Shown here one piece after another: positions 1-64,000 of a stretch of 64,000 bases of DNA. Origin of the DNA: Puffinus mauretanicus (lineage: Eukaryota; Chordata; Aves; Procellariiformes; Procellariidae); contig JAJKFH010000102.1 in the NCBI GenBank assembly GCA_023333565.1, positions 7,891,001-7,955,000 on the forward strand, read 5' to 3'. The notes under the pieces are model-generated. The model made no database searches. It was not told the origin of the DNA and was given only the letters and a program-made list of their open reading frames with translations. A program made the position numbers and the translations under genes. The number at the start of each line of letters is the position of its first letter. Positions within the stretch are counted from its first letter, which is position 1.

Positions 1-66
1 GGGGGAGTGAGTGAGCGGCTGCGTGGTATTTGGCTGCCTGCCAGGTTAAACCACGACAGTCCTTTT

Positions 67-84
67 TGGCGCCCAACGTGGGGC
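67..84 (+). other. Retroviral primer binding site, tRNA-Lys type
   Basis: TGGCGCCCAACGTGGGGC is complementary to the 3' end of a tRNA-Lys (CTT type), the primer used by several betaretrovirus-like elements. It starts 8 nt after the LTR terminus at 58, a wider gap than the usual 0-3 nt. Confidence 0.8.
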
Positions 85-179
85 TCGAAGGGTTGAGATA
101 ACGACACATCTGACCCGAACGGGTTAAAACAAATTTGTTATAAGCATTCATTATATCAGTTTAGTAGTCGCTGGTCACA

Positions 180-410
180 ATGTTGGTTTATTTGCTCTCA
201 GAGTTGTTGGATCTGTTCTTGGAGTTTTGGTATGTAGCACCTTACTGGCTGTATATACTGCTGTTTGTTGGTATTTATGTGGGGTTTGTCATCTCTGGGA
301 AATGGATTAAGGTCATCGCTTTGCTATACTGTGTGACACTGGTTTATGTTATGATAAAATTATTGATCAGGAGACTGTACTCAGCACTGCCATCATTCCT
401 GGTTTTTTGA
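180..410 (+). CDS. Small hydrophobic leader ORF of the endogenous retrovirus
   Basis: A 76-codon ORF between the primer site and the gag-like ORF, ending 9 nt before the latter's ATG. The product is very rich in Leu, Val, Ile, Tyr and Phe, with two or three likely membrane-spanning stretches (about residues 1-18, 22-40 and 43-62) and basic residues near 41-44 and 60-65. I do not recognise the family. It may be a real leader protein, or an upstream extension of gag separated by the TGA at 408-410. Intactness in an otherwise gutted element is suggestive but weak evidence, because the element may be young. Confidence 0.45.
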   Translation: MLVYLLSELLDLFLEFWYVAPYWLYILLFVGIYVGFVISGKWIKVIALLYCVTLVYVMIKLLIRRLYSALPSFLVF

Positions 411-419
411 AGCTATCTT

Positions 420-1310
420 TTGGAAACTATTAATAATTACACTTTTTACCCCTTCTCCTCAGAGAGCCAATTTACGGGGGAGACAGCTTCCTTTACCTTC
501 CCCTTCTCCTCCAGGCTGATTACAACAGCTCTTGAGGATTTTGAATATCCTTGGGATGTTCAAACCAGCGTGTTCCTATTGCTATGTCTCCTGAATGTGT
601 TTCAGGCCTTGTTTAAGGTTAAACAACTATTTAAGAATACCACCCAGAGATCTGCCCTGAGGCTGGATAGTTATGAGTGGCAGGGTGTGTGGGATAGTAT
701 GGGCAAGTGCCTAGGACAGTGGTCACCTCCAATGTTTTGGAGCTTCACCCCTGAACAAGTGCAGAATCCTGAAAAACTAGTAAAATATTTGGAGAAAGCA
801 TGCTGTCATCCTGGCAATTCCAGAGAAACACAAATCACTGCAACGTGCTGGGGCCTGGCCCATGCCTGCCGAGCCCTGTTCAACACTATTCAGAACTCTC
901 AAGGGGGAGAGAAGGTCTCCGGATCTGATGACAAAATGACAGCCACTGCGGCTACTCCAACCCCCGCGACGGGCACTGCGGCTACTCCAACCCCCGCGAC
1001 GGGCACTGCGGCTACTCCAACCCCCGCGACGGGCACTGCGGCTACTCCAACCCCCGCGACGGGCACTGCGGCTACTTCAACCCCCGCGACGGGCACTGCG
1101 GCTACTCCAACCCCCGCGACGGGCACTGCGGCTGAACCAGAGGACCAACCCTTGCCGGTATCCGTAACCCCTGTACAGAAGAAGAAATCTTGTAAGCGGA
1201 AGTCAAGTCATTTAGAAAGGGATGATGGAAAAGCAGGCATTGACGTCCAGTGCACGTGGTTAAACCACGACACATACAACCAAATGGAAAGCAAAGGACT
1301 TTTCGTGTAG
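420..1310 (+). CDS. Truncated gag-like ORF of the endogenous retrovirus
   Basis: A 296-codon ORF in the gag position. It has an N-terminal region with a hydrophobic stretch near residues 48-62, a Trp/Cys-rich middle (about 80-155) that I take as matrix/capsid-like, then a low-complexity Thr/Ala/Pro segment encoded by six 30-bp repeats. A lysine-rich stretch follows (KKKSCKRKS). No zinc knuckle or protease is present. Codons beyond 1257 are not retroviral gag: 1258-1272 is the residual LTR end and 1273-1310 is host BDP1 intron, so the last dozen or so residues are chimeric. The sense is opposite to BDP1. Assignment as gag rests on position and remembered resemblance to avian ERV gag proteins. 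Confidence 0.6.
   Translation: METINNYTFYPFSSESQFTGETASFTFPFSSRLITTALEDFEYPWDVQTSVFLLLCLLNVFQALFKVKQLFKNTTQRSALRLDSYEWQGVWDSMGKCLGQWSPPMFWSFTPEQVQNPEKLVKYLEKACCHPGNSRETQITATCWGLAHACRALFNTIQNSQGGEKVSGSDDKMTATAATPTPATGTAATPTPATGTAATPTPATGTAATPTPATGTAATSTPATGTAATPTPATGTAAEPEDQPLPVSVTPVQKKKSCKRKSSHLERDDGKAGIDVQCTWLNHDTYNQMESKGLFV
951..1130 (+). repeat. 30-bp coding minisatellite, six copies
   Basis: Six head-to-tail 30-bp units starting at 951, 981, 1011, 1041, 1071 and 1101, with core GCTACTCCAACCCCCGCGAC. They encode a ten-residue Ala-Thr-Pro-Thr-Pro-Ala-Thr-Gly-Thr-Ala unit. The only variation seen is C to T in copy five (Pro to Ser). The unit length is a multiple of three, so copy-number change keeps the gag frame. 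Confidence 0.95.
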
Positions 1311-1438
1311 AAAATTTGAGCTTTTGAAAAAATTGTTTCAAAAGAGATTAACTTGTATTTTTTAAATCATCAGTCTTTCATTTCACAAACCCAAAAGCTC
1401 AAATATAATTAAAATTAAAAAAAAAAAAAAAGCCTTAC

Positions 1439-4400
1439 ATTTGTATCAGGAAGGATGCTACATTCACTGTCACACTGTGTCGAACTTTCTTCCTTGTTGG
1501 TATCTTTCTGTGATACACCTTTATTATTTACATCCAGCACTTCCTTTCTACTAGTTGTCGTTCTTAAATTTGGCTTTGGTCTCTGAAATCGACTCCTCAG
1601 TGGCCGAGCTGATGATACAACAGTTTTCTCCTCTTCCTTCTGAGGACCAGATTCCCTATAAAAACAAACAAGACAACAATCAAAGGCATGGGACAACAGT
1701 GGTTTTCCAAGTCATGCATGAATACTTTTATGTAGCTCTCCAACACAGTGGTCAAGTATAACAATCCTTAGCTTTCTTAGAGCAATAACAAAGTTACTGA
1801 CATTGTGAAAAAAAATCCAATAAAACCACACTGAACATCACCAAAACCCTGTGTATCTTATAAATAGGTGAGCAAAGATAAATATGCTCATAAAAAAATA
1901 CACCCTTTCAGAACAACTGCAATTTCCAGTCACACTTTGAGAGAATATAATCATTTTACAAATGTCTTTCTTTGTGTAATCATGTTTAAAACAGCACAGT
2001 AGTTTTATTTTTTTAAAGGACATTTTAATAGCAAACCAAACCCTATACTCAAGGATTTACATAAGCACATAGGGATGCACTGTTAGGACCTCTCTGTTAG
2101 GAGAAGACAACCAGAGGAACTGAGCATCAGAAAAACGTATTTATTTGAAAACTGGACTCACCATCTAAAGATCAAATTGACATCCAACAGCATATAAATT
2201 TAGCGTTTCGAGCTCTTGGGATTTTGTTGTTTGTTTCAGCTAGTATTGTCTTGATTAAACATCTCATTATAGATATAAAGCTTGTTTTTAATGCTGGAGT
2301 TGAATGTAAAAGTGTAGAATACCTAGAGATGTTGATGGTTTTGAACCATCCCTTCTCTCCATTTAAAAAAATAACCTTACCCTGTATTGAAATAAGAAAC
2401 CTGTTTCAAGACATCTGACAATTCCTTTTCACTTTCATAGCTTTCTGCTTCTGAGGACTTTTCGTGGGAATGCTGCCTTGTATGTATTGAGTTCATCTCA
2501 GAATCTGTAGAAACATCCCCTTCTAACATCACATTGCATGGCTGAGTGTCTTCATGAACCTAAAAGGAATAAAAGTTTCACTCTATTAACATGGAATATT
2601 TGCTTGACCTCTCTTGTAGAAGAGCAGGGGGAAAAGAAAGTTAATTTTACTATCTCTTACAAAAACACTCAAAAATATTTCTCTTGCTTCCTGTGTGTCC
2701 AACTAGTACCAGTAGATACTTTAAAAGTAAAAATTTGTCATTTTTCTATATATTTTCTATCTAAAGTGGTCTCTTTTCCAAGAGACTTTTTTCCTCTGCA
2801 TTTCTCTTTTCAGATCTGGTATCACAAATAACACAATAAAGGGAGATATAATCCATCTATCCATGTGCACAGAACCCAAGTGCAAGCATGAGGAAATTCT
2901 ATGATAATTCAGTTTATTCTGAAAGAATAAACAAAGCAGGCAAAGGTTATGTTTACAAATTATGTGGTAAGTACCTAGATCTTTTTTACTAAAGGCTTCT
3001 ACTTAGGACCCAGCAAAACAGTGTGCCTCAGCAACTGCTCAAGAAACTTACATTTTTGAGGCATGGATCATTGTCTTCATCCCTATGGTGTTTCACACCT
3101 TTTTCTACTTCTTCACCTTCAGTTTTCTCCTCTTCAGGATCTTTTTCATCCGTCAGGTCTTTTTGCCTTGCAACTGTTCTTCCTAGATTTGGTTTTGGTC
3201 TCTGCACTCTGCCTCTCTTTAGAGGTGTTGGTTTCAGCACATACTGTTTGCTGTCTTCTTGTAAGCCAGCTGTTTCATTAGACCTGGAAAAATACGTAAG
3301 ATCCATAAGTACACACCACATCTGAAAGTGGGAGGAGTCTTAGAGAAGTGATATTTTTTCTTTTATTTTTTTTTAAACAGTTATTAACATACACTTATCT
3401 AAAATGGAGCTTTGCATTACTAACTTCATGAAACAATAAAGTTAGAAGTTTATCTGCTAGAGACTGAAAAAGTACCTGACAAGTTTAAACTTATGTTTGC
3501 CCTGTTCTTTTTCTTTTCCCACTGGAGACAGGATACCACACTAGACAGACCTTTTTCTGACCCATAATGGCTCTTCTTGTATTCCTATCTGGTCTAGAGG
3601 CAGATGGACCTAATTTAACGAAGGGTTAAAAATCATAAACATTCAGAAAATACATCAATAGCTTCAAAATCTTACTAACATAAAATCATCAGATGCACAT
3701 TATTACAACTATCAGATACTTCTGTGTCTTTTTACCCTGAGCACTAAGTTACATAGCATGTTAATGAAAGAAATAACTGCTAAAGTATTTTTCTGCCAGA
3801 TTATCAAACCCAGTTTACCTCCCTCCACTCTCTTCAACTATCGCCCTTTAAAAACAGAAGTTTGGGAGTTTTTTTGTTACTGTTGTTGCTTTGCTTTTGT
3901 TTTTGTGGTTTTTTTGGGGTGTAGCTTTTTTGTTGTTTTGTGGGGTTTTTTCTTTTTTTTAATAATCTCTCCTGTAAAACATATTTCTCCTCTTACACTG
4001 CAGCTGCCATTTCTCCACTGAAGAGAAATACAAGAAACACTTCTTAATTAACATGTGCATTAAGTAGCCCACACATTGGAATTTATTCCCCTAATACCAG
4101 ATGCCTAACACTTAGCTACAGTTTAAGAGCAAACACTTATTCCTATTGTTTAAATACTTAACACTTTCCACCACTGAAACAGATGCATTTCGGTATTAAA
4201 GCTAGTGGAGAAGGCTCGTTTGAGTCTTCAAGGGACTAACTTCTCAGGTTTTTTGCATTTATCACGACTGACATCTCATTTAAAAGCACTGCTTTAAAAC
4301 CAAAAATGTTTAATCTATTTGTTTCATGAGTTAAAAAAAGATTCCATTTTCCCCTCTGCCTCATTGCAGAAGTTTCTGAAGAAACTTCTATAATTACCAC

Positions 4401-7400
4401 ACTATGTAATACTACCAGAAGTGAGAGGGATGGCAAATTGCTGGAAAGCAGCACGTCTTCTCATTTCTCACATACTTACTGAGACACTGTCTCCAGGACT
4501 TTATCATCTTTTTCTGCAGCTTCTTCATGAGTAGCATCAGACCTATTACTTTGGTCAGTATTCTGAATAGAAATAGAACATTAAGACATTAAGTCTCTTA
4601 CATTTATAAAGTACAGCATTACCTAACAGACCATGTAAATGTCCATAACAGGATGCAAAATGGATTGCTTATGACACACACAGACAATTACAGGGTACAT
4701 TTCACATAGTCAGAAAGGTGCAATAAAATCTATATCAAACAACTAAAGCTGTATTTGCTGCAGGACATGAAAGATTATTGGCATTTACTGTTTGTGTGAC
4801 AAGCTCCCAGCTTAGCTGAGGCCTCCAGCCTGGACAGGCTGGATCGATGCGCTGAGGCCAATTGTATGAGGTTCAACAAGGCCAAGTGCCGGGTCCTGCA
4901 CTTTGGCCACAACAACCCCAGGCAACGCTGCAGGCTTGGGGAAGAGTGGCTGGAAAGCTGCCCAGAGGAAAAGGACCTGGGGGTGCTGGTTGACAGCCGG
5001 CTGAATATGAGCCGGCAGTGTGCCCAGGTGGCCAAGAAGGCCAATGGCATCCTGGCCTGTATCAGAAATAATGTGGCCAGCAGGAGCAGGGAGGTGATCG
5101 TGCCCCTGTACTGGGCACTGGTGAGGCCGCACCTCGAATCTGTGTTCAGTTTTGGGCCCCTCACTACAAGAAGGACATGGAGGTGCTGGAGCGTGTCCAG
5201 AGAAGGGCAACGAAGCTGGTGAAGGGCCTGGAGCACAAGTCTTATGAGGAGCGCTGAGGGAACTGGGGTTGTTTAGTCTGGAGAAGAGGAGGCTGAGGGG
5301 AGACCTCATCGCGCTCTACAACTACCTGAAAGGAGGTTGTAGCGAGGTGGGTGTTGGTCTCTTCTCCCAAGTAACAAGCGATAGGACGAGAGGAAATGGC
5401 CTCCAGTTGCGCCAGGGGAGGTTTAGATTGCACATGAGGAGAAATTTCTTTACTGAAAGAGTGGTCAGGCCTTGGAACAGGCTGCCCAGGGAAGTGGTGG
5501 AGTCACCATCCCTGGAGGTATTTAAAAGACGTGTAGATGAGGCGCTTAGGGACATGGTGTAGTGGGCATGGTGTGTTGGATTGACGGTTGGACATGATGA
5601 TCTTAGAGGTCTTTTCCAACCTTACTGATTCTATGATTCTGTGATTCTATATCACACTGTCACTGCAGTTTAAGTGGCTCACGCCTGGTCATACTCAGGG
5701 GAAGAAAAGAAAAGAAAAAAAAGAAGGAAAGAAAAAGATAACATTGCTGTTGCATCCAGCAGCTTTTCAGCTAACACATTATCTCCAGTTACCTTACTCT
5801 ATTAAATACCTTTTCAGTTTCTCCCTTAGGCTGTGGATGGGACATTTTATCATTTCCTGCATCTTTTCCAGGCTCTTCCTTCCTTCCAGATGCTCTTGTA
5901 ACATTAGGCTTAAATCTCTGTCGACATCCTCTAACTATTGCCTTTGCAATTACAGTTTTTTCAGGTTCTCTGCACAAAGTATCCACAACAGTGAGATTTA
6001 CTCCATAATATTCACGCTTATGTAATATTCAATGACTTGCACAGCTTTCTTTACTGGAATTGGGTTGTCTTTGGAAGAATTTGCGCAAGTTTCTTCACAC
6101 GAGAACCAAACTTTGTTTAGTCTTACAGAGTGTGGAAACTCAATTTATCTAACGATAAATTAAAAATACACGAAGTTATCACACAGGGGAAGAACCTAAC
6201 TAGACTGCATACCACAGCTGCTTCTGCAAGTGTCAGCTGGCAACTGAGAGTGGGAAGAAGGCGAAGCCATAGTTATCACTTCCCTCCCTTCCTCCTCCCA
6301 AATTCCAAGAATAGATGGTACTTCATAAAGTAATGCTTTCCTCAACTTCCCAGAAAAAAAGTACATACCTTCTACCATAGTACCACTTGATATCATCCAA
6401 GAAAATGCCAAAGTCAAATTTATGGTTTATACTAAAACTTCACAATTGCTGTTGTCTTTTTCTAACAGCACTATATAGAATAAATTAACAACTATAGTCA
6501 GTTAATTCCAGGAGACCGGAAAAGTGATCTCAATACTTACTCAGATTTTGTATCCAAATCCATGTTCTCTACTTCTGTGGCTTCATTTCTGTTTCTTCTA
6601 CTGTCTTCCTCAGAGCCCTGGAATTGAGGCAATGAATATTACTCTTGGACAAGCGTACAGATACTTCAGAGGCAGTTCTCAGAATAGTACTTATTAGACT
6701 GTAGCTGGTCCACAGTATCAGCATTGGTCAAAACAGATACAGCATCAAGAGCATAGCATATTAAGCAACGTTCCTCCTTCTGACCTTTTCATCTGTATTC
6801 ACAAGGTTTGGAGAGGAAGTCTCAGCCTCCATTTTCTCTTGGGTTACTGCTTCTCTCCTTCCAGATGATCTCACTAAATTGGGTTTAGGTCTTTGCAAGC
6901 GCCCTCTATCTGCTGACTTTTCAGTTTTCCTTAAGATATAGAAAGACGTGATATATATTATTACCAAAGAGAAACTTAAAGTCTTATATGGTCCAAGATG
7001 TACTTCAAGAGCACCACAGACTGCATGGATAATGCAGCAAGACAATAAACTGAAAAAAATTATATTACATCTTTCTGATATTAGAAGATATCTACTACTT
7101 AATGCAAAGAATGTCAAATAAAACTTAACAACTTTGCTGGCTTCCAGTGAAATCTGCTTAAAAATATCTGAAGGAAGTGTTTCTTGCTGTTAAATAGATA
7201 GGAATACCTCTTCTCCTAGGGATTCACAATTGATGTCAGTGTGAACAGGCTTACTGATTTCAACAGAAACCACAGAAATCTGCTCCAAAGTAGAGCAGAT
7301 TTACTTTATATACAGAATTTTACATCTGCCTCTCCTGTCCCTCCATCCCATTTCAAAGCTATCCCACTCACAGAACTATGACCTGCTGTTTTCAAACACC

Positions 7401-10400
7401 TTATCCTACTGCCAACATCCACACATTATTGAAGAATGGGGTACATACATCAACCTCTGCATCCTTAACCATTGCAATAGAGTGTCCTGGGATTCACACA
7501 CTCTTTGACAGAGCTCTACAGTTTATCAATAATCTTCAGATTGGGAACACTCTTTTCTTACACTCTTCCTAGGACAGGACAAATAAAGCATTGACAGTCT
7601 TTACCATAACAGTGAGCTGCCTTCAACAAGGGAAAGACAGAACCATGAAAAACAATTTAGCATTAGCTAGTAGCCCATCCCTAAATAACTTTTAAAAATT
7701 CTATCATGGAATAGGAAGTTGCTGATCACACAAAAATGGAAATTTAAGACTTGTTTAAACACCGCTGCTCAATTACAGCAATAAGCGTAAGAAATAGTCA
7801 CAAAGATTAACTTCATAAAGGAGCGAAGGTAAGACAGAGACAGCTTGGAGTATCTTCTACAGAGGTCTCAACTTAGATTCTTGCACTGAGTTCCAAAAAG
7901 CAAGTTTCCAATTAGGAAGGTCCAAATACACCTTACACATAATGTGTGCAGCTAATAAGCTCTGATGGACAACTGTGAATTTCAAAGAATACAGTGAGGC
8001 CCTTTCATTTAAAAAAAAAGCAACAAAAAAAACCCCCAAAAAACCCCATCAACTTTCACAACCAAGGTTCACCCACAAAATGGCAGAACTTCTTCAGAGA
8101 AATCTCTCATTCTTGCTGATTTGTAGAGGGGCTAGCTTTTTTCTAAGCTTAGTTAAATCTTCCTCCTCATTCCCATGTAACATTTTAAATCTTAGTCAAA
8201 GCATTGCTCCTCGGTGATCAAAATTTCTACCAAAAAACGTCAATGATGTGCTGCATTTGGCTGGGATAGAGTTAATTTTCTTCATAGTAGCTAGTACAAC
8301 TAGTAGGGGCTATGTTTTGGATTTGTGCTGGAAACAGTGCTGGTAAAACAGGGAAGTTTTAGTTATGTTCTTACACAGAGTCAAGGCCTTTTCTGCTTCT
8401 CACCCTACCCCACCAGCAAGTAGGCTGGGGGTGCACAAGAAGTTGGGAGGGGACACAGCTGGGACGGCTGACCCCAACTGACCGAAGGGATATTCCACAT
8501 CATATGATGTCATGCTCAGCATATAAAGCTGGGGGAAGAAGAAGGAAGCGGGGGACGTTCGGAGTGATGGCATTTGTCTTCCCAAGTAACCGTTACACGT
8601 GATGGAGCCCTGCCTTCCTGGAGATGGCTGAACACCCACCTGCCGATGGGAAGTAGGGAATGAATTCCTTGTTTTGCTTTGCTTGCATGCACAGTTTTTC
8701 CTTTACCTATTAAACTGTCTTTATCTCAAGCCATGAGTTTTCTCACTTTTACCCTTCCGACTCTCTCCCCCATCCCACCAGGGGGGAGTGAGTGAGCAGC
8801 TGTGTGGGGCTTAGCTGCTGTCTGGGGTTAAACCACGACAACTGAATATAGAAAAAAAAGTTATCATGATCTACCGTCTAGTCCAACCTACCGTGGTCAA
8901 TCAGAATTATATCCAAATTAAGTAAATGCAGGTTTAGCTCAAGTACCACTGTAAGGTAAAATAATTCTACTTACATGATTTCAGACTGAGAATCACTTTC
9001 TGATGCACTCTGCTTTTCATCTGGCCTATGTAAGTCATGTATGTCTTTGTTCTGAGTAAGGAAAAAAAAATGTTTCAGAAATGAAACGATGAATGTAGAA
9101 GAACTCTTTGCTGTAATGTAAAGAAAAGCAGAAAAAAGAACACGAATCACAGAATGGTTGATGTTGGAATGGACCTCTAGAGGTCATCTGGTCCAATCCC
9201 CCTACTCAACCACGGCCGCCTAGAGCTGGTTGCCCAATACCATGTCCAGATGGCTTTTGAGTATTGCCAAGGATGGAGACTCCACAGTCTCTCTGGGTAA
9301 CCTGTGCCAGTGCTTGGTCACCCTCAGAGTGAAAAAGTATTTCCTGATGTTCAGAAGGAACCTCCTTCATTTTGTTTCATTTTGTGTCCATTGCCTCTTG
9401 TCCTGTCACTGGGCACCACTGGAAAGAGCTTGGCTCCATCCTCTTTGCACCCTCCCTTTAGGTTTTTATATAGATATTGAAGAGATCCCCCTGAGCCTTC
9501 TCTCCTGCGGGCTGAATTGCCCCTGCTCTTTCAGCCTGTCATCATAGGAGAGATCCTTCACCATCTTCATGACCCTTTGAGGGGCTATCTCCAGTATGTC
9601 CATGTCTCTCATACCAAGGAGCCCAAAATTGGTCACAGAACTCCAGGTGTGGCCTCACCAGTGCTGAATTAGGCAGGAAGGATCACCTCCCTCAACCTGC
9701 TGGCAATGCTTCTCCTAATGCAGCCTGGGATACCATTAGCTTTTTTTTGTAGCCAAGGCACATTGCTGGCTCAAGTTCAACTTGGTGTCCACCAGGACAC
9801 CCAGGTTCTTTTCTGCAAAGCTGCTTTCCATCTGGGTGGCTCCCAGCACATATTGGTGCCTGGGGTTGTTCCTCCCCAGGTGCAGGACTTTGCACTTCCC
9901 CTTGTTGAACTTCATGAGGCTCCTGTTAGCCCATTTCTTTGCCTTTTAATTGGATGAAGCTGATAACAGTCTCCTTAGGCAGTATCAGCTGTCATTACTT
10001 TCCAGGTCTAGTATTTAAATCATTTTCCTAGAGAGCACTGACCATCACTCTGAAAATGAAAAAAAAATTTGACAACATAGCAAACTAATCACAATTACAG
10101 CAAAGATTTTATGGAATCTATCTAGTGAATTAAGGTAAAAGCCTCCTGCATAAAAACATTATTTCTCTACTTTATTTACCTCTTTAATAAGATTAATAGA
10201 ATCATGTTTCACATCACTGGTTGGCTGAGTATTTCTAGTTTTAGGTCAGTGATTATGTTCATATATTTTAAAAGTAAATTAACCACAGCAGGCCAAGAGA
10301 ATTAGAACGGACATAAAAGGTCTTTTGAAACTACCAGTTTTAGAGAGTATTATGCCTTCTTCTCATGTCAAACAGCCAGAGAGTTTAGCTAGTCAGGCTA

Positions 10401-13400
10401 CTGACACCACTATAATAGGCTGGTGTGTATAGCACATTGCCCTGTTCAGTTCATTGATTTTTATAAATATTATTCCAACTAATATCAGGAGATTGTACTG
10501 TTACAACACTTCCAACTACAGGCATTTAGTATTTGCGAAGATCCTAAGCAGCTGATTTTCTATTCAGATGAAGACATTATTTTAGGTAACAATCTAAAAT
10601 AAAGGCCAAAGGGCAAATAATTTGACCGTCACATTAGGGAAACACTAACACTTAAAATTTCCTAGTCTCTCACCACAAACTTTAGCCATAAGATCATTCT
10701 TCGTCTTAGAAAGCACAAGAGAAAGTAATTCATTCCCCCTCAGCAGAAGTCTTTAAACAGTATGGTATTAAGTTCCAAAAACGACAATGATGTAAGGATA
10801 GAAGGATGATTAGAGGAATGGAATTTTCTCTGTATGAGGAGAAATGTAGGATTAGGACTCTTCAGCTTGAAAACAATATTGTTGGAGAGAGGAAAAAGTG
10901 GCATTATAAACAAGAATAGCCTGGAGAAGATGAACAGGAACATCATAAAGATGAACAGGAACATAACAATGGAAGTAGAGTGCATATTAAACTGCTAGGC
11001 ATTAGGCTTAAAACAATGCAAAGAATACACTTGTTTTACCAAGTGAATAATTAAAGGAATGAACTCTCAACTATAGTATGCAATTCATGACAAAGGTACA
11101 GATAGATGCAAAAAAGCAGCAAGACAAACTCATGAATAAGAGGTGCATCAAGGGCTTCAAAAGAAGCCAGACACAATCTCAGGAAATTTCTAGACTGCTG
11201 GACCTGATTAGAACACACCTGAAGAAAGATCATTCAATCTTGGTCCAGTTTCTTGTATCTTTCCTGAAACATCTCATGGCAGCCAGTACCAGTGGACAAG
11301 AGTTTACACGGGTTTCCATTCTGAGGCAGTACAAACAACCCAATGCTCATCCTGCTCAACTCAGTGTCTAACATTGCGCTAGTAAGCATATGCCAGCAAA
11401 ATCTTGCTCCAAGGTTTTACTGTTGATATTGTCAACTGCTTCACTTTTGAATAATTAAACTGTTCAGCTGTTTAGAATCAAAGAATCATAGAATCATTAA
11501 GGTTGGAAAAGACCTCTAAGATCATCGAGTCCAACCATCAACCCAACACCACCATGCCCACTAAACCTTGTCCCTAAGCACCACATCTACACGTCTTTTA
11601 AATACTTCCAGGGATGGTGACTCAACCACTTCCCTGGGCAGCCTGTTCCAAGGCCTGACCACTCTTTCAGTAAAGAAATTTCTCCTAATGTCCAGTCTAC
11701 ACCTCCCTTGGCACAACCTCAGGCCATTTCCTCTCGTCCTGTCGGTAGTTACTTGGCAGAAGAGACCAACACCCACCTCGCTACAACCTCCTTTCAGGTA
11801 GTTGTAGAGCGCGATGAGGTCTCCCCTCAGCCTCCTCTTCTCCAGACTAAACAACCCCAGTTCCCTCAGCCGCTCCTCATAAGACTTGTGCTCCAGGCCC
11901 TTCACCAGCTTCGTTGCCCTTCTCTGGACACGCTCCAGCACCTCCATGTCCTCTTGTAGTGAGGGGCCCAAAACTGAACACAGGATTCGAGGTGCAGCCT
12001 CACCAGTGCCGAGTACAGGGGCACGATCACCTCCCTGCTCCTGCTGGCCACACTAGTTCTGATACAGGCCAGGATGCCATTGGCCTTCTTGGCCACCTGG
12101 GCACACTGCCGGCTCATGTTCAGCCGGCTGTCAACCAGCACCCCCAGGTCCTTTTCCTCCGGGCAGCTTTCCAGCCACTCTTCCCCAAGCCTGTAGCGTT
12201 GCCTGGGGTTGTTGTGGCCGAAGTGCAGGACCCGGCACTTGGCCTTGTTGAACCTCATACAGTTGGCCTCGGCCCATCGATCCAGCCTGTCCAGGTCCCT
12301 CTGCAGAGCCTTCCTACCCTCCAGCAGATCAACACTCCTGCCCAACTTGGTGTCATCTGCAAACTTACTGAGGGAGCACTCGATCCCCTCGTCCAGATCA
12401 TTGATAAAGATATTGAACAGGACCGGCCCCAATACTGAGCCCTGGGGAGCACCGCTCGTGACCGGCCGCCAAGTAGATTTAATCCATTCACCACAACTCT
12501 CTGGGCTCGGCCGTCCAGCCAGTTTTTTACCCAGCGAAGAGTGCACCTGTCTAAACCGTGAGCCGCCAGCTTCTCTAAGAGAATGCTGTAGGAAACGGTG
12601 TCAAAGGCCTTACTGAAGTCCAGGTAGACCACATCCACAGCCTTTCCCTCATCCACTAGGCGGGTCACCTGCTCATAGAAGGAGATCAGGTTGGTCAAAC
12701 AGGACCTGCCTTCCATGAACCCATGCTGGCTGGGCCTGATCCCCTGGTTGTCCTGGACATGGCTCGTGAGCGCCCTCAAAACAAACCGCTCCATGATCTT
12801 CCCTGGCACCAAGGTCAGGCTGACAGGCCTGTAGTTCCCCGGATCCTCCTTCCAGCCCTTCTTGTAGATGGGCGTCACATTGGCGAGCCTCCAGTCGTCC
12901 GGGACCTCCCCTGTTAACCAGGACTGCCGGTAAATGATGGAGAGCGGCTTGGCAAGCTCCTCCGCCAGCTCCCTCAGTACCCTCGGGTGGATCCCATCTG
13001 GCCCCATAGACTTGTGAGCATTCAGGTGCCATAGCAGGTCGTTAACTGCCTTCTCTTGGATTATGGGGGGTTTATCCGGTTCGCCATCCCTGTCTTCCAG
13101 CTCAGGGGGCTGAGTACCCTGAGGATAACTGCTCTGACTATTGAAGACTGAAGCAAAGAAGGTGTTAAGTACCTCAGCCTTATCCTCATCCTTGGTGGCA
13201 ACGTTCCCCCCCGCATCCAATAGAGGATGGACATTCTCCTTGGCTCTCTTTTTGTCATTAATATACTTGTAAAAGCATTTTTCGTTGTGTCTCACAACAG
13301 TGGCCAGGTTGAGTTCTAGCTGGGCTTTTGCCTTTCTAATTTCCATTCTGCACGACCTAACGAGATCCCTGTACTGTTCTTGACTTGCCTGCCCCTTCCT

Positions 13401-16400
13401 CCAAAGGTGATAAACTCTCCTTTTTTTCCTGAGTCCCAGCCAGAGCTCCCCGTTCAGCCAGACCGGTCGTCTTCCCCACCCGTTCTTCTTACGGCACATG
13501 GGGACAGCCTGCTCCTGCGCCTTTAAGACTTCCTTCTTGAAGAACATCCAGCCTTCCTGGACCCCTTTGCCCTTCAGGACTGTCTCCCAAGGGACTTTCT
13601 CAACCAGTGTCCTGAGCAGGCCAAAGTCTGCCCTCTGGAAGTCCATGGTAGCGGTTTTGCTGGCCCCCCTCCTTATTTCACCAAGTATTGAGTATTCTAT
13701 CATTTCATGGTCGCTAAGCCCAAGACGGCCTCCGAACACCACATCTCCCACCAGTCCTTCTCTGTTTGTGAACAGCAGGTAAAGCGAGGCACCTCCCCTA
13801 GTGGGCTCGCTTACCAGCTGCGTCAGGAAGTTATCTTCCACACACTCCAGGAACCCCCTTGACTGTTTCCTCTCTGCCATGTAGTATTTCAAGCAGACAC
13901 CCAGGAAGTTGAAGTCCCCCACGAGAACAAGGGCTAGCGACTGTGAGACTTCTGTGAGCCTCTGGTAGAATATTTCATCTGCCTCCTCGTCCTGGCTAGG
14001 TGGTCTATAACAGACTCCCAGCAGGATATCTGCCTTGTTGGCCTTCCCCCTCATCCTTACGCACAAGCACTCGACCTCATCATCACTATCATTGAGCTCT
14101 AGACAGTCAAAGTACTCCCTAACATACAGGGCTACCCCACCGCCTTTCCTTCCTCGCCTGTCCCTTCTGAAGAGCTTATAGCCATCCACTGCAGCCCTCC
14201 AATCGTAAGACTCATCCCACCATGTTTCCGTGATGGTGACAAAGTCATAGCTACCCCGCTGCACAATGGCTTCCAGCTCCTCCCGTTTGCCGCCCATGCT
14301 GCGTGCATTGGTGTAGATGCACTAGAGCTGGGCTACTGATTTCTCCCCCGAAAATGTTTAAATCATCTACGAGATAAGCCAGGCATGCACAGTATACCCG
14401 CTGAATAAGTTCAGTATAACAGACAACCCATTAAAGCCAGACAAATTGATAGAATTTAAATTTTGGTGATGTTCTCAGGCTTGTTGCCTTTCTTCCACCT
14501 AGTGGAAAGAACAGCACAAAAACAACCAAAAAATGGCTTTGATTTACACTTTTAATCGTAAAAAGGAAGATCTTAAGAAGTAAGAATTACATAAAAAATA
14601 AAAATACCTTTATTTCTCTAGCTTCTTCAGATTGCCTTTCTTTGCTTCTAATCTTTAAAACCGGTAACTCCGAAATCTGGCTTTCCTGTGATGTATCATC
14701 TCTAATATCTAGCGTTCTCAGTTTAGCAGATTCCATTTCTAGTACAACATCATTGCTATCTTCAAAGCTGAAATCCATAAAAGCACACGAAAACATTATA
14801 TTAGAGTATTTTAATTAAAAAGCTATTATTGTTTACAGATCAAGTTGCACAGAAAAATTATGCAATTTTGACATTAAATAGCTACATGCGTTTCAGAGAA
14901 TCTGACAAGTTTTAGTGATGTTTGCAGGATATGAGCTTTAAGCAGCTTTTGCACTTTTGCAATGCTATTAGAAGATGATGTTAAAATCCCATCTGAGTAT
15001 TCTACACTAGATAGTTTTTTAAAACAGACTTTAGTAACATAAACACCGTATGCAGAAGCTTTTTTTTCTCCTGATCTTCTGTAGCAATCTACATTGAGTT
15101 CAAAGACAAATACTGTTCCTTCATAAGCTTCCAATGACCTATTAAAGCACATAAAAGCTCTGGGAATCTGTATGAAATAACAAACAATTACAATACAGCT
15201 AAATACAACAGTTAACACGCGAAAGTCTGAAGTAGCGCTAACAGCTTCATAATGACTTTTTAAATTTACCACTTTCTTGTATAACAAGTTTAATAAAACA
15301 TTCACTTTCTTTCTAATAAAAGAATGCCCAAACTTGAAACCAAAAGCTTGCCTCCCACCTAGGTTTTGCACAAATAAAGCCCAAGCAACTTTCCTTCCCT
15401 ACAAGAACCACCTTATTAAAGACATACATAAATTCCAAGCGTATAGGAACATTATTTAGCAACATTACCAAGCAGTGCTTTGAGAGAAATACTACGAGTT
15501 AGGATAAGCCAATAGCCTTCATAGGTGAAAGCAGTTTTGGATGGTATTTTAGTATTAATGTAAATTAACTTTGCAAGGGCAGCCCATCAGTGGAGAGAAT
15601 ATATTGAGAGTGTACATTAAAAACAGCTTACTAAAACCCAGGACAGTCCTCAGAAATCAAAAACCTGCCCATTCTGTGCCCGTTAACATGATGGTAAGCA
15701 TGAGTAAATAAAACCAATATTAAAACTTTAAACTATTTTTTATTTTGCTTAAGCTTTCCATTGTAAGCATTACCTGCATAAATTGACATCACTTTCTCTC
15801 TCCATTATGTCATCCACTGATAAACAGGACTCTGATCCCTCTTCCTCTGTAACAGCAGTCTCATTTTGTTTTCCTTCAACAACACTATCCAGTTCTTCTC
15901 TACAGGTAGTATGACCGTCATTGTTTGCATCACATACCATTTTTTTTTCTGCTAATGAATGAGAATTAAATCAATTTGGACATTCTGGGCAACATCTTAG
16001 AATTCCAATTCTCACATCCTAGTGAAGCAAGAGTTGATTTAAAACAAAAAATCCCAGTAGAAAATGTCTAAGTATTAAGATTTAAGAGAACTGTTATCAG
16101 CAAAAATAAAATGTTCAGATTTAGTATGAAAGCTGATTTTGAAAGGCATTGTTCCACAACCTCCCAAGGCAGATCAGGGATATAAATCAAAACCTAAGTT
16201 CTCATTTTTAAGATGAGAGTTTGCAATATCTTTATATAAAATTTATATTTGAACCTTTGAAAGTGAGCATTTTTGCCTCTTACTTTTCTTAGAGGATTTC
16301 CCTTCTTCAGCAATTTTTGGAGGGACAGCCATTTCTTCTGGAAGATTCTCCACTTCCTGTTCAAGATCGTTTTTTCTCTTCTTCTTTCTCTTCTTTTTTG

Positions 16401-19400
16401 CTAATACTGGCTCTAATGCAACCTGTTCTTCTGCCTGTTCAGAAACGCCCAAAGATTCCTCATTTTCTTTCTCAGCCGTCACAGCATCAGCTTCTGTTTC
16501 TGCATCAGAAATTCTGGCTTCCTGAAGATCATCTTGATCATTAGCAGCTTCTGTACTGGCAGCTTTTGCTATTGAGACAATATGGTTCCTGGTTATTAGA
16601 CTGGTGGAGTATCAGGAGTCATAAATCGCAAAGATATTTCCACTAGCAACATATTGTGAATTCATACATCACTGCCAATACCATGAGAAGTCAGTCACTG
16701 GCCTAACAGAAAAGCTTCAGCATAGATTAACTTCAACACTAAACACAAAACACATTCTGTACATGGGACAACACTTCACCAGGGCAAAGTCAATATAGGA
16801 TGTAAAGCCAATTCAGTAAATGTTCTTGTTCCTATACTTTTTAACAGGCTACACAGACACTTTTGGATCCAGGAAAAATAGGTATTGCTATTCCTGAAAA
16901 GAATTATCATCTCTCTGCAGAAAGAGGTGATAATGATTGCAGAAAGTATGCCATGAAAAGTAATTTTGATCAATAGATGCACTGTAGTTAATCATTCTTA
17001 TTTACATAAGAAACCTGAATTATTATCTGACTAATAATCCACAAGTTGTTTTCTGGGTTTAACAAGTTTCTAAAATGCTCCTCCCTCCCTTTTCAGGACA
17101 TTTTGTCTTGATCTTGTATTTTTGCAGAGCATCAACCACAAAGAACCTTTCCCTGTCCTTTTCATTATTCTTATACAAACTTGTTCCCCTGTAATTAAGA
17201 AATCCAAAATGCAAGAGAAGTAGAAAAGCATACTCACATTGCTTTATGCATGAAGTACCTTTAATCTACCATTAAAGTCTATGAACAGAATTTCTATATG
17301 TAGCTGTAAGTCCTAACAGGTGGGACATTTTACTTAATCAAACCTGAAATCAAGGCTATAGAAAAGCAGCAGCCATGTCAATTTTACGAATTAAACAGTG
17401 ATGTTGCTTCCTAGCTAGCATCCCCTTTAAAAAAGTTGTTCACTTGTTTGTTCCACAATACCACTTAGAAGGAAATGGGTTCTTGTGGAACAAACAAGTG
17501 AACAACCCAACAGAATTATCAGGTAATTTATGAAATGGTGTCAGTAACTGTTTTTAATTTAAGCACATCTATGAAAGGTCCTTTCACAGGTACTGAGGTA
17601 ATAGGACACTATATGGTGATCAATAGTAATTAAACATAATCTTTATCCTTTATTTTGAACAGACCAGAAAACTAAAACAACTTTTACAAGACTCCCTGAA
17701 GAGAATCATACCCTTCAGACTTAGAGAGTCAAAATATAATTAAAGGAGAAACAGAACCCTTGAAAGAAAATGGTTTAAAATATAAGAAAAATTTAAATTA
17801 AAAGTCACAGAAGAACTTGCCAAAAATATGGTTTTGGCCCAAGGATTCTAAAAGTGAATTTGTTGGCAACTCACGGAGATACTTATCAACTGTTAAATGA
17901 GAATATCCTGTTTAGAATATCAGTGCTTCAGACTGCAGACGGGCACTAATCTCACTGTGGTCTCACATTCCTGCCCAGAGAAAACGCATCTCAGGAAACT
18001 GGTGCTACCAATTATTACCATCCCACACATTAGTAAACTATGTCTGAAAAAGTTATGCTGCGAAGCCAGGATCCTCTTGCCCTGTCCGGAACAGGGAAAG
18101 AAAAGATTACCTACGTGATTTTTTTCTCTGCTAGCAACACATTACTGACTACTGCTCTGTAATGATATCCCAAGCATTCTTTTGAAGTACCTTTCGGCTT
18201 CTTCCGAGGCCTTGATGGCTTCTTTTCCTTTGGCTTCTGGCTTTTAACAGTCTTTTGCTTCCTCTTGTCCTCATCTGCTAAGACCTTCTCAAGCAGCTGG
18301 GCAAAGAATTCAAAATCAAAGGGCCGCTTTTCTTCTATCAGAGTAAAGCAAAGAAAAGATTTCAAAGTTGGTAATTTTTCCAAGTTTCTGCTTTGTAAAA
18401 CAATCAGTGGTACATGTTATGATATTAAAAAGCAAAGGTTATATAAATTTAAACAGAGAATTGTTTTTGAAAATACTTTCTGTATCACTTGAGCAGGGAC
18501 TAGAGTTGACATATATATGGATTATGGTAGCTTGGTTTTAAAAAAAAAGTAAAAAAAGGTTACAGTACTTAGTAGTTTAGAAAATCTAAGAAGTGGCAAA
18601 TACACGAATCGTATGATAGTATCAGATAATGTATTAACATGCTGCTCTAGGACTTACATAGCTCATTCAAATAATACACAAAGCCTTTAATGATTCTCAA
18701 AGCAGTTTACAATAAGCAACTGTGCTAGAAGTTCCCATGAATCAGAATAATCTTCAACTGAATATAGGAAAGTTTATATTAACCTCATTTATCAAACATA
18801 TAGAAAAGCCAGAAATAAAACCTAAAGATCTTTACTGCGAACCATGCCTGTTATAAAAACCTAAGATCCCCCAGCTTCTGAACTCACGTATGAGCAAAAA
18901 CTTTTTCTTATAATTTATTCACGAGAGGCAAAGCACAAAAATTACTATGAAAAAAGATGACTACCGTTTAATGACTCATTGTGGGGTGGGGTACATTTAC
19001 TTTACTTACTGAAAGCTTTGTCTATCCTCCATCCATTAGCTTTTTCTTCACGTTTGAACTTGTTCTAAAAGCAAAGGTATATTTGTCCTTTTCAGTAAGC
19101 AAGAAATGCAACAATATATGGTACAAAATGGCAGATCAAGATAAACCTTCTTCAATACAACAAAATTTTCTATCAACTAAAGTTATTAAACCTTACAAGC
19201 ACACTCACAGAACATGAGTTTGTAATTAATTTTTAAATATAAAATCTGTCACCAATAGATATTACCAGTCATAATTTTTTATTATTTTCAGCATGTTTGT
19301 CCTTACTTCCAATCTAAGCAGGGTTTGAAACATTGACGATTTTCCCAGTTGGATACCATGAAAGAGGCAACACAAAAGACCTTCACCAAACATCCACTTA

Positions 19401-22400
19401 CGCTTAGCAGCATTCGTCAATTAAAATAAAATCGAGACAAACTGTGTCTAGATATGCTAGATTTACTAGATATGTTGATGGGAATTCAATCCAGCATATT
19501 AATGTTTCAGATACTTACTACCTCTTGGAAACAGGTATTAAAAAAGCATTGCTACAGAGCTAGTTCGCATCAAAATTATCAATACTAATACAGAAAGCAC
19601 AGGAATAGCAAATGAGAAACAGAAAAATGAAAACAGATGTTTATTTGCTTTATTGAGTGCTTTAATTTTTACCTTAATTTCTGCTCTGGCTCTATGAGGA
19701 AACAGCCGTCCAATCAAAGAGAAGTCTGTTCCTACCATACTGATAGCTAAAAAGAACATGTCTGTTTCTGGAGGGTTTTCAAAAAAAAAAGAAAAAAAGG
19801 AAAAAAGAAAGAAAGATACACACACTTAAGTATTTAGTTAATAAGTTATTTCTTGCTATCTGAAATAAAAACACCTTTCAAACTTAATGCAATGGGATAG
19901 ATAACCTTAAAGTTATCTACTGTGGCTGCAAGTTCAGCTGGGCTTGGACTATGTCTGTTATTTTACCTAAGTACCTCTAATAACATTTGCTGAATGAACT
20001 ATTAACAGAAAGAACTGTCTAATCTTTATAATACTGCAGAATGTGAAGTATGTTTTGTAAAGCTAGTAAATCATAGCTAAACAACTCCAAATTGCCAATG
20101 TTCATTTTTATTATGAACACAACCACCAGCAGAAATCAGAAAAACGCATGTGTAAATACAATTTCCATTATTATTTGTTAACAGGAAAAGACTGCAGTCC
20201 AAAAGCAGCACAGTAATTCTGAAGCTAATTTTTCCATCTACGGTTGTAAAAAACATTTTCAATTGTAAGAAGTCTTGCACAGTGTTGTCAGCCTAGAGAT
20301 AATAATCAATTCACAGCAGGCATAATAAAAAAACAACCCACCCACTCATAAAAACACAGCTGTCCATGTGCACTGAAATCAACCCACATAGAGATGGCTT
20401 ATAGAATTTAGAGATGGCTTATAGAATTTATTCCTGCCCATGCTGGAAGAACCAAGTAAAGAAGCTGTTAAGAAGTGCTAACTGTTCCATATAGAGCTCA
20501 AATATCCAGACACCAGAATCCAATATTACGCTTTTGATAAGGCAGACTAGCATTTCCACAGCATCTAAACATCCATGACAAAAAAATTCACAGGTAGCCT
20601 GCATATCATAAGGCACTGGATTTTTTTAAACACACCAATTTTCACAGTAAACATCAGAGCTCTGCTTATTGTAAGAGTTTGGAGGGTTGAGACTATGTCA
20701 CACATAAGTAGATCTATTTACTCCACTGGGCATAAGAATTTTTGAGTACAAAGCACAGAAGGAAAATGAAGGTTTTTCTGCAGACTCAAAACTTGAAACC
20801 AAAAATATACTCACCTTTATTTGACCATGGTTTTGTGTAAAAACTTTTCCTGAAGCTGGAATATGTAGTTGTAGAGCCACGCTCAAAGATGGGATCATTT
20901 TCTTCTACAACACATGGACCTTTTGTTCTTAGAACTTCTACAGTTAAACTGAAAAAGCAAACACACCAAGAGACTCATCTGAAAATATTGCTAACAAGAC
21001 ACATAGCACATGTTTATAAGCCAGCTATTCAGATTTTTCCTGCCATCAGTCAGTTTGTACTGTAATCAGGTTTAATAATTACATTAACATGTATTTCAAT
21101 GGGAGAATGCAGCAAGAAATCATTAACCTACTCAGCCTATGCAAGTAAATTTGCTTTTCCCTTTTTGTAAGATATAGTACAGACAGACATAATTAATATC
21201 TTACAAAACAAAAACAAAACCAAGAAAAGATTGTCTTCTCAACATTCAAGAAAATTATTTTGTAAAACCACAAGAGCCTCTCCATATTCTTTTAGGCTAC
21301 TTTCAAATTCCTTTACCAGGCCTGCTCTAGCCTTACACCTTGGCCTAAATCTCATGCTAATAATACATTTGGGGAACTAAACAATTCGGTAATCTAATAC
21401 TTCAAAAAAGTCATATTCTAAGCAAAGTTACTGAAAACACTGACAACTGAATAAAGCAGCAACATGCAAGATGCAAAGCTGGAGCAAATCATACTGACAA
21501 CAGAGTAACAGTAAGCAGATACATGCAACTGTGAGAAACAAAGAAGTTAACATTTGGAAGTTTGACAAATATTCAGTATTCATTCACTGTAACAAAATAC
21601 GGCATCTTCTTCTCTATCTCCTTCTCCAAAAACATTTCTCATAGAGAAAGTTTGCCACTACTGAGATGCAGATAACTGCTGCTCATATTTTGCCACATAT
21701 TTGCACTGTTTTCTAAGTTAGGATCTCAACACATAAACACATTCACGTTTATCCCATTCAAAGTAACTGTTCTCTATCCACAAACTAAGCAGCAATGTAG
21801 TATATATTGTCTTTGAGTCAGGCACAGAATTTGTTACCTTTCTTCATCCAGAATAATTGAACCATCTTCTGCTACTTTCACACGAGGAACAAGAAGTGGA
21901 CCGTCCTGACTCTCCTCCCCATTCTCTGCTTCTTCTTCCTCGTCTTCCTCTTCATGATCAGGAGTACTTTTCTCTTCTTGTCTACAATTTTAACAGACCA
22001 AGCAAAAAAATATTACTTTTGTTAGTGTTTTGAATTGCTGCTCTGTATGCCAGATGTTCAACAATTTAATGAACCATCCAGCAATGCAACCCACCAGCAA
22101 GTTAATGAACACATAAACTCTGGAATCTGTTTTTCGATCTATTGTAAAATGGACAAATCCAAAAACATAATATTGAAAGCAAAATGCTCTTTAACCACCC
22201 TCCCCTCCCAAATTACAATTTGTTATAAATAAGAGCTATGATATTGAAACAGTAAAAAAAAAGACCTACACTGTTAGTATTACCACAGAAACATGTTTTT
22301 TTTCCAACATCAGAAAACTTTTTGACTGTAAGTACTTCCATCACCAAGACTTACTCTTTCATTTGACCCAGTGCAGAATTTTTATCTGTTCTCTTTTCTT

Positions 22401-25400
22401 CTGCCAACGAAGACCTAGAATTTTATAAAAAGCTACAGATGAACGTTTGTATAGATACATTTCTGCTTCATTTCACAAAACCTGCTTTTAGTGGATAATG
22501 GACAAAGAAACACAAAGCTTTTTTTCAATTCTTCATACCACACCTGGACTTGAGTCTAACTGAACAACCACCCCTGCTTAATGAATTTTGCTTTTTTTTT
22601 TTTTTTTGTATAACCAAGGACAAAAAAGGATATTTCAAGCAGTAATCCATTGTGAGGGTAGGGAGAATGTGAGAGAATGTTCATTACCTGCTCAAAGACT
22701 ACTCAGTGTGAAAGAAAAAATAACAAGGAAAGTGATAAATAAAACACACAAGCACACAAACATTAACAAGCAGGTAGTCACAGACAGTAACAGAAAACTC
22801 GTCTGCTACTGAGGAAGAACAGGACTTGAACAGCTGTACTTATATTTATGTGATTATTTTTGGTAGTTGTAGGAAAAAGGCCCTGCTCTGTCTGTGGTAG
22901 TCTGTGCAGCTAGCTGCATTAGTGTTCCCTGTGTATATGCACCTCTGGGATGCTCACTCAGCCTTGTTACTGGTGAAATATGTAAAGGGAACAATAGCAG
23001 CTATATCCATCCAGTTGGAATGGAGAGACCTCCTGGGTCCTGCAGTGTGTTTCGGCACCTAGGACGGAGAAATGCTTAGCTTCCTGTAGTCCACTAGATT
23101 TGGCAGGCAGCCATAACTAAAAATCTAATAGCAGTGATTAAAAAAAAAAGAAGAAAAATATTTTCTATTATTCTGCATTTATACAGAGATAAATCAACAC
23201 TAGGGACAGGTTCATGTTTTTTATATTTCAACAAGAACACTAACCTCCATTCTCATTTCTGTATGAAGATTGAGTAGATGTGAAAATGTCTAGTAGCTTT
23301 TGTTACCATTGCAACAATACTGCATCTGCGCTAATACTTCAGTTTTAAGAATTCTCCTTTTCACAATTATGAAATTGGTAGAAAAAGAAAAATCATTTAA
23401 CCTAACGAGAGAGAAAAAGAATCATACTTACTTCATAGGATTGTTTTCTGGCAGATAGTATATCAAGTCCCTCATGGTCATTTTAGAACGATCTGGTGGA
23501 GAACGCCCTTCAATTATTGGAGGCCTGTGTTTCAACTGTTTCCATATAAAAATAAAAAAAAAGAACTTAATTTCACCCTGAAAGTACTTTATATTTCACA
23601 AATTAGTATTTTCCTTTGCTTACAAAGTAACCCATTCGGGCAATTCGTTGTTTCCCTCCCCGCCCCCGCCCCCAATAACTGAAAGAAGTTTATCTTAAAA
23701 GTGTCCCTTTGTCAGAGAGGATGCCACAGACCCATAAGTGACTTACACTTTCAGAGAAATTCAATACTTGGCACAAGTAAAAAGTGAAAAGTTATTCAAA
23801 ATCACAGAACTCGGTCAACAATCAAGTTGAAAAGATATGAGAAACTCCAAATCTCAAGCTTTTTATAGCACACTTCCCCATTGTATTACCAACTGTGAAA
23901 CTTTTAAAATTGGAACGTTGACCATAACATAATAGCAGGTCTTATGTCAAAAAGGCTTGTGGGTCTAATCAAATGAAAAGATACACAATTTCTCATGAAA
24001 TCTGGATTATAAGGGAACACAGTGCTACTACTGCATATTAACAGACAAAACCCATACAGTGTTATGAGATATCACAGACTATGAGCAGTAAGCAGCTGAT
24101 CATCAGAAAACGCTACTGCAAAGAGATAATGTATGTTAGGTGAATCATATGTCTTTGCCCTTCACAGATCAGCAGTGCTCAACACAGAGGCCTACCATCC
24201 GCTCTTTCTTCAGCTCTTCTTTAAGCATTTCTCTTAACTTCCGAGCTTTGAGGATCCTTTCACGGTCAGAACACGTTCGTTTCTCTTTTACAGGAACAGG
24301 TTTCATAGGTAGCTTTTCCTCTTGTGTTCCTGATCTTTCTTGTGTTGGTCTCTCCTTGAGTGGGGAAGGTACATTCTTCTGCAAAGTATCATCATTTTTT
24401 TGTGCAGCTACACCTATAGTTTGCTCTTTGTTCACCGATTTTTTTAGAGGGGAAAACTGTGGCACTTGTGGCACAGGTGTCTTCTTTTCAGGCAGCATGG
24501 GGGACTTCAAGGTGCTTTCAACATTACTCTTTTCTGATGGAGAGGAATCCTTCTGAAGTGAAGCACTGCCATCAAGAGCCTGTGATGCTCGCCTCTGCGG
24601 TTTTGATGCAGAACGCTGAGCAGATGAAGGTCCAGCTCTGGGTTTGACAAGATTGGGCATGGTGGAGATCCGTTTTCTTCTCTGTGTAGGCATCTCTGCA
24701 GGTTTACTAGCTTCTCCAGCATCATTTGAGCTATCAGCCTTGTCATCGCTGGAAAATTTAAGAGAGTATTCTGAAATACTTTACAGTGACAGATTTGTAA
24801 CTCTTACTTTCAAGATATGTTTATGTGCCAATCAGTATAAACTACAGAAAAATACAGTTATATACAAGAAGCCACACTAGAACCAACCTGTAGCTGGTAC
24901 TTCCTCATAAACTAATCCGCTATAAGAACTGGTATATTATTTTCTAATATTAATTACTATTATTTAATGTTACTGTTACAAGCTACTTGACTAGCAGTGC
25001 TAAACTCACATGTTCCTTCCTCAGTCCCTCCCTTTTTGGAAGGCTCTCTACTTTCAGCTGAGAATACCAAACATCATAATACAATAAAGCTTTTTAAAAA
25101 ATAAGCCACATAAGTGACATATTAAAAACATTTTCATAAAGCTATATACAACAAGTAGGTTGATGATTTTTATTACAATCAGTCTGAACATTCCTCTTAA
25201 ACATTTGCAAGTAGAGGATATGTAAACTCTGAATTTGAAAAAAAACTCAGCAGCGAAACCGGCTGCTGTTAATCTACTGCTCACACTTAATATATCAAAA
25301 GTAGCCTTTTAGAGGCAACAACTTTTAGCTTTCCTGGAAAGCTTTCTATTTAAGTATTTTTTCCATCCCTTACTCAGAAATAATTTTCAAAGTGCAAGCA

Positions 25401-28400
25401 AAATCGCCAACCATTATGACCTTCCTACATCTGCAGACTCCTCCAGTGTTTGGTTCCTTGGCTGTTGTTCACAGTGAGACTGCAGCAGAACTGCAACTGA
25501 GTCATAAAGAGTTTTTTTAATTTTACATTGGAACTATGCCTTGTTTCTGTACATAAGGACAACCACACCCATGGTTCACTTAGCCATCTTCAAAATTAGT
25601 CAGAAGCCAGTGCCTTTGAAGGAATACAAGAAAAGCATAAACACACAGTGAAACTTTTCCAAATCCTCTCCAGTTACTATCTGTGAAGCAGGCAAATGCT
25701 GCAGATGATGCAGCCCCAGCAGACTTTTCAGAATCAACCTGTCCCACATGAGTTCATATACATTTTTAGAACACCCCTCAACAAAGAGTTCAGCAGCCTT
25801 ACTACATGGTGTCTGTGTGTTTTGAATGAGATCCTTGCGAGTTTCATTCAACATCCTCTGGTTTTTGTAAGCAAGAGACCATGGAAAGTAATTCTTCTTT
25901 CATCTTCTCCATACCACCTGTGTTTTGTGGAGTTTTAAATCAGAATGCCACACCAGATTTCTGAACAGTTAAATACAATTTAGCAGAAACTGAATTTAAA
26001 AACAAAAAAAAAAATCTTATGCTCAGAGAATTTTCGTTCCCTGATAATCAACAAAACCCACTCAGCATTTAGAAAACAAAACAAAGAAAAGTAACTGACA
26101 CTACAGATGCAGGTTTGAGCAGCTATGAAGAAATGCCTTAGGTTGGAAGAATAAATATGCAAGATATTTTCACATTTGCCTTTGCTTTTCTTGCAGACCA
26201 CACAACAAACACATTGTGCTGTATGTCATTAATTACTGCACTCAGGAAATCAAATCATGTGATTTCCCTCAAATCCACTCTTCCTGAATCTTCAGAGACA
26301 CCTAGGAGGCCAATCTTTAAAATGCATCATCTAGAGAGACAGGACTCCAAGAAGCTAATACTGCCTACACTGCAATAAATCCCTAGGCCTGCTCTCTCCT
26401 ATTTGGTCACTATACACCTTCAAAAGCAACCAAAAACTTTAAGAACCAGCTATTCAGTGGAATTTAGGGTGACCAAATGGGGACAAGACGGAGCAGCTCT
26501 CACCTGTGCCTTTTCTACTTGCTCCCAGGACAAAAACTTCCCCTGAGAGTCTCCCAGCAGTTTTATATTGGATACCACCTTCTCCCTCCAGCTGAGCTGT
26601 GGAACCCACCACAGCATTCCAGCAGTCCACATGTCCCTTCTAGCAAGTGCATCATTTTCCAAACATGTTCTTCTCCAAAGAAGCTCTTTCCTAGCCACAT
26701 CCCACACATTTCACTGCATTGGCAAACTGAAGAGGTTTGTACGCTACACTCAACGTGAACAACTTCCATCACAGTCTTAAATTTCTTACAACTGCTCTAC
26801 TTTTTCCTTAAAACAGCAGGATATGGTTTTGTGGATTTGTTCACTTGGATATTTTCTGCGTTTATTGAGGAAAATATTTTATGAGCCTGTTACTTATATG
26901 GCAAAGGTCTATTTTTCAAGCCACATGAAGAGATTCCTTAAAATATTCTCCCTTTCAGAACAGCATTTGTGTCTAGTTTTGAAACTTACAATTAGATTAC
27001 GCTGAAGCACCCATTAAATTACAAACACAAAAATCTTTAATAAATATGCTGAATCAGCAACAGTACCACACAATTGAAAAACTGTATCTTCATTTAAGAA
27101 AAAAGTTCTGGATAACAAAAGATCCAGTAAGCTGATCTCTGTGACACATAAATTTTATAAATAAAATTTGAAAGAAAAATATCCTTATAGCACATTGCAA
27201 AACAAGTTTAAGTATAAAAGCTGGAAGATACAAGCTGAATAAAAGGCAGCATGGGTTTACCAAAGACGTGTCATGCCCATCAGTCCGATACCTGAATTTC
27301 TAGTCACAGGAAAGAGAATACTGTAAGAAGACCTTGTATTATGTCATAAAGGACAAGTTTCAACTAAAAGAATAGAGGTATTCATGCAAGATGCAAAACC
27401 AACTAGTTAAAAGAACTGAGAAGGTTCTGAAGAGGAATTATCAGACTGGGGAAACATCCTGAAGAACTGGTCTGTACTGCTTTTGGCAGGGATACAGTTA
27501 ATTTTCTTCACAGTAGCTCATATGGTGCTATATTTCAGATCTGTGACCAAAACAGCATAGACAGCACACCCACGTTTCAGCTATTGCTGAGTAGTGCTTA
27601 CACAGCGTCAAGGCCTTTTCTCACTCTGCCCCGACAGTGAGCAGGCTGGGGGTGCTCAAGAAGCTAGGAGGGGATGCAGCCGGACAGCTGACTCCAGCTG
27701 ACCACAGGGATATCCCGCACCACTTGGTGTCGTGCTCAGCAATAAAAGCTGGAGGAAGAAGGAAGAAAGGAAGACATTTGGAACTATGGCATTTGTCTTC
27801 CCAAGTAACCACTACATTTCCTGGAGATGGCTGAACACTTGCCTGCCAATGGGAAGTAGTGAATGAATTCCCGATTTTGCTTTGCTTGCGTGCGCAGCTT
27901 TTGCTTTACCTATTAAACTGTCTTTATTTCAACCCATGAGTTTTCGCACTTTTGTCCTTCTCATTCTCTGCCCATCCCACCAGCAGCGGGGGGCTGGGGG
28001 GGGGATGCGTGTGATCAAGCAAGCAGCTGTGTGGGACTTAGTGGCCAGCCGGGGTTAACCCACAACACAGAGGTCCTGAAGGACTGGTCCTAGGACCAAC
28101 CTCACCATGCATTTCCATTGCAATGCAAAGCACTTAAAAAATTAAACAATCAAAAAGCAAAGAGCCAGAAAGTTCTCCCTCGCTAATGTCTGAAGAAGTG
28201 AATATAAAACAGGAAGCGCTGTAAGAATGCAAAATCAAAGTCATTCAGTTATGGACCACAAAGAATTTTTGCTGTACACAGCAAACTGGAGCTCCTTGCT
28301 GCTGCGGTGCCAGAAAAAACGAGTATCAGACCACACTAGGCCCCTCCCTTGCAGTCTTAACTTATATATTATTTCAAGCACCTGCACTGCAACCGCAATA

Positions 28401-28941
28401 AAGAAATGCAGGTTTTGCTCAGGTTGCAAATGCGTCAAACACCGAGAGGTCACTGTCCGATGACCACATACACAACTGTCACTAGGCACCGACCGGAGGG
28501 CAGTGCAGCACCTCTATTTCGGGAGTTGTTCAAGACGAGACAACTCCAAACCAGAGCAGGGACACCCAGGAGGTGACAGACTGTGACAACAAGCGTTGCT
28601 GGAGAGCCTGCCACCGCTACATCCCCGGGGCTTCCGAAGGGCGGCGGGGTCGGGTCCCCCCACTTCCCCAGGCCTGTCCCACCCCCGGGGATCCACAGCC
28701 GGGCGGTGACGGCGGCCCAGGCAAGACGCCGGCCGGGGGAGCCCGGCGGCACGGTCCAGCCGCCTCCCCGCCTCGGTGGGACTCACCTCTCGGCCCGCCG
28801 CGCGGCCGGCGGGGGCTCGGTCGCCGCTCCCGCCGCAGCCTCTGCTCTGGCAGCCTGAGGCTCCGGGTCCGCCGCGCCGCCGGCGCCCCTGCCCGCGGGC
28901 CGCACGTTGGGCCGCACGTTGAGGCGGGCCCGGCGGAACAT
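1439..28941 (-). CDS. BDP1: BDP1, TFIIIB subunit B'' (5' 20 coding exons; 3' end outside window)
   Basis: BDP1 is the SANT-domain subunit of TFIIIB and recruits RNA polymerase III in the nucleus. The start is the ATG at 28941-28939; the N-terminus [15 protein letters not shown] closely matches vertebrate BDP1. Coding exons in transcript order: 28941-28787, 24748-24196, 23535-23432, 22414-22355, 21981-21838, 20948-20815, 19767-19673, 19064-19010, 18334-18191, 16568-16284, 15948-15774, 14767-14608, 9051-8975, 6929-6785, 6617-6541, 5969-5810, 4562-4480, 3283-3052, 2559-2381, 1655-1439. All use GT/AG sites and join in one open frame (3234 nt, 1078 codons). The SANT domain is near residues 375-440, followed by a basic KRKQK-rich linker, an acidic/lysine-rich region and repeated RPKPN exons. 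The C-terminal exons lie left of base 1. I did not see the very large repeat exon known from mammalian BDP1. Confidence 0.95.
4803..5650 (+). mobile_element. CR1 LINE, 5'-truncated copy
   Basis: The 3' part of CR1 ORF2 plus the CR1 3' end. Reading frames contain [20 protein letters not shown] and, further on, [20 protein letters not shown]. The copy ends in the CR1-type terminal repeat ATTCTATGATTCTGTGATTC near 5627-5650. A one-base loss near 5254 (GAGCGCTGAGG versus GAGCGGCTGAGG in the other copy) splits the frame. It sits in the BDP1 intron between exons 16 and 17, antisense to BDP1, and belongs to the same young subfamily as the copy at 11474-14340. Confidence 0.93.
8247..8840 (+). mobile_element. 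Solo LTR (594 bp)
   Basis: Begins TGTGCTGCATTTGGCTGGGA and ends GGTTAAACCACGACA, the same ends as the LTRs at 1-58, 27473 and 63336. A TATA-like CATATAAAG lies near 8519 and an ATTAAA poly(A) signal near 8709. Flanks AATGA (8242-8246) and ACTGA (8841-8845) look like a 5-bp target duplication with one change. Antisense to BDP1 and 134 bp from exon 13. Confidence 0.9.
9145..9945 (-). mobile_element. CR1 LINE, 5'-truncated, minus orientation
   Basis: Read on the minus strand this is the 3' end of a CR1 element; its terminus is at the low-coordinate side (AATCACAGAATGGTTGATGT near 9145). The body matches the CR1 ORF2 C-terminal region (LHLGRNN-like, [15 protein letters not shown]), with several stops and gaps. 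It is older than the copies at 4803 and 11474 and a different subfamily. Sense with BDP1, in the intron between exons 12 and 13. Confidence 0.85.
10180..10234 (-). other. BDP1: Candidate alternative or vestigial BDP1 exon
   Basis: On the minus strand an open 55-nt segment ([18 protein letters not shown]) lies between ..ACTAG and a donor-like GTAAATAAAG. It runs phase 2 to 0, like exon 12 (14767-14608), so it could replace exon 12 but cannot be added to it without a frameshift. Its start resembles the start of exon 17 (NTDQSNRSD). The acceptor has a poor pyrimidine tract. It may be chance, an alternative exon, or a relic of a lost module. Confidence 0.25.
10780..11200 (+). mobile_element. Degraded old CR1 fragment (approximate limits)
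   Basis: The stretch GGACTCTTCAGCTTGAAAAC near 10855-10875 and surrounding sequence match the conserved CR1 motif encoding 'GLFSLEK'. The copy is too diverged for firm boundaries. No coding potential. Confidence 0.55.
11474..14340 (-). mobile_element. CR1 LINE, nearly full-length, young copy
   Basis: Read on the minus strand: most of ORF2 followed by the CR1 3' terminus with ATGATTCTATGATTCTTTGA at 11474-11500. It contains apurinic endonuclease, reverse transcriptase and C-terminal regions. Only two single-base deletions interrupt ORF2, so insertion is recent compared with other CR1 copies here. Sense with BDP1, in the intron between exons 12 and 13. The 5' UTR/ORF1 portion is absent or very short; the 5' boundary near 14340 is approximate. 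Confidence 0.93.
11561..14297 (-). pseudogene. CR1 ORF2 (endonuclease-reverse transcriptase), two frameshifts
   Basis: The frame opens at 14297 with [11 protein letters not shown] and runs 680 codons. Endonuclease signatures are [18 protein letters not shown] and LSDHEM. Reverse-transcriptase motifs follow: [26 protein letters not shown] and [11 protein letters not shown] with the catalytic Asp. A one-base deletion at about 12481-12484 shifts the frame, so [20 protein letters not shown] and the catalytic KFADDTKLG lie in the next frame (12546-11902). A second one-base deletion at about 11951-11955 moves the C-terminal part ([20 protein letters not shown]) into the third frame, ending at 11561. 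The copy at 4803-5650 keeps the base lost at the second site (CACTACAAGAAGGACATGG), so the change is a private deletion here. Confidence 0.92.
17435..17506. repeat. Perfect 24-bp inverted repeat with 24-nt loop
   Basis: The left arm 17435-17458 (GTTGTTCACTTGTTTGTTCC...) is exactly reverse-complementary to the right arm 17483-17506. The 24-nt spacer is 17459-17482. It lies in the BDP1 intron between exons 9 and 10 and would form a strong hairpin in the pre-mRNA. No known transposon ends were recognised next to it. Confidence 0.95.
19010..20948 (-). other. BDP1: BDP1 exons 6-8: SANT/Myb domain
   Basis: Exon 6 (20948-20815) ends in FYTKPWSNK and its last base begins a Glu codon. Exon 7 (19767-19673) encodes [20 protein letters not shown] and [11 protein letters not shown]. 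Exon 8 (19064-19010) encodes [18 protein letters not shown]. Together they give the three-helix SANT fold with its Trp and Phe core and the basic third helix. In BDP1 this domain contacts TBP, BRF1 and the DNA upstream of Pol III start sites. No disruption was seen. Confidence 0.93.
20391..20430. repeat. Perfect 20-bp tandem duplication
   Basis: GAGATGGCTTATAGAATTTA occurs twice without change (20391-20410 and 20411-20430) in the BDP1 intron between exons 6 and 7. Probably a recent slippage or duplication event. Confidence 0.97.
27240..27472 (+). mobile_element. Degraded CR1 reverse-transcriptase fragment
   Basis: GGCAGCATGGGTTTACCAAA at 27246-27265 resembles the CR1 segment encoding 'QHGFM..RSCLTN'. 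The rest is too diverged to trace. The following solo LTR seems to have inserted into or beside it. Confidence 0.4.
27473..28067 (+). mobile_element. Solo LTR (595 bp)
   Basis: Begins TGTACTGCTTTTGGCAGGGA and ends GGTTAACCCACAACA. Internal landmarks are shared with the LTRs at 8247 and 63336: AGTTAATTTTCTTCACAGTA, GTCAAGGCCTTTTC, CATTTGTCTTCCCAAGTAAC, TACCTATTAAACTGTCTTTA. It is more diverged than the other two, and no clear target duplication was found. Antisense to BDP1. Confidence 0.88.
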
Positions 28942-29798
28942 GGCGCCGGCGGCTCGCTCCAGGCGCTCGGCAGAGTGACGCACGCGCTCGCCCGCGAGCT
29001 CGGCGTCAGCGGCGCGCAGCCCGGTAACGCCGCGAGCTCGGTTGCCTCACGTCATGCCACCCGCCTCCGCGCCCGGCGCGCCCCGGAACGTCATCAGCGC
29101 GCGGCGGCAGGAAGAGGAGGGGCGAGAGGAGGTACTGCCCGCCCAGCCCCGCCCCGCGCGGAGCGGGAGAAGGCGGCGGCGGCGGCGCGGTGCGGCGCGG
29201 CCCGTGCGGGAGGCTGGGCAGCGAGCCCGAGTGCGGCACCGAGAGCGTCTGCAGTACCTCGGCAACTCAAAAGCCGCTTTTCCTTAATTCAGACACCGTA
29301 AACAGCTTCCCGGGCGCAGGTTTCGCCCGCGATGCCCAATTTTAAGCCAAGACGGGAGGTTCCTGCGGTTGGTTCCCCTGGGGGGGGCTCGGGCGGGAGC
29401 AGCACACCGGTGCCCTCGGAGTGCGAAGCCTGTCACGCGCAGCACCCCTTCCGCGTTTACAGGCGAGCACCGGCGGCCGGACTGACCGGCCGGCGCGCCG
29501 CGGCCCTTGGGAGCCGCCCTGCACCCCGCGCCCACGGGGCGGCCGAAGGGAGGGCGGGAAGGGTAAGGCAGGAGGCGCTCTCGCGCCGCAACGGCCGCCG
29601 CCGGCCACGCCCTCCCAGCCGCGCGGCGGCAGCGCGCTGATTCAGGTGGTGTACGGCCTCCCGCGCGCCGCAGTGACGTTGAGGGCCGGTGAGGCTTTAT
29701 AAGGGGCGTCAGCGAGGGGCGGGGAGGCAGAAGGTTCTGGCAGGCGGAGCGGAGCGGTAGCTGGGGCTAGTGGTGCTGCGCGGCCTGAGCGTCTCGCG

Positions 29799-35391
<5,593 letters not shown>

Positions 35392-35815
35392 GCTGCCTAT
35401 ATGGAGAAGATAGAGTGCACCAATGAAGCAGAAGGGCCCAGAAGATCATTCATACAAGTGTCTGGCCATTAAATGATTAAACGTTTGTCTTGCAGAGTTG
35501 TTCAACTAGCATTAGTTTAGAGTATTTTCTGGTTAGCATAGGCTTAGTTGTCTGGAATGGTATTTCAAAACTGACTACACTCTTCTGCATGCATATGAGT
35601 AGAAGTACCAAGCAATAGCTTTACTCCAGCTTTTGCTGCATTTGTTGGTTTCACTTAATGGTTCCAGTAACAACGAATTTCTGAATCTACAGTTAGACCA
35701 GATTTTCTTGTCTTAATTCTTGAAGTACAGCTTCATTCAGAATGGAACACACTTGTAAAATGTGCTCAACCTTACAGAGGTCTGAACTGTAAATCTCATC
35801 TTAAATTATTTTTAC

Positions 35816-35821
35816 AATAAA
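35816..35821 (+). terminator. SERF1: SERF1 polyadenylation signal
   Basis: Canonical AATAAA in TACAATAAAATGTTG, about 425 bp after the SERF1 stop. It is the first AATAAA after the stop in the plus strand. Confidence 0.8.
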
Positions 35822-35829
35822 ATGTTGCA

Positions 35830-36780
35830 TGAAATACTACTGTCTAATCTGAAATGGTTACGCTTGATAATCAGTTGATTTCTAAGAAGTTACCAAGAAC
35901 ACAAAGAATAGATAGAATTGTGGAGAAATGCGATATAAGTATGTAATATAATAATGTAAATATAAATAAAACTTATAATGTAAAAAATGGATATTATAAG
36001 CAATACAATATGCAGAGGTAAGTCTGCACTGTAGAAAAAGATGCCTGTCGAGTTGCAGATTTCGTTGGTGTACGTAACTGACTGTTACTGTGTTATATAG
36101 AGGAGCTGCAGGCTTGAAATCAATGAGTTGCAGATGTAAGTAGATCTTGAAATTGCTGCGTCACTAAAATGATTTGAAATTGCTGCTTAAACTAGCCTCA
36201 AGAATAAAATTTACTGTGAGAAAACACAGCATTGGCTTTACAGACGAGCTTGAGCATGCATGAGCACACATTGAGTACTGACTGAGGTGAAACTGGTTTA
36301 CATCTCTGGAAGGAGAGAAGTTTTAAGCCTTTGCTCCTGTAACCTGTGCATTTATTGTTAACAGCCCCTGGCACAGCTTGGGGAGAGTCTGAAGGAAAAC
36401 GTAGCTGATTTTGGCAGTGCCGTATCTGCAGCTGGTGAGACGAAGCAGGTTTTCCTGCTTGCTCGTGGTTGGCTCGGTCTTGGCTCCTGCCCTCCAGTTC
36501 GCCAGGCGCTTCAAGGTGGGCGTCACGGCTGCGAGGCCACGGGCACTCGCAGCCGGTGCAGCCAACTCGGGGGACGGGCCGCGCATCCTGACGGAGGACT
36601 GTTCAGGCAGCGCTCAGCGGCGTCCCGCATGCGGCGCTGACAAGCGGTAGCCAGCGCGGCGGAGGGGACGAGCTCTGCGGGAGAGCTGCTCCCCTCCTGG
36701 TGACCCGAAGTCCGAGCCCCGGGCCCCGGCGGCCGCCGTTCCTCTGGGGCGGGCGGGCCACGCCTGCCGTCACCTACCAC
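35830..36780. other. SERF1-SMN intergenic spacer
   Basis: About 1 kb. AT-rich up to about 36350, then rising CpG content towards the SMN promoter. No gene supported. Confidence 0.7.
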
Positions 36781-36857
36781 GGGGCGGGGCCGCGGCGCGC
36801 CGGAAGTGGCGCTGCGGCGCGTGCGCAGGAGGCGGCCGCGCGGGGCCGGGGACGGTC
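36781..36857 (+). promoter_or_regulatory. SMN1: SMN proximal promoter
   Basis: TATA-less CpG-island promoter. A GC box GGGGCGGGGC (36781-36790), an ETS-type CCGGAAGTG (36800-36808) and an NRF1-like GCGCGTGCGCAG (about 36816-36827) stack just before the ATG at 36858. Confidence 0.7.
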
Positions 36858-41006
<4,149 letters not shown>

Positions 41007-43214
41007 TTGAATATCCATCATTGTTTTGAAGGATTGTAAGTATTGTAATTTTGTGCTAAATGAAGATACAATGTTGCTTGACAAATTTGTTTGAAACTAC
41101 AGTTCATTTCACAAGCTTTCAACAAGTTTTGAATTCTGTGCAAAAACTGTGAGCTTCGGGACTTCCATCCGCTCTTATGGCTCTCTACAAAGACCACTTC
41201 TTCAGTATCAACCCCTTCTTTGCTTAGCAGCTGTGGAATAGTATTTTCTTGGCTAGAATGAAGGAAAGTATTTTATTGCTCTGATGAGAGGTTTAACTAT
41301 AGCATCTCTCTACATCAGGATTAACAGTGCAGTTCAGTTGAATTATTAAGAGTTACCTTATTTGTTTATGGGCTATTTTAAAATTAAAAGGTTGTTAAGT
41401 GAAACACAGTTTTTGCATCTGTGTACACACCTTCGGAAGCAACTGATTCTTTATACCTATGGGATAGCAGGATGTGTAGCTAAACTTTGTTTTCAGGACA
41501 AGATCAACATTTCAGTTTGATATTGTTGAGCAATTCTGTTCTCATTACTTCAGTGCCTGTGCTTTTATTTGAAATCCTTTGTTAAGAATTCTCCAGTATA
41601 TTGTTCAGTTCCTTATAGAACCAAATTATATTCTCTTGGGGACTTGTTTTTCTGATTTTCTGTGACAATCTGTAATGTCTGTGCAGTTGCATAATTCTTG
41701 TTTGTTTGTTTGTTTGTTTAAAAACAAAAGGCTCTTGTACACTAATTTTTGCTTCTTTTTTAAAGCCAGGTACAAATCTTTCCTACTGAGAGGTGTATAT
41801 CACTTATGCACTGATGGTTGATGGTGAAGATCAGAATTTTATCAAGACAATTAATCTTAACATTTTCTTAACATTGAGCTGCCCCTGATAACAAGTAAAC
41901 AAATAACTTGAGACTAGTAATTATATGTGCATTGAAATGAGTTATTTCTTAAAGACCTCTAGTCAAATGTTTTTAGAAAGCACTGCAGCAATAAAATATT
42001 TTTTACTTCCCTGAAACAATTTTAAGTCTTTTTACCAAATGATAGATTTAAGTCTTTTAGCCCCACATGACAGATTTCCTTTCTCTCTCATTTTAACACC
42101 TCTTGTATTCCTCAGACTTTTTGTCTGAATGACACCAGAATTAGCAATTAGAGTATATTCTTTCAGGAGACAACTATGGCAGCAGTGTATGTTACAGTGG
42201 CCACTGGTGGCAATAGCCTTGAAAACGGTATACCATCATATTAAAAGAGATATCTTATGGGTCTGATTAGAATCCTGAATACGACAGCTGGATTCAGAAA
42301 GGCTCATTTTTTGTTTCAAATGCTTGTTAATAAAGTTCTACTTTTCAAACTTTGAAATTAGGGGTGTGGTTTGTTTTCAGGTGGTTTTTATTTTTAGCTT
42401 CTGTAGACATCTGTCTGTTGGATAATAGCTAAAATACACCAGAAAGTTTTGCTGTGTGGCCTTTTTCTGAGTACCATTACTAAAAGCAAATTAGAAAACA
42501 CAGACTGTAAAAAGGTAATGGTAAGTATGGACTTAGATTTCAGCCCTTACAATCTTAACTCTTGTAGAATAGAGGCTGCAAAAACTAGCCACAAAACTAG
42601 ACATAATGCCAGTGGTTTGCTTTTCAGGGAAACTAGCCAAATACAGGCTTTGCGGAACTTTGCTTCATTCAGTTCCTTTTCCTACTGTGGTCGAGTGTCA
42701 GAAAATGAGGTTTCCCACAAAAAACTGAGCAAAAAGAGAGAGATAATCTTAACGTCCCTAAGCCATTTGGAAGGCTTTGTCTTAATTGTCTAGCTGAAGT
42801 AAATTAATATGCTGGCAGTGATGCAGAGCTTCTAAATCAGCTGTTCAGCAACTCTTCATTGCTAAAGAGGCAAAACTGCCAAATGCCTCAGCCAGCTAGT
42901 CCTCTGTTAGTATCTGGCATTATGTTACAAAAAGCGGCCTTTATCCATTTTTAATGCTAGTAAAATCTAGCATCCAGTATTATTTTTAGAGCAGTACTGA
43001 CCATAAAGGGTTTTATGATTTTTATTTCATAAGTGATTCCTGTAACTGTTTTCATTGCAAGCAAAACAACTGAATAGAAATAATTTATTTTAAATAGGCT
43101 TTACGCAAAATTTTACATTTTTCTTTGGAAGTTAGGTACAATCTATAACTGTATTTGCAAAGCAAGTCCCATTTTCAGAGTTGCGTTAATCCTGTCTTAT
43201 ATTCCTTGATCCTT
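41007..43214. other. SMN 3' UTR and SMN-NAIP intergenic region
   Basis: Convergent interval between SMN and the NAIP pseudogene. AATAAA occurs at 41990-41995 and 42329-42334; either may be the SMN polyadenylation signal, giving a 3' UTR of about 1.0 or 1.35 kb. No other gene or repeat was recognised. Confidence 0.65.
41990..41995 (+). terminator. SMN1: Candidate SMN polyadenylation signal
   Basis: AATAAA in GCAGCAATAAAATATT, 984 bp after the stop. A second candidate is AATAAA at 42329-42334. Confidence 0.55.
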
Positions 43215-43729
43215 TTATATTAACCTAACCCTGCTGTAGAAGAGACTGGCATGTTTCATGCTGGTAAAAATACAATACAATACATGTTTATTTGCAATGC
43301 AGGTGTATAATTCATAATACACAAAGGAAGAGGAAAAAACCCAAACCCTAACACTTTCAAACTTTTCTAGTCTTGAAAAACTGGTGAAGTGGCAAGACCC
43401 ATTGCGAGATAATTTTAAACTCCTAGACTGGGGATGCTGCTCCTTCATGATATCAAACATTTTAAGGTCGTCTGCATCAAGGAGCCAACCCGTCATGACT
43501 ATTGTCACAAGACCAGGCAATTGAGAAACACACTGGACAAAAGCCGTCACTGTTGATGCTCTGGCTTTGATCTGATGTGTGAACATAGGGCTAATGTCCA
43601 GCTCTTTTAAAGCAGGCATGTTACTAAGTGTTCTAAAGAAGTTTCTCCAACCAGTTTCTGTAACATTGTGATTTACTAAAAAAGTGAGAGCTTTCCAAGC
43701 TTCTGGAAACCTCCAGTTTGCAACCTTTG
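43215..43729 (-). pseudogene. NAIP: NAIP last coding exon with shifted C-terminus
   Basis: The exon begins at 43729 (KVANWRFPEAW) and runs through TLSNMPALKELDISPMF and WLLDADDLKMFDIMKEQHPQ. A one-base change near 43411-43416 puts the C-terminal SQWVLPLHQFFKTRKV and its TGA (43357-43359) in another frame. The unshifted frame reads on to 43215. An AATAAA on the minus strand at 43292-43287 fits the old polyadenylation signal. Confidence 0.88.
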
Positions 43730-44717
43730 CTGCAAAAATAAACAGACATCAGTAAGGATTTAAAGATGCTCCAAACCCATATGAAACATGAACAAAAACA
43801 CACTGAAGCTGAGGTATTGTACATTAAAAATAAAACAAAGTTGTTGTTGCTATCAGGTTGAAAAAAGTAGAACTTTGAACTCATCTCCTTTAAGCATTTT
43901 AATACCTCAGACTGAGGAGACTGATGAAATACAGGATACTTTAGCAGGCACATTAATGCTTGGTAGAAGAAGATACCAGTGTGTTTATGAGTGTTCGAAT
44001 ACCACTCTTACAGAACAAAGCAAATACAACACCATCTTACACAACCACGTGAGGTCAGATCAGCTCTGCACAGATGGAAGATACTGAGTTTAACAATCTC
44101 TTCCATGCCTGTGTACCATCACATATCCTCTTCAGTCTTGCCTTGGTCAGCCTACTTAATTACCATCAAGTCACTATATATACTAAAATGCAAGCCAAAA
44201 ATAAAGGAAGATGGTATGACAGACTCAGCATTTGCTTACAAAAGAAGACATTTTTCCCTAGCCTATATATGAGATGGTAGTTTTAAGACTATAGTACATA
44301 AGTATTAAATTCAAGAAATAATTTTGGTAATACACAGTTTTAACAGCTAGGGCACATAAGCCAATATAACTAGCAATGAAGCTATGAAGCTCTATTTTAA
44401 GTCAGTCAGTCTTTTTTTCCACTGATTATTTTTCTTGTAATTTACATGGCTTTGTAGAAGGCAAGGGGAACTAAGGAGGCATTTCAAAAGAGGTTTCAGC
44501 AAAGTCTAGTATATAAGCAGTTTGAATACACTTTGATGAGCAAGAAATATTTGGGGCTGTATATAGAACAAACAGGAAGAAATGAGACCCATTAAAAATG
44601 ACAAATAATTTGCGATTGTTATAATGTATACAAACAGAAGATTAATTTATCCTGAAGCAGTGTCTTCTCTACTCAGAAATGTTATTTCATGTTTGAAGTG
44701 CTCTCCTTTGAACTTAC

Positions 44718-44882
44718 CTATTTCTAACAGGCTGTCATCATCCAGACATAGAATAAATAAGAAGCATCTGAGGTGCAGCAGGTGTAGACACTGCTGAACA
44801 ATCAGTTTGGCTGCAGACTTTATTCCCTTCCCTGCAGGAAGGATGAGCTCCTCCAGGTTAAGAAGAACACCTAAATTGCATG
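44718..44882 (-). pseudogene. NAIP: NAIP LRR exon (open)
   Basis: 165-bp exon with intact splice sites, encoding LNLEELILPAGKGIKSAAKL and CLDDDSLLEI. It is phase-compatible with the last exon (Gly/Ala codon split across the junction). Confidence 0.85.
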
Positions 44883-46004
44883 CTGCAGAGAGACGACGAC
44901 GACATTTCCTGTTAAGATTAAACAGGAATATACGTTTCCTAAATCTTGTAATGCCAATGAGTGACAGCAGCAGAGCCAAGTAAAAAAATATTTAAATTTA
45001 GATTCTGGGCAATAGGTTACTATCAGCTTTCTTCCCTCAGGTTCGCCCTTGCGGTTGTTGCGAAGGTCGCTTCACTCTAACTCAATAGCTTGAAAAGGTC
45101 ATCAATAGGAAAGGCAGAACTACTTCTCCAGAAAGGGTCTAAGAGGTCCCATGAGTCCTCTAGACATAATAGGAATCTTCCATGTTGCCAAACTCAAGGC
45201 AGGAAAGAAAAAGAAATTAGGGTAATCCTCCCTTCCCAAAATGCAAGCCTTTTCAACCTTTTCCTGTTCCCTATAGACATAGCTTTTGCAGGAGGACCAT
45301 CTTGGCTTTCAGAGGTGCTGAACACCTCCGATTCCATAGTTTAGGACAGCCATCCATCTCACTTGGCTCATCCCTCTCAGAAGGATGTGAACGTGTGCCC
45401 TTCATCACAAACTGCTTTGTGATACCTGATTTAACATTCTAGTTTTAGATACTCTCCAGTATCTCAAATGGCATTTAAGCTGTTCAAGTTATTTCTTAAG
45501 AGCTCCAAAAGAACGTGAAGCAAATAGAGCTGGGTAATTGTTATCATAGTGTACAAAAAATTGGTTATCTAGGGGCCCCGGACTGAAAAGTAAGCTTCTT
45601 CCTGGAATAAGGCAGCTAAAATAGAAGTCACAACCCGCTCACTGACCTGTCAGAGCAGCTATGCACATGATCTGCACTTAGCTGCCAATTGTGCTCCCTC
45701 TCTTCTTCCTCCCAGCGGACTGTAAGTGGTGAGAAGGGAAAATACTCACTCCAGGAAAACAAAGGGTACAGTCCTGCTCATTCCTCCGTACTATCTTATG
45801 GAGGTCAATAAAGTTACAGCCCTGAAAGGTTCAGCTCCTCTTTTTTGTGGTAGTTGTAACCTCAAGATAGAAGCCATAGGGCAGAAGCAATGGGAAGACA
45901 ATTCAGAGAAGCTACATGTTTGTTAAAGGAGAAATTAAAACTGCTTCTTGATATTAACAAGTTATAGTGCAATACAGTACCTAAAGTTTTACAGTGCACC
46001 TTAC

Positions 46005-47085
46005 CCAGCCTAGAGCTGTTTTCAAGCTTCATTTTGCTCATCAACAATTTTTCTTCATGTTACAGAGATTTTTGAAGCCACCAGGTATTGTGTCAAATAC
46101 ATTGCAGTTCTCACATTGACTCACTGACAGTTCCTCTGGGCAAATGAATTTGTCCAAATTTGAAAAAAGTAGTTCTGTGGTGAAGCCAGCAAACATACAA
46201 TGAAACTGAGTTGATCTGCTTAATCCCTCTGTTCTTCTGCCAATTTGCCAAGGTTTTTGTAGCTGAACTTCACTATCTATCTCACATCCTAACATATTTG
46301 GCTTCCCTTCTCCTGACTGCTGTTTCCTATCCTCCTTGTACCACTGCTCTTCCCTGCCAACTCATCCTTCGCTGAGGCTTCTGCTGCTTGCAGCCTGAGC
46401 ATACGCTTGGCAGGATCCCATAAATGCACCTGCACTACCCAGTATTCTTCGATGTTGAAAGCCTAGTGCAGACCCACTCAGATTGCCCCAAGCAAAAAAT
46501 GCACGTCCATCGGTGCCTACGAGCTTGTCCTCTGTACTGCACCACCTTCTGCTGAAGCGCAGTTCTCCCTTTGTAGTGACATACGCCTTTTAGATCAAAA
46601 ATCAGTATCGAGGTCATAGTCTGAAATTAGGGGCCAGGATGGAAATCTGTTAATGCAGAATGGCTGACTATCCCCTGAAATGCATATGGTACAAGACAGC
46701 TTTATTATTCAGGCATATGGAGCTGTTCAGTTGTCAGGCACCAAGGGGAGAGGAAGAAAAAGGGAACTAGAGAGAAAAATTACATTCTGCCAAAATTCAG
46801 TACGATGTACCTGGCATTTCTTTTTCATTTATCTCAAGACATTCCACAAAAGAAGAAGCAATTCTTGCTCTGTTATGCTCAAGTTAAGATGATGTAGACT
46901 ACATTTTTTAAGATGTTCCTCATACTGATCCACAGCAGGTCGGATAACTTCTATGAATCCAGGACTGTTATTCAGCTGAAGTTCAATACAATCCAAAATG
47001 GAAAACAGTGTCATCAAATTTCTGAGGTCAGCTTTCTGAAAGGAACTGATGTTGTTGAATGTACATTTTAAAAGCAGCATCTTCC
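46005..47085 (-). pseudogene. NAIP: NAIP LRR exons, first part
   Basis: Two segments. 47085 to about 46830 encodes LMTLFSILDCIELQLNNSPG and SITEQELLLLL. 46174-46005 encodes LLFSNLDKFICPEELSVSQC, then a one-base shift at an A-run (46046-46056) before LLMSKMKLENSSRLG. Both match the start of the mammalian NAIP LRR region. The exon between 46005 and 44882 was not found. Confidence 0.8.
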
Positions 47086-47169
47086 CTGTTGTAAGTAGGA
47101 AAGGACAAACGATGGAGTCTGGTAGATGTCTTCTTATCAGTGAAAGAAAGCTATTAATGTTTTTCTTTT

Positions 47170-48929
47170 CCCCTCTTTCATTTTTTGTGCCATGTCATTA
47201 AAAAGTGTAAATGCAGGAGTGTAATCCCGGTCAATTGTTGGTATCTCCAGTGAACGATAGGAAGCACCTATTTCAGATATATTAAATTCTTATTTGTGTT
47301 CTCTCCCTTGTACTGCAACCTGAAAACTGCTGGGTAGAGACAGCAATTCTGGGTAATCCTGAAAAAAACGCAACTTAGATTTTTGTGGTGACAAAAATGA
47401 ACTTAACAAAATATCTTTGTCTCTTGGGAATGAAAAAATGATTGGGGCACACACAGAAACAGTATTACTCTCATAAACTACAGAAGTAGCAAGGTCCAGT
47501 AAATACTGAATGAAACTGGAAGAAGCAGTTTTGGATCAATAAAACTTAACTGGTCAGTGAAGAACATTCTTATTGGAAGGTCTGAATGGTGCTGCAGACA
47601 TTCATAATTTTCTGATTGGCTTTCCAATGACTCCTTGCAGTCAATCGATTTAAATAAATAGGATATAATTTGGGGGACTGCTTTGGAAGAAAAGCTGCAA
47701 GTGTAAACCAATAAAAAATTATAGCACCCAGCAATTTTTCTACATGTGTTGATTTGCTGCAAATACTGCAACCCTTGCTCCAGTTTTTCTTTCATCAGAA
47801 ACCAGCAGCTCGCTCAGTCTTCTCCCTGCAAGAAACTCCTGGAACAAGGGGTGAAAGAATTTATAAACTGGATGAAGCCTTTGGGCAGTAAATTTGCTCA
47901 GTAAACCCAGCCTAACAGATTCATCTCCGTCAACTCCTGCTTCAGATAGATCATACTCGGTGAAATCGAAGGATGGCTTGAAGAGACAGGTTAAGGCAAG
48001 CTCACCACATGAGGAAAACATAGGTAGTACATGTTCTCTTTCTTCACTGTATTTTAGTAAGTGATAGTAAGTGATAGTGCAGATAGCCTTTAAAAATAGC
48101 CTTATCACTGATTATGTTACCCTTTGGGTGCTGTACCCAATACGCAGCGAGAGACACCATAAGAAGTGACTTTAGAATGGTCTGCATAGACTTTCCAAAC
48201 TCCAGCTGAAAGAGAAGCTGCTCCACAAGGTCGCTATTGTAGGAGAACAATTCCGTTAGTACATACAGAGTGCTGGACAGAGGGAACTTTGCAACCCTTG
48301 AAGCGGTGGTTGCATACTTGCAAATTTCTCCTGTCCTGTTAGTGCGGACAGCAACATCCAAACAATGCTGGTAGAGACGGTTCCTTTATATAAGTTCTTC
48401 TACGATTTGGGGCACTGAATTAATCTCATTATAGTCATCCAAAAGAGAGCAGACCTGTTTTTTCAGTGGCTGAATTATGTCTCTTAGAGTTGTTTCTGTT
48501 AACGGTCCCACAAATCTTACTGGCTGGTTGCATATATCATCAACCATGTTCTGAATCTGATCTTGCATGAGTCAGGGAGAGATAAAATACAAACTTAAAC
48601 CTGCTCAGAACGGGGCAGCAGCCTGAGGCCCAAAGAAGAACTATTTTCCTGAGCAATGCTGTTTTTCCACTTCCTGCTTCACCTTCCAGCACAATGGTGG
48701 AGTTAAAGTTCTCAAGGGTTTCATGAAGAAAGAGCTGCTGTATTGGCTGATCATTAATACCCTTTGAGACAAGTGATAGGTCCTCATAGAGTAATTTCAA
48801 GTCAATAGCCGAATGGTTTGAATTCCCAAAGGAAAACAATTTGCTGAAGCTGTTATCATTGTAAGCCTTTGTAAGTTGTTGTGTCAAGTTCTTTGCTTCC
48901 TGAAGGCACTGACTTTCAACAAGTGTCAT
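47170..48929 (-). pseudogene. NAIP: NAIP NACHT exon, multiply disrupted
   Basis: The large NACHT exon. The Walker A motif EGEAGSGKTALLRK and the following LLWASGCCPVLSRF are intact near 48700-48600. Walker B-like CSLLDDYNEI follows after a frameshift near 48545-48565. Then come TAA at 48386-48388 (AVRTNRTGEICKY continues in the same frame), a shift from a perfect 10-bp duplication AGTAAGTGAT at 48056-48075, FSSCGELAL and SKFTAQRLHPVYKFFHPLFQ in the next frame, and further shifts near 47775-47800 and 47500. A TAA at 47290-47292 precedes IPTIDRDYTPAF. Exon ends are approximate. Confidence 0.9.
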
Positions 48930-50780
48930 GTGTGCAGAAAGGATGACATTAAATAATAAAATCTAGTGAACTGTTGATTCTGTACACAAAAGTCAAATAT
49001 AGTCAGCTGTCCATTAAATTGGAGTAATAAGAACTTGAGATTTTCTAGATAATGAAAAAACCAGGTATCAGTTATTCTTCTGGATAAACCAAGTTCCCAC
49101 AGTTTCTCTTTGTCCTACTCAGTTGGCTTTACACCCATCTGGTTTAATGTGGAGTTAGTTTGTGTGTAGCAAGTAATCAAGTGATAAACTTGAGCTAAAA
49201 ACCTTTGCTGGACCTGACCTAGCTCTGTGCAGAGACACGCTGATATCTCAGTGCAACGATCCCTAGCCTTCCATGGTCAAGAAAGAATAATTAGCTCAGA
49301 TACAGCACTGTGTCAATAAACAACTGAATTGCCAGTCTCGCAAGCAGGCTCAGAGAGTGAAGACACATTCAGTTGGCAAATGACCATGCAGAAAAAGCAG
49401 TGTTAAACTTGACCTTAATATCCTTTCTGGACCCACATTAGCTTCCCACAGAGCTGTTGAGTCTCTGCACTACGCTCTCTAAAGCTATTGCTCTGCCAGG
49501 GTTTCTAAGTTCTGGTACAGAACATCAATTCTGGATAGAGCTAGCTACATTGTCCACAAAATAGATAATCTGCCCCAAAATAAATGTGTGGGGGCTGTAC
49601 TTTGCTATTTCTGAACAGCTGAAATAAGGTAAATATACTTTTACATTGATGTAATTATACAGATATGCAGTATATGTATTGCCAAAAAACCCCACAGTAA
49701 TTTGTTGTATCAAATGAAGCAGTACCATTTTATTATTTGCATGTTAAAGAAAAGTACAGTGAACCCCAGATATACTCACTGGCTTTTCCTGCCATCTTCA
49801 CTAAAAGATGACACCAGAGAGCTCTTTTCTGAAGAATTTCAGACAAGATAGGGTGTATTTATGCCATAGCCTGGGGAACTAGGACTTCCTACCAGAAACA
49901 GCCGCAGTCACTTTCAGTAAAATGGAGATGTACATGTTGGTGAATACAAAGAATGAACAAACATCTCAATTAATAAACTGGCAACTATGACTTTTATTGT
50001 TCTCTCCATCATTTCAGTACCATGAGATTTAAAACTATTATTATGCTTTCAGAGCTCTCATGTGCTTTTTATTACCTTCAAAAATTACAAAACGGCTCCA
50101 TCTGATACATATATCCCAAATAACTTCGTCATTTCTGGGAGGCAGTAATAGCCGTTCTCGGATTAACAGAAGGCTGCTAAAGAAAGAATCTGGGCAGTAC
50201 CACTATAGCAAATTTACTTTTGAGTTATCAACTCTGTGCTTGCACATCAGTACTGTTCTGCAGCATTGCGTATGACCTCTTCCCTCAGAAATCCACACAA
50301 ACGTATCAACAAAACCACTCCCTTGAAATGCCATAGTATTTGGAAAAAGGAAGCATCAGAAGCAAGATAGTGGAAGGTTATCCCAACTTAGTTTCTTTTG
50401 TATCTAAAAGCATGTACATATGTAGTACGCAGCTGATATACATTTGCAATTTTCCAAAACGTGACTGAAAAAAAATCATACCATATTGTCACAAAATAAT
50501 TTAGTTTGCTTATATGCCTCGTCTGCACAGAAGTGACTTTCACCTGCTAAGGGATTGGTTTATATTCATAGATTACAAAAGCAAGCAGTACCTGACAGAT
50601 TCTCTGCTATTTGTTGTCCCTATATAGGGACAATCCATAAATCCTAACTCAGTCCTTTCTTCAATGAAAATTTTGTCTTACCAAGCAAGAGCGAAATCCA
50701 GAAAACCATTAACAATCCTCTCAAACTAAAATGTAAATCCAACACCGCCATCCTTTCAGGTGAGGCTGCACAGTACTTAC

Positions 50781-50838
50781 CAGCTCCTACAGAACGTAGG
50801 GTTGCTTCCTCTTCAAGATTTGCTTTACAGGGAGTTTG
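50781..50838 (-). pseudogene. NAIP: Tentative small NAIP exon between BIR3 and NACHT
   Basis: A 58-bp segment with a TTCTAG acceptor and GTAAGT donor, open as QTPCKANLEEEATLRSVGA. It loosely resembles the acidic linker before the mammalian NACHT. Sequence support is weak. Confidence 0.4.
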
Positions 50839-51960
50839 CTAGAACAAAACCAAATCCAGTTATACTCCCTTAAATATTTATTATTCAGTTCAAACTGAGT
50901 TGCTTAGGTACCAGCAAGCACCAGCAGCTACAAGGGCAATTTACAACAGATGCAGTACTAGATCTGTATTTTTCAACACTGGCAAATTTCTTTTACTCCT
51001 CCCAGCAGCAGGACCTCAGCTATAATGCCCATCTACCTTTATCTCTCTCCCCCGTAAGCTTTTTCCATCCCAGGGTTTTGCTGCCTGCCTACCAAGGGTA
51101 CGAGGCCCAGCTCTGATATGACACGGATGCATAACCTTGACGCAGACTGCGGAGAGAAAGCGGTGAGGCAGTCTGCGGAGACGCAGGGAAGCTACCGCTA
51201 AGGCAGAGGAGCAGGCTGAGAGAGGGTGGCTGATGGCGGAGGACCCTGCCACGAGCCTGCCCAGCAGAGACCCTTGTTCGCCTGAGCGGGGAGGTGAGCA
51301 TGCTAACGCTTGGCCTCAGAGCTTGTAACGTCCCAGCTATCTTTAGCATGAGTTAGCGAATGAATCATCGCTTTGTCCTTCTCAGTTGTGTATATCCTCA
51401 AGGTGCCTGAACGAACCGACCCAAGAGAGGAGCTGCGAGATCTCCCACAGTAACACCTCCTGCACAAAACCGCTCCAGTAGCTTCCCGCAGCGCCACAAA
51501 CTGGGACTCAGCTTCCCCCCTCCCACCAGCCTCTCTGCGGTGGCCCCTCGACAGTCCTGTGGTTCCCGTGGCCGTGCCCAGCACCCCGCGCTGGGGTACT
51601 TTGCTACCGACAGAGCAGCCCAGGGGCCCAGGCGCTGTCGCGCACGTTACAATTTGCCAGCAAAGGATGGTTGGTGTTAATTACTGAAACGCTGATTGCC
51701 AGTAGCCGCCCTGCAGAGGCACTTTCTCCACAACTCGGGTCAACGGCTGCAGGCAGGCAGCCGCTGTTTGGGGATACGAGTTTGAGCACCGCAGGTACCC
51801 GAGCCACGGGGCTCAGAAACACCTTTAGAGCTGCCCTGCCTGCCCCACGCCGACACAGGTCACAGACCCCCTACCCGTTCAGCCACCTCTGAAATGCGGT
51901 GCATTCAAAAGGTTGTCCGGGACGAAGAACTGCAGCAAGCTGCCATTGCTGCTCGTTCTG

Positions 51961-51984
51961 CACACACACACACACACACACACA
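51961..51984. repeat. (CA)12 microsatellite
   Basis: Twelve uninterrupted CA units in an intron of the NAIP pseudogene. Confidence 0.97.
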
Positions 51985-52442
51985 GGCTCCCTGTTACTGA
52001 ACTATCATTTAAAATTGCAAAGCACAAATACTGCTTCACTAACAGCAAATACTGCAGACTAGCGCAAACCTGTGCAGACCGTAATGTTGATGGGCTCTCC
52101 AGTTGCTCTTCCAATGACTTTCCAAGTACTTCCAAGCAGTTGGAACTAGAATGATGTTTTCAAATGACGTAGCAGTTAGTGCAATGCATTGCTTCAAATG
52201 CTTACAGTTGGCAGAAAGATCGAACTATTTCACAAACATTCCATGTGTTGGAAAACTTTTACTGTATTTCTATATTTAAATATTAATTAAAAAAAGGTTT
52301 TAACAGAGGCATAATATCCTATACACTCAAGAAACATAGTTATTTATATACATTTAAAGTAGTATGAAAAAAACAACAGCAAAAGCGTATGGCAGCTTTC
52401 ATCACACAGCAGGAAATTGCCTTAAGATACTCTGTCACTCAC

Positions 52443-52542
52443 GCAGGGAACCATTTTACATGTTCTCCCATAGGATCTTCACCTTCTTCCCATTCCTGTA
52501 AGCAGCCTGCACAGCTGAAGCACTGTACCCTATTGCCTCCTC
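52443..52542 (-). pseudogene. NAIP: NAIP BIR3 exon (intact)
   Basis: 100-bp exon, the same length as the BIR2 exon, with both splice sites. It encodes NRVQCFSCAGCLQEWEEGED and PMGEHVKWFP, with the zinc-binding Cys pair and His present and no stop. The following exon that should supply the last zinc Cys was not found. Confidence 0.88.
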
Positions 52543-53076
52543 CTGCAAGCAAGAAATTACACACCTCAAAAATGGTCATGTACATGATTTTTTTCCTTAC
52601 TAACATGCCAGCAGCATAAAAAAACTGCAACAATGCAGTTGTTTCATGAGTTTACTTCAGTGACCTCTATCTGTTACTGGAATTACATGCTTTTTAAATC
52701 ACGAATAATAAAAATTAAATCAAGAACAAGAAAATGCCACAGAATTGAGAGATGTGCCATTATTGTCCTTTTAGTGACACCAGACAAATGAATATACGAG
52801 TGCCCAGATAAATGCTTTCTCCTTTCTAAAAACATATCCTCCTTGCAACTCCTTGCTCTGGCTTTCACCTCAGACAGGGTCATTCTATTTTGATTCCCTC
52901 GCTCTGGCTTTTGCAAAAGGCATTTTCATTTTGCAGCTGCATTACCCTCCTTACTGAAAGCTAAAGCAAGATTTTAATTAGATACCAGGATTATCCTGAA
53001 CGTCTGTCCCACCTGCATTGGAAAGTGGATCTTTTACTTGTCCTCTGTTTACATAGCTAACAAACTTGGTTCAAAC

Positions 53077-54696
53077 CTGTATAGAAAAACCCGGCTTTAG
53101 CAAGAGCAGTGGCTTCAACATGGGCTTCTGCTGGCCAAGTTTTAAAAGACTCCAGTTGAACTCCTTCATCCTCAAAGATGTTCAAGATGAGCTCACCTTT
53201 GCAATCAAAGATATTTGATTAGTTAGGAGAGCTTTAGCCTGCTTTCGGATTCTTCAAAGCAGGAACAGAACTAGATTGCAAATATGTCAGGCTTACAGCA
53301 AACCAAAACCACGACTACAGAACCGTATCTTTCAGGCAATTATAAATGTATATTATTGATTTATAGTACAGATGAAAATCTCTGTTTTTCTTTCAAAGCC
53401 TTCAGGTTTCATTTGTTTCTCACCTCTCTCTTACCCAAGCAAATGGAAGTAAGATAGATCTACTTAAGCAGCATGTTTTATATTTAGCTTCTAAAGAGAA
53501 CAAATTTATTCTTGTGGTAAAAATTCCAGAAATACAGAACCAATAATCTTTCACACATGTAATCTTGCTTTAAAAAAAAAAAAAAAAGGCAACAGTCTGG
53601 AGCAGCTTTCATTATTAATAGTGATGTACAATAAAAATACGAAGGCATTATTTTCTAATGAAAAGCTAACAGTCAGTATATTCTATTTTTTTTACCTGTT
53701 GCAGTAGATAAATTCTCCTTGATAAAGGAAGCTGTGAAATGCCTCCCCTAAGCAGAAAATTAAAAATTAATATTTATTTCTATTATGCATTCTATTTTCA
53801 TTTCACTCTTCAGCTAAACGAAAGAAATAACTATAATATATAAACAGGGCTAGTACTAAGTATCAACATTTTAAATGCTTTCAGTCTGAGAGAGAATTTT
53901 CTGAAACAGAATTGACTAATGACAGGTTACTATTAATGAGAAGAAATGGCTATCCTCAGACAGGTCTAAAGAAAGGAAGACAGCACTGATGCTCTTAAGA
54001 TATCTGAGATGGTGTTTTCCAAGTGATACTTGCAGTCCTCTTATCTTACATTAGCTAATGGGTTTAGCTTCCAGATTTTTTTGAGATTTTGGAGGCATAG
54101 GGGTTTTAATAATGAAAGATCTTACATATATTATATTTTTTCTGATGAAAGCAAGACCCCCAAGCAAAGATGAAGTCATACAAGAAGAGCTGGCAGGGTA
54201 GAGTTCACCTAACTTGACTTCAGCCATGTGGAAGTGCTTAGTTTAGCATAGTCACCTACTATCTTCCTAATAATCAATATATATGTATAGGTGCCATGAG
54301 GCGTTAATTCATCCGTCTGCCTTCGAGTAGGATAAATGCCAATTAGAGGTATGTTGCTTTTCATCAACGGACTTCCTAGGTACTGCCTAGGCAAGCAGCT
54401 TGGATGCACACATCAAAATAAACTTACATGAAACAAATTCCACCTAGAGTGCATAGTGTTAATTACATATGCAATTATATAGAGCTTTGGGGTTGTTGGG
54501 GTTTTTTTTAGAAGGAAGAGGGTGGAAATCAGGATCAAGGCCTAATTTGTCTATTTTCAAGTCCTTGGCGTGTATTCCACAATAAAGGAAGATTGAAATA
54601 GGTTACAAGATTACCACCACTCCAACAAATCTACTGTAGGTTTCAATGTACTTTTTAATTTCCTCACTTGATTTTTTACTTTGAAGGAATTCACAC
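53077..54696 (-). pseudogene. NAIP: NAIP BIR2-BIR3 linker exons
   Basis: Three short exons remain open and phase-compatible: 54696-54615 (CEFLQSKKSSEEIKKYIETY), 53747-53696 (GRHFTASFIKENLSTAT) and 53196-53077 (QLESFKTWPAEAHVEATALA, KAGFFYT). They match the linker and first half of BIR3 in mammalian NAIP. Confidence 0.85.
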
Positions 54697-55171
54697 CTAT
54701 AAAAAAAACCCAAAACTTATTCGTAAGCATTAATTCCAATAAAAATTCTGGAAGCAGTGTTTCAGTTATTAAGAGATGCATACTCAGGATTTTTCACAAC
54801 AGAAAGACAACGAAACAAAGGCAAACTTTTTGGTGCCGTCAGCATTGTTCATGCAACATAGTGACTATCTGAGAGAACAATCAGCTGGCTTTTGCTCAAT
54901 GAAAAGCCCATGGGAGATCTCTAGAAAGTATATTAAAAAAAAATATATGGAATAATTATAAGGTTAGGGATAGCAGACTTATACTGTTCAGTTCTCAGAA
55001 ATAAAGATCTGCTGAAATAAATTGTCTGAATATAACAACCTTGAAGACAAAAATGTGGGGGTTTTTTTTTGTTTGCTTTCTAGCATCATTGCTGAGGAAA
55101 AAAAGACATATCAAAATAAATCAACCTTTTTGTACATACAGAAATATTTCTAGGACAGTCAGTCAATTTAC

Positions 55172-55271
55172 TTAGGAAACCGTTTAGCATGTTATCTCCA
55201 AGGATTATCACCATCTTCCCAATTTCCCAGACATCCACCACAAGCAAAACACTGCACTGTATCTTTCTTGC
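55172..55271 (-). pseudogene. NAIP: NAIP BIR2 exon with in-frame TAA
   Basis: 100-bp exon with good splice sites encoding KKDTVQCFACGGCLGNWEDG and DNPWR-stop-HAKRFP. The zinc Cys pair and His are present. The TAA at 55192-55194 replaces the conserved Glu codon before the zinc-binding His. This is a substitution, not an indel, so it is unlikely to be a sequencing artefact. Confidence 0.9.
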
Positions 55272-55639
55272 CTGCATGTAGAGAGTTACAGATCTCAGAG
55301 ATAATCACGCATTTGTGTGTTTTACTTGCTCACACTCTAGCCATGTGACCATGAGTATACCAGTGTATATCATCGGTCCACAATTTTCTTAGATTATAGC
55401 AACTGAAACTAAAAAGGTTTATAAAACTGCTTAGATTTCCATTTGAGTTGGGTCAGTCTGGGTCTAAACTTGGTGCAGATCCAAAAGTGAAAATACAAGG
55501 TAGATCTTCCCACCAAAATAAAACTTCAGAAATATTTGAGAAATTGTACAGGCTTGATAAAATAACCTTGTCTTCTTTGCTGACTATTTTTTTAATTTTG
55601 CATTCTACCTAATCCGTTTATTTGTAAGAGCTAAGTAAA

Positions 55640-57330
55640 TGAGTAATTCTAGAAACCAATGGAATAAGATGGAGGAACTAGAATTTCTGTCCCTAAGTTA
55701 ACATATCGATAGTCAGCATAAACGTGATGGAAGAAAGATAGGTCAGTCAAATGCTGTACTGGCAGTGTATAAAACATCCAGGGAAAATTGAGTAAACAGT
55801 GCTAGAAGGAAAAGGAGCATCAGATCTTAATGATATCTTAGAACAAAATCGAACTAGCCAACAAAGAGCAAAGATTTTCTACAGCTTGGAACTTCAGGCC
55901 TCTATTGGAATAACACAGTTCTTTGTCCATATTACCAGGAAGACAGAACTGAGTATGTAATGCTCAAAGACATGAGAGAGGCACTGTGGGCATGAAATAG
56001 AATTGTACCCAGTGACTCCAGTTATCCCCCAGTGGACTGCACAGATACCACCTGGAGATGCAAAGTAGAGATGACTTTTTTTTAAGACGCGATCAGGCAT
56101 ACTCTCATGGAGCAGCTGGTTAGCAAGTCTACAAGATGATGTGACTTGGTACTAAGAAACGCACTGGGAAGAGCTCAGAGTCTCATTGTGGAAGTGTCAC
56201 CGTGTAACCATGATTGCAATTTACTTAGATGCAACATCCCCCACAGAAACAGGGAACCTGCTAAAGCTGTGTTAAATTTCAAAACCAGGGACTATGTAAA
56301 GGTAAGGAAGCTGAAATGGCTGACTAAATAAAACCAACCAACCAAAAAAAAAAAAATAAAACAACAAACCAAAAGCCCCCAACAACTCTCTTTCAGGCAT
56401 TTGAGAATTTCCTGAAAGATGTTTTACTGGAAGTGCAACACCAACATGTGCTATTTATTAGAAAAGACTTACGAAATGTTACAGGAAAGGAGTATGACTG
56501 ATAGGAAAATAAATCAGATTACAAGAATTAAGAAGGTATCATTCAAAAAGCTGAAGCTTTTGCGCAAAGAAAACAGAAGGCTCAAAAGCTATGACAGATG
56601 AAGTGTGAAAATAAAATCAGGCAGGCTGAAAAAAAAAAAGTCCAAGGGTAACAAGCTAAAGGAATCTAAACCTTCTTTCAGATAGCAAGAACAAAAATCC
56701 AGTGAAGAGAGCTGATAGATCCAACTGCTAACCAGGCTGCAAAAGAACCATTCAAAGGGGACAATGCAATTGTAGAGGACTTGAAGTGACACTCTGTGCA
56801 ATATTTGCATTAATGTTCACTGCAGAAGAATTCAGGGAGATTCCCATTGTTTAAACCAGGGGGGCCATGCAGCACAAAGTGGATCCAAAATCAAAGCAAT
56901 TATGCAGTAGATTATGGCTGAGTGGGGAAAACATAATGCCAATCTTTAAAAAGCAGTCTGCACCTTTGGGGGCGAGGAAGAGACATCAGATCTGTAAGCC
57001 TGGCATCTGTTACGGACAAATAAGCAGAAAAATGTATAATTATGCCACTGTACAAACCCATGATTAATCCACATCTTAAACAATGCGTGTGATTGAGGTC
57101 CCCTCAACTCAAAAAATAGTGTATTAGAACAGGAAAAGGCACAGGGAACAGCAACAATCAAAATCAAAAATCAAAAATGTGGAACACCTTCCGCATGAGG
57201 AAAAGCTGAGTTACCTATGTTCTTCAGCCTGGGAAAGAAAGCAGTTATGGGGGATACAATGCCGCAAAATGATGAGCAGCACAAAAAAAATATGTTATAC
57301 CCATTCAAATATTGTAAGTAGACTTGCACT
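55640..57330 (+). mobile_element. Degraded old CR1 copy (approximate limits)
   Basis: Scattered CR1 ORF2 landmarks in order on the plus strand: NKMEELEF-like text near 55665-55690, CCACTGTACAAACCCATGAT near 57045-57064, CACATCTTAAACAATGCGTG near 57070-57089, and TTCCGCATGAGGAAAAGCTG near 57188-57207. It has many indels and no coding capacity. It lies in the intron between the NAIP BIR1 and BIR2 exons, antisense to NAIP. Confidence 0.7.
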
Positions 57331-57378
57331 GTTCTATAAATCAAAACAGAAATCCCTCCAAGCATCGCTTCCAATTAC

Positions 57379-57959
57379 CTGTAAAGAAAAACCGAGCTCT
57401 GGCAAGCGAATCAGGCTTTGTTCCTCTGGCATAGAATGGACATCCATCAAAGGACTGCAGCCTCGTGTCCTCCGTGCTGTACCTCTAGGTGTGCTCTGCT
57501 GGGTTCTTCTCCAGCTTCTGAACACGTATGTCGTACTTTGAAGTATTACCCACCTCTTTGCCCGGGACAAATTCACAAGTGGGACAAAATTTCTTTGCTG
57601 TTCGTATGGGGTGCATCTAACCTTCATGGAAAGTAAAACCAATCCACAGCAAAACCATTGTACACTGGATTTAACAAGCGTGTGATAAAACGCAGCAGCT
57701 GCCATTTCTGTCAAAGACCACGACGAATGAGATGTATAGGACAAGAAGGGCTTTAATCCATTGCGTTCATTTCTCATAGTAGGGTTTGTAACTCTTCTGC
57801 ATGTTTATGGACTTCTTGGAATTCTGCCTCCATGTCTTTGGCAAACTTGTGAAAATCAAAGGCTACGCGCGGGAAACGAGCTTGCAATGCAGAAGGATTC
57901 AGCTCATGTATTTCATTGTCATTCATCTCCACTGTAGGGTCCTCTTTGGCAGATATTTT
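57379..57959 (-). pseudogene. NAIP: NAIP first coding exon with broken BIR1
   Basis: The acceptor is at 57960-57961, the ancestral ATG probably 57926-57924 (MNDNEIHELNP). The opening frame stops after about 50 codons; the NAIP-like text moves to a second frame (MQKSYKPYY) and then a third (MRNERNGLKPFLSYTSHSSW). BIR1 is clear there (TEMAAAAFYHTL, QWFCCGL). Near 57590 one base is missing, so the zinc-site half FCPTCEFVPGKEV continues in another frame. A TAG at 57485-57487 then interrupts it before RYSTEDTRLQSFDGCPFYAR. The donor at 57378-57377 is intact. Confidence 0.9.
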
Positions 57960-60900
57960 CTGAAAAAACAAGGAAGACTACCTAATTATATTACCCGCAT
58001 CTTTTAGATAACGTTCAGTCATCTCCTCTGTTACCTTAATAACACAGCTTCTACAGGTTATAAACCTTTGATTTCACCTTACTAAGAAGACATAAGGTTA
58101 ACTCTAGAGTTGGTATAAACTGGTGTATTATTAAATCTGACTAGCCAAATTGAGACTTCTGCAAACTCTGATTGACCACTGCCCTTATAACAGTAACAGC
58201 AGGTATCCTGACGCCTTTACAACCAAACTGGAGGGAAAAAAGAGACATAAACAGGTGAGATTTGAGCAAGATGACACAAGAGATTGGCAGATCCTAAGAG
58301 CTTCATCCTGTAGCTTAAAAACCTAGAATGGCCTCAGTAAACCAACATGCCTCTATTATCTCAATTTTTCCATCTCAGAGCCATATCTGAATGTTGCTAG
58401 CACATTTTGAATTTCTCCTTCAATCAGGAAAAAAAAAAGGTGGCAAAACATACAATGCCAAATGGAAGATGGGAAGTAGAAGTGAAAAATAAAAAAAAAA
58501 AAAACAAAGCATGCAATTGTTTTATTGCAGTATTTCTAAATTTCAACAGTTTTCAATATAAGTAGTGACTAGCAGGAATTGCATAATCCTTCATGAAAAG
58601 GAACTAGGATTTCATCATCACAAAATGAAATTAATTTGGCAATGAAATTTATTGCAAACTCAAACTGTCAATACTTCTCTCCAATAAAGTGGTTTTATTA
58701 AATGCTTGGTATTTACACAGGTCTTGTCAAATATAGCTTATCTTGTAGAAGTAATAACTTTTTGTTGTTATTAGTACTGTGTAAGACAACCGCAGGAAGT
58801 ATTTTGCTATGTGATGGCTCAGAACACAGCAAACATGTCTACAGTTCAGTTCCATATAGTCAAATTCTCCCCACCTCCAAAGAGCTTTGCTTTGTTTTCT
58901 CAAATAATTGAGTGATCTTAAGAGATTTATAACATTTACCAAATTCATCCTTAAGAAAGTAATTCTAAATTCAGAATCTCCAACCTGTTGTCTTTACTCT
59001 CTTTCACTGGTTATAAAAAACACATTCTCCTCATATGAAAATGTGTGCTAAACAATTTAAGTCTGTTCAAATCACAAGGCAAAAAGCACTGCAAAAGTTA
59101 GAAAAGTCTTCAAGTTCTATTATATTTTGAAAAATTACTTTCAGGAATTGCACTACAGGCACCACGTTTATTTTTCCTAAATATGGAAACGTGATTCTCA
59201 TTCGAATTTGATGACTTTTAAAATAGAAGTCATCTACTGTCATTCCTTCAGCCAGGATTCTGCACAATCCATAATGCTTCAGAATTAGTACTTTATGGCA
59301 TTTTTTCATCCATAAGCTACATCACAATCTAAAATTAAAACTGTTCCTCATCTTGCATGAGGCAGACCAGGATGCCATGTAAGTTCTTCAGGAGTTGCAG
59401 TTGTTATGCAAAACTAAACCCAGACATTTCTTTTACTCGTATTTTAATATATTTTCAGCACTTCCAGTCTTGGAAATTAGTTACGACTATTAAGGCAGAT
59501 GGTAACTTTCATTCCTGCAAGGGAAGTATAAAGTAGACAGTAATGCAAGGGCACTCACCTTTCCAAAATCCCCTTCACTCCACATGGCAGTGTCCTCTCT
59601 AGTTTCACTGTGCCTTTCAGCCTCAAACTTCTTGCCACAGTTGTGCCCTCAACAGGATGTTTTTGTCTTTTTGTCTCTTCCCTCAACGCTTTATGTCCAA
59701 ACCGTATTACGCAACATCTTCAGAAAGTGTAAGAATTTCTCACAGGCCTGCTAATAACCTCACTGATTGACTAATCTTGTGGCAGATCCAGTAAATAAGA
59801 AAATACAAGAACAAGAATTAAGCAGGTTGTAGCCTCCCACAAGCAAAGGAGACTTGAGATCCAGGGAATCCCAGTCAAACAGTACAGATGAAGGAAGCAT
59901 TTCATCCATGCTGCTTTAAATACAAAGGCCACAGCTGAAATTCTTTACACATCAGAGAAATGTTGCCCTGATAGCGATTTTTCAGGACCTAGTTTGAACT
60001 GCTCTTCCTATCCACTGAGAAGGGTGGAAAAGTACGAGCCAAGTTATTACTCAGACTACAAGCAGATAATGGAGTATATGCCACAACTTCTACACAGCTT
60101 CTACTTCCCAAGAATGTTATTTTGGTATCTAGCAAGAAAAAAAACTAGAAGAGATTTCAAGTGTTTTGACAAAACCTTTTTTCTAGTAGGAAGTGCTGAT
60201 TGTGAAGATGACAGTAATATCAGAAAACATCTTATCAAGGTGTTGTCACCAGTATCAGAATATCTAAGAGCCAGATGCTTAGGGCATTCCTTTGGCTTAT
60301 TAGACCATGCCAAAACCCACGAATATGTCCTTTTTCTGCTAGTTTTTAGGACATGTTTACAGTAACAGGCATTGCAATCACCTGGTTGCACAAAGGGTTT
60401 ATATGGATTGTTTGACTCAGCACAAAATGAAACACAGATGCTGAAACAGTCATTTTTCTGCCAACAGAGTAGAATTACTCCATTCGAGCCAGGCTGCAGG
60501 CATAAATAGTAGAAAAAGCACAGAAGGAGCTATGTTAACAATTGAGAATTTGCATATTTAAAGGACTTGAAATGAAAACTGCCTGTGAAAACTGAAAAGT
60601 AGCATGTATCGTTTGTATGTGGAGAGCGTGAAAAACAGGGGACTAACTTAAGATAGGGGTTTGCTTTTTTTGTTTGTTTGTTTGCACTTTTAAGACTCAA
60701 TGGGTAGGATAGATTATTGCTGTTCCTAATCTGACAACAAAGCTCACAATTTAAAAAATTAAGTCAGATACATCAGCAACTGAGTTACTCTGGATGTATT
60801 AGAAACGTCACAAGACGACTTCAGAAAACCAGATGCGACGTACTGCTTCAGACACTGCACCATCACAACCTCCTCTTACTGAGGTGTAGCATGTTACATT

Positions 60901-61884
60901 CTCACAAGTTCAAACTGCAATCACACTTCGAATAGACACTGTAAAATGGCAAAGAGTGTCTTGCATTTGTCTCGATTTCCATTCTTCAATGATCAGATGA
61001 AGACACATTTTTCCCCTTCTCCCCCCACCTTATTGTCTGTTGCTGTGGGGGTTTCGCCAAGGAGAGAAGATGACTTGCAGTTCTGGCAATTCATCATAGC
61101 TTCCGAATCAAAACAGCATCACTGTCTTCAATACTGTGACGATCAAACAATAGTTCGTATAAACTCAGGTCTTACACCTTTGCAAATTCATTGTCTTTCA
61201 GTAACCTTACACTCCTACAAGTAAGTGAAATGTAAACCACACAACTGCAGACACAACAGTAATAGAATTCAGTTAGTTTTGAGTTGTACCATTAAAACCT
61301 AAAATATGTTTTCAGTATATTTATAACAGCTGAATTTGAGTTGCTTTCTGAAGGCCAAAGTGAACAGCCACAATACTTGAAATTAATATTTGAAATGTCC
61401 CCCAACTAATTGCTCAAAAACATCTTCGTTAAATTCTTACATAAATCATTTTGGTCTATAGAATTCCACCATCCACCAAAACCAAGAGCTTGTAACAATA
61501 GATATATAAAATATATTTTCAGGGACTCTTTTTTGAACAAATACTGAAACAAAGATCAATCACCACATTATCATACAAACCAGTTTTATCACTTTCACAT
61601 TTACAAATATACATGTTACTCACAATAACATTCAGAAAAAGCCAGAGCTTTTCAGACAAGAACAAAGACAATAAATCGGATACAGATAATTCAAGAATAT
61701 ATTAAGAGTAACAAAATCATTAATACATTAGGTAAAAATTAAAGTTTACTCCCAAGCCAGTGTTTATCCTTCTGTAATCATCTAGGTCTTTCTTGTTTTG
61801 AGGTGCCTCAGTGAAAGCTATAGCTGAATAAACAAAACGGATTTATGCGAGAATGACATAGATGCAACAATTTCTAAAAAGAGA
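57960..61884. other. NAIP-GTF2H2 interval
   Basis: About 3.9 kb of AT-rich sequence. It should contain the GTF2H2 3' UTR at its right end and any former NAIP promoter or non-coding exons at its left. I saw no convincing exon, RNA gene or repeat. The 123-codon ORF at 59994-60365 has no family resemblance or splice context. Confidence 0.55.
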
Positions 61885-62862
61885 TCATACAGATATGGGA
61901 GCAGGGTGCTCATGAATACAGCCAGGACAGCAGTGCAGAGAATCATGAACAAACAAATCACATTCCACGCAAAATGCATTCTGACACACTTTACATATGT
62001 AAACCTGTGTGGAAAAAATAGAAAACCAAGTCAAATTAGAAAAAAATTATCACCATCATAGCACTACAGTAGGGCAACAGTTGTGTCATCAAGACAGGGT
62101 AAATAGACTGTATTGCTAATATCACAGAAAGCAAATTGAATTAAAGTTTCTAACAGCAAGTATGTCCAAAGGGCTGAGCTCGAGTCACTGTAGATGCTTC
62201 CAAATGGCTAAGAGTGGAAGCTTATTTATACAACTCTCTAGGAAATCCCTTTCCACACTTCTATAGACTTTGCACTCTAAAAGGCCGTGAGTCTATAACA
62301 GAGAACCCTAGTTAACCATGAGATAAACTTCCACAAATACTCTTCTGGTCTTTAGAAGACTATATGAAAGGATCATCTCTACTTCTGACACCCCTCAATG
62401 CAAATTCCAATGCAGTTCAACATACTTACATTTTGATCTTTCATTTCTCCCTGGCAGCCTTGACAATACCTAGAAGCAAAATTGTGTATTTTAACTAAAA
62501 AAAAGGTCAAGGTTGTGTAAAACCCTTTAAAAAACATCTCATACATAGTAACAATTTATGGCAATTATTTCAGCTATTCAACTGAATACACAGGATAACT
62601 GTTAATTGGAACTAGAAGTATTTCTTATTGCCTCAAAACACCCAAACACTCAACAGTGTCTCCAGCAGCAAAGAAGCTGCTGCCAGCTATTCTTACTTTC
62701 TGACAAAAAAATTACAGGGTCCACAAGTACACTCGTTATCACAAATACAATTTGCATACCGTTCCCCCTGATATTCTTCCAGGGGAACTTCCTGAAAGGC
62801 ATCCAAAGGAAACAAGTGATGGTAAGACCGAGCCAGGTGAGGTGCAGACACTAACGTAAGAC
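61885..62862 (-). CDS. GTF2H2: GTF2H2, TFIIH p44 subunit (last three coding exons)
   Basis: p44 is a core TFIIH subunit that binds and stimulates the XPD helicase in transcription initiation and nucleotide excision repair. Three exons are present: 62862-62760 ([20 protein letters not shown]), 62469-62430 ([13 protein letters not shown]) and 62004-61885 ([20 protein letters not shown], then DSLHCCPGC), with TGA at 61887-61885. The C-terminal zinc-binding cysteines of the C4 RING-like domain are all present. Junction phases are consistent and there is no disruption. The first ~300 codons lie right of the window; no further exon was found between 62862 and 64000. Next to NAIP, as in mammals. Confidence 0.95.
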
Positions 62863-63119
62863 CTGCAAATAAAGAGACATCAAAATTATTACAAGAGAGA
62901 ACTTACTGAAAAGCTTTTCTGTATTAAACAAAGCAAAAAGGAAAAAGATTTTTTAATTACTCACTGGTTCAGCACTTTTAAGAATTAAAAATCATAAAAT
63001 TATTTGTTAGCTTCCATAATCCACACCTGTAATCCTTTTCAGAATTAGATCCAAATATAAATTAAAGAACAAGCAAATGGCCCAAATTTCTAATTAAAAG
63101 ATTTAACTCAGTCTTTAGA

Positions 63120-63152
63120 AGTACTTTTACAATGCACAGTTGTAAAAGTACT
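63120..63152. repeat. Perfect 13-bp inverted repeat, 7-nt loop
   Basis: AGTACTTTTACAA (63120-63132) and its exact reverse complement TTGTAAAAGTACT (63140-63152) flank TGCACAG. It lies in a GTF2H2 intron. Confidence 0.95.
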
Positions 63153-63335
63153 CACCATAAACAAAATGCAACCATAGAAGAATCTTCCGATTAAATCTAA
63201 ATGCACAATTCCTCTTTGGCAACAATGGTTCTGCGGTTTCACATCACCAGTTAAAAAGGTGCCCAACTACAAAGCTCTCCTGCAGCCTGCTATAATACTG
63301 CAGCCACGCCATAGCCCTCTTTCAGCTAACACAGG

Positions 63336-63929
63336 TCTGCTGGTTTTGGCTGAGATAAGAGTTAATTTTCTTCACAGTAGCTAGTATGGGGCTGTTTTGG
63401 ATTTGTGCTGGAAACAGTGTTGACAATACAGAGATGTTTTCATTACTGCTGAGCAATGCTTACACAGAGTCAAGGCCTTTTCTGCTTCTCACACTACCCA
63501 CCAGCGAGGAGGCTGGGGGTGCACAAGAAGTTGGGAGGGGACACAGCTGGGACAGCTGACCCCAACCGACCAGAGGGATATTGCATACCATATGACATCA
63601 GGCTCAGCATCTAAAGCTGGAGAAGAAGGAGGAAGGGGGGGGATGTTCGGAGTGATGGCATTTGTCTTCCCAAGTAACTGTTAAGCGTGACGGAGCCCTG
63701 CTTTCCTGGAGATATCTGAACACCTGCCTGCCGATGGGAAGTAGGGAATGAATTCCTTTTCTGCTTTGCTTGTATGTGCGGCTTTTGCTTTACCTATTAA
63801 ACTGTCTTTATCTCAACCCATGAGTTTTCTCACTTTTACCCTTCCGATTCTCTCCCCCATCCCACCAGGGGGGCAAGTGAGTGAGCGGTTGTGTGGGGCT
63901 TAGCTGCTGGCTGGCCTTAAACCGTGACA
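63336..63929 (+). mobile_element. Solo LTR (594 bp) with perfect 5-bp target duplication
   Basis: Same family and length as the LTR at 8247. It starts TCTGCTGGTTTTGGCTGAGA (first G of the TG changed to C) and ends CTTAAACCGTGACA. It is flanked by ACAGG at 63331-63335 and 63930-63934, which fixes both ends and the 5-bp duplication. An ATTAAA poly(A) signal lies near 63795. Antisense to GTF2H2. Confidence 0.95.
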
Positions 63930-64000
63930 ACAGGCTAGTGTTAGCCGGGGCATGGGCTGGCACAAATTTCTGCATCGCTCACTCACATGCAGTGTAAACT

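Follow-up and report, generated by a model that had tools for sequence, protein, structure and literature searches.

Gene content and synteny of the NAIP locus

The window (the whole 64-kb stretch of DNA that was analyzed) carries SERF1 and SMN on the plus strand followed by NAIP and GTF2H2 on the minus strand. The minus-strand NAIP exons run in order from 57959 to 43367, with an intact SMN on one side and the end of GTF2H2 on the other. Conceptual stitching of these exons gives a protein that matches at least 29 bird NAIP rows among the matches listed at 65% to 81% identity (E = 0), which excludes a chance resemblance, and on this reading Pfam reports BIR (3 stretches), NACHT, Nlrc4-like_WHD, and NLRC4_HD, all above the cut-off. 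Identity to five bird reference models is 80.8% to 85.3% over 1303 to 1307 aligned residues, and readable avian NAIP genes (ibis, pelican, crane, and shorebirds) share both these domains and the SMN neighbor. The first-pass annotation had proposed a degraded NAIP of preserved exon order at its syntenic site, and this was borne out: introns are kept, SMN and GTF2H2 lie on either side, and the ancestral order is retained for all 12 exons that were found.

SMN (36858..41006, plus strand) comprises 264 codons in 8 exons with AG/GT junctions, contains neither stops nor frameshifts, and differs in length from its ibis and kittiwake counterparts solely by 9 residues at a chosen exon border. It is identical to Ciconia maguari SMN at 245 of 246 residues over the shared part. 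The SMN tree does not join the window and Ciconia, probably because the Ciconia record has a different last exon, and kittiwake is nearest by identity (96%, 264 columns). The two exons of SERF1 (34687..35388, plus strand) and the 3′ exons of GTF2H2 (61888..62863, minus strand) were located by matches to human queries, and within the window nothing of GTF2H2 matched beyond its 3′ exons. An earlier description of all three neighbors as intact therefore stands in full for SMN, and extends to two matched exons of SERF1 and the 3′ exons only of GTF2H2.

Fragments of NAIP surround human SMN, and the broken gene could likewise be a dead duplicate with a working NAIP elsewhere in the genome. Several bird SMN records, including that of Ciconia, are named "-like", a label that may point to multiple loci. 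However, the broken gene has introns and stands at its ancestral position, flanked by SMN and GTF2H2, and the 64-kb window holds no second NAIP match of note. Moreover, a NAIP protein under a stork's name is absent from the best 120 of 261 rows and from all 43 rows of a second listing, each row naming one member of a 90% cluster, whereas Ciconia SMN does appear. We consider a dead duplicate unlikely and favor an orthologue that decayed in place, which would be a unitary pseudogene, as the first-pass annotation had proposed, if the genome has no working copy at another site.

In birds, the Z chromosome carries NAIP and SMN, and copies on the W chromosome decay, so that the window might also represent a W copy beside a working Z copy. 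This seems very improbable, since the near-identical SMN of Ciconia maguari lies on an 87-Mb contig, which is the size of a bird Z chromosome and far above that of a W, and old W sequence would differ more from the Ciconia gene. Of the 9 bird species that both listings name, 7 have NAIP and SMN on same-sized contigs (7 of 8 in the contig comparison itself, where Cariama was left out); the records of Alca and Cariama are on different contigs, probably because they come from different assemblies.

Inactivating lesions in NAIP

Lesions were called against five bird NAIP models as references. Exon 1 (57379..57959, minus strand, as for all NAIP exons), which contains the coding start, BIR1, and the start of BIR2, has lost its start codon, with ATA at 57956-57954 in place of ATG where intact models begin MSAKE. 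The exon also contains a stop (TAG, 57487-57485) where the references have Tyr, Cys, or Asp, and the reference alignments place frame changes near 57803 (-2), 57787 (+1), and 57597 (-1). A reading of the exon 1 shift as a 10-bp deletion was dropped for the -2 and +1 changes; the curlew reference gives a single -1. Exon 2 (BIR2; 55172..55271) is interrupted by a stop (TAA, 55194-55192) at a position that is Glu in all five references. The following exons are free of frame lesions, namely exon 3 (54615..54696), exon 4 (53696..53747), exons 5 and 6 encoding BIR3 (53077..53196 and 52443..52542), and exons 7 and 8 encoding the linker (52070..52145 and 50781..50838).

Exon 9 (46811..48931) encodes NACHT, the winged helix, and helical domain 2 and was compared with all five references. 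In the direction of transcription, it contains a +1 change at 48554, a stop in place of Gln (TAA, 48388-48386), a frame-shifting 10-bp tandem duplication (CTATCACTTA twice, 48058..48077), a -2 change at 47793, a -1 change at 47516, another stop (TAA, 47292-47290), and further changes of +2 near 47166 and -1 near 46855, whose positions differ among references by as much as 15 bases. Exon 10 (46005..46174), the start of the LRR part, has a +2 change near 46052, while an LRR exon further downstream (44718..44882) is free of frame lesions. The last exon (43367..43729) shows frame changes near 43715, 43681, 43406, and 43389 and retains the expected NAIP stop (TAG, 43369-43367).

Coding for crane residues 1150 to 1232 would be expected between exon 10 and the downstream LRR exon (44883..46004), and tblastn with the whole protein or with this segment alone found no match to it anywhere in the window. 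LRR coding on both sides of this gap matches bird NAIP, and Pfam reports no LRR family on the stitched reading. LRR coding worth at least one exon is thus missing from the gene.

Splice sites are largely but not entirely preserved. All 11 donors read GT and 10 of 12 acceptors read AG; the AG of exon 10 is found one base upstream of the assigned border (46176-46175), and the acceptor of exon 9 is dead (AC for AG; 48932..48933, minus strand), reading TTTCTGCAC followed by AC where CAG followed by AC is expected. A Pelecanus isoform that reads through this intron has Ala-Asp at the site, which, judged from the protein, would fit GCA-GAC and hence CAG followed by AC. The claim of conserved splice sites accordingly holds for the donors and the other acceptors, but not for that of the large NACHT exon.

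Altogether, the gene carries four in-frame stops, each seen in all five reference alignments, and 13 to 14 frame changes (14 against four of the references and 13 against the fifth; the raw lists gave 15 and 14, from which an exon-boundary artifact at 46811 was left out). Three of these stops and several frameshifts had been noticed before; the three are genuine substitutions in the NAIP frame, and the TAA at 47292-47290 had been missed. Readable avian NAIP models read through, and the lost start, the dead acceptor, the four stops, the 13 to 14 frame changes, and the missing LRR coding together mean that this locus cannot make full-length NAIP.

A single assembly underlies all lesions in the window, and they could have been made by poor sequence or assembly. 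Yet base-call errors do not give such a combination of substitution stops, tandem duplication, loss of a splice site, absent coding sequence, and relaxed constraint (see below), and the adjoining SMN is free of stops and frameshifts. The longest single-base run near the 14 indel sites examined is 6, and the window has no N. We therefore share the earlier judgment that sequence quality is not at fault and regard this explanation as hardly credible beside true decay of the gene.

Loss of selective constraint

Constraint was measured by comparing changes at columns that are invariant in 12 non-bird NAIPs with those at variable columns. The window NAIP is changed at 20 of 257 invariant and 109 of 895 variable columns, compared to 104 of 4948 and 2117 of 17227, respectively, for 19 unflagged birds pooled (Fisher p = 7e-6; p = 4e-5 with Aramus added). 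Unflagged birds are those with public protein models that carry no low-quality flag, though 11 of these 20 models are "partial". Among the 20 invariant columns changed in the window, two (V1290R and A1291L) lie inside a frame-shifted stretch. A cleaner alignment gave 18 of 256 invariant and 103 of 896 variable columns changed (ratio 0.61), and the ratio was 0.63 after badly matching stretches had been masked in every row. The same masking gave ratios of 0.04 to 0.31 in all 20 unflagged bird models, with Aramus falling from 0.65 to 0.19. This difference indicates that purifying selection on the window NAIP is gone.

The regions free of lesions might nevertheless be kept for a shorter useful protein, such as one encoded by the BIR3 exons or the first part of NACHT. 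Exons 3 to 8 are free of stops and frameshifts, as is the NACHT exon over its first 125 codons, and at the start of this exon (crane residues 389 to 514) none of 31 invariant columns is changed in the window. However, such a product would face the absent start codon and the dead acceptor between exons 8 and 9, and the ratio for BIR3 plus linker is 0.52 (1 of 15 invariant columns changed) compared to 0.27 for the 20 unflagged birds pooled. Corresponding values are 1.07 compared to 0.18 for BIR1 and 1.16 compared to 0.32 for BIR2. A functional remnant thus seems improbable, and decay of the whole gene remains the better reading.

NAIP in other birds

Among related waterbirds, public protein models of NAIP read through in Theristicus, Nipponia (partial), Egretta, Cochlearius (partial), Pelecanus, and Grus, and ratios are 0.04 to 0.31 in cranes, shorebirds, pigeons, ibises, and pelicans. 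Six birds whose NAIP models NCBI labels "LOW QUALITY" (king vulture, crested eagle, cuckoo roller, sandgrouse, bustard, and seriema) have ratios of 0.48 to 0.90 after masking. Wrongly predicted exons were considered as the source of these high values, and masking left all six in this range. Their similarity to the window hints at repeated NAIP loss.

In a free NAIP tree, king vulture, seriema, bustard, crested eagle, and cuckoo roller form a group with the window (SH-aLRT 93) that does not include ibis and pelican, while a smaller tree leaves its position unresolved. SMN, near-identical to that of Ciconia maguari, speaks against a raptor or its kin as the source. Given that an AU test does not reject a grouping in which the window joins the ibises, herons, and pelican (p = 0.31), the apparent kinship with the vulture and eagle group is most simply explained by attraction among decayed sequences. 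Individual sites are also shared: Trp replaces Cys in BIR1 of the window, vulture, and eagle; Ile occupies the start codon position in crested eagle and seriema as well; and the H121 site is a gap in king vulture, too. An ancestral lesion common to the window and the birds grouped with it in the tree may be a lead to follow.

Discussion

We conclude, with a probability of about 0.9, that the window holds the NAIP orthologue of this bird, decayed in place. A first null allele would have become fixed in the bird's line, and the remaining lesions probably accumulated neutrally afterwards. Assuming a neutral rate of about 2e-9 per site per year, both the surplus of changed invariant columns (about 7% compared to about 2%) and the indel load suggest that the decay may be of the order of 10 to 25 million years old. 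Relaxed need or drift would be the likely cause, and the smaller effective population size of the Z chromosome may have eased fixation of a null allele. It is likely that the cells of this bird cannot sense what NAIP detects in other birds.

Mammalian NAIP is an intracellular detector of bacterial flagellin and injection-needle proteins, and flagellin is also sensed by TLR5, a surface receptor. Losses of comparable innate sensors are on record. Storks are described as having lost MDA5, with about 10 inactivating mutations per sequence, relaxed selection, and a loss dated to 64.5 to 17.5 million years ago (PMC8619217). This resembles the window NAIP as loss of an innate sensor under relaxed selection, but MDA5 is a sensor of viral RNA with lesions common to stork species, whereas the NAIP lesions are known from one assembly. 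TLR5 pseudogenes in several bird lineages (cited in PMC8619217) likewise represent loss of a flagellin sensor, though of a different gene. A further parallel is found in Canidae, where NAIP is reported to be missing or a pseudogene across the lineage and NLRC4 mostly so as well (PMC8411117); these are mammals, and NLRC4 was examined there. For NAIP loss in birds, no title or abstract opening in the open-licence literature was found, and it may be in print elsewhere.

The first-pass annotation had interpreted the lesions as depriving the NLRC4 inflammasome of its sensor arm unless another copy exists, a reading that presupposes an avian NLRC4 and its use by NAIP in birds. The part of a 2020 review that lists avian NLRs with functional homologues names NLRX1, NLRP3, NLRC3, and NLRC5, and not NLRC4 or NAIP (PMC7157566). 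Taking the window's line and the six flagged birds together, we see about even odds that Z-linked NAIP was lost many times in Neoaves; it may work without NLRC4, and Z linkage together with few remaining partners may ease its loss.

If there is no other copy, this bird would live without a sensor that acts in the cytosol of mammalian cells against flagellated and needle-bearing bacteria, and it would offer a natural example of how much innate sensing can be given up. Repeated loss, if true, would make NAIP optional in birds, and comparing birds that keep NAIP with those that lost it would allow the function of avian NAIP without a described NLRC4 to be probed.

The NAIP locus and its lesions

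Crane NAIP matches the minus strand of the window colinearly in tblastn, from 57956 down to 43407, and human protein queries place SERF1 (plus strand), SMN (plus strand) and the 3' exons of GTF2H2 (minus strand) around it. Placement of these neighbours gives the order SERF1, SMN, NAIP, GTF2H2, the same as in mammals. The stitched reading is 65–81% identical to bird NAIP (29 rows among the best 120 of 261 matches); Pfam finds three BIR stretches, NACHT, a winged helix and an NLRC4-type helical domain, and the closest solved structures to residues 1–256 are mouse and human NAIP.

Lesions were called with a frameshift-aware aligner written for this analysis, using crane, ibis, pelican, curlew and Nicobar pigeon models (read through) as references. 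Four in-frame stops, with first bases at 57487, 55194, 48388 and 47292, are identical against all five. Curlew gives 13 frame changes and each of the other four references gives 14, not counting one at 46811 produced by an exon 10 boundary set one base off; a clean 10-bp tandem duplication at 48077–48058 is among them. Together with the colinear matches, these lesions bear out the first-pass annotation of a broken minus-strand NAIP with several frameshifts and three stops, all recovered here alongside a fourth at 47292. Its statement that splice sites are preserved holds for the donors (GT in 11 of 11) and most acceptors (AG in 10 of 12, and for exon 10 an AG one base upstream of the boundary used), but not for the acceptor before the NACHT exon, which is AC. 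The start codon of models beginning MSAKE is ATA in the window. Crane residues 1150–1232 (83 residues) found no match in the window, either in the whole-protein tblastn, which recovered an 18-residue exon at E = 6e-5, or when this segment was used as a query by itself. Ibis and pelican isoforms among the listed models also lack most of it, and the window lacks 29 residues relative to them; of the missing coding, only those 29 residues are certainly lost.

Sequence error or real decay

The window has no N bases, and the longest single-base run around any of 14 indel sites is 6. As a control, SMN spliced from the window, 264 codons long with AG/GT junctions, shows neither stop nor frameshift against two references; its sole length difference, 9 residues, lies at an exon border picked by the analyst. 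Good SERF1, SMN and GTF2H2 genes had been proposed around NAIP, which stands for SMN and for the placement of SERF1, while GTF2H2 is matched by its 3' exons only.

We further compared change rates at columns identical in 12 non-bird NAIPs (invariant) with those at variable columns, counting departures from the bird consensus at the protein level; the unflagged birds are public models without the "LOW QUALITY" label, 11 of 20 of them named "partial". The window is changed at 20/257 invariant and 109/895 variable columns, compared with 104/4948 and 2117/17227 in 19 pooled unflagged birds (Fisher's test, p = 7e-6; 4e-5 with Aramus included; 6e-4 against ibis alone and 2e-3 against pelican alone), and a frame-shifted stretch holds 2 of its 20 changed invariant columns. 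Before masking, the ratio of invariant to variable rates is 0.65 for the window, against 0.04–0.32 in 19 of the 20 unflagged birds. The remaining one, Aramus (record P0014), also reaches 0.65; of its 22 changed invariant columns, 17 cluster at residues 193–225, which looks like a wrongly annotated exon in the public model. When badly matching stretches were masked in every row, the window stayed at 0.63 (17/255 invariant, 93/873 variable), all 20 unflagged birds fell within 0.04–0.31, and Aramus was normal again at 0.19. By domain, the window ratio is 1.07 in BIR1, 1.16 in BIR2 and 0.52 in BIR3 plus linker; 0 of 31 invariant columns are changed at the start of NACHT, and later domains give 0.54, 0.76 and 0.88.

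The gene in the window cannot make NAIP, and its reading as a real, lineage-specific pseudogene of an innate sensor is well supported.

Affinity of the window

Window SMN is identical to that of Ciconia maguari at 245 of 246 residues over the shared part, the next closest being ibis and kittiwake (93% over the whole length), which places the window in a stork, Ciconia or close kin. An affinity to raptors and allies, suggested by the NAIP tree, is withdrawn, since SMN is nearest to Ciconia maguari; the NAIP data do not reject a topology that puts the window among ibises, herons and pelican (p = 0.31).

NAIP across other birds

Unflagged NAIP occurs, among the matches listed, in cranes, limpkin, trumpeter, ibises, herons, pelican, shorebirds, gull, auk, pigeons, frogmouth, grebe and hoatzin. 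At least seven birds have a "LOW QUALITY" NAIP: flamingo, with a ratio of 0.24 raw and masked, and king vulture, crested eagle, cuckoo roller, sandgrouse, bustard and seriema, with 0.55–0.77 raw and 0.48–0.90 masked. Neither the best 120 of 261 matches nor a second list of 43 names NAIP from a stork, fowl, ratite, songbird, parrot, owl or falcon, although SMN of such birds is present in the same database. This absence is weak evidence, because the first list leaves off the lower 141 matches and each match is a 90% cluster with one member named.

The start-methionine position reads Ile in three decayed NAIPs, those of crested eagle (P0043), seriema (P0124) and the window (57956–57954), either by independent mutations or by one old change that they share. 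King vulture (P0013) and crested eagle miss a residue at the same exon 5 Arg (GVRLDSF), which is what a stop common to both would produce, and have common Val and Ser changes that are not in the window; these likenesses between protein models may offer a lead to a common NAIP loss in their order. Bird-like or reptile-like NAIP pieces also come from metagenome (environmental) sources (P0140–P0142 and P0154), and P0140 is joined to hoatzin NAIP in the tree by very short branches.

Other features of the window

A LINE frame on the minus strand (11561–14321), which we take to be CR1-like by resemblance, is open for 688 aa with endonuclease and reverse-transcriptase domains; its length suggests fairly recent activity in this bird. 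A 299-aa plus-strand frame (411–1310) made up in part of tandem copies of a unit about ten residues long (ATPTPATGTA) has no Pfam match, nor has a 203-aa open stretch on the minus strand (24169–24780), presumably the start of BDP1, a gene that adjoins SERF1 in mammals.

Comparison with known losses and meaning

At typical neutral rates, the NAIP loss would date roughly to 10–25 million years ago. Loss of an innate sensor is likewise already on record for storks, whose MDA5 carries about 10 lesions per sequence and was lost 64.5–17.5 million years ago (PMC8619217). In Canidae, another study describes NAIP as mostly missing or a pseudogene, and NLRC4 likewise (PMC8411117). For birds, the excerpted part of a receptor review names NLRX1, NLRP3, NLRC3 and NLRC5 (PMC7157566), that of an NLR study covers NOD1, NLRC3, NLRC5 and NLRP3, with a single mention each of NAIP and NLRC4, within a general list (PMC8105094), and gasdermin A is cleaved by bird caspase-1 according to a further study (PMC10948149). 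What the loss means for flagellin sensing hinges on any other NAIP copy, on NLRC4 in birds and on the ligands of avian NAIP; of greater interest is whether birds have lost NAIP repeatedly.
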